Of a DNA stretch of 64,000 nt, positions 1 to 64,000 are shown piece after piece. Source of the stretch: Crambe crambe (lineage: Eukaryota; Porifera; Demospongiae; Poecilosclerida; Crambeidae); assembly GCA_963924555.1 (NCBI GenBank), contig OZ004591.1, positions 5,022,001-5,086,000 on the forward strand, read 5' to 3'. A program made the position numbers and the translations under genes. Numbering within the stretch: the first letter of the stretch is position 1; each line of letters starts with the position of its first letter. The notes under the pieces were generated by a model. That model was not told the origin of the DNA and did not search any database. It worked only from the letters and a program-made list of their open reading frames with translations.

Positions 1-3000
1 TTGTGCTTTTGGATCAGAGTCCAAACTAGACTGATATTACCACCTTCGCATGCATTATGGAGCACTGATCGACCTAATCGCCCTCTGACTTTAGCATCAC
101 AGCCAAACTCAGTGATCAAAGCCAATGCTACTTCATCTTTCCCACAAAAAGCTGCTGCATTGAGTGGTGTGTCATTTTGATCATCTCGATCATTGACATC
201 GGCATTATGCTTTTGGATCAGAGTTCGAATTAGACTGATATTACCACCAGAGCATGCATTATGGAGCACTGATCGACCTAATTGCCCTCTGACTTTAGCA
301 TCACAGCCAAACTCAGTGATCAAAGCCAATGCTACTTCCTCTTTCCCATAAAAAGCTGCCACATTGAGTGGTGTGTTATTTTGATCATCTCGATCATTGA
401 CATCGGCATTGTGCTTTTGGATCAGAGTCTGAACTAGACTGATATTACCACCTTTGCATGCATTATGGAGCAGTGATCGACCAATTTGCCCTCTAACTTT
501 AGCATCACTGCCAAACTCGGTGATCAAAGCCAATGCTATTTCCTCTTTCCCACATAAAGCAGCAACATTGAGTGGTGTATCATTTTGATCATCTCGATCA
601 TTGACATCAGCATTGTGTTTTTGGATCAGAGTCCGAACTAGACTGATATTACCACCTTCGCATGCATTATGGAGCACTGATCGACCAAATCGCCCTCTGA
701 CTTTAACATCACAGCCAAACTCAGTGATCAAAACCAATGCTACTTCCTCTTTCCCACAAAAAGCTGCTGCATTGAGTGGTGTGTCATTTTGATCATCTCG
801 ATCATTGACATCGGCATTGTGTTTTTGGATCAGAGTCCGAACTAGACTGATATTACCACCTTCGCATGCACTATGGAGCACTGATTGACCAAATCGCCCT
901 CTAACTTTAGGATCACAACCAAACTCAGTGATCAAAGCCAATGCTACTTCCTCTTTCCCACAAAAAGCTGCTACATTGAGTGGTGTGTTATTTTGATCAT
1001 CTCGATCATTGACATCGGCATTGTGCTTTTGGATCAGAGTTCGAACTAGACTGATATTACCACCTTGGCATGCATTATGGAGCACTGATCGACCTAATTG
1101 CCCTCTGACTTTAGCATCACAGCCAAACTCAGTGATCAAAGCCAATGCTACTTCCTCTTTCCCACAAAAAGCTGCTATATTGAGTGGTGTGTCATTATGA
1201 TCATCTCGATCATTGACATCGGCATTATGCTTTTGGATCAGAGTTCGAATTAGACTGATATTACCACCTTCGCATGCACTATGGAGCACTGATTGACCAA
1301 CTTGCCCTCTGACTTTAGCATCACAACCAAACTCAGTGATCAAAACCAATGCTACTTCCTCTTTCCCACAAAAAGCTGCTGCATTGAGTGGTGTGTCATT
1401 TTGATCATCTCGATCATTGACATCGGCATTGTGTTTTTGGATCAGAGTCCGAACTAGACTGATATTACCACCTTCGCATGCACTATGGAGCACTGATTGA
1501 CCAAATCGCCCTCTAACTTTAGGATCACAACCAAACTCAGTGATCAAAGCCAATGCTACTTCCTCTTTTCCACAAAAAGCTGCTACATTGAGTGGTGTGT
1601 TATTTTGATCATCTCGATCATTGACATCGGCATTGTGCTTTTGGATCAGAGTTCGAACTAGACTGATATTACCACCTTGGCATGCATTATGGAGCACTGA
1701 TCGACCTAATTGCCCTCTGACTTTAGCATCACAGCCAAACTCAGTGATCAAAGCCAATGCTACTTCCTCTTTCCCACAAAAAGCTGCTACATTGAGTGGT
1801 GTGTCATTATGATCATCTCGATCATTGACATCAGCATTATGCTTTTGGATCAGAGTTCGAATTAGACTGATATTACCACCTTCGCATGCATTATGGAGCA
1901 CTGATCGACCAACTTGCCCTCTGACTTTAGCATCACAACCAAACTCAGTAATCAAAACCAATGCTACTTCCTCTTTCCCACAAAAACCTGCTGCATTGAG
2001 TGGTGTGTCATTTTGATCATCTCGATCATTGACATCGGCATTGTGTTTTTGGATCAGAGTCCGAACTAGACTGATATTACCACCTTCGCATGCACTATGG
2101 AGCACTGATCGACCAAATCGTCCTCTAACTTTAGGATCACAACCAAACTCAGTGATCAAAGCCAATGCTACTTCCTCTTTCCCACGAAAAGCTGCTACAT
2201 TGAGTGGTGTGTTATTTTGATAATCTTGATCATTGACATCAGCATTGTGCTTTTGGATCAGAGTCCGAACTAGACTGATATTACCACCTTCACATGCATT
2301 ATGGAGCACTGATCGACCAAATTGCCCTCTGACTTTTGCATCACAACCAAACTCAGTGATCAAAGCCAATGCTACTTCTTCATTACCAAAAACAGCTGCT
2401 AAAATTAGTGGTGTGTTATTATGATCATCGCGATCATTGACATCGGCATTGTGCTTTTGGATCAGAGTCTGAACTAGACCGAGATTACCACCTTGGCATG
2501 CATTATGGAGCACTGATCGACCAAATTGCCCTCTGACTTTAGCATCACAACCAAACTCAGTGATCAAAGCCAATGCTACTTCCTCTTTCCCACAAACAGC
2601 TGCTATATTGAGTGGTGTGTTATTTTGATCATCTCGATCATTGACATCGGCATTGTGCTTTTGGATCAGAGTCCGAACTAGACTGATATTACCACCAGAG
2701 CATGCATTATGGAGCACTGATCGACCTAATCGCCCTTTGACTTTAGCATCACAACCAAACTCTGTGATCAAAGCCAATGCTACTTCCTCTTTCCCGTAAA
2801 AAGCTGCCACATTGAGTGGTGTGTTATTATGATCATCTCGATCATTGACATCGGCATTGTGCTTTTGGATCAGAGTCTGAACTAGACTGATATTACCACC
2901 TTCACATGCATTATGGAGCACTGATCGACCAAATTGCCCTCTGACTTTTGCATCACAACCAAACTCAGTGATCAAAGCCAATGCTACTTCTTCATTACCA

Positions 3001-4870
3001 AAAACAGCTGCTAAAATTAGTGGTGTGTTATTATGATCATCGCGATCATTGACATCGGCATTGTGCTTTTGGATCAGAGTCTGAACTAGACCGAGATTAC
3101 CACCTTGGCATGCATTATGGAGCACTGATCGACCAAATTGCCCTCTGACTTTAGCATCACAACCAAACTCAGTGATCAAAGCCAATGCTACTTCCTCTTT
3201 CCCACAAACAGCTGCTATATTGAGTGGTGTGTTATTTTGATCATCTCGATCATTGACATCGGCATTGTGCTTTTGGATCAGAGTCCGAACTAGACTGATA
3301 TTACCACCAGAGCATGCATTATGGAGCACTGATCGACCTAATCGCCCTTTGACTTTAGCATCACAACCAAACTCTGTGATCAAAGCCAATGCTACTTCCT
3401 CTTTCCCATAAAAAGCTGCCACATTGAGTGGTGTGTTATTATGATCATCTCGATCATTGACATCGGCATTGTGCTTTTGGATCAGAGTCTGAACTAGACT
3501 GATATTACCACCTTTGCATGCATTATGGAGCAGTGATCGACCAATTTGCCCTCTAACTTTAGCATCACTGCCAAACTCGGTGATCAAAGCCAATGCTATT
3601 TCCTCTTTCCCACATAAAGCAGCAACATTGAGTGGTGTATCATTTTGATCATCTCGATCATTGACATCAGCATTGTGCTTTTGGATCAGAGTCCGAACTA
3701 GACTGATATTACCACCTTCACATGCATTATGGAGCACTGATCGACCAAATTGCCCTCTGACTTTAGCATCACAACCGAACTCAGTGATCAAAGCCAATGC
3801 CACTTTTTCATTACCAAACGCAGCTGCTATAATGAGTGGTGTGTTATTTTGATCATCTCGATCATTGACATCGGCATTGTGCTTTTGGATCAGAGTTCGA
3901 ATTAGACTGATATTACCACCTTCGCATGCACTATGGAGCACTGATCGACCAACTTGCCCTCTGACTTTAGCATCACAACCAAACTCAGTAATCAAAACCA
4001 ATGCTACTTCCTCTTTCCCACAAAAAGCTGCTGCATTGAGTGGTGTGTCATTTTGATCATCTCGATCATTGACATCGGCATTATGCTTTTGGATCAGAGT
4101 CCGAACTAGACTGATATCACCACCATAACATGCATTATGGAGCACTGATCGACCTAATTGCCCTCTGACTTTAGCATCACAACCAAACTCAGTGATCAAA
4201 GCCAATGCTACTTCCTCTTTCCCACAAAAAGCTGCTACATTGAGTGGTGTGTCATTTTGATCATCTCGATCTTTGACATCGGCATTGTGCTTTTGGATCA
4301 GAGTTCGAATTAGACTGATATTACCACCTTTGCATGCATTATGGAGCACTGATCGACCAACTTGCCCTCTGACTTTAGCATCACTACCAAACTCTGTGAT
4401 CAAAGCCAATGATACTTCTTCTTTCCCACAAAAAGCTGCTATAATTATTGAGTGGTGTGTCATTTTGATCATCTCGATCATTGACATCGGCATTATGCTT
4501 TTTGATCAGAGTCCGAACTAGACTGATATTACCACCTTCGCATGCATTATGGAGCACTGATCGACCAAATTGCCCTCTGACTTTAGGATCACAACCGAAC
4601 TCAGTGATCAAAGCCAATGCTACTTCCTCTTTCCCACATAAAGCTGCTACATTGAGTGGTGTGTTATTTTGATTATCTCGATCATTGACATCGGCACTGT
4701 GCTTTTGAATCAGAGTCCGAACTAGACTGATATTACCACCTTGGCATGCATTATGGAGCACTGATCGACCAAATTGCCCTCTGACTTTAGCATCACAACC
4801 AAACTCAGTGATCAAAGCCAATGCTAGATCCTCATAGCCACTATAAGCTGCTACATTGAGTGGTGTATCG
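1..4870 (-). repeat. 204-bp tandem array coding ANK doublets (left array)
   Basis: The unit is 204 bp (68 residues, two ANK repeats), repeated about 24 times with few differences. Higher-order copies are visible: 2233-2844 is repeated at 2845-3456 and 1009-1620 resembles 1621-2232, both with a 612-bp period (three units). The unit with the variant GSDAKVRGQIGRSLLHNAC appears near 451 and again near 3511. Confidence 0.9.
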
Positions 4871-5277
4871 TTGACATCATCCCTGGCATATATGTCATAT
4901 TTATGCTCTTTAATAAGTGATCGAATCAAGCTCAAATTGCCCTTTCTGCATGCATGATGAAGTAAGTTCTCACATTCTAAATCCTTTACCTCAGTCTTCA
5001 TCATTCCCACCACATGGTCGTGTTTGTATTCAACAGCAAGCATTACCGGTGTGTTTTTACCTCTGTCTTTGACATTAACATTAGCTCTATACTCTGTTAT
5101 TAGCATCCTAACCGTAACTAGGTGCCCATTAGCACAGGCATAATGCAATGGTGTCCTCCCTTCTGAATCAGTACAGTTTACCTCGTACTCTCTACCGTCC
5201 AGTAGTTCCCTGGCTTCCTTCACTTTACCACACCGACAAGCATCATGTAAGGGACTCGGAGTCGTTGATGTAGCCAT
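1..5277 (-). CDS. ANK-repeat protein, 5' part of family copy 1, frameshifted and running off the left edge
   Basis: The start codon is at 5277. The first 140 residues are nearly identical to the N-terminus of the complete family copy at 37733, and the first residues (MATSTTPSPLHDACRCGK) match it with one change. Four or five divergent ANK repeats are followed by a 68-residue doublet (two ANK repeats, 204 bp) repeated to the left edge. At about 4441-4452 the unit holds 4 extra bases, so the reading frame breaks after about residue 275 and would stop at 4384. To the left of this point the minus strand is open in the shifted frame to base 1 wherever I translated it. Either this copy is a pseudogene or the assembly has an error inside a repeat. 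Roc-COR, ZU5 and Death parts, if present, lie outside the window. ANK family membership is clear; function is not. Confidence 0.75.
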
Positions 5278-5754
5278 GTAATCTTTGCTGCAAGCCTTTA
5301 TTCAGCCATGGCCGCGCCCCCGATTCTTGTTATCCAGTCACGCCCCCGCTTCCAGTGCTTATGTTGTGCGCATGCGCATTACCTGCGCTTGTGTCGACCC
5401 TTTCCGACTGGAGTAAGTAAGCCTTTGCTTGGCTTTCACGGTATGTTGTCAATTTTCTACTATTGCCATCTACTCCTGTTAGCTACTCCAGGTATAAGAA
5501 GATATTGAGCGCGATGCCAAAGATTCACCACCATTTCTACCTGCATAGAATGGTGAAGAGAAGGAATGAATACATCTCTTGGTGCTATGAATTGAATTGA
5601 AACGTAGACCGTTAAGGATTAGAATAAAAGGATATGAAAACTAGTGACTTGTATTGTATACTGTAATTAATTACTGCATTAATGATATTATTATTTGCAC
5701 ATGCAATACAGTGGCATGTCATGACTGTAATGTGTATAACATTGTATAAATCCT
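5278..5754. other. intergenic, upstream of family copy 1
   Basis: Only the first roughly 30 bases upstream of the ANK start resemble the same place in the middle gene (gcaagcctttatt); after that the two diverge. A GC-richer stretch lies at 5309-5400. No coding region, RNA gene or clear promoter box was recognised. Confidence 0.4.
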
Positions 5755-7190
5755 TAACCATGTATAAACCATCAATAACCATCGATAACCATATATAATT
5801 AACCATATTAACCATATAAGCAACTAACTACCATCAATAATCATAATATTATGTATAATTCCTTAACCATGTATAAACCATCAATAACCATAATAACCGT
5901 CAATAATAGGCTACTAATGTACTATCATATATATAGGCTACTAATGTACCAGCAATAACCATGGATAACTATGAATAACCATGCATAACCAGCAATAACC
6001 ATGAATAACCATGGATAACCATGGATAATCATGGATAACCGTGAATAACCATATATAACCATGCATAACCAGCAATACCCATGGATAACCAGCAATAACC
6101 ATGAATAACCATGCATAACCAGCAATAACCATGGATAACCAGCAATAACCATGAATAACAATAAATAACCAGCAATAACCATGAATAACAATAAATAACC
6201 AGCAATAACATGCATAACCAGCATGGATAACCAGCAATAACCATGGATAGCCATGAATAACCATGAATAACCATGCATAACCAGCAATAACCATGAATAA
6301 CCATGGATAAGCATGGATAACCATGGATAACCATGGATAGGATAACCATAAATAACCATGGATAACCATGGATAACCAGGAATAACCATAAATAACCATG
6401 AATAACCATAAATAACCATGCATAACCAGCAATAACCATGGATAACCAGCAATAACCATGGATAACCATAAATAACCATGCATAACCAGCAATAACCATG
6501 GATAACCAGCAATAACCATGGATAACCATGTTTAACCATAGATAACCATGGATAACCATGGATAACCATGAATAACCATATATAACCATGCATAACCAGC
6601 AATACCCATGGATAACCAGCAATAACCATAAATAACCATGCATAACCAGCAATAACCATGGATAACCAGCAATAACCATGGATAACCATGAATAACCATG
6701 CATAACCAGCAATAACCATGAATAACCATGGATAACCATGGATAACCATGGATAACCATGGATAACCATAAATAACCTTGGATAACCATGGATAACCAGG
6801 AATAACCATAAATAACCATGAATAACCATAAATAACCATGCATAACCAGCAATAACCATGGATAACCAGCAATAACCATGGATAACCAGCAATAACCATG
6901 AATAACCATAAATAACCAGCAATAACCATGGATAACCAGCAATAACCATGGATAACCATGAATAACCATAAATAACCATGGATGACCATGAATAACCATA
7001 AATAACCATGAATAACCATAAATAACCATGCATAACCAGCAATAACCATGGATAACCAGCAATAACCATGGATAACCATGAATAACCAGCAATAACCATG
7101 AATAACCATGGATAACCATGAATAACCATGCATAACCAGCAATAACCATGAATAACCATGGATAATCATGAATAACCATGCATAACCAAC
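5755..7190. repeat. 10-bp minisatellite, unit ATAACCATGG and variants
   Basis: From 5925 to 7190 the sequence is a nearly unbroken run of 10-bp units: ATAACCATGG, ATAACCAGCA, ATAACCATGA, ATAACCATGC and ATAACCATAA. A degenerate version reaches back to about 5755. Ten is not a multiple of three, so a minus-strand reading cycles through a 10-residue peptide (MVIHGYPWLL-like) in all three frames. Open frames of up to 436 codons follow from that composition and are not taken as genes. The array ends next to the retrotransposon region. Confidence 0.9.
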
Positions 7191-7199
7191 AAATAGGAT

Positions 7200-10100
7200 T
7201 TCTAAATTAACTTGCAAGGAATGTACAATAACCAAAAAACTGGTTATTACTAAAATAATTCACACTTTGTTTTCCCTATATCTTGACGGGTCTACGAAAG
7301 CAAAGCAGATCAACCAACTACTCTCGACATTGCTCAGCGAACGCTGAAAAAATTGGATACACTCGAAGCTGAGTTCAAGACTCATCATTATGCTTTAATT
7401 GACCTCATTGACGGCGACGATGACCTCCGGGAAGAACAAGAGCTGTTAGATCGTCACGACGATGAAATGTCCACTCTTGTTGTGCGGACCCAGCAGCTGA
7501 TCACTGCTTGCAATTCATCATCCCACTCTGCAGCTCACAAGATAGCTTCTCGGAAGTTAAAACTTCTACAGTCTGGCCTCGCCTCATTGAGCGATGATGT
7601 ACATTCCATTACTGAGAAGACTACTGACATTTGTCTTCTTCAACAATATCAAGAACAAGCTGGCGATATCAAGAAGGAGCTCGGAGACCTCCGCAACAGT
7701 ACCTTATCTCTCGACCCAGAAGAATCAGAAGACCTGCAAGCTTTGTTACCAACCTTGAAAAAGAATCTCTTTGACTGCTTCCTGCAAATAAAAAAGTTAT
7801 TGCACTCATCCAACCAATCCCATGACCACAGCGACACTGCACCACCAACCAGCAAGGGTGTGAAGCTTCCCAAGATAGACGTACCAACGTTTGACGGGAA
7901 CATTCTAAACTGGAGAACATTTTGGGAGCAATTCTCTGTATCTATTCATAACCAATCCAATCTCACTGATGCAGAAAAACTGGTATATCTTCGACACTCA
8001 TTGAAAGATGGATCTGCTAAACATGTCATAGAAGGGTTGTCTCGATCTGGAGATTATTATGCTGAAGCAGTTGAATGTCTTCAATCACGATACGATCGTC
8101 CACGCCTGATTCACCAGATTCATGTACGTATGATCCTAGAAACACCTTCTCTCAAAAATGGTACTGGACAGGAGTTGTGTCGCCTTCACGACACTGTGCA
8201 ACAACACTTGCGAGCACTCAGAGCAATGGACTATGAACCTTCTGGCCCTTTCATCACCTCAACATTGGAACTCAAACTAGATACGAACACCATGTTTGAA
8301 TGGCAAAAACACAGCCAAGACTCTACTGAAGTACCTCATTTTCAAAAGCTTTTGGAATTCATCAACTTACGCGCTCAAGCTTCTGAATCATCTGTATCTG
8401 ATAGCAAAAGACCTTCAACACAACCTGTGAAGAAGACTCACTCGGCAAGCAGACCCGTAGCATCCTTTGCTGCCAGTGTCACCGAACCTACTGCTAACTG
8501 TGTCCTTTGTAAGACGGAGAAACACCCCTTATATGCCTGCTCTCGCTTCAAATCATTATCACATGACAAAATGGTGTCTACACTGAAAACAAACAACCTC
8601 TGCATGAATTGCCTACGGCCTGGACATTTCATCAAAAATTGCAAATCTCAACATCATTGTCGGAAATGCCAGAAGCCTCATCATACGCTGCTCCACATGG
8701 AACCAAGGACAGAATCTCCCAACCCACCACCTAGCGAATCGTCTGTCCAGTCAGTCACGTCCAATGCTGCAACTGGCCTCATCTCTAATTCTTTGTTGAT
8801 GACTTGTCGGGTTCTCATTGATGCTCCAGATGGTTCGTCCATAGAAGCCAGAGCTATACTGGATTCTGCTTCCTCAGTATCGTTTATTACAGAGCGTCTG
8901 GTACAAACCTTGTGCCTCCATAGATCGCATCAAAATGCCAGAATCTCTGGTGTAGCTGGTCTTACCCACAAATCACCACTCCAATCTATTGCCAACTTCA
9001 AAATCTCTTCTGTCTATTCCCCCACCAAGAAGATCGATGTGGCAGCTATAGTCGTTCCTCGAGTCACCTGTGATTTACCATTACAACCCACTCCGTTTAA
9101 TTCAAGATGGAAACATTTGGATGACATCACACTCTCTGATCCGGACTTCGGACATCCCGGAAGAGTTGACATGCTTCTGGGAATTGATATCTTTGTTGAA
9201 GCCTTGATGCACGGCCGGCGAGCTGGTCCCTTGGGTACTCCCATGGCCTTTGAAACACTGTTTGGTTGGGTTCTTGCTGGAAAAACAAACACTCACCCAC
9301 AAGATTGTCACATTGCTTCCCACCATGCTTCCCTCATTTCTGGAGATGATCTCCTTCGTAAGTTTTGGGAGATTGAAGAAAATCCCAAGAACAACTCTCC
9401 TTTGTCTCCTGAAGAACGATCTGTTGTTAACCACTTCAGGGATAACCACACTCGCACTGAGAATGGTAGATTTGTCGTCCCTCTACCAAAGAAACCAGAA
9501 ACAAAACCCCTTGGTGAGTCAAGGTCACAAGCCGTTCGCAGATTCCTCGCACTTGAACGCTCATTACATTCAAGGAACCAATTCGAAGATTTCAATGCTG
9601 TTATGCAGGAATATCTTGAAATGGATCATGCCGAAGTTGTTCCCACGGCTGACTTGCAAATGCCACCACAAGAAGTCTTCTATCTTCCAATGCATGCTGT
9701 CCGAAAGGAATCAAGCTCAACCACAAAACTCAGAGCAGTTTTTGACGCATCTGCAAAGTCTACATCTGGAATCTCTCTGAACGACACATTACTTGTGGGA
9801 CCCACCATTCACCCTCCTCTTACTGATGTACTCCTACGCTTTCGATTTCATCGTGTGGCTCTCACTACTGACGTGAGCAAGATGTATCGTGCCATCAAGT
9901 TGATCAAGCCAGATCGTGATCTTCATCGATTCATTTGGAGACAGACTCCAGGCGAACCCCTGAAAGATTACCGAATAACAAGACTTACCTTTGGTGTGTC
10001 TGCTTCCTCCTTCGCTGAGAACATGTCGGTGAAACAAAACGCTATTGATTTCGCACTTGAATATCCACAAGCAGCCAAAGTTGTTGAAGAATCCTTCTAT

Positions 10101-12990
10101 GTCGATGATGGACTAACTGGGGCTGACACTGTAACAGATGCCATCAAACTCCAAATCCAGCTACAAGATCTCTTCTCCAAAAGAGGATTTCTACTGCGCA
10201 AGTGGAATTCAAGTGAGCCAAAAGTTTTGCAACATATTTCTCCTGACCTCCAAGATTCTCGAGTTACACACCTGATCGCAGATCCTGGTGAGTACACCAA
10301 AACCCTTGGTGTCGAATGGAATGCTCATTTCGACCATTTCAGACTGACTGTCTCACAACTACCCCCCTTGGAAAACATCACAAAACGTGCCCTTGTCTCA
10401 GACATAGCCAAGACCTTTGACGTCCTTGGATGGTTCTCTCCTACCATCATCAAGGCCAAGATCTTATTGCAGCAAACGTGGGAGCAGAAGATTGATTGGG
10501 ATGACCAAGTGCCCCCGGCTATTTTCGATTCATGGATACGGTGGAGATCAGAGCTTGACTCGCTCTCAACTAAACACATCCCTCGTTGCTACTATCGGAA
10601 GGACTCTCATCTCGTATCCATTGAACTCCATGGTTTCTGTGATGCCTCTGAAAATGCGTATGCTGGTGTCATATACTTTCGAATGGTGGACTCTACAGGA
10701 AATGTCCAAACCTCTCTCGTGACTTCAAAGACGAAGGTCGCCCCCATCAAACGTTTGACCATCCCTCGTCTTGAGTTGTGTGGTGCTCACCTTCTGGCCC
10801 AACTACTTCATCATGTGAAGAAAGTATTTGACTTGCCTTTCTCCAATGTGTATGCTTGGACAGACAGCACCATCGTTTTGGGCTGGCTAGTTGGTAACCC
10901 TCGACGTTTCAAGACCTATGTTGGAAACAGAATATCGTACATCATGGATCTGATCCCTCCTGATCGATGGAATCATGTCAATGGATGTGAAAATCCTGCT
11001 GACTGTGCCTCTCGGGGTCTCTATCCTTCCGAACTTCTCGACCATGACTTATGGTGGAATGGCCCCTCATGGCTCAAACTCACACGTTCTCTGTGGCCCA
11101 AGACTGCAGATCCTCCCCCTGCAATTCCTACTGATGAGGAAAAGGAAGTTTCCCTACATACAGTTGTTCGACCAAGAACACCCCTCTTGTCTATGAATGA
11201 CTATTCCAGCTTTACACGTCTGAAGCGAATCACTGCTTGGATTCTCCGTTTCATTCACAACTGCCAAACTCCTGAAGACAGACGAAGCCATTCCAATTTG
11301 TCCCCACAAGAATTGTCCAATGCTGAAAATTACTGGATATCCATTTCACAACAAGATAATTTTCCCAAAGAAATTGTGGCTCTCCACAAGGAGTGTGTCC
11401 TGAATAATTCCAGTCCTTTGTTGCCTCTTCACCCAATTATGGATTCTTCTGGTGTGCTTCGTGTTGGTGGTAGAGACCAAAATTCCAAGTTACAATTCTC
11501 GCAACAACATCCTGTTATTCTCCATGGAAGACATCCTTTAACCAAACTATTGATTCGTTCTGAACATGTCCACCTGCTACACGCTGGTCCGACTCTACTC
11601 ATTGCTTCTCTTGGTCGTCGTTACCATATCCTTGGATGTCGCAAGATTGTTCGATCCATAACACGTGGATGCATCACCTGTCGACGCACTTCAGCAAAAC
11701 CCCAGACACAAATGCTTGGTCAATTACCAATTGAACGTGTTACACCTGATCTTGTTTTCAATAAGGTTGGTGTCGATTATGCTGGTCCTATCTACCTCAA
11801 ATACGGATTCGTTCGAAAGCCTACAATTATTAAGGCCTACATATGTGTATTTGTCTCCCTCTCTGTCAAAGCAGTTCATCTAGAGCTAGTTTCAGATCTG
11901 ACCACAGATGCCTTCATTGCCTCGTTAAGAAGATTCACTGCTCGCCGTGGCAAACCATCCCTAATCTGGAGCGATCATGGGACAAACTTCGTTGGGGCCG
12001 CTCAAGAATTGAAAGAACTAGTTGATTTTCTCAAAGATCAGAAAACCCAAGGATCTCTCTCTGAGTTCTGCTCAACTCACAACATCCACTGGAAATTCAT
12101 ACCGGAACATGCACCTCACTTCGGTGGTTTATGGGAAGCGGCAGTTAAAAGTATGAAGACTCATTTAAGGCGTGTTCTCTCTAACACCAAGCTAACCTTC
12201 GAAGAGTTTTCTACCGTTATCACTCAGGTTGAAGCATGCTTGAATAGCAGACCATTGGCACCATTACCAGTTGATGACGACGGCATAGAGGTTTTAACCC
12301 CTGGCCATTTCTTGATTGGGAGACCATTGGAATCTCTACCAGATCCTGCCTTCTCATACCGATCGTTTTCACTCCTCCGGCGTTGGCATCTATGTCAAGC
12401 ACTTGTTCGTCATTTTTGGCACAGATGGTCAACAGAGTACATTATCGCTCTCAGACGATATACGAAATGGCACCATCCCTCCAAGAACATTAGTGTGGGG
12501 GATATCGTCGTATTACAGGAAAATAACTTGGTTCCAACAAGGTGGCCACTCGCAAGAGTGATTGAAGTACACCCAGGAAAAGATGGTTTGGTACGTGTAG
12601 TTACTGTCAAAACAAGCAACGGATCGTACAAACGACCTATAACCAAGGTTGCACTACTCCTACCTACAGAGGACTGAACTAAAGACTTTTTCTTTCTCCA
12701 TTTATCATTTTCAAGACCATCCGGTCTTGGCCGGCGATTTATGTTGATGTGAACCTACATTCTTTTGATTTTCACTTAATCCACACACCCTTGATTCATA
12801 AGCACTCACATTCATCCTTTATGATCTCAACATCACTTCTAAGAATCCCACTTTGAAGTTTTTTTTTGTGTTGCATTATCTACCTGGTTTTTTCGTTACT
12901 TTGTTTTTTTGTTCTCTAGTTTCGTTCTGTCATCTTGAGCATCAGAAGTTAGTTAGCTATATTTGCTAATCTCGCTAGCTAGCTAGTCAA
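7200..12990 (+). mobile_element. BEL/Pao LTR retrotransposon, 5' LTR not visible
   Basis: A single long polyprotein with gag, protease, reverse transcriptase, RNase H and integrase parts in BEL/Pao order fills 7353-12677. Downstream, a GC-rich tract (ccggtcttggccggcg) at 12720-12738 is followed by TGTTGATGTG, a plausible start of a 3' LTR. No copy of that sequence is found between the minisatellite and the open frame, so the 5' LTR is missing or too diverged to see. The 3' limit near 12990 is approximate. Confidence 0.7.
7353..12677 (+). CDS. BEL/Pao gag-pol polyprotein
   Basis: About 1,774 residues without an internal stop. Order of parts: a gag-like region with a DUF1759-type segment (about residues 175-340); Cys/His motifs including CMNCLRPGHFIKNC (about 415-430); an aspartic protease with active-site-like LDSAS (about 500); a reverse transcriptase with YVDD (about 916); an RNase H-like part (about 1090-1180, GFCDAS and WTDST); an integrase with an HHCC zinc motif (about 1400-1450) and DDE residues in GVDYAG, SDHGTN and GGLWEA; and a C-terminal DUF5641-type segment. 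The frame is open from 7287, but position 7353 is TTG and no ATG occurs before about residue 39, so the true start is unknown or lost with the 5' end. The full-length frame suggests a young insertion. Confidence 0.9.
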   Translation: MDTLEAEFKTHHYALIDLIDGDDDLREEQELLDRHDDEMSTLVVRTQQLITACNSSSHSAAHKIASRKLKLLQSGLASLSDDVHSITEKTTDICLLQQYQEQAGDIKKELGDLRNSTLSLDPEESEDLQALLPTLKKNLFDCFLQIKKLLHSSNQSHDHSDTAPPTSKGVKLPKIDVPTFDGNILNWRTFWEQFSVSIHNQSNLTDAEKLVYLRHSLKDGSAKHVIEGLSRSGDYYAEAVECLQSRYDRPRLIHQIHVRMILETPSLKNGTGQELCRLHDTVQQHLRALRAMDYEPSGPFITSTLELKLDTNTMFEWQKHSQDSTEVPHFQKLLEFINLRAQASESSVSDSKRPSTQPVKKTHSASRPVASFAASVTEPTANCVLCKTEKHPLYACSRFKSLSHDKMVSTLKTNNLCMNCLRPGHFIKNCKSQHHCRKCQKPHHTLLHMEPRTESPNPPPSESSVQSVTSNAATGLISNSLLMTCRVLIDAPDGSSIEARAILDSASSVSFITERLVQTLCLHRSHQNARISGVAGLTHKSPLQSIANFKISSVYSPTKKIDVAAIVVPRVTCDLPLQPTPFNSRWKHLDDITLSDPDFGHPGRVDMLLGIDIFVEALMHGRRAGPLGTPMAFETLFGWVLAGKTNTHPQDCHIASHHASLISGDDLLRKFWEIEENPKNNSPLSPEERSVVNHFRDNHTRTENGRFVVPLPKKPETKPLGESRSQAVRRFLALERSLHSRNQFEDFNAVMQEYLEMDHAEVVPTADLQMPPQEVFYLPMHAVRKESSSTTKLRAVFDASAKSTSGISLNDTLLVGPTIHPPLTDVLLRFRFHRVALTTDVSKMYRAIKLIKPDRDLHRFIWRQTPGEPLKDYRITRLTFGVSASSFAENMSVKQNAIDFALEYPQAAKVVEESFYVDDGLTGADTVTDAIKLQIQLQDLFSKRGFLLRKWNSSEPKVLQHISPDLQDSRVTHLIADPGEYTKTLGVEWNAHFDHFRLTVSQLPPLENITKRALVSDIAKTFDVLGWFSPTIIKAKILLQQTWEQKIDWDDQVPPAIFDSWIRWRSELDSLSTKHIPRCYYRKDSHLVSIELHGFCDASENAYAGVIYFRMVDSTGNVQTSLVTSKTKVAPIKRLTIPRLELCGAHLLAQLLHHVKKVFDLPFSNVYAWTDSTIVLGWLVGNPRRFKTYVGNRISYIMDLIPPDRWNHVNGCENPADCASRGLYPSELLDHDLWWNGPSWLKLTRSLWPKTADPPPAIPTDEEKEVSLHTVVRPRTPLLSMNDYSSFTRLKRITAWILRFIHNCQTPEDRRSHSNLSPQELSNAENYWISISQQDNFPKEIVALHKECVLNNSSPLLPLHPIMDSSGVLRVGGRDQNSKLQFSQQHPVILHGRHPLTKLLIRSEHVHLLHAGPTLLIASLGRRYHILGCRKIVRSITRGCITCRRTSAKPQTQMLGQLPIERVTPDLVFNKVGVDYAGPIYLKYGFVRKPTIIKAYICVFVSLSVKAVHLELVSDLTTDAFIASLRRFTARRGKPSLIWSDHGTNFVGAAQELKELVDFLKDQKTQGSLSEFCSTHNIHWKFIPEHAPHFGGLWEAAVKSMKTHLRRVLSNTKLTFEEFSTVITQVEACLNSRPLAPLPVDDDGIEVLTPGHFLIGRPLESLPDPAFSYRSFSLLRRWHLCQALVRHFWHRWSTEYIIALRRYTKWHHPSKNISVGDIVVLQENNLVPTRWPLARVIEVHPGKDGLVRVVTVKTSNGSYKRPITKVALLLPTED

Positions 12991-14070
12991 TTTCTCGTAG
13001 CTACTGGGAGAGGGCTCATACATATGCAATGGAGGACAGATTTGAAATCAATAGGGAATAGGCTGTCCCAGTGAGTGAGCTTGTGCATGCACAGTAGCTT
13101 CGTATGTTCCATTTGCCTGTTCCCTGTGATACTGACTATGACATTCCTCCCTTCAGGACATGTCAGTATACTTTCCACCTCACTGATGGCAAACATGTTA
13201 TCTTCATTCAAGTAGTCGGCTTCATCAGTGGAGTCAAGCAGAAAGAATTCAGGTTTGATGGAGTGGCAAAACTCTGCTTTGGCCTCCATCACACAACTGA
13301 CAACTTTATGAAAGACACTGATGCAATCTTCCACCCTATTTTCTTTACTTTCAGTGACCACAACTACTCCTTTGTTTCCATGCACCATCTCCACCATACA
13401 TTCCACCCCCTCCTCCATACGCCAATGTACCCCTGTCTTCCACATTGTGCAACGACGCTTGAAGAATGCATGTTCAAGAGTAGTCTCGAGACCTGGGGGC
13501 TGTGTCTGTTTTGAAATAGCAGAGAGTGTGAATCTGTGGACTGCTCTGAGGAGGAGTACATGAAGGAAACGTGGAGGGAATTAGTCATAAGAGTCAGTGC
13601 ACTGTGCTAACCAATCAATGCTGTAATTTCAAGTCAGGGGATTTGCTAATGGATGCACTGTCTTTATTTGCACTGCATAGAGCAGGGAAAAAAAGAAACG
13701 ATCGTTCAGTAGAACCAGATGGTAAGAGGTGAGGGAAAATCCCCACTTCACTGTACTTGATTTCTTGACAGTACTGAAGTTGAATGAGACATTCCTTTGT
13801 GATGTAAGGAGGAAGGATCTCTTCCAGAATACTCCCAGGGATTATTCCTATATTGAGAGGAGAGATTCGAGACTCACATTTACACTTCTCCTTCAGCTCA
13901 ATAAGTGATTTTTTAGAAAATAACTTTTCATGGACTTTATGTGTCAGTTGAGAAGTATTCAGAATGATGTGATTATCGTTGTGAGGTTTGTCACCTATCA
14001 ATAACAAGTACCCAATCTCATTCAGCTGCTGGAGAATTGGATGCAACAATTCAGCTGTTTTAGGATACAA
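12990..14070 (-). pseudogene. COR-region remnant of the ANK-ROCO-ZU5-Death family
   Basis: On the minus strand, 14070 down to 12990 matches the middle gene's COR segment (about 31715 down to 30690), including PHNDNHIIL, FPHLLPSGSTERSFLFFPAL and FFLLDSTDEADYL. One extra A near 13625 shifts the frame after SPDLK. A Tyr codon of the intact copy is a stop (TAA) at about 13582-13584. Later parts are open again down to about 12987. There is no ANK, Roc, ZU5 or Death part next to it, so it is a dead fragment of a fourth copy. Confidence 0.85.
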
Positions 14071-14089
14071 ATGAAATTCTTTCCATTAT

Positions 14090-15565
14090 GTCTCTGTCCA
14101 ACAAGAAATAAACAGTGAAATCTCTGGTAAGTGGTTCACTATCATGGTGGATGAAACAACAGATCTAAGCAATATACATAACTGAACAAATGGTATTTTA
14201 TCTCAGGTATGTTGATGATAGCCTTGAAGTCCACGAGGAATTCATAGGACTGTATAGCCTTGATTCAACATCAGCGGAATCAATAGTGTCCACTGTCAAA
14301 GATGTTCTATTGCGTATGAATTTAACAACAGAAAATTGTCGTGGTTAGTGTTATGACGGGGTTAGTAGTATGTCAGGAAGGAAGTCAGGTGTTGCTAAAC
14401 AGATCATGGATTTGGAACATCGAGCTCTTTACACCCATTGTTATGGGCATGCATTAAATTTAGCCGTAGGGGACTCTATAAAAAATATCAAGATCATGGA
14501 AGACACCCATGATACAACTTATGAGATAACTAAGCTCATTAAGAAATCCCCCAAATGCGAAGTAATTTTTAAAAAAAATTGCAGATGAAATAAAAGTTGG
14601 GTATCCTGCGCATTTTGTCCACGACTACGAGATGGACAGTCAGGGCCAAAGCTCTGAAAATCATCAAGCCTTACAATCAACTTGGGAAGCTGCAAAAGAA
14701 GTACTGAAATGAGAGCTAGGATTACAGGGGTTGCCTCTATGATGGAAAAATACCAGTATTTCTTTGGTGTTGAATTGGGGTGGTTGATAATCTCTTATGG
14801 TTGCTTCAAGCTGCAACAACTCCTTGTGAAGGTCGAAGAAAACAGTTCAGTCTCTTCAATCCATTAGAAATGATGAAGCTATTTTGGAGTTACCTTGAAA
14901 GGAGATGCTGTAAAATTGATGTATCTGCTCCTACGTAATGATATAAACGAGCTCCACGAGACCACGAAGGTTGGAATCAGGTGAAGCTGTTTCAGAATAT
15001 CCTGATACAAAACAAGATCATTACAGAAGAATTTACTTTGAGGTCATTGATTGTATAATAGCCACAATTCAGGAAAGGTTTCAACAAAAAGGATTTCAAA
15101 TGCTACAGCAACCATTCTCACACAAAAGAATCCAAGTACAGATATCTTATTGTAGTGATGATGAGAGAGATTAACAGTCTATAGCTAGTCTCATTCCTCA
15201 AAAGCCTATATAAATGAAATTGACTATTCTGAAGTGTGATAAAGATGGCAAAGCTCATTCTTGTGATGCCTGCAACAAAAATGCCCTTATAGTGAAAGAC
15301 GTTTAGTGCACTACGTAGAATTAAAACTTGGCTCCACACTACCACTGGTCAAGATCACCTCAACTGGTGTTTAACACTACATGTCCACAAAAACAAAACT
15401 GACCCCATTCCTTTACTTACAATTGCAAATTAGTTCGTAATACTAGCAGAGCACCAATTTCCATTATAATAGCATAGTTTCATTCATATCACATTCATAA
15501 TAATAAGCAAAAATTCTGGGGGGGGGGGGGGGGGGGGGCTATAGCCCCCCAAGCCCCACACGTAC
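14090..15565 (+). pseudogene. decayed hAT transposase (ZMYM1-like type)
   Basis: Translated in pieces, the plus strand reads GKWFTIMVDETTDLSN, then MSGRKSGVAKQI and LYTHCYGHALNLAVGDSIK, then WEAAKEVL, and near 15340 a fragment of the C-terminal dimerisation region with HVHKNKTD. This is the order seen in hAT transposases related to vertebrate ZMYM1. Several stops and frameshifts break it. It ends at a G-run with GGGGGGCTATAGCCCCCC (about 15518-15550), a structure shared with another hAT end at 38980-39022. Confidence 0.75.
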
Positions 15566-15863
15566 AATGGGAATCTTGCTTTTGGTGGGCAGAGATTAGA
15601 CATACAGAGTACCATTGTGCTGACGTGCCTGAGAGTGGAGGATTGGGTGTGTGCTCATTGGAAAATAGAAAGCTGTGGGTGTGGGAGACGGACACAGGGG
15701 AGACAAGGGTGTGGGTCACAGGGAGACAAGGGTATGTTGGTCACAGCGGAAATACATGTGGGGGGAGCACAGTACATGGTATCATAGGAAATACAAGAAT
15801 GTATGGATTGTTTCACTTCATGATGCAAAAGGACGTAATATTGCTTAAGCTTTTATTATTGAA

Positions 15864-17085
15864 GGAGTGCTCTGGAGCATAGATATACTAGACTACGTAC
15901 ACAGGATTGGAAACAGGGCATGCGCGCGTAGAATTTATAGACCATCCGTGTAGGTACCTGGCGAACAGAGAAATCTTACACAAAATAAGAAAGAGGGTGA
16001 AAGGCAAGGTATTTAGCACAGCAATAATTATGATTATAAGTGAAAAGGCTCAATGACCTATAGCTGTAGTAGTTTATCATGTCAGTTTAGTCTATTTACT
16101 GTTGCTATGGAAGAAAAACATGGAAACAGGTGACTGAAAAGTTTTGTGGCACTCCTACTACTAAAATAGAAGTCTAGCTGCCTTACTTTTGGTATAAAAT
16201 GAAAGATACTAGTTGACAATATGTACTCAAGTAGTTTTAATTTTGTGCAGGGCTGGAGATGGCATGCCATTTGCCATTGATGGTTTAAGAAGCCATTTCA
16301 CTATGTTGTTGTTCTTATATGAGGAGATGAGATACCTTCTTGTATCAGGGGCAGGAAAGGATACACTGGGGCAGCTTTACTCTTCATCTTGATCCCTCAA
16401 AACAAGTATATCACAACAAATCTCTCGATGAATTGGATGTTCAGCAGTGCACTATCAGTACTTGTTATTATCATTTTTTTTATTATAACATGAAAGGAAA
16501 TATGTGTAAAGTGACAGTATTAGTTGCTACATTATAGTATCCTTCTTTACTATAGCTTTTCTTGACAGCCAGCCATGGGTAATCTGAAGAAACAGTAACA
16601 TCGACATGATTTTGTTTTACAGGCACCTTTAAAAAGTACATATGTACATATAAATGATCACTACCTAACAGATTAGTGGGGAAAAAGAGACTATACTTTT
16701 AACATCCAAGCTCCTGAGGTCCACAAAGTCGAACTACCATTGTTACTCGCAATTATACCCTCTAACACTTGAGAAACCAGCCTTTTTAAGAACTATGCTT
16801 GTTTAGCACTATACTAGCCCACTCTTTGCATTCTTTCAACTTACCAATTGGCTATAGTTTAGCAGAAATTTGGCACACTACTTCTCCTCCCCTGTTTGTT
16901 TGGGGCAATTTAGCACGAACAGCTGCCTACACGGATTGTCAGTATTGTCGTTATGGGCGCACGTGACCTGTTTCCAATCCTGTGTACGTAGTCTAGTATA
17001 TCTATGTCTGGAGGCACGTGCTAGAGATGTGTACACCCTGGATGGTTCCTGTCCCAGGACTCTCACTGGACACAGCTAAGTCACC
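15864..17085 (+). pseudogene. decayed PAAF1-like WD40 exon, split by an insertion
   Basis: The bases before and after the inserted element (15864-15877 and 17007-17085) match the intact PAAF1-like exon at 41028-41178: gtgctctggag, gagatgtgtacacc, ggatggttcctgt and aggactctcactggacaca. About 75 nt of the exon (the part coding CHFFPSGMVVLNGG to IWSAQ) are missing, and the exon is interrupted by a 1,129-bp element. Similarity to the second locus continues in patches to about 17900, so this is a decayed locus-scale duplicate. Confidence 0.65.
15878..17006. mobile_element. 1,129-bp non-autonomous DNA transposon with 40-bp perfect TIRs and 7-bp TSD
   Basis: The two ends are perfect inverted copies over 40 bp, beginning CATAGATATACTAGACTACG. 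The element is flanked by TCTGGAG at 15871-15877 and 17007-17013. The paralogous uninterrupted sequence, with a single TCTGGAG, lies at 41033-41039. No transposase is seen inside. A 7-bp duplication is uncommon (hAT make 8); P or Dada elements are possible, but the superfamily is not assigned. Confidence 0.9.
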
Positions 17086-17724
17086 AGGACCTTGAAAGGG
17101 ATTGCTAGCTAGCTACTATAGGGAAATGCGACATTGTGGATAAACGCTCATTTACTCAAGGTCGGCACAAAAAGAAGCTGCAATATTATGTTATTAAGAT
17201 ACACGCATCCCTACCTACTTAAAGAGTACTATCATACTCTCTGATATATGCATGAGATATAATAAAAAACAACTTTTGTCCTTGAAATTGCATAGTTTGT
17301 AGGCAAGTCAATGGAGAAATTTGACCTTCAAAGGGACAGCTTTGTCTATAGCACTGATTGACCTTACATGTTTTATGTAATTGTTGTCTTCTTTCATTCA
17401 TACAGGAATTGATGACACCATGTATGCAACATCATCTGTGAGCCATTATCTTTCATGTGAACACTTAAGTTTTGGGGGCCAGAGAAAAATAATGTTCTAA
17501 TCCTTGAAGCAGTATAGCAGGTTATTTTCGAGGGTTAATATTTTCATGGTTTTCATAGTTGAAAAAAACAAAAACAAAAACAAAAACAAAAAAACATGTC
17601 TTTTTTTACCCACAATAATTATACTTGTATACTGCACATGCAAGAAATCAATCATGCACACCTGGCCCATCCGGCACCGTCCCCATAGCTAGCTATGTTT
17701 CTGAAGATCGTTGCAGTATCAACT

Positions 17725-17826
17725 TTATTCCAATACTTTAGACTTATCTTCCAGATTCCCAAGGTCCCCTTTCAAGGATTGTACCATCTTTGCTGGTAAA
17801 GAAAGTTGCTGTGGAAGATTGTCCAT
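17725..17826 (-). other. short segment conserved with 44480-44625
   Basis: On the minus strand both loci read MDNLPQQLS(L/S)PAKMVQSLKG, after which they differ; this copy stops at 33 residues. It may be a conserved first exon next to the PAAF1-like locus or only shared duplicated DNA. The protein is not recognised. Confidence 0.25.
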
Positions 17827-18406
17827 GTCATTTTTCCAGAGAGTTTAACTGGATCCAAGACAGCCACAGAGAGTGAAACCAGTAATGACAGTGAATGTGA
17901 TTATTCGTACCACTAGTTCACCCAATCAGACGGTCACAACAGCCGATACTAACTCTAAAACATCAGGTACATTACAGAACCTTAAGACTGTATCAAGTTC
18001 ACCACATAAGCATCTTTTTCACTGCAATGACCTTTCTGACAGCACTCACATTGAACTGCTACTTTTAATAATCAAAATACCCTATACATTTCCACTCTAA
18101 AAAACAGTTCTCTGTTTCTCGAAATTTTTATCGAGAGGAAACTTGCCATTGACTTTTGAGTTGTCATGCACAGTACACACATTTATAACATCTCTTTGTG
18201 TCCCATTTTTAAACAGGTCTTTTTGTTATCCACATCACTTGTCTATTTCCACAGATCTTACACTTTATTAATAGTACTTAAAAGAAAAAGGGGCTTAATG
18301 GAGCAAAATGAGTTACTGGCATCATTTCAAAGCTCATTTTGAAATTTTAAAACATTTTGCACTATAAGCTTATCCCAAGTAGCTACTATCACTAACATAG
18401 AGAAGT

Positions 18407-21400
18407 TTAAGGGTTACAAAAGGCTTGAAAGAGAAGAGTTTCTTGCTCTAGCAAGTGAGGGAGAAGTCTGACATCGGGGGAAGCAGCTGGCAGGAAGATA
18501 CCCACTCCTTTGCCTACTGCTTCCTCTGACGAACCACAACTGATGGTGAGGGAGCCACAAAGGATCAGCAAGATGCTGGGACCTAGGAACACAAGTAAAA
18601 CCTCAATCTGATAATGGGTCCGTGGGAGACCAATTTCCCTCCATAGAATTAGTAGTGGCCACTTCCTTAGTTACACTAAGTTACTTCCTTAATTACATAA
18701 GTACTACTCTAATAGAGTTGTATATGAACTGATGCATTTTATCCAGAATTAAAATGCATATAGCTGAAGCTTCATATGTTGCTTGGAATAAATTCACTAG
18801 TTTCAAGATAATCTGACACACCAAAAAGCAACTGCCCCCCCCCCCCCCTTCTGGATCCACCCATAAATTATTGCAGGGATTCCAAAAAGTGTCCTGTTTA
18901 TTTTTTATTTCAGGGGGTCCACATTTAGGGGGTTCACTGTACATATGTACCTGTAATGCTTGGTAGGAGAAACTCTTTGGAACCCTTGGGGATGAGGATC
19001 CTTGACACGGCAAACTCTGGGGTTGGGGGGGTCATATATCTCCACACCGGTCACCGAGGGGTGAGGCTGGGGGAGGAACTTATTCTCCTGGGGGGACTTG
19101 GTGTTGTAGGTCAGCATCTGACAGAGAGTTTCCTTGTCTCGGTGCTTGACGGTCAGACCTGCCCGGACCACATTGTCACTGCAAGCCATACACTCCACCA
19201 CCTCTGCATCATGGACAAACAGACTCTTCAAGGGGCCCCAAGACAAACACAACCATTCAGTGGAACTTCACAATGTTGACACTTTTAGTACCAATAAACC
19301 AACAAACCAACAAACAGACAAACAAAAGCCAAGCTGACAAGAGAAACATCCTCTTTTTGCAGTTCAATGTGTACATAATGTAAATATTACACCTCTGCAA
19401 GTGGAAAAGGTTATTTTCCATATCAAATGTTTCAAACTAAGAAAATTATTGGAAATATTTTTTTCCAAAATTGAGTCTCTTTCTCTTTTAAGGTTTCCAG
19501 TTCAATGGAACCATCCTATTGAAGGCTTTTTCTCTTCTATTGTAGCAATAACTGGCACTACTGGTGGAGGATGGGATACAGATGTTCAATGCTGGAAGTT
19601 GGTCAGAGTACTAATTGAATTAGTGGAAGGACAAAGTCCAGTAGATATGTTGAGAGGTGGCCAGCCTCTTTTGAAGATAGTGAGCGATTATTGGGCATGT
19701 GTCTCCTGCTGTGTGGTAGACTTTCTGACTGGCTAGTGGTCCAATTGTTTGTTAAGGTGCCTAGCTACAGACCATCATGGTCTTGAATCAAAACAACGAC
19801 TAATTGAAATAAGTGGCTTGGGTCTACCTGGGTCTGGGGGTGTGTCTCAACTATTGGTCCAGGGAAGTTAATTATTGAGAAGTTATTTACAAACCTCTGT
19901 GTTCAAGGGAGAGATGGTCCGGAGAAGCTCCCTATTCCAAACCATACTCCCAATACAAATCAATTCAAGAATCTCTATTAAAGGTCCTAAAACTAGTACA
20001 AAAGTAGCAGGTCCCAAAGTGTCAAGGTTCCACTGTATTCAACAACTTACTTTTATGATATGTCTACCCTCCAATCATGAGCACTTACCTCCATACAAGT
20101 AAGCATGGGGCTCATTGGGAGCCAAATACAAGGACTCTCCAGGTCGGAGGGAGAGGAAGTTGAGAAAGAAGACACAAAAACAGCCAATGTCTCCAGGGAA
20201 CTGGTTATTCAGGCGAACCAGGAGGGAACTCTCTCGTTCTGCAATTTCTGCAAACATTCAGAAATTTCAAGGGACAGGATAGTACTTAGGCCATTTCCTT
20301 ATTTGGACTGAAATTTGGTACAGAGATACACAATCTTAATAAGTTAGAACCAAATTTTAATGACAAGAACTTAGAAACAATTTCATATTTGACTGAATCA
20401 GATTCTTTTCCAGTATCATTAGAAGGACCACGTCACAGTGAGGGAGGGAGGGAGGGAGGGTGGGAAGGAGGGAGGGGTTTAATTCATCTTATACTACAAT
20501 TGAATTTTATTATGTGAATTTAGGGATGGAGTCTACCCTATAGTGGATTCAAGTATCAGTATTAAACTCATTGATGCTTTCTTTCGAAGCATACATGAAC
20601 ACACAGATTTCAATTTTAATTATGCCATCTTACTTGAGGTCCCTTCCTGTATCTTCTTCAACAATGTCTCAAGTTTCTCCTTCACCACTTCCTCCCTACA
20701 CTCCATCAGTGCTGTGAACACTCTCTTCAAAACAGCTTTTCGTTCCTCCGCTGATGATGATGAACCCACGTCAGACACACCCATCATTCGATCACACACC
20801 TCTTCACCAATCATCTCTCTCAGCTCTGACACGCTTGCGAGGTATCAAAGGGACGGAAACCACAAAACCCTTCAAAGTCTGAGATCGCAATGGCAAGCTC
20901 TGGCTTGTGGTTTGGGTCGTGATACAACTCTGGGGCAGTCTCGTGGAGAACTTGAGCATGAGCTTTGGTTGGGTGAGCTTGGATGGACAGTGCTTTGTTG
21001 ATGGAGAGCACCTTGAAGAGGAAAGGAAGCTCACCTCTGTACTGTTGGACCAATGCATTTCCCAGAGCCCACTGGTTCAATTTGAGCCAATCAGAGAGCA
21101 GACAGCCCGAAAGTTCCATTGGGCTGGAGATCTTGGATGGTCCTCTGACGTGGGTACCCATCCATAGCTGGGAAAGAAATAATTATGCACACTTGTCCCA
21201 GAGACCTTATTAGACTAAGCCCCCAACCTGGTCCAGCATAGTCAACCCTTTACCATATATTTTATGGTAAAGGGTCCAGATTAGCTACACTAGCCCCACC
21301 CCCCTCTCATGTGATGGTACATATACATGGTACATGTGAGCAGTCTCGCGGGCCGAACCTTTACCAACCCAAGGGAAGGGAAAGGGTCTGGTCAAACTCG

Positions 21401-22191
21401 CATGAGCATTTCGTTTTGCACACTCAGCAAAAGAGAACTTGCTAATGATTTGCGTGCATCACAGTGTGTCACATTATTGCGCGCATGGAATAGTGCTACA
21501 ATAATATGTATGCAGGTTAAAGAGCTTCTCTTCCACCTTCTGAGCCTGATCAGGCCCTGATGCCATGAATTTCAGCTAGCACTCACAGTTCGACCACAAG
21601 CACAATCTCTGCTGGGCTTTCCAAAGGCACAGTAGCTGCTGTGTAGTCTCACAGCCGACCCTTCAGCGGCACAACTAGCTCCATGCAACTTAAGATGGCT
21701 AAGTAGCTAGAGCAAGCCAGCAGCTGCTCTCGATTGATTGCTAGTTTATGCCAGGAATGACTAAACTTATAGTTACATGCCAATTTATTCTTAACATTAT
21801 TCATAGCTTTGAGGTTATTTTACACTGAATTAATTATCGGTCCAAGAAATTCCTGGACCAGTAGAACGAAACGTTCATGCGAGTTTGACCAGACCCTTTC
21901 CCTTCCCTTGGGTTGGTAAAGGGTCGGCCCGCGAGCGCGCGCTCGAGCATGAGACTCCACCTACTCCCCCCTCCCTGCATTTTTCTATAATCTAATGGTG
22001 GGGGGAAACACAGAGCTTCCTGGGATCTCACCTACCTCAGCATAGGGCTCATTTTCATCTACTACGAAGCTCTCCGGCTCGGCAGAGCTCTTGAGGCGGG
22101 CCACTTCACTGTGCAAGCCAACCTTACCCCAGGCGTACGTTTGTATAACACAGCTGAGCCTCAAGTAGTCCGGCTTCGTGGGCGTGGTCAT
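18407..22191 (-). CDS. MPI: mannose-6-phosphate isomerase (phosphomannose isomerase), five visible exons, one apparent frameshift
   Basis: The cytosolic zinc enzyme interconverting fructose-6-phosphate and mannose-6-phosphate for GDP-mannose and glycan synthesis. Visible exons: 22191-22036 (start [23 protein letters not shown]), 21167-20634, 20248-20089, 19203-18951 and 18582-18407 (stop TAA). Junctions 1-2, 2-3 and 3-4 have GT-AG sites and matching phase. Family residues are present: SIQAHP (Gln and His metal ligands), HKPELAIA (Glu) and NEPHAYL (His). About 425 residues, close to the usual 420-425. Two problems: within exon 2, at 20839-20843, one base seems missing between GFRPFDT and [11 protein letters not shown]; and the exon 4 to 5 phase does not match, so a few residues or a tiny exon are unresolved. 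Everything else looks under selection, so a sequence error is possible. Confidence 0.88.
18583..20633. other. MPI introns, nothing else recognised
   Basis: Apart from the MPI exons, this stretch holds a C-run (18836-18848), GGGA-rich simple sequence (20440-20476) and a plus-strand open stretch at 19401-19736 with no family resemblance. I see no further gene. Confidence 0.4.
21244..21276. repeat. short palindrome in MPI intron 1
   Basis: ACCCTTTACCATA at the left and TATGGTAAAGGGT at the right form a near-perfect inverted repeat around a short AT centre. It shares the CCCTTTACC motif with the ends of the larger foldback element next to it. Confidence 0.6.
21338..21945. mobile_element. MITE-like element with about 70-bp inverted ends in MPI intron 1
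   Basis: The sequence at 21341-21415 (gcgggccgaacctttaccaa onwards, through gggtctggtcaaactcgcat) is found inverted at 21868-21940 with few differences. About 450 bp lie between the arms and no coding region is seen there. A related single end may be present at 50800-50830 (gaagggtctggctcgtgaga). Flanking duplications were not resolved. Confidence 0.65.
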
Positions 22192-22489
22192 CTTGAAGCC
22201 AAGAGGTTATAGGTGATCGGCTTGTTTATGATTTGACAGTCGGGGCCCGCCCACCACATGTGCACGCATGCGTAGTAACAATAGTGATGTCATTATACTG
22301 ATCTATTGTGACAATGTAAATGACAACAGACATAACTAATGTGAGGAACAGACATAACTAATGTGAGGGTGAGAGAAGTAAATAACTCATAAGGACAAAA
22401 AACAACAAAATAACAGCAACATTATTAACAACAAAATAAGTGATAAAAATAAGCAACATGAATATATGTAATGCAGCACTACATACAAT

Positions 22490-22705
22490 AAACATGAACA
22501 GTCGAGTTCCTGACAAAGGTGACCATACATGGCCTCTTCTCTGGCAGTCCACATTCCCAGCACATGTTCTTGCTGTATATGTCCCTTCATCTTCCTCTTG
22601 CACTTCTTCTCAATTTCAAAACTTGTCAAGGAAAGGAGATAAGCAAGGGATGACCAATTGGAACCCACAACTTCAGCAAATGGCTCCAGAAAGCTTCTAT
22701 TCTGA
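22490..22705 (-). pseudogene. Death-domain-like exon remnant
   Basis: The minus strand reads FLEPFAEVVGSNWSSLAYLL, then SFEIEKKC and VLGMWTAREEAMYGHLCQEL. The spacing fits the Death fold: a Trp-Ser-x-Leu-Ala helix 2, a hydrophobic helix 3-4, and a second Trp followed by a Leu helix. An acceptor-like CTCAG lies immediately upstream. It sits just downstream, on the same strand, of a COR remnant, so the two may come from one decayed family copy. After the domain the frame runs into a Leu/Ile-rich stretch, probably non-coding. Confidence 0.45.
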
Positions 22706-22859
22706 GTAGTTGACTTTGGAGATGAATGAGAGATAAGATTTCAATCAGCCACAAGTCATAACTATGACATAGCTAATATTGAAAGCTCACAATGTTTGAC
22801 TTCAATTTTCTTCTCACTTTTCCACTGACTTCAGTGCCTTCACCAGGTACCAACAACAT

Positions 22860-23190
22860 GGGGGATCTAGGGAGCAACTCAACCAGTTCTCTCTGTATCG
22901 GTGGGATAATCTGCTTCTAGTGAATCAAGAACACTGAGGCAGATATTGAGGTTGAGACCAAGGTTGTATAACATACATTCCATTTGCCTGTTCCTGGTGA
23001 CACATTCCTCCCTTCTGGACATGTCAGTATAGCTACTTTCCACCTCAATGATGGCAAACATGCTATCTTCACTCAAGTAATTGGTTTCATTAAGAAGAAT
23101 TCCAGTTGAGACCTGGGTATTTTGAAGGCTCTGAGGAGGAAACGTGGGAAGTAGTCGTAAGAATCAGTGCACTGTGCAATGCCAGGGGCT
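22860..23190 (-). pseudogene. short COR-region remnant of the same family
   Basis: The minus-strand pieces SEDSMFAIIEVESSYT and NRQMECMLYNL align to SEDNMFAINEVERILT and NRQMEHTKL of the middle gene. 23120-23185 corresponds to its sequence near 31135-31245, with a large internal deletion. The reading frame is broken. Confidence 0.7.
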
Positions 23191-23196
23191 GATCCA

Positions 23197-23844
23197 GGAT
23201 TTAAAGGTTGCTGTGCAGAGTGAACCAGCTGTACCTCAAGATGTCAATGTCCGGTGAGTTGTCACTATTGATAGGGGGAAGCTATACAGTTGAGTAAAAC
23301 CTCTGAATAACAACCACCATTGGGGACAGGCACTATAGCCTTTGGGAGTTCAAAAATAACTGTCTAGTGGAATTTCAATCCATTCCAGTTTAGTCATTGT
23401 AGAGAGTCTAGCCACTATTTGGAAGCTCGTTGTTAGGAGGTTTGACTATAAAGTGTACAGTTACTATCTCCCTATACTATTGATAGGGGAAGCTGGTGTC
23501 CATTGCAAGTAACTATGATGTAATGTGGTGAAGACATTTTTATGATCTCTTGAAAGTCACACTCATTCACTGCAGACCAAGACAGTCATCATGAACCATT
23601 ATAGAAACCATTGACTTATCAATTCATGAAAATTTTTAAATCACTATTATAAAAAATTTAAATCAAATAGTATTTTTACATAGTGGAATGTCATTATGAT
23701 GATACAAAGTGTGAATGCATGGTGAGTGTCAAGTGTATGTTCATTGAGCTGGAGTAGACCTTATCCACAGTCCAGCTACAAATGTTGAGCTGCAGATCAA
23801 AGGGAATAAGACAACAATCCATTGAGAAGCTGCACAATCTCACC
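23197..23844. other. 3' flank of middle gene, shared with 51325-51929
   Basis: The sequence tttaaaggttgctgtgcaga and much of the following 600 bp recur downstream of the right gene. This puts one end of the duplicated block near 23197 and 51325. No exon is recognised. Confidence 0.5.
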
Positions 23845-24119
23845 TCAATGATTTCTGGCTATTTTTTCAAATAGTTCATGATTGAGACTCTGCACTGCCC
23901 CTGCTAACCTCTGCCAGCTTGATCTTCCATATTTTTGGTGATTGTAGTTCAACTTCAACCACTCTTTAAGTGCTCCACACAGTCTCCTCTTGCTATCACT
24001 GCAATTTTTCTGGATATCTTCAACTGTATGATTTCTCAGATGCAGTTTGATTGCTAGCAAGTCCCAATCTGGTGACAAGTCCTCCACTTCATTAAATACC
24101 TCCCCAATGTCATCAATAC
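23845..24119 (-). CDS. Death domain exon of the middle gene
   Basis: The exon reads LSPDWDLLAIKLHLRNHTVE, then DIQKNCSDSK, LKEWLKLNY and SWQRLAGAVQSL. This matches the Death fold pattern of Trp-x-x-Leu-Ala, a Leu-Ile helix, Leu-x-x-Trp-Leu, and Trp-x-x-Leu. The stop TGA follows ARNH; the right gene has GGA there and runs 17 residues further. Confidence 0.85.
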
Positions 24120-27100
24120 CTTGGAAAGAAAGAACATAGCTAGTAACTAATGACCTCCTAACACTGAAATATAATATTATTATTGTATACAATTATATAG
24201 CCAAACTTACCAAGGTCTGTATCATCTATCATTGCCAGTATGTCCTGATCTGTTAAGACAAAAAGAAGAAAAGTGATCAAGCTATCTACTCAGTGACAGT
24301 TGGTAGTCACCACTAATAATACTCACAAGTCTTTCCTGGAGAGGGAACTTGTGGGCTTGTGCTGGCTCCAACCTACAAAGAGCAAATAATTTATTTAGGT
24401 GTGATAATTATCATTAGGTCTTTAATTAACTTACATTAGTTGCTGATGCTGCTGGGGAAGTCCCTGTTTCATTTGCAGATGATGACGATGATTGCACTGG
24501 AATAGGCACTGCATAGTGATACATTCATTCTCGTGATACTATAGCAGATAGTGGTGAATCAGCTATATACCTTGAAACGACAAAAAAAGCACAAAAATAT
24601 TTCTTGGCTCCTTTGCCCCAAGAAGCTTGATAGGATGAGTCAAATGAGGACCAGCATTCTCAGAGAGTCTATACACACAGAGGTTGCAGTATGACAGCTG
24701 CCTGTTCTCCTGAAATGCATCCACACTGTCCTTTTGAATCTAAAACAAAAAAAAAAAAACATTTTGAGTTGATTACAATGAAAGAGGATGCTGAGAATGG
24801 ATGTAACAAAGAACTTACCACTGGAACAGTTAAAGGTTGTATTCTCCAGTAATCCTCCACAGTCAAACCAGAAATAGGAACGTCAAGTTCAATTTCATTT
24901 TCTAGGAAGGTGATCTCCTGATGGACTATTTTCTGTACAGTCTCCTTGGAAAAATTTTGTGACAATTTCTGCAACCATGCAGTGTATCAGACTCATCAAA
25001 TGTGTGGAGATAAGTACTGACTACATACAGTTAATATAGTGAGTTACCTTTGCATGCAGTTCAGAATCCAGAATGATGGTGAATATTACGTCCCATTCTT
25101 TGCCAGCATCCTTTTGAATATTGAGTAGATATGCTCGGTAGAGATTCTTCTCTTTCCTCTTTCTCACAATAGCATACTTGCAGAAATGCTTAAGCTCGAT
25201 GGCTCCAAATTGAGAATGAGCTGCAAATACTCCTTTCTCACGCAAGTCAAACTTATAGGGCAGCTTGTCTCCAGTGCTGATGGCAAAACTGAGCTCTTCA
25301 GTATCTTCTTGAGAATCAACAGCAGAGTAGTGTTGTATCTCCATAGTTACTGGCTTAGTGAATGAGTGATGACAGTGAATAGAGTAGACTCCACTGACCA
25401 ATTCAGTAGTGCTGGAAAATTTAAACTGACCACGAAGAGCTGCATTAATTTGAATAGGACACTCAGTAATATCAGGAGGTAAAGCATTCTCTGGTAAGTG
25501 AAGCTTGAAGCCATGGTTTTTCCAAGTAAAGCTTATATCTTCTCCTCTGTAAATGAAGGATGTGGTTCCAACTATATCGATTTCACGTTTGTAGTCTGTT
25601 ATGCACAATAAGTATGTTATCTAGCTATCTGCATTGATAATGAGACCCACCTTTCACTGAAGTATCCATAGAAACTGCTGTCAAGCTGGGAAGTGTGGTC
25701 ATAGCAGCTTGCTGAGACCCTATATCATTAGGATATTGAGTGAAGTTAGGTCTTTAGTTATCATAAGACTGAACACTTTTATGTGCACACACTAGTCTAG
25801 CTAGCTATTTACATCACTCACAGGAAGGAGATGGAACTTGAAGATCACTGCTGGCTCCAATCTATAGTGTGTGTGAAGGTACTACTAGGTGAATGTAGTG
25901 TGGGGTCCCCAATCTTAGCAACTCACATTAGCAGCTGATGCTATTGGGGAAATCCCTGATTCATTGCCATGTGATGAAGGGGGTTGCATCAGGGCTGAGA
26001 AAGAAGAAGAAGAAGAGTAAAAGTTTTTAGCTACTCAACAATTGCTACCATTGTTATGTTAACTGTATGATAATACTCACAAGTCTTTCCTGGAGAGGAA
26101 ACTTGTGGACTAGTGCTGGCTCTCACCTACGTACAAGGATTACAATGTTATCAGTTTATGTGAATTAAGTGTGGCATTAACTTACATTGGTTGCCGAAGC
26201 TGCTGGGGAAATCACTGATTCATTTGCAGATGATGATGGAAAATGCACTGGAGGAGACAGTTATCACAATAGTTATAGCTAGGTAGTGGTGAATCAGATA
26301 AGATTTTACCATGAGATGAAATGCACAACACAACGTAATTGTAAGGTTCTTTAGCACCAAGAAGGTCAATGCTATATGTCAGATCAGATCCAGTGGATGC
26401 CACACCTCTGTATCGTACTTTCAACTTGCAATGTGAAAACTGCTTATGAAGTCGATAAGTGTCAACTTGAGACTTGAGAATCTGAAAAGTACATTATGGT
26501 AGTGAATCTACTGTAGTAACTGAATGCACTTACAATGGGTGCTGCCAGTGGCTGAATTTTCCAACCTCCTTCCAAATTGAGGCCTTCTTTGGGAATATTC
26601 AACTCTATCTTGTTCTTTTTGAAGGCAACAGGTTGCTCAATCACTCTGTTTACGGGGTATTCCTCCAGAAGATTCTACGATGAAAAATTATTATGATAAT
26701 ATACTTATAGCCCGTTGCCATGGTAACGGGCCGGTTTACATGGATTTATAAATGTGATACAGTGCATGTAATTGTACCCTGGGGTGGTGTTTACAGGGAA
26801 AAGTTAGATATAGATTCTGCAAAGTTGATATTGTACTTTTAAGGAGTTGTGACTAGACTGAAAGGTGAGTATGTGACAGTATAGAGTTCTGTCCTTATAC
26901 TAACTACTCTCAGAAAAGAATTTTAATATTATTCATTGAACACGGTGCACACGCTATAATGATATTCATTGACCACATTCCCCATTTCAAACCCAACAAG
27001 CTTTTCAGAGAGTAGCCAGCATAAAAGGCAGAACTTGCGAGCTGTGTAACAGCGTGGCTGGTATTCTGCACTAGCTGCCCTACTTGCCATTCAGCGTCCA

Positions 27101-30100
27101 ACCATAATTATGATGCTGTGCCCCTACCTTACGTGGGCAACACAGTGAGTGGGTGGGTTATAGAGTGAAAGATAGTTCGGTACCATACGAATCACGACGT
27201 TGAAGTGGGATGGCCATATTCTTGTAAGCAGCCAAAAGTAGCTACATCGCTATAGAGACAGAAGCACTGAGCATGCGTAGTACACTCGCGCGGGCTATAA
27301 AATAGTTATTAACCGCGCGCGTGCGGTTTGTAGTGAATTATAAGCACTCGCCCCTCGGGCTTCGCCCTCGGGCCTCGTGCTTATAATTCGACTACAAACC
27401 TAGCGCTTGGTTAATAACTATTACATACGTAATTAAAGTAATAGCTAACTCACTTTATAGTGGATTTCTGTGTCTGGAGTAATACTGAACATGACTTCCC
27501 AATCATAGCTCTGATTTGCCTCATTGAATAGAAGGTAGCCTTTGTATATTGCAGACCGTTTTGACTTTCTTCTCCTTGTGACACCATACTCGCAAAAATG
27601 TGGTACTTCAATGGCCCCATATCGACTGTGAATGGGGAAGATCCCATTCTTAAGTGGGTGGAATTGAGAGGGGAGTTGGTCTCCAGTGTTGACGACAAAG
27701 GATAGCTCTTCAGCTTCTTCGAGGGTGTCAGTGGTACTGAAGTGCTCAATTTCCACAGTCACTGACCGAGTGAAGGAGTGAGAGCTGTGAATGGAGTAGA
27801 TTCCACTCACCAGCTCAGCATCATCAGGAAATTGGAACTGGCCAGAGAGAGCTGCACTGACTCGAATAGAACATTCTGTGACATCAGAAGGCAAGGCATT
27901 TTCAGGTAAGTGGAGTTTGAAGCCATGGTCCTTCCAAGTGAAGCTAACAGCTTTTCCACAGTAGAGGAAGGAGGTTGATCCCATCACATCCATACCTCGA
28001 AGGTAATCTGTTGTTTACAGAAGACACAATTGAATCTTAGACACTTTATAGCTATGATGGAGATTACACACCATTCACTGAAGTATCTGTAAGGAAAACA
28101 CTCCGAGTCATTGCACCAAACGAAGCATCTGTAATAATACAAAGTACATATACTTAAAGGTATACAACTCAAAACTCATGGAACTGATCCATTTTACATT
28201 TATTATAGTAGCTGAATAAGAATTATATAGATGTAACTGCTTACCAGGTGGTGATAATTTTAAAACAAAGAAGTCATGAGGCTTCTTTGCACCAAGAAGG
28301 TCAATGTGATGATTTAATGGAGACCCAACATCTTTAGGACTTTTATAAACATTCAGCTTACAAAAAGATAACTGTTTACCAGTGTTCATTCCATCAACAT
28401 CATTTTTCATGATCTAAAAAAAGAAAATTCAAAATCATTTAAACACAGAGAATAGACTTACTACTGGAGCTGTCAAAGGTTGAATGGTCCACATATTAAC
28501 AGCCACATCATTAACTGGGATGTTCAGTGTGATCTCACTTTGTGTGAAAGTGACTTGCTGATCAATTGCATCATGAAGACTCTCTCTTGGAAACTTCTCA
28601 AAGAGTATCTGAAGATAAAAATATTCATGTTTACATATACCTATACTCACATTTACTATTATGGTTACCTTGGAATACAGTTCTGCCTGTTGAATGATAG
28701 AGTATATTACAATCCAATTGCTGTCACTTTCCTTTACATACAAAACATGTGCTCGATACAAGTTATGAGAAATAGTGCTACTCTGAAAGAGAGAAAATCG
28801 ACCTTTCTTCTTTCTTCTCACAATTGCAAACTTGCCGAAGCTTTTAATCTCAATGGCCCCATACTGACTGCCAACAGAGAACGTGCAATCTTCATAATAA
28901 GTGAATTGACAGGGAAGTTGATCTCTGCTACTGAAGACAAAGCAAAGCTCATCAATTTCTTTCTGAGTATCGGAAGAAGAGAAGTGTTGAATTTCAAATG
29001 TTGCTGTCTTGGTGAGCTGCTTGGGGCTGTGGATGCAATACACACCACTCACCAGCTCAGCACCATCAGGAAACTGGAACTGGCCAGATATTGCTGCCTC
29101 CAGATGAATAGGACATTCAGTGATGTTGGAGGTAAAGGCGCCCCTTGGAAGGTGGAGCTTGAAGCCATGGCCATTCCAGGTAAAGCTGAGAGCTTTTCCT
29201 TTGTAAATTAAAGAAGTTGATCCAATAACATCTATTCCTCGCTGGTAACCTGTATAAATAATACATCATCATGTAAATGATCTTGAGTGACTGAATAGAT
29301 TAATTATATACAAAGTAGAAAAATCCAATAATAATAATGTTTACATGCACTCTTCATTCTTCACATCTAAAATAAAATTACATGCCATCTTCTCTTTCTT
29401 AGCCATTCTTCAGCAAACAGTTAACAATAGTTTAGTGAGGCCAGCAGAACAGAATACCATTTTTTCCCTTAGCTACGTAATTAGATGTCACATGTACTAT
29501 TAATTTCTTATCATTGGCAACCCTTACCCAATAATGCTTGCAAATATGAGCTGACGAAGCTATCTATGCTGCCTTCTTGCTCTTCTCTATAGGCTTTAGT
29601 TGACACTTCTAGTTGAAAACCCCTTGCACAGCATGGTTCTACAACGTCATTTTTCTACGTACTTGATATTTTTACATAAAGTAATATTTAAAAAAAATGA
29701 ATAAAAAATTAAGATTGGGTCAAAGCAGATGATGTGGTTCCACTTATTCAGCGAGTGAGTTTTCTCTATGCAACTTACATAGATCACATTGTGAAATTTC
29801 AATATTAGCAACCGCTTACCCAATATACATAAAACTAGGGTATGTTTGTATAACACATTCAATTGGCGAGCGAAGCAGTTGGTGAAAGTCATTGTACTTT
29901 TAGTCTAGCAATCATCAGTGCCTGCATGTGCATGATACCCTGGGGATACAGATGCACTCTAAAAAAAGCATCAGGTAAGACATGTAGCAGCTAGCTAACC
30001 CTAATGGCTATAAAAAGCTTAAGTAACATGCACATGCACTAGAGTAGTAGCTACTATAAAAGCTAGTTATAAGTTAAAAACACTCCAGCTCAAGCTATAT

Positions 30101-33100
30101 CATAGAGAGAGCTCACCTGTAGATGAGTATGTGGGATGGTTGACAAACATACAATAGTGAGCGTGTGCATGTGCACATTATATAGGCTGCAGATCTTGCC
30201 TTCTTTCAGGAATAAAGCTCAATTTAAACACTGAGGAGGTATCATCTAGACATCTGACATTGAAGCATTCTAATCAGTACTGAATGTGTGGTTGATGCAA
30301 CACACTTGCACATACAGATACACCAACTGAGTACTGTAACTCTTGAGCATGTGTTGAGGGTTAATCAACTACACTTCTTGAGTTTAGTTTCTTCTACAAG
30401 GTTATTTCCTACTTGGTATGCAATTGCCCTTGGAAAAAAAAAACTTACTATTCATTGAAGTCTCTATACTTCTAGTCTGAGATGCAACATCACTACACTG
30501 GTCTGACAAAGTTTGAGATGCGACATCACTGCACTGGTCTGAAAAATTCTGTGATGCATCATCATTGCACTGATCTAAAGTGATGAAATACACATGTGAT
30601 GATTCAAAACTATAACAACAACAACAACAACAAACTACCAAACTACAGAACATACCTGTCCATATCAGCTGTTTCTCATTATCTGCATCCATGGAACATG
30701 TGGTCAGTTTATGCATACACAGTTTGCGCAAGTGTTGCAGCTTTGTATGTTCCATTTGCCTGTTCCCCTTGACACTATCGAGAGTCATCCCCCCTTCTGG
30801 ACATGTCAGTATTCTTTCCACTTCATTAATTGCAAACATGTTATCTTCACTTAAGTAATCAGCTTCATCAGTAGAATCAAGGAGAAAGAATTCCAGTTTG
30901 ATGGAATGGCAAAACTCTGCCTTGACTTCCATCACACAACTGATAACTTTTTGAAAGGTACTGATGCAATCTTTCACCCTATCTTCTTTACTTTCAGTGA
31001 TGACAACCACTCCTTTGTTCTCATGCACCATCTCCACCATACACTCTACCTCTTCCTCCATACTCCAATGTACCCCTGTCTTCCACATTGCGCAGTTACG
31101 GTTGAAGAGTGCTTGTTCAGGAGAAGTCTCGAGACCTGGGAACTGTGTCTGTTTTGAAACATCAGAGAGTGTGAATCTGTGGACTGCTCTGATGAGGAGA
31201 ACATGAAGGAAACGTGGGGGGAAGTAGTCATAAGAGTCAGTGCACTGTGCTAACCAACCAATGCTGTAATTCAAGTCAGGGGATTTGTTAATGGATGCAC
31301 TGTCTTTACTTGCACAGCATAGAGCAGGAAAAAATAGAAATGATCGTTCAGTAGAACCAGATGGTAAGAGGTGAGGGAAAATCCCTATTTCATTGTAGTT
31401 GATTTCTTGACAGTACTGAAGTTGAATGAGACATTCCTTTGTGATGTAAGGAGGAAGGATCTCTTCCAGAATACTCCCAGGGATTATTCCTATATTGAGA
31501 GGACAGATTCGTGACTCACATTTACACTTCTCCTTCAGCTCAATAAGTGATTTTTTAGAAAAAAACTTTTCATGGACTTTACGTGTCAGTTGAGAAATAT
31601 TCAGAATGATGTGATTATCATTGTGAGGTTTGCCACCTATCAATAACAAGTACCCAATCTCATTCAGTTGCTGGAGAATTGGATGCAACAATTCAACTGT
31701 TTTAGGTAGGAGTATGCCAGTGTCTTCTATGTGGGATAGAATTGTCTGGACTGAACAGGCAGTGACATTACTGAAATCTTTCTCTAACAAGCCCAGCAGC
31801 ACACTTGCTTGGACTGAGAGTTCAAAGGGTGAAGATTGTTGAGATATAGCTATGAACTCTTTCTGAATGTTACTAATTTCCTTTGAGCCAGGTTGGCAGC
31901 AGTCCAACACTGCACTGCTCACCTTGATATTTGATCGAATATCTCGAGAGAAATCTTCTAAGAGTTTGCCTTTTCTTACTGTTCCTTCCTTAGTGATTAG
32001 GTCTGAATGACTTCCTATCACCACGAGGAAAGGCTGACTTGAAACAAACCTTTGATGTTGTATAAATGAATACCAATACTTTACAGAACTCTGGATGGTC
32101 GAGTTATCTTTCCTCAAGTCTGCTATGATGATGAAAACATTGCTACCACTTCTACACATAGCAAAACTCTCAAGGACAGCTGCATGTGAGGAGTAATACT
32201 CAGGATCACCAGCAAAGTCATAAAAGAAAACTTTTCCATAGTGCTTACTGGTGTGGATACTGGGAATAATACCAGCAGTATGGGGGGGCACTGAAGATTC
32301 AGACACTTTCCATAAAAATTGGAAGTATCCTTCCCTCTTCAATGATTCAATGAGAGAACTTTTTCCAGCACCTGGGTCACCTATTACGAATATTCGCATG
32401 ATGCACTGAGAGCCAGAATACCTTTTCTTTGCAAGTTCTTGAATCATATTATCAATTTTTAGCTTGTGCTGATTTGTTTGTAAATAATTGTGAAGGAATA
32501 CCTTATTTCCAGAGGAAGCAACATCAATCGGTGTTTTTCCAAATCTATTTCTTATTAAAATAGGTGCATTAGCTTGAAGGAGGACGTCAACACAATTACC
32601 ACTGCCTAACATTGCACATATATGAAGAGGAGTGTTGCCATCTTCATCGACAACTAACAAATACTCACTGTTAAGAATTAGACTCTGTACTAGACTGATA
32701 TTACCACCTTCACATGCATTATGGAGCACTGATCGACCAACTTGCCCTCTAACTTTAGCATCACAACCAAACTCAGTAATTAAAGCCAATGCTACTTCCT
32801 CTTTTCCAAAAAGAGCTGCTACATTGAGTGGTGTGTTATTTTGATCATCTCGATCATTGACATCGGCACTGTGCTTTTGGATCAGAGTCCGAACTAGACT
32901 GATATTACCACCTTGGCATGCATTATGGAGCACTGATCGACCAAATTCCCCTCTGACTTTAGCATCACAACTGAACTCAATGATCAAGGCCAATGCAACT
33001 TCTTCATTACCTGAAGCAGCTGCTAATATTAGTGGTGTGTTATTTTGATCATCTCGATCATTCACATCAGCATTGTGCTTTTGGATCAGTGTCTGAACTA

Positions 33101-36100
33101 GACTGATATTACCACCTTCACATGCATTGTGGAGCACTGATCGATTAAATCGCCCTCTGACTTTAGCATCACAACCAAACTCAGTGATCAAAGCCAATGC
33201 TACTTCCTCGATCCCACATAAAGCTGCTAAATTGAGTGGTGTGTCATTTTGATCATCTCGATCATTGACATCAGCATTGTGCTTTTGAATCAGAGTCCGA
33301 ACTAGACTGATATTACCACCTTGGCATGCATTATGGAGCACTGATCGACCGAATTGCCCTCTGACTTTAGCATCACAACCAAACTCAGTGATCAAAGCCA
33401 ATGCTACTTCCTCGATCCCACATAAAGCTGCTAAATTGAGTGGTGTGTTATTTTGATCATCTCGATCATTGACATCAGCATTGTGCTTTTGGATCAGAGT
33501 CCGAACTAGACTGATATTACCACCTTGGCATGCATTAAGAAGCACTGATCGACCAAGTTGCCCTCTGACTTTAGCATCCCAACCAAACTCAGTGATCAAA
33601 GCCAATGCTACTTCCTCTTCCCCACAAAAAGCTGCTACATTGAGTGGTGTGTCATTTTGAACATCTCGATCATTGATATCGGCATTGTGTTTTTGGATCA
33701 GAGTCCGAACTAGACTGATATTACCACTTTCACATGCATGATGTAGCACTGATCGACCAAATTGCCCTTTGACTTTAGCATCACAACCAAACTCAGTGAT
33801 CAAAGCCAATGCTACTTCCTCTATTCCGCTATAAGCTGCTACATTGAGTGGTGTGTTACTTTTATCGTCTCGATCATTGACATCGGCATTGTGCTTTTGG
33901 ATCAGAGTCCGAACTAGACTGATATTACCACCTTTGCATGCATTATGGAGCACTGATCGACCGAATCGCCCTCTGATTTTAGCATCACAACCAAACTCAG
34001 TGATCAAAGCCAATGCTACTTCCTCTTTCCCACATAAAGCTGCTAAATTGAGTGGTGTGTCATTTTGATCATCTCGATCATTGACATTGGCATTGTGCTT
34101 TTGGATCAGAATCCGAACTAGACTGATTTTACCACATTGGCATGCATTATGGAGCACTGATCGACCAAATTGCCCTCTGACTTTAGCATCACAACCAAAC
34201 TCAGTGATCAAAGCCAATGCTATTTCCTCTTTCCCACATAAAGCTGCTAAATTGAGTGGTGTGTCATTTTGATCATCTCGATCATTGACATCAGCATTGT
34301 GCTTTTGGATCAGAGTCCGAACTAGACTGATATTACCACCTTGGCATGCATTAAGAAGCACTGAACGACCAAGTTGCCCTCTGACTTTAGCATCACAACC
34401 AAACTCAATGATCAAAGCCAATGCTACTTCCTCTTCCCCACATAAAGCTGCTACATTGAGTGGTGTGTCATTTTGATCATCTCGATCATTGATATCGGCA
34501 TTGTGCTTTTGGATCAGAGTCCGAACTAGACTGATATTACCACTTTCACATGCATGATGTAGCACTGATCGACCAAATTGCCCTTTGACTTTAGCATCAC
34601 AACCAAACTCAGTGATCAAAGCCAATGCTACTTCCTCTATTCCGCTATAAGCTGCTACATTGAGTGGTGTGTTACTTTTATCGTCTCGATCATTGACATC
34701 GGCATTGTGCTTTTGGATCAGAGTCCGAACTAGACTGATATTACCACCTTTGCATGCATTATGGAGCACTGATCGACCGAATCGCCCTCTGATTTTAGCA
34801 TCACAACCAAACTCGGTGATCAAAGCCAATGCTACTTCCTCTTTCCCACATAAAGCTGCTAAATGGAGTGGTGTGTCATTTTGATCATCTCGATCATTGA
34901 CATTGGCATTGTGCTTTTGGATCAGAGTCCGAACTAGACTGATATTACAACCTTTGCATGCATTATGGAGCACTGATCGACCGAATCGCCCTCCGATTTT
35001 AGCATCACAACCAAACTCAGTGATCAAAGCCAATGCTACTTCCTCTTTCCCACATAAAGCTGCTAAATTGAGTGGTGTGTCATTTTGATCATCTCGATCA
35101 TAGACATTGGCATTGTGCTTTTGGATCAGAGTCCGAACTAGACTGATTTTACCACATTGGCATGCATTATGGAGCACTGATCGACCAAATTGCCCTCTGA
35201 CTTTAGCATCACAACCTAACTCAGTGATCAAAGCCAATGCTACTTCCTCTTTCCCACATAAAGCTGCTAAATTGAGTGGTGTGTCATTTTGATCATCTCG
35301 ATCATTGACATTGGCATTGTGCTCTTGTATCAGAGTCCGAACTAGACTGATATTACAACCTTTGCATGCATTATGGAGTACTGATCGACCTAATCGCCCT
35401 CTGACTTTAGCATCACAACCAAACTCAGTGATCAAAGCCAATGCCACTTCTTCATTCCCACTAAGAGCTGCTAATATTAGTGGTGTGTTATTTTGATCAT
35501 CTCGATCATTGACATCGGCTTTGTGCTTTTGGATCAGAGTCCGAACTAGACTGATATTACAACCTTGGCATGCATTATGGAGCACTGATCGACCTAATCG
35601 CCCTCTGACTTTAGCATCACAACCAAACTCAGTGATCAAAGCCAATGCTACTTCTTCATTCCCACTAAGAGCTGCTAATATTAGTGGTGTGTCATTTTGA
35701 TCATCTCGATCATTGACATTGGCATTGTGCTCTTGTATCAGAGTCCGAACTAGACTGATATTACAACCTTTGCATGCATTATGGAGTACTGATCGACCTG
35801 ATCGCCCTCTGACTTTAGCATCACAACCAAACTCAGTGATCAAAGCCAATGCCACTTCTTCATTCCCACTAAGAGCTGCTAATATTAGTGGTGTGTTATT
35901 TTGATCATCTCGATCATTGACATCGGCATTGTGCTTTTGGATCAGAGTCCGAACTAGACTGATATTACCACCTTGGCATGCATTATGGAGCACTGATCGA
36001 CCAAATCGCCCTCTGACTTTAGCATCACAACCAAACTCAGTGATCAAAGCCAATGCTACTTCTTCATTCCCACTAAGAGCTGCTAATATTAGTGGTGTGT

Positions 36101-37733
36101 TATTTTGATCATCTCGTTCATTGACATCGGCATTGTGCTTTTGGATCAGAGTCCGAACTAGACTGATATTACCACCTTGGCATGCATTATGGAGCACTGA
36201 TCGACCAAATCGCCCTCTGACTTTAGCATCACAACCAAACTCAGTGATCAAAGCCAATGCTACTTCTTCATTCCCACTAAGAGCTGCTAATATTAGTGGT
36301 GTGTTATTTTGATCATCTCGTTCATTGACATCGGCATTGTGCTTTTGGATCAGAGTCCGAACTAGACTGATATTACCACCTTGGCATGCATTATGGAGGA
36401 CTGATCGACCAAATCGCCCTCTGGCTTTAGCATCACAACCAAACTCAGTGATCAAAGCCAATGCTACTTCTTCATTCCCACTAAGAGCTGCTAATATTAG
36501 TGGTGTGTTATGTTGATCATCTCGATCATTGACATCGGCTTTGTGCTTTTGGATCAGAGTCCGAACTAGACTGATATTACAACCTTGGCATGCATTATGG
36601 AGCACTGATCGACCTAATCGCCCTCTGACTTTAGCATCACAACCAAACTCAGTGATCAAAGCCAATGCTACTTCTTCATTCCCACTAAGAGCTGCTAATA
36701 TTAGTGGTGTGTTATTTTGATCATCTCGATCATTGACATCGGCTTTGTGCTTTTGGATCAGAGTCCGAACTAGACTGATATTACAACCTTGGCATGCATT
36801 ATGGAGCACTGATCGACCAAATCGCCCTCTGACTTTAGCATCACAACCAAACTCAGTGATCAAAGCCAATGCTACTTCTTCATTCCCACTAAGAGCTGCT
36901 AATATTAGTGGTGTGTTATTTTGATCATCTCGATCATTGACATCGGCTTTGTGCTTTTGGATCAGAGTCCGAACTAGACTGATATTACCACCTTGGCATG
37001 CATTATGGAGCACTGATCGACCAAATCGCCCTCTAATTTTAGCATCACAATCAAACTCAGTGATCAAGGCCAATGCCACTTCTTCATTACCTAAAGCAGC
37101 TGCTAATATTAGTGGTGTGTTATTTAGATCATCTCGATCATTGACATCAGCATCGTGCTTTTGGATCAGAGTCCGAACTAGACTGATATTACCACCTTGG
37201 CATGCATTATGGAGCACTGATCGACCAAATTGCCCTCTGACTTTAGCATCACAACCAAACTCAGTGATCAAAGCCAATGCTATTTCCTCATAGCCGCTAT
37301 AAGCTGCTACATTGAGTGGTGTATCGTTGATATCATCCCTGACATATATGTCATATTTATGCTCTTTAATAAGTGATCGAATCAAGCTCGAATTTCCCTT
37401 TCTGCATGCATGATGAAGTAAGTTCTCACATTCTAAACCCATTACCTCAGTCTTCATCATTCCCACCACATGGTCATGTTTGTATTCAACAGCAAGCATT
37501 ACTGGTGTGTCTTTACTTCTGTCTTTGACATTAACATTAGCTCTATACTCCGTTATTAGCATCCTAACCGTAACTAGGTGCCCATTAGCACAGGCATAAT
37601 GCAATGGTGTCCTCCCTTCTGAATCAGTACAGTTTACCTCGTACTCTCTACGGTCCAGTAGTTCCCTGGCCTCCTTCACTTTACCACACCGACAAGCATC
37701 ATGTAAGGGACTTGGAATCGTTGAGGTAGCCAT
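23845..37733 (-). CDS. ANK-Roc-COR-3x(ZU5-UPA-like)-Death protein, complete family copy 2, 21 exons
   Basis: Exons read from the minus strand: 37733-30656, 30574-30449, 29249-28669, 28608-28462, 28413-28245, 28128-28072, 28007-27454, 26674-26534, 26481-26310, 26247-26186, 26126-26081, 25994-25927, 25861-25822, 25719-25651, 25595-25048, 24968-24819, 24739-24571, 24508-24435, 24372-24327, 24249-24211, 24119-23845. Every junction is GT-AG with matching phase; the sum is 10,611 nt, or 3,536 residues plus stop. Parts in order: about 50 ANK repeats (1-1760), Roc (about 1779-1935), COR (about 1950-2290), linker (2360-2401), ZU5 modules starting near 2402, 2720 and 3104, and Death (about 3446-3536). 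ANK plus Roc-COR plus Death recalls DAPK1; ANK-ZU5-UPA-Death recalls ankyrins. No transmembrane segment or signal peptide is seen, so a cytoplasmic signalling scaffold is inferred. Transcript support is not available here. Confidence 0.8.
24211..25595 (-). CDS. ZU5-UPA-like module 3 of the middle gene (six exons)
   Basis: Exon 25595-25048 codes FTWKNHGFKLHLPENALPPD and the rest of a ZU5-type domain ending LHAK. Exons of 150 and 169 nt code ENEIELDVPISGL, WRIQPLTVPV and LLGAKEPRNIFVL. Linker exons of 74 and 46 nt again carry SANETGTSPAASATN and TSPQVPSPGKT. The 39-nt connector codes QDILAMIDDTDL and leads in phase 1 to the Death exon. Confidence 0.7.
25651..28007 (-). CDS. ZU5-UPA-like module 2 of the middle gene (eight exons)
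   Basis: Exon 28007-27454 codes FTWKDHGFKLHLPENALPSD and the rest of a ZU5-type domain. Exons of 141 and 172 nt code the UPA-like part (ELNIPKEGL, WKIQPLAAP, DLLGAKEPYNYVVL). Four small exons (62, 46, 68 and 40 nt) code Ser/Pro/Ala-rich linkers, such as SANESVISPAASATN and TSPQVSSPGKT, in two similar pairs. A 69-nt connector ends MDTSVK, like the one after module 1. Confidence 0.7.
26712..27427. mobile_element. about 715-bp insertion in an intron of the middle gene, absent from the right copy
   Basis: The flanks gataatatac (left) and taattaaag (right) are contiguous in the right gene (54846-54865) but about 715 bp apart here. The insert contains a strong hairpin at its right end (27302-27421). 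No coding region is seen. The exact ends and target duplication are unclear (possibly ATAC). Confidence 0.65.
27302..27421. repeat. hairpin with GCACTCG / CTCGTGC tip
   Basis: The arm beginning atagttattaacc at 27302-27346 pairs with the arm ending ggttaataactat at 27377-27421. The tip reads gcactcgcccctcgggcttc followed by gccctcgggcctcgtgc. Confidence 0.75.
28072..29249 (-). CDS. ZU5-UPA-like module 1 of the middle gene (four exons)
   Basis: Exon 29249-28669 codes a ZU5-type domain: FTWNGHGFKLHLPRGAF, CPIHLEAAISGQFQFPDGAE and SFGKFAIV. Exons 28608-28462 and 28413-28245 code the 105 residues that follow (TFTQSEITLNIP, WTIQPLTAPV, LLGAKKPHDFFVLKL), which I call UPA-like only from position. 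The 57-nt exon 28128-28072 is a phase 1-1 connector ending DTSVN. Module exon sizes are 581, 147, 169 and 57 nt. Confidence 0.7.
29250..30448. other. intron between linker exon and ZU5 module 1
   Basis: The same intron in the right gene (56661-58164) is similar over most of its length, including catgtgcacattatataggc (30166-30190) and the matching 57906-57930. On the minus strand this reads CCTATATAATG, which resembles a TATA box. No exon was found inside. Confidence 0.35.
30449..30574 (-). CDS. linker exon of the middle gene (Asp/Gln/Ser repeats)
   Basis: The acceptor TTTAG precedes ATCAGTGC and the donor is AATA|GTAAG. The exon codes three copies of an 11-12-residue repeat (SDQCSDVASQTL-like) before SIETSMN. 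The right gene's matching exon is 63 nt longer. Both copies of the intron before it carry an AAC microsatellite (about 30613-30632 here). Confidence 0.75.
30656..37733 (-). CDS. exon 1 of the middle gene: ANK array, Roc GTPase, COR
   Basis: One exon of 7,078 nt. After about 50 ANK repeats the Roc domain shows a P-loop GDPGAGKS (1785-1792), a switch-2 DFAG (1839-1842) and a base-contact motif SHSD (1908-1911) in place of the common (N/T)KxD. COR follows with ILLPKTVELLHPILQQLNEI and FLLDSTDEADYL. The exon ends NEKQLIWT plus one base, at donor ACAG|GTATG (30656/30655). The Roc motifs look functional for nucleotide binding, with the altered G4 motif as the caveat. Confidence 0.85.
32650..37320 (-). 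repeat. 204-bp tandem array coding ANK doublets (middle array)
   Basis: About 22 units of 204 bp, all in frame. The blocks starting at 33844 and 34660 are near copies of each other, giving an 816-bp (four-unit) higher-order repeat. Units between about 35490 and 37110 are the most alike. Confidence 0.9.
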
Positions 37734-37908
37734 ATAAGCTTCAAGCCTTTATTACAGGGCCGGAGGAGTGGTCAGGCTGGTCAGGCATTGGCCGGACCAA
37801 TAATTATGGCATGCGTGGGTATATTATTATTATTGGCATTCCAATGTTGATTGGAGCGTGCAAATTATGATATGAAAAATGTATCACATAACCCACAAAT
37901 ATGTTACA

Positions 37909-39036
37909 AGGGTGTAGATAAGTTTTTGCCTCGGCACCGGAGTGCCGAGGCACAGTGCCAAAGGCGACTATCGATCTATGATGGTACGTAATAATAGCGC
38001 GCGCGGTGATGCGTATCGAGCGCGTGCATTATTAGCACTAGCTAGCTCTCTAGCTACTAGCTAGCTAAGCCAAGACAAAAAAGATAAACAGGCTCAAGCT
38101 CAGGCTCGCAGTCACTACGCAGTAATGCTGCTACACCGTGAAGAGAGTGCTGATGCTTCTTGGCCATCTTTTCCAACAAATCAAGCCCATGCAGAGAACT
38201 GACTAAAAGACAGCAATGAACAAAAATAATAGAGCCATGTTACAAACAGACAGGCTCAGGCTCACAGTCACTACGCAGTAATGCTACACCGTGAAGAGAG
38301 TGATGCTTCTTGGCCGTCTTTGCCAACAAATCAAGCCCACGCAGAGAAGACAGCAAAACAGAGATTGCAATGTACATGAACTAGGTGATCATTTGAAGTG
38401 CCAAAGACTTAGAGAGAGCCATGTTGAAGGAGAATCTAATGAAAGAATCCCAGACATACTTCAATCAAGTTATATGCGTGAGAATCATTCAAAACGGCAG
38501 TTTGAACAACAAGAATACTAGCTGTGTAAATACCCACCTTACTACAATAAGCCATGTTGCTTAGTGCACATTATTTATAAAGTTTAATAATAATAAAGGT
38601 TGCACTGAAGTCGTGCCGAGGCATTCCTAGTCTTTTTAAAAGACTAACTTGTTTCAACTGGGGGGGCTACATATGCATGCATGAACGTATATTATGTGTG
38701 AAATGCAGCACTGCATTATCTAGAGGGGTCCAGGGGCATGCTCCCCCGGGAAAATTTTGAATCTCAGGTGTTCTGAGATTGCTTCTGGTGTGATATGAAG
38801 TGATTATATCACTACTATATAACAGTACATACACATCAATTAATTAGTCAATGATCCACTACAAAAACATGTTAGTGGCCATTAAACACTACATGTACAC
38901 AAGAACAATACTGATCATTCCTTTACAGTTGCAAAATGAGTTCATCATAATAATACTAAGATATACGATTCAAAAATTCTGGGGGGGCTTTAGCCCCCCA
39001 AGCCCCCCCCCCCCCCCCCCCCTTACCTACACCCTT
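37909..39036. mobile_element. hAT-like non-autonomous element
   Basis: CAAGGGTGTAGATAAG at 37909 and its inverted match ending CTACACCCTTG at 39035 differ by one base over about 16 bp. Near the right end are a fragment like the hAT dimerisation region at 15380-15420 (aacactacatgtacacaaga) and GGGGGGGCTTTAGCCCCCC followed by a C-run (39002-39022). The flanking sequences atgtta and tgttaa are not a clean 8-bp duplication. Superfamily assignment is tentative. Confidence 0.45.
38086..38360. repeat. imperfect direct repeat of about 120 bp, two copies
   Basis: The block running from aggctc, gcagtcactacgcagtaatg through caacaaatcaagcccatgca at about 38096-38205 is repeated at about 38260-38345 with small deletions. 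In one plus frame the second copy reads HYAVMLHREESDASWPSLPT. It lies inside the hAT-like element; the peptide was not recognised. Confidence 0.6.
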
Positions 39037-40440
39037 GTGTTAACACTATATCCATGGCATGTGCATATTATGATTTCAATGGTAACCTGATCATAGCAGC
39101 TGTATTTCTAGCAACCTAATGGCAAGTTTTAGTTCTTGTACTCTACCAGACATTCCTGATTCTCCACATAAACCAGAAAACCAGATTAAAGGTTTACTTT
39201 TCCACAGTGCTTCTCAAATAATTCTTCACCCTACAAAGGGCACTAAACGATATCTCTCATCTCCTTTTGCTTTAAACTCTTCACACAAATTTGCTACATC
39301 ACAATGCACTGTTGGAACCAGGATGATTGAAATGACCTATAAGTAACCCAAGAGAATGCTTTGAGCCAGATTAAATAATCTTATGGTATTGCATGTCCAT
39401 ATGGAACATACAGATAAACTAAATAAAGGATGTATAGCTGATGAATTCATAAACACAGGCAGAACATTTTTGGAAAACAATGTTTTAGCTGTGTACTGAT
39501 TAATATCCCTCTCAGGATGCACCAGATGCAGTCTAGGAGGAACATTTCCTGGGGAAGGAGGGGGGCATGCCCCTCCCCCCCCCCCCTAGATGGCGCACTT
39601 TGCACACAATATATTGTCACAAATGACCTGGCCCGACCAATCAAAAATTGCTTCCTCCAGGACTGTTATTCACTCATGCCCCCCCTCAGCGGGCTTGAGC
39701 CCCCCCCCCCCAAGAATAGAACAATCTAGCATACTCAACAATTCCTGGAAAGTTGAATCAATATTAGCAATTCATTAATGCAAGACCTTAATTAAACACT
39801 ATCAGTTGCTTCCATTAGTTTCTCATGAGACCAGAAACATCAAGGGCCAGACAAAACACATCAACTATAGGCATTATAGCTACACACTCTTCTGAGGGTT
39901 TCATGGTGAGTACTTAGCATGCACACGACAAACACTTAGCTACAGTAGATTTTAAGATCCCTACCCCCTGCCTTATTACTTTCTAATGCATTGTTTATCC
40001 TTTTATTATAGAGACCACGTTATGAATCCAGGGTACTTATGGGGAAAGCAAATAGCTACAATTGTAGGTGAGCATGCATGTGCTCTCTATGGTTATTTTA
40101 GCGCATGTGCAATAATATCTACGGACTTCGCGCGCTTGGCTTGCATACTATTTTTTGGCCTTCATTTCTTCTGGTAAGTATAGCCCTCTTTGCGATCGTG
40201 ACGACTTCTTAATTGATGGAATCTAGCTAGCTAAGAAGAAAGTGGACCAACGGTGGCTTTAATTGGAAAAAAATTCGATAGAAAAATTTTCGATAGATAG
40301 ACTGATTACCGAAATTAATCCCCACCGAAAAAAAACCTGCTGTACGGTAGTGTGCTAACTTATTCACTGAATATCCAGAAGTTTTCACAGATGTTTTATA
40401 CGCTTTTACGTCAAAATGCACGATTGTTGCACCAATCTGC
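39037..40440. other. intergenic, transposon debris
   Basis: The stretch holds GGGGGCATGCCCC-type short palindromes with long C-runs (39545-39590, 39675-39715), which are typical of hAT-derived ends in this window. The plus-strand open stretch 39119-39346 (75 codons) has no recognised relative. Nothing else is supported. Confidence 0.35.
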
Positions 40441-40444
40441 TTCA

Positions 40445-40917
40445 CTATAGTACAAGTTTCACTAGCTTCACAATCTCAGGGAGTTTTAAGTGTGCAATGA
40501 TTGACTTCAAGTTGATTTCTCCAGTGAAGTTAGTATGAAAGATATATAACTGTCTCAGAGCGTATATCGGCTGGTGAGGTTTGCTTGGAATGAGAGGATC
40601 AGCACTAGCCTCTAAAGGGGTAGCAAAATCCTCTTGCTCTTTCTCTGGCTGATCAACATCATCAGATAATATTTCTATGGCAGCCTCAGGGTCTTGGGAG
40701 GCAGGTTCTAGGGAGGCTATTTCTTGGCTAGGGAGGCTGGGTAAGCTCAGATTGATTGACAGAGGACGACATTTTCGGACCCTGAGGCTCTCTTCTTGAG
40801 CCACAATTCAAGAGACCAAAAAGTGGGTGTGGCAAAGCCAAAATATTTTCTGGCTCACTTCGCTCGCCATACTCAAGCCCCCCCCCCCCCCTCCCATCAA
40901 AAATGTTGTCTACACCC
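40445..40917 (-). pseudogene. possible 5' end of a hAT-like element
   Basis: Read on the minus strand, 40917 starts catgggtgtagacaac and runs into a G-run, then gagcgaagtgagccag, then an open frame (40804 down to 40445) of 119 codons with PASQDPEAAIEILSDDVDQP. The terminal bases resemble the hAT-like end at 37909. The acidic N-terminal type of sequence would fit a hAT transposase, but no transposase core is present here. Confidence 0.3.
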
Positions 40918-41027
40918 ATGGGAAATATGTACAAGAATGTCATAAAAGGAATGTCATGCAGTTTACTTATAAGAGTAACATTATTTAAGCATGTACTATT
41001 CAGGGAGTGGTTTTATTCCATCTGTAG

Positions 41028-41178
41028 CGTGCTCTGGAGGGACATGTTGGAGATGTGTACACCTGCCATTTCTTTCCCTCTGGTATGGTGGTGTTGAATG
41101 GGGGAGCTGATCTCCGTCTGAAGATCTGGTCTGCTCAGGATGGTTCCTGTTCTAGGACTTTCACTGGACACACTAGAG
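41028..41178 (+). CDS. PAAF1: PAAF1-like WD40 exon (proteasomal ATPase-associated factor 1)
   Basis: The exon follows an acceptor TCTGTAG and ends before a GC-type donor (AGAG|GCAAGT). It codes RALEGHVGDVYTCHFFPSG, then MVVLNGGADLRLKIWSAQDG and SCSRTFTGH. This matches the WD repeat of PAAF1, a WD40 protein that binds proteasome base ATPases and limits 26S assembly, especially at the Phe-Phe-Pro-Ser-Gly and Leu-Lys-Ile-Trp-Ser-Ala positions. No other PAAF1 exons were identified with confidence, so this is a partial gene, perhaps with diverged exons nearby or a broken copy. A CACTA-like element sits about 150 bp downstream, in what would be the next intron. Confidence 0.65.
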
Positions 41179-41329
41179 GCAAGTCAACAGGAGAAAATTG
41201 AACCTGAAAGGGACTACTCATAGGGAAATGCAAGCATTGCAGGGGTACTCAGTTTAGCTGCGAGTAATAGTTAGAACACGGTGTCATAGTGTAGATCTTC
41301 CCCTCTTTAAATTGTCCCCCCCGGACACT

Positions 41330-44300
41330 ATACACTACAAAAAATATGGTGTATAATGACTTCCATAGGTTCATTCAACTATGTTAAATTAAGAGCAAAT
41401 TGACTACATTGAGTTGTTACTACTAGATAGGGTAAAAATAGCAGAAATAAGTCATTTGAACCCATTTTTTCAAAATAATTTTTAACTTCGTGGTTACTTT
41501 AACCAAAAGTGGGTTAAAATAATTCATAATAGTTAATCCTACCCTTTAAAGGTATATGCAACATACTTTCCTGAGGAAAAATTGTTTCGACTACACTTTT
41601 GAGGTTATTATAACTGATTTACTTAGTGCTATTATAACAAACCAAGGAAATTAAAATCACTATGTTCTTCATGGTTGATTTAACTCTGGATGATAAAATC
41701 TTGAGTCATTTTAACATTACTGTGTTGTATTAACCTATACACTATTATCAAAATAAGTCTTCTGAATAGGTCATGATTACTATAATCATTATTATAACTC
41801 ATGGTTAAGACACACCCTAAGACTCCAGTAAAATAACCATCTCTCAGTCATAATGATAACATCAAAGCGTTGTTATAGCTAATAATGATTACAAAAAGTG
41901 ATATTTAAGGGTGCAGGCACATAGTAACCAAGGCATGTGCTAGTACTAGCACTAATTTACCACAAACACTACCGCGCTAAAATAACAGATAGTAAACACA
42001 ATAGCAGCTGCTGCTTTGGCACATTTAAAATCCATGCTAGCATGAATAATGAACAAGTCATTGCAACTCAGGAACTATGCATGGAAATGGGCCAATATTT
42101 TGCATATGGCAACTACTTGATAAGGTCTAAAAAGTTACATTTTGCTTTAGTTCATAGCTAGTACAGAATGTGCAGGACACTAGATCCTATATGGATAAAT
42201 TGAAAAGTAGAATGTGAATTGTCAAAAACTAAATGTAATTTTTATGGCAATAAGTATAAGAAGCTGTATATCAAAAATCAGCCATTGATTCCAAGTGGTC
42301 ATTGAGATGTAACGCAGTTTACCTTGAGAATGGAATCGGTCATAACATCAGTCATTTTGATTGGTCCTCCTTCATTTTTTGTGTATGTAGTACTATTCTG
42401 ATACTTAATAATATGGTGCAAGTTAGAAATTTCTATCATGAATAGTTTTTGAGTTAATTTTCCCTAGCAACCATGTGTGGGCGGAGTGTGCCTGCACCCT
42501 TAAGGGTGATATAGGTGTAGCCATTTGCCAATTTATGGCCATGATAAATGTTATGATCTAAGAGCTTTGATAAAAATAACCTCTGAGAAGTAACAGTAAC
42601 TGCATATGCATGATAATGGTCATCAAAAAAAAGCACCTCACACCGAGAGAGAACAAAAATAACCGAATCACCTCCAATCACCATCAATTCATCTAAGCGA
42701 CCAAAGATTGGATCCAATCCATCAGATTTGATGATAAGGTACGTATTATTATTTTTATATAATGTGCCATACCTATACACACCCATTTTGGACGAAATAA
42801 AGTTGCTTCATCACTAATCTGTGGAAAGATACCAAATATTCCAGATTTAACATCTTCAGTTTCATGTCTTACTGCCGTTACACCACTACCACATTCTGAT
42901 GGACCACATTCCAGTGGTGAATGAACAAGTTTACCAGTTGCCATTTCATAGCAAAACCACAGCTGATGTCGACGGGCCAGACTGAAAGCAACATTTTTAA
43001 AATTCAGTAATCTTGAAGCTTGCTTAAAGAAGTTAAGCTTGGCTTCGTGGTGAATGGTCCAGGTACATACCATTGGACCAACTGCTTCAATTTGGTCAGG
43101 GTAATACACTAAGAAGTGCATTTTAGATATTAAAGCACTAGCACCATAGCTACAGATGCACAAACAAATTATGGTGGAAATTAATAAGAATTTTTAAAGA
43201 GGAGCAAAGGTCTTTAGATACAGTAGGGCATAATACAATATCAAGAATCTTTCTCAAAAGAATAAAACACAGCCAGTGATCATTTTCTGGAATTTTTTCT
43301 CCAATAAGAAATGGCAAAATTTTGATAAGGACTAACATCTGAGATGCTGATGACCTAATCTTTTTATCTTCACTATTAAGGACATTGCTTAAGATAGGTA
43401 TAGGTTTATCGTCCTCAGAATATCCATAGTTAAAATTTATCAACCTATTATTGAAATAATCCAAAGAGAAAAGATTATTTGTGTGTATATAATAATGCAG
43501 CAAAAGCTTGATTTCTAATGGTGCAATACCCTCCAGAATGTTGTGCATAGCATTATGTGGCAACCCACCTCCAAACATAGAAAAGAACTTCACATTTAGA
43601 AGCACAGATTTCTCATTGATGCCAAATGTTTTTGAAAAGTGTTCTGCTGTAGGCCCATTTAACATGTCAAGTTGCTTACAATGTTCAATTTCAGTCCTCA
43701 AGTCAAATTTTTCAGACGTAAAACTATTTCGGAATGTTTCCCTTGTAGCTAGGCATGAATGGCAACTTCGAAAAGCAAATGAGAAAGACTTTTTGAAGCC
43801 TCCCAAGTCATTACTGGCTAGATTATCGGCTGGAAAAACTAATAATGCTCCTTTGTATGTTCTTGACACACCAGAAACGATAATCCCTTTGGTTGATAAA
43901 GTATTCAGATCAGAAATGAAGGGTTCTAATACCTTATTCAAACCATACTTTTCAATTATGGGAACTGTAGCAATAATGGCCAGATTAATAAGTCGGAACT
44001 GTGACCTATAAATTGGATCAATGTTTCCCAATGTATAGAAAACAATTCCAATTTTATGTCGTTTAGTATGAGACCCCAAGGGATTGCATATCTCTAGCTC
44101 ATCGTAATAAGCAATGATTTGCAGTGCACAATGATCATGTGAAACGATAGGATGATTGGAAAATATCGTACCATCACAAAAATCATGAATTAGATTGTTA
44201 TCATGAATACGCTGTGCACAAGTCTCAACTTGCTCGAGAACAGATTTGTCACACAAAAGCCTTTGAAGTGAAGGTAGCAATGGAATATATTGGTAAGTAT

Positions 44301-44450
44301 CGCATACTTGAACCAAGCGGCGCTTGAAACCTGAGAATTATTGGGAATATTCTGGCTGTCCAACATGAATTTCCTTCGGCTCGTAAAACAATTGAAAATA
44401 TCGATATGACCTTCTGTGTCACTGGCAAAAAAATCATGCCTGTAGACCAC
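41330..44450 (-). mobile_element. CACTA/EnSpm-like DNA transposon, decayed
   Basis: Duplicated host sequence (compare 17085-17640) resumes at about 44450, so the bases between about 41330 and 44450 look inserted. The left limit reads cactatacactacaaaaaa, close to the CACTA terminus pattern. The AT-rich stretch 41580-41900 is full of ataac/gttat motifs like subterminal repeats. No matching right terminus was found, so the right end seems truncated. Confidence 0.45.
41909..42499. mobile_element. 591-bp MITE with TTAA target duplication
   Basis: GGGTGCAGGCACA at 41909 is matched by inverted TGTGCCTGCACCC ending at 42499. TTAA lies on both sides (41905-41908 and 42500-42503). The TTAA choice suggests piggyBac or Kolobok mobilisation. 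It is inserted in the 3' end of the CACTA-like transposase. Confidence 0.8.
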
Positions 44451-44473
44451 ACATGCAAGAAATCCATGCCCAT
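42504..44473 (-). pseudogene. CACTA/EnSpm-like transposase, frameshifted
   Basis: The main part (44316-43150) reads YYDELEICNPLGSHTKRHKI, then GIVFYTLGNIDPIYRSQFRL, ADNLASNDLGGF and GGLPHNAMHNILEGIAPLEI. The next (43163-42790) reads KMHFLVYYPDQIEAVGP and EAKLNFFKQASRLLNFKNVA. The last (42786-42504) reads DGLDPIFGRLDELMVIG. This order is familiar from invertebrate and fish CACTA-like proteins. Frameshifts lie near 43155 and 42785, and the 3' end meets a MITE at 42503. An N-terminal open stretch (44473-44249) may be an earlier exon. It is non-functional as it stands. Confidence 0.6.
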
Positions 44474-44479
44474 AACTAG

Positions 44480-44625
44480 CTATGATTAGCTATTGCAGTA
44501 GCAAAAAAGAGGCTGTATTCTGATACTTTAAGTTTAAAAGACTTGTCTTCTGGATCCCCAAGGGCCCCTTTCAAGGATTGTACCATCTTCGCTGGTGAAG
44601 AAAGTTGCTGTGGAAGATTGTCCAT
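44480..44625 (-). other. short segment conserved with 17725-17826
   Basis: The minus strand is open from ATG at 44625: MDNLPQQLSSPAKMVQSLKG, then VSEYSLFFATA. The first 20 residues are shared with the other locus. It is not recognised and could be shared duplicated DNA rather than a gene. Confidence 0.25.
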
Positions 44626-44639
44626 CAGGCAGAAAGCAT

Positions 44640-45796
44640 AGATTGATTGTATGCTAAGTATGAATCATGTACTGGCTTCTACTGTGAATGAGCTAGTCAT
44701 AGGCACAACTTTTACTTCTAGCACAGGCACCCATCACTTTATGCTTAGCTGCATGTACCAAGCATCCACGAAAATTTAACCATTTCTCCCAAACACACTC
44801 CTCGAAAATAACCTGCTAGCTATAAGATATCCACTATGATAAAATGATGCAGAAATCTATCAAGCAATTACAATTGTACTACAGTGGTGGGTGACATCAA
44901 AGATACTGCCTGTAGTATAACACAGGAAGTAGTTAGAATTCAATTAGATGACATCATATTCACCAGAGTGTGACTATAGTTATGGGACATAATGAACTAG
45001 CCATGCATCATATCTGCCAGAGCATTCTGAAATACCTACTTCATTAGTGTGCTACTATGTTGGCATCTCACCATTTTAGTCAGGTCAAGGGTGTACACAT
45101 CATTGGTTTGCTTTAGTCTAGATAGGGTCCCCCCAAACATCACAGCTGTATTCTCGTTTATCTTTGTTAGTGTGAAGTCAGCACAGGGAGGGGGTCTTGT
45201 TCCAGTGACAGTGGGGGAGGACCATGTCCCTGAGGGTATTGGGGGAAGTAAGAGTCAGATGATTAAAGATTGTGCAATCCTGTGAAGGTGTAAGTCTACA
45301 TGTATGTGATATTATGTGCTGCATGTACATGTGATACAAAGTTCTGTATAGTATACAAACATACATAGTATATATAAGAATTATTTTTTTACTCCATACT
45401 GTCATCTCCAGCTCAGATAATATTACACATTAAATGAGGGGAAAAGGTCATTAGTTATGTGAATTTTGGTCAGAGACGGCCACAGAGAGTCAAATGAAAA
45501 TGACATCCAGACTGTTATTACGAGCCCCGCACAAATTCCATATAATTGTCACACTCACTCAACACTGAGCCATAAATATGAATCCAAAATCTCGTAAAAT
45601 GCACTTTAGGATAATTCACATTATGTTACTATATGGCATGTGCATGTACTATAATTGCTCATGTTCCAGTGTCACCCTATGACTTATTCCCCATAGTGAT
45701 CATATCAATAATGGTTACATTATTCTTGGCAGCAACAGACTTGATATCATGAATAAGGGCTGGTGGGTGAAAAATGAAAACCTTTAAACATGCGGT

Positions 45797-45837
<41 letters not shown>

Positions 45838-46057
45838 ACATAGACAGAAAGAGCACAAAATAATGCTCAAGTCAGGTCATTCATGATTGCTTTTGACCTA
45901 TGAACTTGACCGTTCATTATTATCATGCTATCATGCAAAAAATTAACAGTGAAATTTATCAGCATTTGGCCAACAAGAACTTTGCTCTATACAGTATGAC
46001 ATAACCATTCCCACATTTTAATTTAAGTAGACTGGTGTGCACACACTAGCTTCACCC
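44640..46057. other. intergenic; CT microsatellite
   Basis: A (CT)n run occupies 45800-45833. The plus-strand stretch 45049-45285 (GGGLVPVTVGEDHVPEGIG) was examined as a WD exon and not accepted. Bases around 45475-45500 (gacggccacagagagt) match 17860-17880 of the other PAAF1-like locus. Confidence 0.4.
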
Positions 46058-46554
46058 CTAACATTCTCCCTCACCTTCTTTAATGTTAAAGCTGTGCAAC
46101 TCGTTGGTCCATCCTCGGCCATCAGTGAAGTAATAATTCACCATAAACTTAGATCCTGGCTGGATGGGACCAGATGGGATCCCATAACCACCAAACATTA
46201 GGATTTCTTCATTGTGAGTGATCATCGCACAGTTTATCTTTTTCATCGGTCTATCAGTGTCATTTTCCTTTAGTTTAGTCCAGATGGAGGTATCCCATTT
46301 GTGTAAGGAGCCTTGAAATCTGTACCGTTGGATCCTCCGTATACATAGACATCATTAGAGAGAGCAGTACTCGTACCAATATATATTCCAAGTGGAGGAG
46401 ATCCATCTGCATGAAAAAAACTCCAAGTTTCATCATAAATATTGAAAGTGTTAACTGTTGATTTCAATTCATCCTTAAATCCTCCAAACATAAAGAGCTT
46501 TCCTTCTACGAGGGAAGAGAAGTGACCATAGCTAGGGAGAGGCTCATATGCCAT
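46058..46554 (-). pseudogene. kelch-repeat exon with an apparent 1-nt frameshift
   Basis: From ATG at 46554 the minus strand reads GHFSSLVEGKLFMFGGF, then TFNIYDETWSFFHADGSPP and DVYVYGGSNGTDFK; after a frame change near 46310 it reads WDTSIWTKLKEND, then NEEILMFGGYGIP and RGWTNELHSFNIKE. These are kelch blades (hydrophobic-GG, then Tyr and Trp spaced behind). It ends at a donor-like AAG|GTGAGG (about 46069/46068). No downstream kelch exon was found. A single base error would restore the frame, so it may be a live first exon or a fragment. Confidence 0.65.
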
Positions 46555-46641
46555 TACGGCATAATTATAGCTGTGGACGACGAATTTCGTACTACTATAC
46601 AGGGGTACGGCCCGGCGCTCTGGCCTGGCACTGCTTCACAT

Positions 46642-46679
46642 CATAGATATACTAGACTACGTAGTCTAGTATATCTATG
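46642..46679. mobile_element. 38-bp perfect palindrome: TIR-only element with 7-bp TSD
   Basis: It consists of 19 bp identical to the end of the 1,129-bp element at 15878 (CATAGATATACTAGACTAC) followed directly by its exact inverse. TTCACAT lies on both sides (46635-46641 and 46680-46686). It is about 90 bp upstream of the kelch start codon. Confidence 0.9.
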
Positions 46680-46955
46680 TTCACATTGACTGTGGGGATT
46701 TACGTATGGAAGCCGAGAAGGGCAATTTTTCACCGATTGAAGTCCCGATCCCGACAACGAAATCCCGACAACGAAATCCCGACAACGAAATCCCGACAAC
46801 GAAATCCCGACAGCCAAATCCCGCCGGCCAGCCCCTCCCGCTCCGCGCGCGCTAGATCGATGGTTTTTTGTTTTTTTTTCCGCTAGATATGGTATACATG
46901 CATGGTGCGCATTAACCAGACCACAGATAATAATACTAGATACTAGCGCCTAGAG

Positions 46956-47012
46956 ATAGCCTCGTCCCCCCAACCCTCTTTAATTAAAAAGGAGGGCCTG
47001 GGGACGAGGCTA
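46956..47012. repeat. hairpin, AGCCTCGTCCCC arms
   Basis: tagcctcgtccccc and ggggacgaggcta flank a 30-bp AT-rich centre (aaccctctttaattaaaaag). A similar arrangement with AGCCTCATACCCAGG is at 49138-49173. Confidence 0.65.
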
Positions 47013-47224
47013 CCTAGAGACAGGTGCCAGTTGACCTTTGACCCCAAGGCTAGTAAAGTTTATTGCGCATGCTCTAGTGAATTTGGCGGGAAAGATGAAG
47101 GCAAAAGTAATGGCTGACAGTAACAAAATTGAAGGCATGTCAACATTCCAAATTAAGATGTGTATGAGTTGCATACATATTATGGCTAGAATAGAGTAGA
47201 TTCCAGGATGTTGCTGTCTTGTAT

Positions 47225-47679
47225 TAGCCTCGCGCCAGGCTCTCAGGAAGGGGGAGGGCTAGGGGGAAGGAAAAGAGAGCCTGGTTGCCACTGTCTGCGC
47301 ATGCGCTGATTTTTTAAGCCGCGAATCACCACGCGCGTGCTATGTTAGTCATAAAACGTCATTTAAACGTGGTTTCGACCACGAGGGTTTGTCGTTTGTA
47401 GTGAACAGCAATAGAAGTGTCCTCATCTTGGGTAACACTACTGTAATGAAGAAGCAGTGGGTGACAATCCTTGTTTCGAGGGCGAAAAGGACAACTGAGC
47501 AGAATACTAGTAGTAGTAGACAATATACTTTGACCTATGACGTTTAGTGTTGCGGACATATACAGGCAAGTATCCGGATTCCGCAAAATCGCGGAAAAAT
47601 CAGCGCATGCGCAGACAGTGGCAACCAGGCTCTCTTTTCCTTCCCCCTCCCCCTTCCTGAGAGCCTGGCGCGAGGCTAG
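47225..47679 (-). mobile_element. MITE copy A, about 455 bp
   Basis: It begins TAGCCTCGCGCCAGGCTCTC and ends with the exact inverse; the inverted ends run for about 80 bp into gcgcatgcgctg. An open frame of 75 codons (47586 down to 47359, with SVTQDEDTSIAVHYKRQTL) is shared with copy B. No clear target duplication was found. Confidence 0.8.
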
Positions 47680-47689
47680 AGGCTAGCTG

Positions 47690-48686
47690 GAGAACTAGAG
47701 AGGAATGTTGCCAGTTGACCTTTGACCCCCATATAATAGTTCTCTATTATGCGCATGCGTATATATCTGCGTCATAATTGTGTGGCTCTATTTACGTAGC
47801 TAGCTAGTAAGTCCTACACAATCCCTGTTAGTATTGATGTTCAAATTTAGATAAGACTCTACTAACTGATCTCCTACTTTTTCCATAGCTGCCCAGCTGT
47901 CTTAGGGAGTGGTCAAGTAAGATTGTCCCACTGATCTCTGATCAGATGTTAGAAAGAGATATCAGTTCCTGCCTGAGAAGAAGTCCTTGCCATCATTACA
48001 GTTCATTCTTCCCTCAAAAATGTTCGTTCTACAATATCTACAGTTCAATCCGTTCCACTAACTACAGTTCGCTCTCTTCCATCACTACAGTTCATTCTTC
48101 ATGCACTACAATTTGCTCTTCCCTCATTACAGTAGAAGAGGTTCCAATATAGAAAAAAGGTATGAAAGTTTGGCGTGCAAGTGTGTGTATGTGCAATTCA
48201 AGTTCAACGCTTGTTGTACTGCAGCAAAAGCACAGTTGACAGTCCACAGGCTTTTACTAGTAGCTAGTGCTGAGTCAGTGTCACTGCGAATCAACTGACT
48301 CAGCTGTAAAAGCAGTTATAAAAGTCTGTAGATTCTACTATAGATAGTGCATATACAGCATTAGCTAGACATGCATGATTATGCTCAAATTTTACCTATT
48401 AGCTATGCCAACATTATGCCAGCATTATGCCAGCAGAATGGAAGTACCGATTATGCCCAAAATTATGCCAGCACGGCATAGTTAATAGCCTCAGGCCTAG
48501 AGTGTGGAGTGTTGCTCATTCTCTCCATAAGTTATACTTAGTGTTAAATCTAATAGAGTTAACAGTGGTCATTATAATTAGCTATTCTGTCTACCATCCA
48601 GGTGTTTTTTGAAGCAGTGGGCTCAAGTCTGGAGTCATTCTTTCGTAACTATACTTGGTACTGCTTTGTTATGTTATATACAAGAC
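47690..48686. other. between the two MITE copies, no gene recognised
   Basis: The only structure seen is a loose repeat of ctacagttc-type motifs (47995-48130: tacagttcattcttccctca, ctacagttcgctctcttcca, ctacagttcattcttc) and a repeat of ttatgccagca near 48415-48475. The segment ccagttgacctttgacccc at 47712 also occurs at 47026. Confidence 0.4.
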
Positions 48687-49134
48687 TAGCCTCGCGCCAG
48701 GCTCTCAGGAAGGGGGAGGGGGAAGGAAAAGAGAGCCTGGTTGCCACTGTCTGCGCATGCGCTTTTTTTTCCGTGATTTTGTGGAATCCGGATACTTGCT
48801 TGTATATGTCCGCAACACTAAACGTCATAGGTCAAAGTATATTGTCTACTACTACTAGTATTCTGCTCAGTTGTCCTTTTCGCCCTCGAAACAAGGATTG
48901 TCACCCACTGCTTCTTCATTGCAGTAGTGTTACCCAAGATGAGGACACTTCTATTGCTGTTCACTACAAACGACAAACCCTCGTGGTCGAAACCACGTTT
49001 AAATGACGTTTTATGACTAACATAGCACGCGCGTGGTGATTCGCGGCTTAAAAAATCAGCGCATGATCAGACAGTGGCAACCAGGCTCTCTTTTCCTTCC
49101 CCCTCCCCCTTCCTGAGAGCCTGGCGCGAGGCTA
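48687..49134 (+). mobile_element. MITE copy B, about 448 bp, inverted relative to copy A
   Basis: It has the same termini and the same interior as copy A in the opposite orientation, with few differences. The shared frame is fused upstream to flanking sequence here (48602-49006). Copies A and B could pair as a 450-bp hairpin. Confidence 0.8.
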
Positions 49135-49374
49135 GCTAGCCTCATACCCAGGATAAGGCCTGGGTACGTGGCTAGTTCTCTACGCGCAAGCGTCCGGATT
49201 CTTAACAGGATTCTTTCTTGGTTGTCGGGATTTGGCTGTCGGGATTTCGTTGTAGGGATTTCGTTGTCGGGATTTCGTTGTCGGGATCGGGACTTCAATC
49301 AGTGAAAAATTGCTTCCATATTTACGCGCGTTAATGCGCATGCGTGTAATTGACTGAGATGTGATGGTGGATGA

Positions 49375-49676
49375 GGTAGATATAGAGTCACTATGCCTGG
49401 TCAAAAGAGTACAGAGAGCTGGAGGAGAGCTATGGCATGTGTTTCACAAATGAGAAATCAGCACTGATTGCAGAGGTGGCAAAGGGGAAGACATGGGCCG
49501 AGCTGTGGGATAGAGTGATCTGGCAAGTCAAGGGGCTAAAAAACCTCAGCAGGGTGTTAAGTTCTCATGGAAGGGGGAGTGAGCCGTGTCCACAGTGTGA
49601 TGTGGGGGACCTGGGGGGGCTCACTGATGGATCACCTGCTAGAAAGTCACAGGGACGAGCTGAAGTTGGGAGATAG
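49375..49676 (+). other. unrecognised coding-like segment
   Basis: One plus frame is open for about 100 codons and reads AWSKEYRELEESYGMCFTNE, then KTWAELWDRVIWQVKGLKNL and SEPCPQCDVGDLGG. The composition looks protein-like and the CPQC pair could bind metal, but I do not recognise the family. It stops at 49676 with no obvious splice donor. It could be a transposon-derived fragment. Confidence 0.3.
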
Positions 49677-49968
49677 CAGACAGACAGGCACAATTGTGAA
49701 CAATTTGAAGGCAGGAAACCTGAACTTTTTGAGCAAGTTTAATTGCATTTACGTGTATTTTGTTGGGTGATACATGAGATTTTGACTTTTTTTTTTTTTT
49801 TTGATTTTTTAATTATTGCCTTCGTTATAGCTAGCTACGAAGACAACAACCAACTAAGTACTAGCTACAAGAAAACTACTAGCTAGCTTCTTCTGCCCAG
49901 AAATGCAGTCATTTTTCGATGGGCTAAGTTAGCCAGAAGCAGTGGTATTTTGGCTACTATTAGCATGT

Positions 49969-50112
49969 GATAGCATGGTTAGCTGTGGTATTTGGGATTA
50001 ATAGCACTTGTAATGCAGTAGCTAAATAACACTCGTCTTCGCCTCGTGCTATTACCCCTGCATTACTTGTACTATTAGCTAATCCCAAATACCACAACTA
50101 ACCATGCTATTA
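49969..50112. repeat. long hairpin with CACTCG / CTCGTG tip
   Basis: The arm atagcatggttagctgtggt to ctaaataacac (49971-50032) pairs with gtgctattaccc to accatgctatta (50046-50112). The tip cactcgtcttcgcctcgtg resembles that of the hairpin at 27302-27421. Confidence 0.75.
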
Positions 50113-50541
50113 CATAGGCTTACAAGTCACAACCACTTTCCTGTATAACACGTTTGTGTGGACATAGCTTTTTATGAATTTGCAGCTGCTGTGTGCTGGT
50201 GGAGGAACAAGTCTGTGATCATCAGAAAATGGAAAGCTGTGGATCTGGATACAGGGTATGTGGGTCACAGGGAAACACAAGGGTACTGATTGCAACTAAA
50301 TATCCTTGACAATATTGGGTCTGTAGCTGCAGAAATAGAGAAGGAAAAAAGTAAAAATTTGCAAAAAAAGTTGTATGTAGCTACTAATACAGTACATGTT
50401 AACTTGTACTTTTTCTTGTACAAATGTACAGCAAATCTGTTTGAACAGTTGCACAAGTTTAGTTCACTACAGCTAGCTATGTAGCTACATGTATCATGAA
50501 AGGAAATTCAATGTGAAGTGTGGTGCACAATTATAAGAGAT

Positions 50542-50759
50542 TCACATAAAGTACTTATGCTGAATTTGAACTGCTAGATTTGGATTTAATTGTTCCACAG
50601 CATCAATGATGGCTTTCCATGTTGGGGGAGGGTTCACTGTTCTCAGCCACATCTTTAGAACCTCGATGAGAGCTTCCTTGTCTCCCTTTTTCTTGAGTGT
50701 GTCCAGTTCTCCTGGATCCAGCTGCAACTGAATGCCAATGAATTCCCATTCACTGGCCA
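50542..50759 (-). CDS. isolated Death domain terminal exon
   Basis: After an acceptor CACTACAG the minus strand reads ASEWEFIGIQLQLDPGELDT, then LKKKGDKEALIEVLKMWLRT, PPPTWKAIIDAVEQL and LAVQIQHKY, then stop at 50542. The pattern of Trp-x-x-Ile-Gly, Leu-Leu-x-Met-Trp-Leu and Thr-Trp-x-x-Ile fits a Death domain, more like vertebrate-type Death domains than the family's own. The acceptor is phase 1, as in the family Death exons. No upstream exon was found in the 13 kb towards the next family array, so its gene is unknown: an alternative last exon of the right gene, or a remnant. Confidence 0.6.
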
Positions 50760-50779
50760 CTGTAGTGTAGATATACAGC

Positions 50780-51324
50780 CAAGGTCACTGTTAGTCTCCG
50801 GCCGTGAAGGGTCTGGCTCGTGAGACTAGGTCACTGTGACTCAAAAGAAGTCAAACACCATTGTGTGTGATTGATGTATCATAATTGTGTCAATGGCAAA
50901 AGTGCAACATTAAATAAACATGACTGTGGAAAGCTTTCCAAACACCATCACCAGCTCTTGACCCATTTTGTCTTGGTCTAGGTCTACTTCTCATTCTCTT
51001 TTTCCATCACCTGCAGTGTAATAATGTAATAGTGAATCCTTTTTTTTTTTTTTTTTGAATGCCTCCATACATACACCTTTGTGTTTTGTCCATTATTCTA
51101 TCATCATAGCTACATGTGTGGGGTGTTACTATGTATATTTATATTGTACATGGTATACATAATGTTCTTCCAGTTTCATCCAGTGTGATGGATGTCATTG
51201 GCTAAAGCTTCGTTCACCATGATTTCTCTATTGTGAATTTAAGGGACTAGAAGCTCCACCACCTTACAGGTATGAACCAAATGATCACTGTAGTAGCTAT
51301 ATGACACTGTTGAGTGTGTATGAC
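50780..51324. other. non-coding between isolated Death exon and duplicated block
   Basis: The stretch holds a T-run (51041-51057) and a fragment like the MPI-intron MITE end (50800-50830). No gene is recognised. Confidence 0.35.
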
Positions 51325-51929
51325 TTTAAAGGTTGCTGTGCAGAGTGAACCAGCTGGTGAGTTGTCACTGTATTGATAGGGGGAAGCTATACAGTAAACC
51401 TTACAAATAATAACCACCATTGGAGAGAGGCACTTAAGCCTTTAGAGTTCAAAAATAACTGTCTAGTTGAATTTTGATCCATTCCAGTTTATTCAGAAGC
51501 TCGTTGTTAGGAAGTTTGACTATAAAGCACAAATCCCCCTAACTCTCGCTATATCTATGCTATTCAGGAGAAGCTGGTACGTAGCTATTCAGTATTCATC
51601 CTGCAAAATTATTGTTCATTGCAGGTAACTATGATGTAATGTGGTGAAGATATTCTTGTGGTCTCTTGAAAGTACTGCAGACCAAGACAGTCATCATGAA
51701 CCATTGTAGAAACCATTGACTTACTGTCAGTCTTATCAATTCATGAAAATTTTATAATCACTGTTACCAAAAAAAAATTTTTTAACAAAAATTCAATTGA
51801 ATGTGCTTTTACATAATGGACTGTCATTGTGATGATACAAAGTGTGAATGCATGGTGAGTGTCAAGTGTATATTTGCTGAGCTTGAGCAGATCTTATCCA
51901 CTGTCCAGCTACAAATTTTGAGCTGTAGA

Positions 51930-52261
51930 TCAAAGGAAATAGGATAAAAATCTGTTAATTCCCATAAGAAGCTGCACAATCTCACCTCCATGATTCCTGG
52001 CTATCTCCTCAAAGAATCCATGGTCAAAACTCCGTACTGCCTCTGCTAACCTCCGCCAGCTTGGTCTTCCATATTTTTGGTGATTGTAGTTCAACTTCAA
52101 CCACTCCGTCAATGCTTCAATTAAGCTATTCTTGCTATCACTGCAATTTTTCTTAATGTCTTCAATTTTACAATTTTTCAGATGCAGTTTGATTGCTAGC
52201 AAGTTCCAATTTGGTGACAAGTCCTCCACTTCATTAAATACATCTTCAAAATCATCAATAC
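51930..52261 (-). CDS. Death domain exon of the right gene
   Basis: It follows acceptor TTTTCAAG and reads LSPNWNLLAIKLHLKNCKIE, then DIKKNCSDSK, LTEWLKLNY, SWRRLAEAVRSF and IARNHGGEIVQLL. The differences from the middle copy cluster in the central helices (RRLCGALK against NSLIEALT). Confidence 0.85.
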
Positions 52262-55200
52262 CTTGAAAAGAAAGGAAGAACTCAGTAACAACAACTCAAT
52301 AATGACAAGTTACACCAAGATATTTGTGTATAGCTAGCAAATCAAACTCACCAAGGATTGTATCGTCTACTTTTGCAAGTATGTTAAGCAGGTAGAAAGA
52401 AGAAAAAAGTGATCAAAAGGGCTCTAGCAAGTTCACTAACATTGTACTTACAAGTCTTTCCTGGAGAGGGAACTTGTGAACCAACCTACAATGAGCAAGA
52501 ATATTTCTGAATTAGGTGTGATAATTATCGTAGGTCTATAATTAACTTACATTAGTTGCTGATGCTGCTGGGGAAGTCCCTGGTTCATTTCCAGAATGTA
52601 ATGATGATTGCATTGGAGGAGGCACTGCATAGTGATACATTATTCATTCTCATGATACCATAGCTATGTATAATTATTGGTGAATCAGCTAGACTTCACA
52701 TACCTTGAAACGATAAAAAAAGCACAAAAATATTTTTTGGCTCCTTTGCCCCAAGAAGCTTGATAGGATGAGTTAAATGAGGACCAGCATTCTCAGAGAG
52801 TCTATACACACAGAGATTGCAGTATGACAGCTGCCTCTTCTTCTGAAATGCATCCACACTGTCCTTTTGAATCTAAAAATCAAAAACATTTGAGTTGATT
52901 ACAATGAAAGAGGATACTGAGAATGGATGTAACAAAGAACTTACCACTGGAACAGTTAAAGGTTGTATTCTCCAGTTATCCTCCACAGTCAAACCAGAAA
53001 TAGGAACGTCAAGTTCAATTTCATTTTCTAGGAAGGTAATTTCCTGATGGATTGTTCTCTGTACAGTCTCCTTGGGAAATTTTTGTGACAATTCCTGCAA
53101 CCGTGCAGTGTGGAGATAAGTACTGACTACATACAGTAAATATAGCGAATTACCTTTGCATGCAGTTCAGAATCCTGAATAATGGTGAATATTACGTCCC
53201 ATTCTTTGCCAGCATCCTTTTGAATATTGAGTAGATATGCTCGGTAGAGATTCTTCTCTTTCCTCTTTCTCACAATAGCATACTTGCAGAAATGCTTAAG
53301 CTCGATGGCTCCAGATTGAGAATGAGCTGCAAATACTCCTTTCTCACACAAGTCAAACTTATAGGGCAGCTTGTCTCCAGTGCTGATGGCAAAACTGAGC
53401 TCTTCAGTATCTTCTTGAGAATCAACAGCAGAGTAGTGTTGTATCTCCATAGTTACTGGCTTAGTGAATGAGTGATGACAGTGAATAGAGTAGACTCCAC
53501 TGACCAATTCAGTAGTGCTGGAAAATTTAAACTGACCACAAAGAGCTGCATTAATTTGAATAGGACACTCAGTAATATCAGGAGGTAAAGCATTCTCTGG
53601 TAAGTGAAGCTTGAAGCCATGGTTTTTCCAAGTAAAGCTTATATCTTCTCCTCTGTAAATGAAGGATGTGGTTCCAACTATATTGACTCCACGTTTGTAG
53701 TCTGTTATGCACAATAAGTATGTTATCTAGCTATCTGCATTGATAATGAGACCCACCTTTCACTGAAGTATCCATAGAAACTGCTGTCAAGCTGGGAAGT
53801 GTGGTCATAGCAGCTTGCTGAGACCCTATATCATTAGGATATTGAGTGAAGTTAGGTCTTTAGTTATCATAAGACTGAACACTTGGGAATGAGGTATAGT
53901 TGCAATAGTAAATGTAGTTATGTGCACACACTAGTCTAGCTAGCTATTTACATTACTCACAGGAAGGAGATGGAACTTGAAGATCACTGCTGGCTCCAAT
54001 CTATAGTGTGTGTGAAGGTACTACTAGGTGAATGTAGTGTGGGGTCCCCAATCTTAGCAACTCACATTAGCAGCTGATGCTATTGGGGAAATCCCTGATT
54101 CATTGCCATGTGATGAAGGGGGTTGCATCAGGGCTGAGAAAGAAGAAGAAGAAGAGTAAATGTTTTTAGCTACTCAACAATTGCTACCATTGTTATGTTA
54201 ACTGTATGATAATACTCACAAGTCTTTCCTGGAGAGGAAACTTGTGGACTAGTGCTGGCTCTCACCTACAAGGATTACAATGTTATCAGTTTATGTGAAT
54301 TAAGTGTGACATCATAAGGTCTTTAATTAACTTACATTGGTTGCCGAAGCTGCTGGGGAAATCACTGATTCATTTGCAGATGATGATGGAAAATGCACTG
54401 GAGGAGACAGTTATCACAATAGTTATAGCTAGGTAGTGGTGAATCAGATAAGACTTTACCATGAGATGAAATGCACAACACAACGTAATTGTAAGGTTTT
54501 TTAGCACCAAGAAGGTCAATGCTATATGTCAGATCAGATCCAGTGGATGCCACACCTCTGTATCGTACTTTCAACTTGCAATGTGAAAACTGCTTATGAA
54601 GTTGATAAGTGTCAACTTGAGACTTGAGAATCTGAAAAGTACATTATGGTAGTGAATCTACTGTAGTAACTGAATGCACTTACAATGGGTGCTGCCAGTG
54701 GCTGAATTTTCCAACCTCCTTCCAAATTGAGGCCTTCTTTGGGAATATTCAACTCTATCTTGTTCTTTTTGAAGGCAACAGGTTGCTCAATCACTCTGTT
54801 TACGGGGTATTCCTCCAGAAGATTCTACGATGAAAAATTATTATGATAATATACATAATTAAAGTTATAGCTAACTCACTTTAGAGTGGATTTCTGTGTC
54901 TGGAGTAATACTGAACATGACTTCCCAATCATAGCTCTGATTTGCCTCATTGAATAGAAGGTAGCCTTTGTATATTGCAGACCGTTTTGACTTTCTTCTC
55001 CTTATGACACCATACTTGCAAAAATGTGGTACTTCAATGGCCCCATATCGACTGTGAATGGGGAAGATCCCATTCTTAAGTGGGTGGAATTGAGAGGGCA
55101 GTTGGTCTCCAGTGTTGACGACAAAGGATAGCTCTTCAGCTTCTTCGAGGGTGTCAGTGGTACTGAAGTGCTCAATTTCCACAGTCACTGACCGAGTGAA

Positions 55201-58200
55201 GGAGTGAGAGCTGTGAATGGAGTAGATTCCACTCACCAGCTCAGCATCATCAGGAAATTGGAACTGGCCAGAGAGAGCTGCACTGACTCGAACAGAACAT
55301 TCTGTGACATCAGAAGGTAAGGCATTCTCGGGTAAGTGGAATTTGAAGCCATGGTCCTTCCAAGTGAAGCTGACAGCTTTTCCACAGTAGAGGAAGGAGG
55401 TTGATCCCATCACATCCATACTTCGAAGGTAATCTGTTGTTTACAGAAGACACAATTGAATGTTAGACACTTTACAGCTATGATGGAGAATACACACCAT
55501 TCACTGAAGTATCTGTAAGGAAAGTACTCTGAGTCATTGCACCAACCGAAGCATCTGTAATGATACAAAGTACATATGCTTAAAGGTATACAACTCAAAA
55601 CTCATGGAACTGATCCATTTTACATTTATTATAGCTAGTAGCTGAATAAGAATTTCATAGATGTAACTGCTTACCAGGTGGTGATAATTTTAAAACAAAG
55701 AAGTCATGAGGCTTCTTTGCACCAAGAAGGTCAATGTGATGATTTAATGGAGACCCAACATCTTTAGGACTTTTATAAACATTCAGCTTACAAAAAGATA
55801 ACTGTTTACCAGTGTTCATTCCATCAACATCATTTTTCATGATCTAAAAAAAGAAAATTCAAAATCATTTAAACACAGAGAATAGACTTACTACTGGAGC
55901 TGTCAAAGGTTGAATGGTCCACATATTAACAGCCACACCATTAATTGGGATGTTTAGTGTGATCTCACTTTGTGTGAAAGTGACTTGCTGATCAATTGCA
56001 TCATGAAGACTCTCTCTTGGAAACATCTCAAAGAGTATCTGAAGATAATAATGCTCATGTTTATACCTATACTCCCATTTGCAATGGTTACCTTGGAATA
56101 TAATTCTGCCTGTTGAATGATAGAGTATATTACAATCCAATTGCTGTCACTTTCCTTCACGTACAAAATATGTGCTCGATACAAGTTATGAGAAGTAGTG
56201 TGAAAGCGAGAGGAAAATTGACCTTTCTTCTTTCTTTTCACAATTGCAAACTTGCCGAAGCTTTTAGTCTCAATGGCCCCATACTGACTACCAACAGAGA
56301 ACATGCAATCTTCATGATAAGTGAATTGACAGGGAAATTGATCTCTGCTACTGAAAACAAAGCAAAGCTCATCAATTTCTTTCTGAGTATCGGAAGAAGA
56401 GAAGTGTTGAATTTCAAATGTCACTGTCTTGGTGAACTCCTTGGGGCTGTGGATGCAATACACACCACTCACCACCTCAGCACCATCAGGAAACTGGAAC
56501 TGGCCAGATATTGCAGCCTCCAGATGAATAGGACATTCAGAGGTAAAGGCGCCCCTTGGAAGGTGGACCTTGAAGCCATGGTCATTCCAGGTAAAGCTGT
56601 CAGCTTTTCCTTTGTAAATCAAAGAAGTTGATCCAATAACATCTATTCCTCGCTGGTAACCTGTATATGTAATTGATCTTGAGTGACTGAATAGACATAC
56701 AAAGTAGAAAAATCCAATAATGTTTCTGGTCTTACATGCACTCTATAACTTATCTCAGTACTCATACACAAAGAGCCAAAATTAAATTACATGCCATCTT
56801 CCTTTTCTTAGCCATTGCTCAGCAAATAGTTTAGTGAGGCCAGTGGAACAGAATACTATTTTCCCCCCTAGCTACGTAATTGGATGTCACATGTACTATT
56901 AATTTCTTACTATTGGCCGATTGTGCTTGCAAATAAAGTTATGTATGCTATCTTCTTGCTCTTCTCTATAGGCTTTAGTTGGCACTTCTAGTTGGAAACT
57001 CCTTGCACGGCATGGTTCTACAGTGTCATTTTTCTACTTGATATTTTTACATACATTTAAAAGTGAATAAAAGAATTAAGATTGGATCAGAGCAGATGAT
57101 GTGGTTCCACTTATTCAGTGAGCGAGTTTTCTCTATGCAACTTACATAGATCAACATTGTGAAATTTCGATATTAGCAATCACTTACCCAATATACATAA
57201 AACTAGGGTACGTATGTTTGTGTAACATATTCAATTGGCAGTTGTACTTTAACTTCTTAAGCTAATTAAGGTATTGCTGTCAGTATGAACAGCTGCATGC
57301 ATACACAGGAGGTTGTATAATGCTTACCACAAGCAAGAAAGCTAAGCACCTACAATCCGCTTAGAAAGCTAAGCACCTACAATCCACTTAGAAAGCTAAG
57401 CACCTACAATCCACTTAGGGGATCAAAGGTCAAGCAAACGTATGTGCACTCAATTTGCATGAATAGGGGGCAAGCTTGCTTCCCTCGCCAATTATGATTC
57501 TTAATAAAACTATTAAAATATGAAAAGCACTAAAGCACTAACCCCCAGTGCACACGTAAGGCACAATGTCTGCTGTTATACAGAGCTATCAAGAGTGCAT
57601 ACAATGCAAAGGTTAGCATTTATAGTACTAGTCCAGCAATCATCAGTGCTTGCATGTGCATGATACCTTGGAGATGGCCTAATGATTGTGCAGATGCACT
57701 CTAAAAAAAGCATGCAGGTAAGACAAGTAGCAGCTAGCTAACCCTAATGGCTGTAAAAAGCTTAAGTAACATGCACATGATAGATACATGCACTAGAGTA
57801 GTGGCTACTATAAAGCTATAAGTTAAAAACACTCCAGCTCAAGCTACACCACAAGAGAGCTCACCTGTAGATGAGTATGTGGATAGTTGACAAACAGTGA
57901 GCGTGCACATGTGCGCATTATATAGGCTGCAAATCTTGCCTTCTTTCAAGAATAAAGCTCAATTTAAACACTGAGGAGTATCATCTAGACATCTGACATT
58001 GAAGCACTCTAATCAGTACTGAATGTAACACACACACACATACAGATACACCAACTGAGTACTGTAACTCTTGAGCATGTGCTGAGGGTTAATCAACTAC
58101 ATTTCTTGAGTTTAGTTCAATCTACAAGGTTATTTCCTACTTGGCCCTTGGAAGAAAAACTTACTATTCATTGAAGTCTCTATACTGCTAGTCTGAGATG

Positions 58201-58385
58201 CAACATCACTACACTGGTCTGAAAAAGTTCGAGATGCGACATCACTCCACTGGTCTGAAAAAGTTCGAGATGCAGCATCACTACACTGGTCTTGAGATGC
58301 GACATCACTCCACTGGTCTGAAAAAATCTGTGATGCATCATCACTGCACTGATCTAAAATAATGAAATACACTTGTGATGATTCA

Positions 58386-58425
<40 letters not shown>

Positions 58426-61400
58426 AACAACAAACTACAGAACATACCTGTCCATATCAGCTGTTTCTCATTTCCACCCTTATCTGCATGTATGGAGTAT
58501 GAACGACCAAATTGCCCTCTGACTCTTGTATCATAACCAAACTCAGTGATTAAAGCCAATGTTACTTCCTTTTGCCCATGAAAAGCTGCTACATTGAGTG
58601 GTGTGTCATTACGACCATCTCGATCATTGACATCGGCATTGTGCTTTTGGATCAGAGTCCGAACTAGACTGATATTACCACCTTGGCATGCATTATGGAG
58701 CACTGATCGACCAAATCGCCCTCTGACTTTAGCATCACAACCAAACTCAGTGATCAAAGCCAATGCTACTTCCTCTTTCCCATAAAAAGCTGCCACATTG
58801 AGTGGTGTGTTATTTTGATCATCTCGATCATTGACATCGGCATTGTGCTTTTGGATCAGAGTCTGGACTAGACTGATATTACCACCTTGGCATGCATTAT
58901 GGAGCACTGATCGACCAATTTGCCCTCTGACTTTAGCATCACAACCAAACTCAGTGATCAAAACCAATGCTACTTTTTCATTACCTAAAGCAGCTGCTAA
59001 TATTAGTGGTGTGTTATTTTGATCATCTCGATCATTGACATCAGCATTGTGCTTTTGGATCAGGGTCCGAACTAGACTGAGATTACCACCTTGGCATGCA
59101 TTATGGAGCACTGATCGACCAAATCGCCCTCTGACATTAGCATCACAACCAAACTCAGTGATCAAAGCCAATGATACTTCTTCTTTCCCACAAAAAGCTG
59201 CTATATTGAGTGGTGTGTCATTTTGATCATCTAGATCATTGACATCGGCATTATGCTTTTGGATCAGAGTCCGAATTAGACTGATATTACCACCTTGGCA
59301 TGCATTATGGAGCACTGATCGACCAAATCGCCCTCTAACTTTAGGATCACAACCAAACTCAGTGATCAAAGCCAATGCTACTTCCTCTTTCCCACAAAAA
59401 GCTGCTACATTGAGTGGTGTGTTATTTTGATCATCTCGATCATTGACATCGGCATTGTGCTTTTGGATCAGAGTCTGGACTAGACTGATATTACCACCTT
59501 GGCATGCATTATGGAGCACTGATCGACCAATTTGCCCTCTGACTTTAGCATCACAACCAAACTCAGTGATCAAAGCCAATGCCACTTCATTACCTGAAGC
59601 AGCTGCTAATATTAGTGGTGTGTTATTTTGATCATCTCGATCATTGACATCAGCATTGTGTTTTTGGATCAGAGTCTGAACTAGACCGATATTACCACCT
59701 TGGCATGCATGATGGAGCACTGATCGACCAAATTGCCCTCTGACTTTAGCATCACAACCAAACTCAGTGATCAAAGCCAATGCTATTTCCTCTTTCCCAC
59801 AAAAAGCTGCTACATTGAGTGGTGTGTCATTTTGATCATCTCGATCATTGACATTGGCATTGTGCTTTTGGATAAAAGTCCGAACTAGACTGATATTACC
59901 ACCAGAGCATGCATTATGGAGCACTGATCGACCTAATCGCCCTTTGACTTTAGCATCACAACCAAACTCAGTGATCAAAGCCAATGCTACTTCCTCTTTC
60001 CCACAAAAAGCTGCTACATTGAGTGGTGTGTCATTTTGATCATCTCGATCATTGACATCAGCATTGTGCTTTTGGATAAAAGTCCGAACTAGACTGATAT
60101 TACCACCAGAGCATGCATTATGGAGCACTGATCGACCTAATCGCCCTTTGACTTTAGCATCACAACCAAACTCAGTGATCAAAGCCAATGCTACTTCCTC
60201 TTTCCCACAAAAAGCTGCTACATTGAGTGGTGTGTTATTTTGATCATCTCGATCATTGACATCGGCATTGTGCTTTTGGATCAGAGTCTGGACTAGACTG
60301 ATATTACCACCTTGGCATGCATTATGGAGCACTGATCGACCAATTTGCCCTCTGACTTTAGCATCACAACCAAACTCAGTGATCAAAGCCAATGCCACTT
60401 CATTACCTGAAGCAGCTGCTAATATTAATGGTGTGTTATTTTGATCATCTCGATCATTGACATCAGCATTGTGTTTTTGGATCAGAGTCTGAACTAGACC
60501 GATATTACCACCTTGGCATGCATGATGGAGCACTGATCGACCAAATTGCCCTCTGACTTTAGCATCACAACCAAACTCAGTGATCAAAGCCAATGCTATT
60601 TCCTCTTTCCCACAAAAAGCTGCTACATTGAGTGGTGTGTCATTTTGATCATCTCGATCATTGACATCGGCATTGTGCTTTTGGATAAAAGTCCGAACTA
60701 GACTGATATTACCACCAGAGCATGCATTATGGAGCACTGATCGACCTAATCGCCCTTTGACTTTAGCATCACAACCAAACTCAGTGATCAAAGCCAATGC
60801 TACTTCCTCTTTCCCACAAAAAGCTGCTACATTGAGTGGTGTGTCATTTTGATCATCTCGATCATTGACATCAGCATTGTGCTTTTGGATAAAAGTCCGA
60901 ACTAGACTGATATTACCACCAGAGCATGCATTATGGAGCACTGATCGACCTAATCGCCCTTTGACTTTAGCATCACAACCAAACTCAGTGATCAAAGCCA
61001 ATGCTACTTCCTCTTTCCCATAAAAAGCTGCCACATTGAGTGGTGTGTTATTTTGATCATCTCGATCATTGACATAGGCATTGTGCTTTTGGATCAGAGT
61101 CTGGACTAGACTGATATTACCACCTTGGCATGCATTATGGAGCACTGATCGACCAATTTGCCCTCTGACTTTAGCATCACAACCAAACTCAGTGATCAAA
61201 GCCAATGCCACTTCTTCATTACCTGAAGCAGCTGCTAATATTAGTGGTGTGTTATTTTGATCATCTCGATCATTGACATCACCTTTGTGCTTTTGGATCA
61301 GGGTCCGAACTAGACTGAGATTACCACCTTGGCATGCATTATGGAGCACTGATCGACCAAATCGCCCTCTGACTTCAGCATGACAACCAAACTCAGTGAT

Positions 61401-64000
61401 CAAAGCCAATGATACTTCTTCTTTCCCACAAAAAGCTGCTATATTGAGTGGTGTGTCATTTTGATCATCTCGATCATTGACATCGGCATTATGCTTTTTG
61501 ATCAGAGTCCGAATTAGACTGATATTACCACCTTGGCATGCATTATGGAGCACTGATCGACCAAATCGCCCTCTAACTTTAGGATCACAACCAAACTCAG
61601 TGATCAAAGCCAATGCTACTTCCTCTTTCCCATAAAAAGCTGCCACATTGAGTGGTGTGTTATTTTGATTATCTCGATCATTGACATCAGCATTGTGTTT
61701 TTGGATCAGAGTCTGAACTAGACCGATATTACCACCTTGGCATGCATGATGGAGCACTGATCGACCAAATTGCCCTCTGACTTTAGCATCACAACCAAAC
61801 TCAGTGATCAAAGCCAATGCTACTTCCTCTTTCCCATGAAAAGCTGCCACATTGAGTGGTGTGTTATTTTGATCATCTTGATCATTGACATCGGCATTGT
61901 ATTTTTGGATCAGAGTCCGAACTAGACTGATATTACCACTTTCGCATGCATTATGGAGCACTGATCGACCAAATTGCCCTCTGACTTTAGCATCACAACC
62001 GAACTCAGTGATCAAAGCCAATGCCACTTTTTCATTACCAAACGCAGCTGCTATAATGAGTGGTGTGTTATTTTGATCATCTCGATCATTGACATCAGCA
62101 TTGTGCTTTTGGATCAGAGTTCGAATTAGACTGATATTACCACCTTCGCATGCACTATGGAGCACTGATCGACCAACTTGCCCTCTGACTTTAGCATCAC
62201 AACCAAACTCAGTAATCAAAACCAATGCTACTTCCTCTTTCCCACAAAAAGCTGCTGCATTGAGTGGTGTGTCATTTTGATCATCTCGATCATTGACATC
62301 GGCAAAATGCTTTTGGATCAGAGTCCGAACTAGACTGATATTACCACCTTCGCATGCATTATGGAGCACTGATCGACAAAATTGCCCTCTGACTTTAGCA
62401 TCACAACCAAACTCAGTGATCAAAGCCAATGCCACTTCTTCATTACCTGAAGCAGCTGCTAATATTAGTGGTGTGTTATTTTGATAATCTCGATCATTGA
62501 CATCAGCATTGTGTTTTTGGATCAGAGTCTGAACTAGACCGATATTACCACCTTGGCATGCATTATGGAGCACTGATCGACCAAATTGCCCTCTGACTTT
62601 AGCATCACAACCAAACTCAGTGATCAAAGCCAATGCCACTTCTTCATTACCTGAAGCAGCTGCTAATATTAGTGGTGTGTTATTTTGATCATCTCGATCA
62701 TTGACATCAGCATTGTGTTTTTGGATCAGAGTCTGAACTAGACCTATATTACCACCTTGGCATGCATGATGGAGCACTGATCGACCAAATTGCCCTCTAA
62801 CTTTAGCATCACAACCAAACTCAGTGATCAAAGCCAATGCTACTTCCTCTTTCCCACAAAAAGCTGCTACATTGAGTGGTGTGTCATTTTGATCATCTCG
62901 ATCATTGACATCAGCATTGTGCTTTTGGATAAAAGTCCGAACTAGACTGATATTACCACCAGAGCATGCATTATGGAGCACTGATCGACCTAATCGCCCT
63001 TTGACTTTAGCATCACAACCAAACTCAGTGATCAAAGCCAATGCTACTTCCTCTTTCCCATAAAAAGCTGCCACATTGAGTGGTGTGTTATTTTGATCAT
63101 CTCGATCATTGACATCGGCATTGTGCTTTTGGATCAGAGTCTGAACTAGACTGATATTACCACCTTTGCATGCATTATGGAGCAGTGATCGACCAATTTG
63201 TCCTCTAACTTTAGCATCACTGCCAAACTCGGTGATCAAAGCCAATGCTATTTCCTCTTTCCCACATAAAACAGCAACATTGAGTGGTGTATCATTTTGA
63301 TCATCTCGATCATTGACATCAGCATTGTGTTTTTGGATCAGAGTCTGAACTAGACCTATATTACCACCTTGGCATGCATGATGGAGCACTGATCGACCAA
63401 ATTGCCCTCTGACTTTAGCATCACAACCAAACTCAGTGATCAAAGCCAATGCTACTTCCTCTTTCCCATAAAAAGCTGCCACATTGAGTGGTGTGTTATT
63501 TTGATCATCTCGATCATTGACATCAGCATTGTGTTTTTGGATCAGAGTCCGAACTAGACTGATATTACCACCAGAGCATGCATTATGGAGCACTGATTGA
63601 CCAAATTGCCCTCTGACTTTAGCATCACAACCGAACTCAGTGATCAAAGCCAATGCCACTTTTTCATTACCAAACGCAGCTGCTATAATGAGTGGTGTGT
63701 TATTTTGATAATCTCGATCATTGACATCAGCATTGTGTTTTTGGATCAGAGTCTGAACTAGACCGATATTACCACCTTGGCATGCATTATGGAGCACTGA
63801 TCGACCAAATTGCCCTCTGACTTTAGCATCACAACCAAACTCAGTGATCAAAGCCAATGCCACTTCTTCATTACCTGAAGCAGCTGCTAATATTAGTGGT
63901 GTGTTATTTTGATCATCTCGATCATTGACATCAGCATTGTGTTTTTGGATCAGAGTCTGAACTAGACCTATATTACCACCTTGGCATGCATGATGGAGCA
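51930..64000 (-). CDS. ANK-3x(ZU5-UPA-like)-Death protein lacking Roc-COR, family copy 3 (5' end outside the window)
   Basis: Exons read from the minus strand: over 64000-58448, 58353-58165, 56660-56092, 56038-55892, 55843-55675, 55554-55498, 55433-54880, 54824-54684, 54631-54460, 54397-54336, 54265-54220, 54133-54066, 54000-53961, 53825-53757, 53701-53154, 53094-52945, 52872-52704, 52624-52551, 52485-52452, possibly 52369-52352, and 52261-51930. All exons match the middle gene one for one, with GT-AG sites and kept phase; most sizes are identical. At least 54 ANK repeats lead straight into the linker at GRSYSIHADKGG|NEKQLIWT, so Roc and COR are absent with the frame kept. The layout is that of ankyrins (ANK-ZU5-UPA-Death). 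The Death exon reads LSPNWNLLAIKLHLKN and ends 17 residues beyond the middle copy. Confidence 0.78.
52352..56660 (-). CDS. three ZU5-UPA-like modules and linkers of the right gene
   Basis: ZU5 exons are 56660-56092, 55433-54880 and 53701-53154; each is followed by two UPA-like exons and Ser/Pro-rich linkers, as in the middle gene. Coding differences are few and mostly in frame: 12 nt fewer in the first ZU5 exon and 12 fewer in the last linker exon (34 against 46). The exon matching QDILAMIDDTDL has lost its acceptor; a possible replacement AAAAG acceptor at 52370 leaves an 18-nt exon, which can also be skipped without changing frame. Confidence 0.7.
57337..57417. repeat. 27-bp tandem repeat, three copies
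   Basis: The unit is GAAAGCTAAGCACCTACAATCC plus five more bases (GCTTA or ACTTA), three times in a row. It lies in the intron before ZU5 module 1 of the right gene and is absent from the same intron of the middle gene. Confidence 0.85.
58165..58353 (-). CDS. linker exon of the right gene, expanded
   Basis: It is the same exon as 30574-30449 of the middle gene, but 189 nt instead of 126. It holds five copies of the 11-12-residue unit (SDQWSDVASRTF-like). The change is a multiple of three, so phase is kept. Confidence 0.75.
58387..58434. repeat. AAC trinucleotide microsatellite
   Basis: About 15 AAC units with one interruption, in the intron just after the ANK exon. The middle gene has a shorter run at 30613-30632. 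Confidence 0.9.
58448..64000 (-). CDS. ANK exon of the right gene with the Roc-COR deletion junction
   Basis: The frame is open from the right edge to the donor ACAG|GTATG at 58448. The last ANK unit is decayed at its end (GRSYSIHADKGG in place of GRSVLHNACQGG) and joins NEKQLIWT, the exact end of exon 1 in the middle gene. About 1.9 kb coding Roc-COR is thus missing without a frame change. At least 27 doublets of 204 bp are present, with no frameshift. Confidence 0.85.
58490..64000 (-). repeat. 204-bp tandem array coding ANK doublets (right array)
   Basis: A block of 813 bp (59443-60255) is repeated at 60256-61068; both contain the same 3-bp deletion (NEVALAL in place of NEEVALAL). The adjacent units at 61885-62280 correspond to those at 3661-4056 of the left array in the same order, and the unit near 63163 corresponds to 451 and 3511. 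Confidence 0.9.

Follow-up and report, generated by a model that had tools for sequence, protein, structure and literature searches.

Ankyrins carry ankyrin repeats (ANK) ahead of ZU5-ZU5-UPA-DD, and DAPK1 carries ankyrin repeats ahead of Roc. Several related systems are described in the literature, represented here and below by excerpts of the cited papers. Apart from its ankyrin part, DAPK1 has a kinase followed by Roc-COR-Death (PMC6337361). PIDD1 has the order LRR-ZU5-ZU5-UPA-Death (PMC3210808, PMC11637483), and its cleavages yield PIDD-C and PIDD-CC (PMC11637483). The animal ZU5-UPA cleavages described in these excerpts, those of PIDD, CARD8 and NLRP1, use Ser (PMC3210808, PMC11637483, PMC8081665). 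CARD8 is cut at F296/S297, directly before a long strand (PMC3210808), and the catalytic His of CARD8 and NLRP1 sits 27 residues before the Ser (PMC3210808, PMC8081665). For the ZU5/GPS/Nup98 superfamily, a C-terminal thiol autopeptidase motif, written CxH, has been described (PMC3482391).

We analyzed a window of 64,000 nucleotides from the sponge Crambe crambe, containing a predicted gene (copy A) and a paralogue (copy C). Like PIDD1, copy A has a repeat sensor, more than one ZU5, a C-terminal Death domain and a motif at the HF/S position (PMC3210808, PMC11637483). Unlike PIDD1, it has ankyrin repeats in place of LRR, adds Roc and a COR-like region, contains three modules, each with a UPA-position half, and reads HFC or SFG where PIDD1 has HFS. 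Copy A shares with ankyrins the order of ankyrin repeats, ZU5 and Death in one chain, and the ankyrin ZU5 is its closest fold; it differs in the inserted Roc and COR-like region, in the many near-identical double repeats packed in one exon, and in having three full modules. Copy C, without Roc-COR, is nearer to the ankyrin order than copy A. ANK, Roc, the COR-like region and Death stand in the same order as in DAPK1 (kinase-ANK-Roc-COR-Death; for the parts other than ANK, PMC6337361), and the point of comparison with the DAPK1 group of ROCO proteins is that a Death domain is present and that the repeats are ankyrin, with no LRR. Unlike DAPK1, copy A has three ZU5 modules in addition, and a Pfam scan of 16 of the 19 upstream open frames of at least 45 codons found no domain and no kinase, although short exons could escape such a scan.

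In NLRP1 and CARD8, the FIIND likewise places ZU5-UPA and a cleavage site before a death-fold domain, and NLRP1 is also a sensor bearing an NTPase (PMC3210808, PMC8081665). Here there is a Roc GTPase rather than NOD, Death rather than CARD, and Cys rather than Ser, and the module alignment has no His at the FIIND catalytic spacing, 27 residues before the HFC Cys. Brown-algal LRR-ROCO proteins, candidate immune receptors, also combine ROCO with a repeat array varying at its contact face; they differ in that their LRR exons are shuffled and alternatively spliced and their order is LRR-ROC-COR, with neither ZU5 nor Death mentioned in the excerpt (PMC11378527). A ZU5 family that is lineage-specific and has been suggested to act in defence is reported for sponges (PMC3482391).

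Gene model and domain content

The preliminary description of this DNA had proposed one frame of 3,536 residues over 21 exons with consistent splice phases. A manual rebuild returned identical numbers (10,611 nt, 37733..23845 on the minus strand), with no internal stops, all splice phases consistent and GT-AG at all 20 introns (Table 1). Eighteen of the 20 donors scored at least 7 of 9 against the consensus, compared to a background of 4.2% of 856 GTs in the locus, in which the model's own donors are counted.

Table 1. Features of copy A and paralogue C, in window coordinates.
Feature	Position	Strand	Basis
Exon 1: ankyrin-repeat array, Roc, COR-like region (aa 1-2359)	30656..37733	-	2,448-codon open frame, gene model
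Ankyrin repeats, including 23 tandem 68-residue units	32502..37733	-	Unit count; Pfam Ank_2 890 bits; last ankyrin match
Roc GTPase domain (P-loop GDPGAGKSS, DFAGDPEYY, SHSD)	32001..32396	-	Pfam Roc ~30.6-30.7 bits, cut-off 27
COR-like region (aa 1970-2286)	30876..31826	-	Similarity to LRRK2 COR
Exon 2, module-1 linker exon, ends ...SIETSMN	30449..30574	-	Gene model; ending and phase as in exons 6 and 14
Exon 3, module-1 ZU5; SFG where cleavage is presumed (codons 28842-28834)	28669..29249	-	Module alignment
Exons 4-5 (28608-28462, 28413-28245), UPA-position part, module 1	28245..28608	-	Gene model, alignment; UPA putative
Exon 6, linker exon of module 2	28072..28128	-	Gene model
Exon 7, module-2 ZU5; HFC at 27600-27592	27454..28007	-	Pfam ZU5 14.4 bits, below cut-off 21; alignment
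Exons 8-9 (26674-26534, 26481-26310), UPA-position part, module 2	26310..26674	-	Gene model, alignment; UPA putative
Exons 10-14, Ser/Pro-rich linker, modules 2 to 3; exon 14 ends ...MDTSVK	25651..26247	-	Gene model
Exon 15, module-3 ZU5; HFC at 25188-25180	25048..25595	-	Pfam ZU5 21.1 bits, cut-off 21.0; model and Foldseek
Exons 16-17 (24968-24819, 24739-24571), UPA-position part, module 3	24571..24968	-	Gene model, alignment; UPA putative
Exons 18-20, linker preceding Death domain	24211..24508	-	Gene model
Exon 21, Death domain and stop	23845..24119	-	Pfam Death ~23.3-24.0 bits, cut-off 22.6
Paralogue C: ankyrin array fused in frame to exon-1 tail, module exons, Death; no Roc-COR	51930..64000	-	Exon comparison with copy A

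We searched the joined exons with Pfam profiles, as the preliminary description had suggested. The ankyrin, Roc, module-3 ZU5 and Death matches were over their cut-offs, the last two narrowly; COR-A, COR-B, UPA and the ZU5 of module 1 gave no match, and the ZU5 of module 2 fell below. The Death domain of paralogue C scored 23.8 bits (cut-off 22.6). NCBIfam gave weak matches only, all under cut-off, and scans with Rfam and for tRNAs (bacterial code) found nothing. No confirmed relative of the ZU5 or Roc-COR parts was found in viral and genome contig collections.

Each 68-residue ankyrin unit is presumably two ankyrin repeats, judging from the ankyrin consensus; the 23 double units and the flanking repeats thus amount to about 50 repeats. 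Variation among the units is concentrated at presumed contact positions. Because the array is repetitive, its length may be mis-assembled.

Among solved structures, the best matches of the Roc region were LRRK2 Roc (E 0.005). The region that follows aligned locally to LRRK2 COR with a score of 63 (shuffle mean 37.8), which was equalled or exceeded by 0.15% of 2,000 shuffles at a gap penalty of -10 and by 2.85% at -11 (z 2.5, p 0.03). Eighteen control segments from the same protein scored 23-41, and of two negative controls in the shuffle tests, one had p 0.036 in one test out of its two. LRRK2 COR itself, as a positive control, matched both Pfam COR models, and a predicted Roc-COR structure failed (pLDDT 32). 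The COR identity proposed earlier is only moderately supported: the alignment beats most shuffles and the Pfam models miss the region. We predict that Roc and the COR-like region probably form a ROCO-type switch.

The copy-A exons in Table 1 very probably form one continuous gene, as predicted from sequence. The alternative is two transcription units, one for an ankyrin-ROCO protein, finishing after exon 1 or 2, and one for a ZU5-Death protein, starting within the intron at 30448-29250. This 1.2-kb intron is the longest in the gene, and a single frame also runs through exons 1 and 2 and on to a stop at 30402, as two units would allow. Against this, the linker exons preceding the three ZU5 exons (exons 2, 6 and 14) have identical phase and similar endings (ETSMN, DTSVN and DTSVK), so that the gene contains two further joins like the one over the 1.2-kb intron. 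The join is also kept in frame by paralogue C, even though this copy lacks some 2 kb (Roc-COR) between the ankyrin repeats and the linker exon. The coding strand of the intron contains no AATAAA or ATTAAA, a weak argument because none was found within 846 bases from the Death stop either. We consider two units very unlikely. The single chain proposed earlier therefore stands as one gene with ANK, Roc, ZU5 and Death; its COR is only moderately supported, and its UPA parts are assigned solely by order and length.

ZU5-type modules and a putative cleavage site

The three ZU5-type modules are the same exon cassette with repeating splice phases. Their mutual identity is 48-50%, with pS of 0.69-0.78 and pN of 0.30-0.32, and by these comparisons they are under strong coding constraint. 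Structure prediction had been proposed for the 3' modules, and a model built with AlphaFold for exon 15, the ZU5 exon of module 3 (mean pLDDT 59.6, pTM 0.57), gave two ankyrin ZU5 structures as its best Foldseek matches: 4d8o (probability 1.00, E 2.6e-3, rmsd 9.5) and 3ud2 (probability 1.00, E 1.5e-2, rmsd 6.8). For the third match the probability fell to 0.30. A profile from six modules found no ZU5 chain in the PDB, hhalign of the modules against UNC5 was not significant (probability 0.2-0.3%), and p was below 0.05 in 1 of 18 module-to-UNC5B shuffle tests. The UPA-position parts aligned to UNC5B mostly no better than shuffles did (best p 0.02 semiglobal, for module 1, and 0.59 local). Of the three ZU5-UPA-like modules in the preliminary description, we retain three homologous cassettes with external support for the ZU5 half; the UPA half found none, and we infer its identity from order and length.

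At the presumed counterpart of the loop in which CARD8 and PIDD cut themselves, His-Phe-Cys is found in modules 2 and 3 and Ser-Phe-Gly in module 1. In the module-3 model, HFC lies in the loop between strands 131-134 and 139-145, immediately preceding the latter. CARD8 F296 has been equated with UNC5B L677, and H252 with H624 (PMC3210808); the UNC5B numbering in that excerpt fits the letters of 3g5b at three residues. In the hhalign register, taken as a register only since its score was not significant, the His of EIQH falls at UNC5B H624. This His and the Phe are spaced 49 residues apart in these modules, against 53 in UNC5B and 44 in CARD8. A mid-ZU5 HFS/HYS (EIQHFS) was considered as a PIDD-type site and rejected, its His corresponding to H624 and the cleavage position lying about 49 residues later.

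Both paralogues have HFC in their modules 2 and 3 (4 of 4), and another His precedes the Cys by twelve residues. Module 1 of both copies has neither His and no Cys, and without this nucleophile would not cut. The four occurrences are not independent cases, because the motif was noticed post hoc and copies A and C are partly homogenised. We regard self-cleavage of the modules as putative and tentative, with the balance somewhat against it. It is possible to a similar, less than even degree that the same single gene has ZU5 modules that never cut and instead make up a scaffold or closed supramodule like those of ankyrins or UNC5, the Death domain being freed by a change of shape or acting as a docking site. 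The two best Foldseek matches favor such a scaffold, 4d8o being titled ankyrin-B ZU5-ZU5-UPA-DD, as do the missing motif in module 1 and the Leu-Gly at the cleavage site in UNC5B, from which it follows that a ZU5 need not cut. The conserved HFC speaks against it, within the limits just given.

Related copies in the window

Paralogue C lies about 28 kb upstream of copy A, and its 5' end is beyond the window. Also in the window are copy B, an ankyrin copy whose frame is broken, and two COR remnants, one a broken fragment at 14070-13074 and the other a relic near 23.1 kb. All three would be expected if copy A were itself decaying within a tandem family, or were an artefact of the assembly, and gave rise to no product of the predicted form; the repetitive array and its uncertain length point the same way. 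Between copies A and C, dN/dS over exons 2-18 is 0.75, based on few changes, and neither the exon-20 acceptor nor the Death-exon stop used in copy A is retained in copy C, which also fits decay. Set against this are the 3,536 codons of copy A without a stop and a dN/dS of 0.37 in the Death exon. In addition, length differences between the copies are multiples of three in exons 1 (tail), 2, 3 and 19 (exon 20 mapped poorly), versus 1 of 9 introns with unmatched copy-A bases. We consider decay or artefact very unlikely.

Predicted function and significance

A death or immune signalling output is somewhat more likely than not. We predict, with a confidence just short of even, that copy A encodes a giant intracellular, GTPase-gated, PIDD-like death-signalling sensor that is perhaps self-cleaving. 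The ankyrin solenoid would bind a trigger, Roc-COR would act as a GTP-dependent switch or dimeriser, and the ZU5-UPA modules would keep the Death domain inactive. Self-cleavage may occur in modules 2 and 3, between the HFC Phe and Cys, and would produce C-terminal fragments of 679 and 295 residues (UPA-Death), comparable to PIDD-C and PIDD-CC. An upstream change would free the UPA-Death piece, which could then nucleate a Death-domain assembly. Paralogue C would be the same receptor minus the GTPase step.

A broader reading, which we consider unlikely, is that an early-branching animal has at this locus a tandem family of death receptors that are GTPase-gated and cleave themselves. It would combine thiol (HF/C) ZU5 autoproteolysis in two of three modules, a homogenising ankyrin array whose ligand-contact positions diversify per unit, and an adjacent version without Roc. 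If true, an evolving recognition array, a ROCO switch and PIDD-like release would be found in one gene.

Each domain is already known, and ZU5 expansions in sponges have been reported (PMC3482391). In an incomplete literature search, we found no paper naming the combination of ANK, Roc-COR, ZU5 and Death. Beyond the preliminary description, what is new is the paralogue without Roc, the HFC/SFG difference between modules, and the concentration of ankyrin-unit variation at presumed contact positions.

If expressed as predicted, copy A would be an unusually complete death-signalling sensor in one chain, in which two separately known switches, the ROCO GTPase and ZU5-UPA death-domain release, would be joined. 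The paralogues with and without Roc at one locus offer a natural comparison of the contribution of the GTPase. If HF/C cuts, this would be an animal ZU5 module working with cysteine, and the ankyrin array would exemplify a recognition surface diversifying within a homogenising tandem repeat.

Gene model and repeated module cassette

Copy A, predicted to encode ankyrin repeats, Roc, a COR-like region, three ZU5 modules and a Death domain, was joined manually from 21 exons (E1-E21) into 10,611 nt encoding 3,536 residues with no internal stops. This reproduced the single 21-exon frame claimed in the preliminary description; all 20 introns were GT-AG, with all phases consistent, and donors averaged 7.25 out of 9, against an average of 4.3 when all 856 GTs in the locus were scored. 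E1 spans 7,078 bases. We place the probable start at the ATG at 37733, because the similarity between copy A and the further paralogue, copy B, upstream of the first ATG (by eye) extends over a short stretch only, and because no Pfam domains were found in the 16 scanned of 19 upstream frames of at least 45 codons.

The three modules (E2-E5, E6-E9 and E14-E17) share one exon pattern. A small linker exon, ending in phase 1 with a sequence of the (I/E/D/M)-T-S-(M/V)-(N/K) type (ETSMN, DTSVN, DTSVK), precedes each ZU5 exon (E3, E7, E15). Two further exons come after the ZU5 exon; both have a phase-0 start, and the second of them ends in phase 1. Because this pattern is present in all three modules, the join across the 1.2-kb intron is one of three homologous joins. 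Amino-acid identity between modules was 48-50% (pS 0.69-0.78, pN 0.30-0.32), and identity at codon positions 1, 2 and 3 was ~61%, ~73-76% and ~42-46%, respectively. Judged from these sequences, coding constraint across the modules is strong.

Features of the window
Feature	Position	Strand	Remarks
Copy A	37733..23845	-	
Copy C	64000-51930	-	ankyrin array, E1 tail and exons 2-19 repeated; AG and GT kept at homologous places
Copy B	5301-3	-	ankyrin array only within the window; frame break between ~4505 and 4384
COR-region piece	14070-13074	-	identity to copy A 91%, then 79%; frame broken near 13629
Faint COR relic	23180-22978	-	directly downstream of copy A; two short tblastn matches, E 0.003-0.004
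Pao-type retrotransposon	7287-12677	+	1,796-codon open frame
Minisatellite-like array	5743-7192		open in several frames
Inverted repeat	47225-47679 with 49134-48686		455 bases, 97% identical
Open frame	44337-43153	-	395 codons; transposase-like by eye

Domain assignments

Profile searches bore out part of the earlier domain list: copy A passed the Pfam cut-offs for ankyrin, Roc, Death and the module-3 ZU5, with margins of just 0.1 to 1.4 bits for Death and ZU5, whereas COR and UPA had no Pfam match. In copy C, the paralogue without Roc-COR, Death and the module-3 ZU5 passed the cut-offs and the ZU5 of modules 1 and 2 did not. Against solved structures, LRRK2 Roc ranked first (E 0.005), followed by Rab-type GTPases. 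Structure prediction, suggested earlier for the 3' modules, pointed to ZU5: the two best Foldseek matches of a model built with an alignment of six exons (A1; pLDDT 59.6) were ankyrin ZU5 structures (E 2.6e-3 and 1.5e-2; probability 1.00; TM by query 0.47 and 0.46), with nothing below E 0.001.

Pfam COR-A and COR-B, which detected LRRK2 as a control (63.8 and 58.8 bits), did not match the COR-like region. When this region was aligned to LRRK2 COR and compared with 1,000 shuffles, the semiglobal p was 0.002 and the local p 0.007; in local alignments with 2,000 shuffles, p was 0.0015 at a gap penalty of -10 and 0.0285 at -11, and no shuffle of the 2,000 reached the score at -8. Its score was 63, compared to 23-41 for 18 further segments taken from the same protein, and one of two negative controls gave p 0.036 (in its semiglobal test). 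UPA, our name for the position of the two exons after each ZU5 exon, had no Pfam or PDB profile match and no clear signal in pairwise alignment; this putative label is based on order and size.

Paralogues, ankyrin repeats and other elements

Copy C lacks ~2 kb corresponding roughly to 30680-32676 of copy A, and its ankyrin repeats lead in frame directly to the E1 tail. Loss of Roc-COR in C is favored over gain in A, because C retains the E1 tail, which in A comes after COR. Exon lengths differ between A and C by multiples of three (9 bases in the E1 tail, and 63, 12 and 12 bases); nine introns contain A bases that have no counterpart in C, and in one of these introns their number is a multiple of three. 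Exon 20 did not map cleanly in C, where the acceptor is altered and an alternative AG 21 bases further would preserve the frame, and the Death-exon stop is changed from TGA to GGA, adding 19 residues. Exons 5-15 are 93-100% identical, and the two copies are partly homogenized, making the dN/dS of 0.75 across E2-E18, which is based on 25 synonymous changes and 68 others, a weak measure. For the Death exon, dS was 0.38 and dN 0.14. Positions 25779-26704 (A) and 53918-54854 (C) are 97.5% identical, with flanking sequence at 87-91%, which suggests recent gene conversion. About 720 bases in intron 7 of A (26704-27425) are missing from C, an insertion with ends palindromic by eye. The COR-region piece looks like a pseudogene fragment.

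In copy A the array comprises 23 units, each 204 bases long. We read 64 units in total (23 in A, 18 in B and 23 in C), those recovered by a pattern that overlooks some units of B and C, and none contained a stop. Relative to the commonest codon, 14 codons that we take to be contact positions, after DARPin design, had 227 replacement and 28 silent differences, and the remaining 54 had 277 and 160 (Fisher p 4e-14, or 3e-6 for copy A by itself; codon permutation p 0.0004). Because the units are related and have variants in common, these p-values make the evidence look stronger than it is. Codon 19, the most variable of all, lies outside the contact set at a presumably buried position of the ankyrin consensus, and so is at odds with a pure contact-surface reading.

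The Pao-type element matched Pfam Peptidase_A17, DUF1759, DUF5641 and Integrase_H2C2 above cut-off and rve below it. The inverted repeat perhaps represents DNA transposon ends. A Pfam search of the 395-codon frame found nothing at E 0.01.

Candidate cleavage site and proposed mechanism

CARD8 and NLRP1 self-cleave at F|S in a loop preceding a long strand, whereas the PIDD site is HF|S (PMC3210808, PMC8081665); UNC5B L677 is given as the equivalent of CARD8 F296 (PMC3210808), and UNC5B numbering agreed with the 3g5b letters at three residues. By model secondary structure and spacing, the corresponding loop has HFC in modules 2 and 3 and SFG in module 1, in both A and C. A 2012 survey ascribes a thiol autopeptidase motif to the ZU5/GPS/Nup98 superfamily (PMC3482391). 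Two His and the Cys are jointly missing from module 1, noticed after the fact; because 35 of 281 ungapped columns are the same in modules 2 and 3 but different in module 1, this is suggestive rather than strong. No His at the CARD8/NLRP1 catalytic spacing (27 before Ser) was found in this gene.

Our search, confined to papers and covering a limited part of the subscription literature, found no paper combining ZU5, Roc-COR, ankyrin and a death domain, which does not imply absence from print or genomes. Where Roco and ZU5 were found together, Roco occurred a single time, in the reference list, and co-mentions of ZU5 and DAPK1 were judged unrelated by titles and abstract starts. ZU5 expansions in sponges (PMC3482391), NACHT-Zu5 and NACHT-Ank genes (PMC12909245) and TRADD-N proteins carrying UPA-Zu5 or FIIND (PMC8195603) show that comparable domain shuffling is already known from marine invertebrates.

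The predicted reading frame, the order of the domains, the repeated modules, the paralogue without Roc and the HFC/SFG motifs are read directly from the DNA. In the proposed mechanism, the ankyrin repeats would bind a ligand, a GTP-dependent switch would operate, modules 2 and 3 would self-cleave at HF|C to give pieces that carry the Death domain and are 679 and 295 residues long, and a death-fold complex may then assemble. The nearest precedent is PIDD, which is described as cutting at S446 and S588 to yield PIDD-C and PIDD-CC (PMC11637483).
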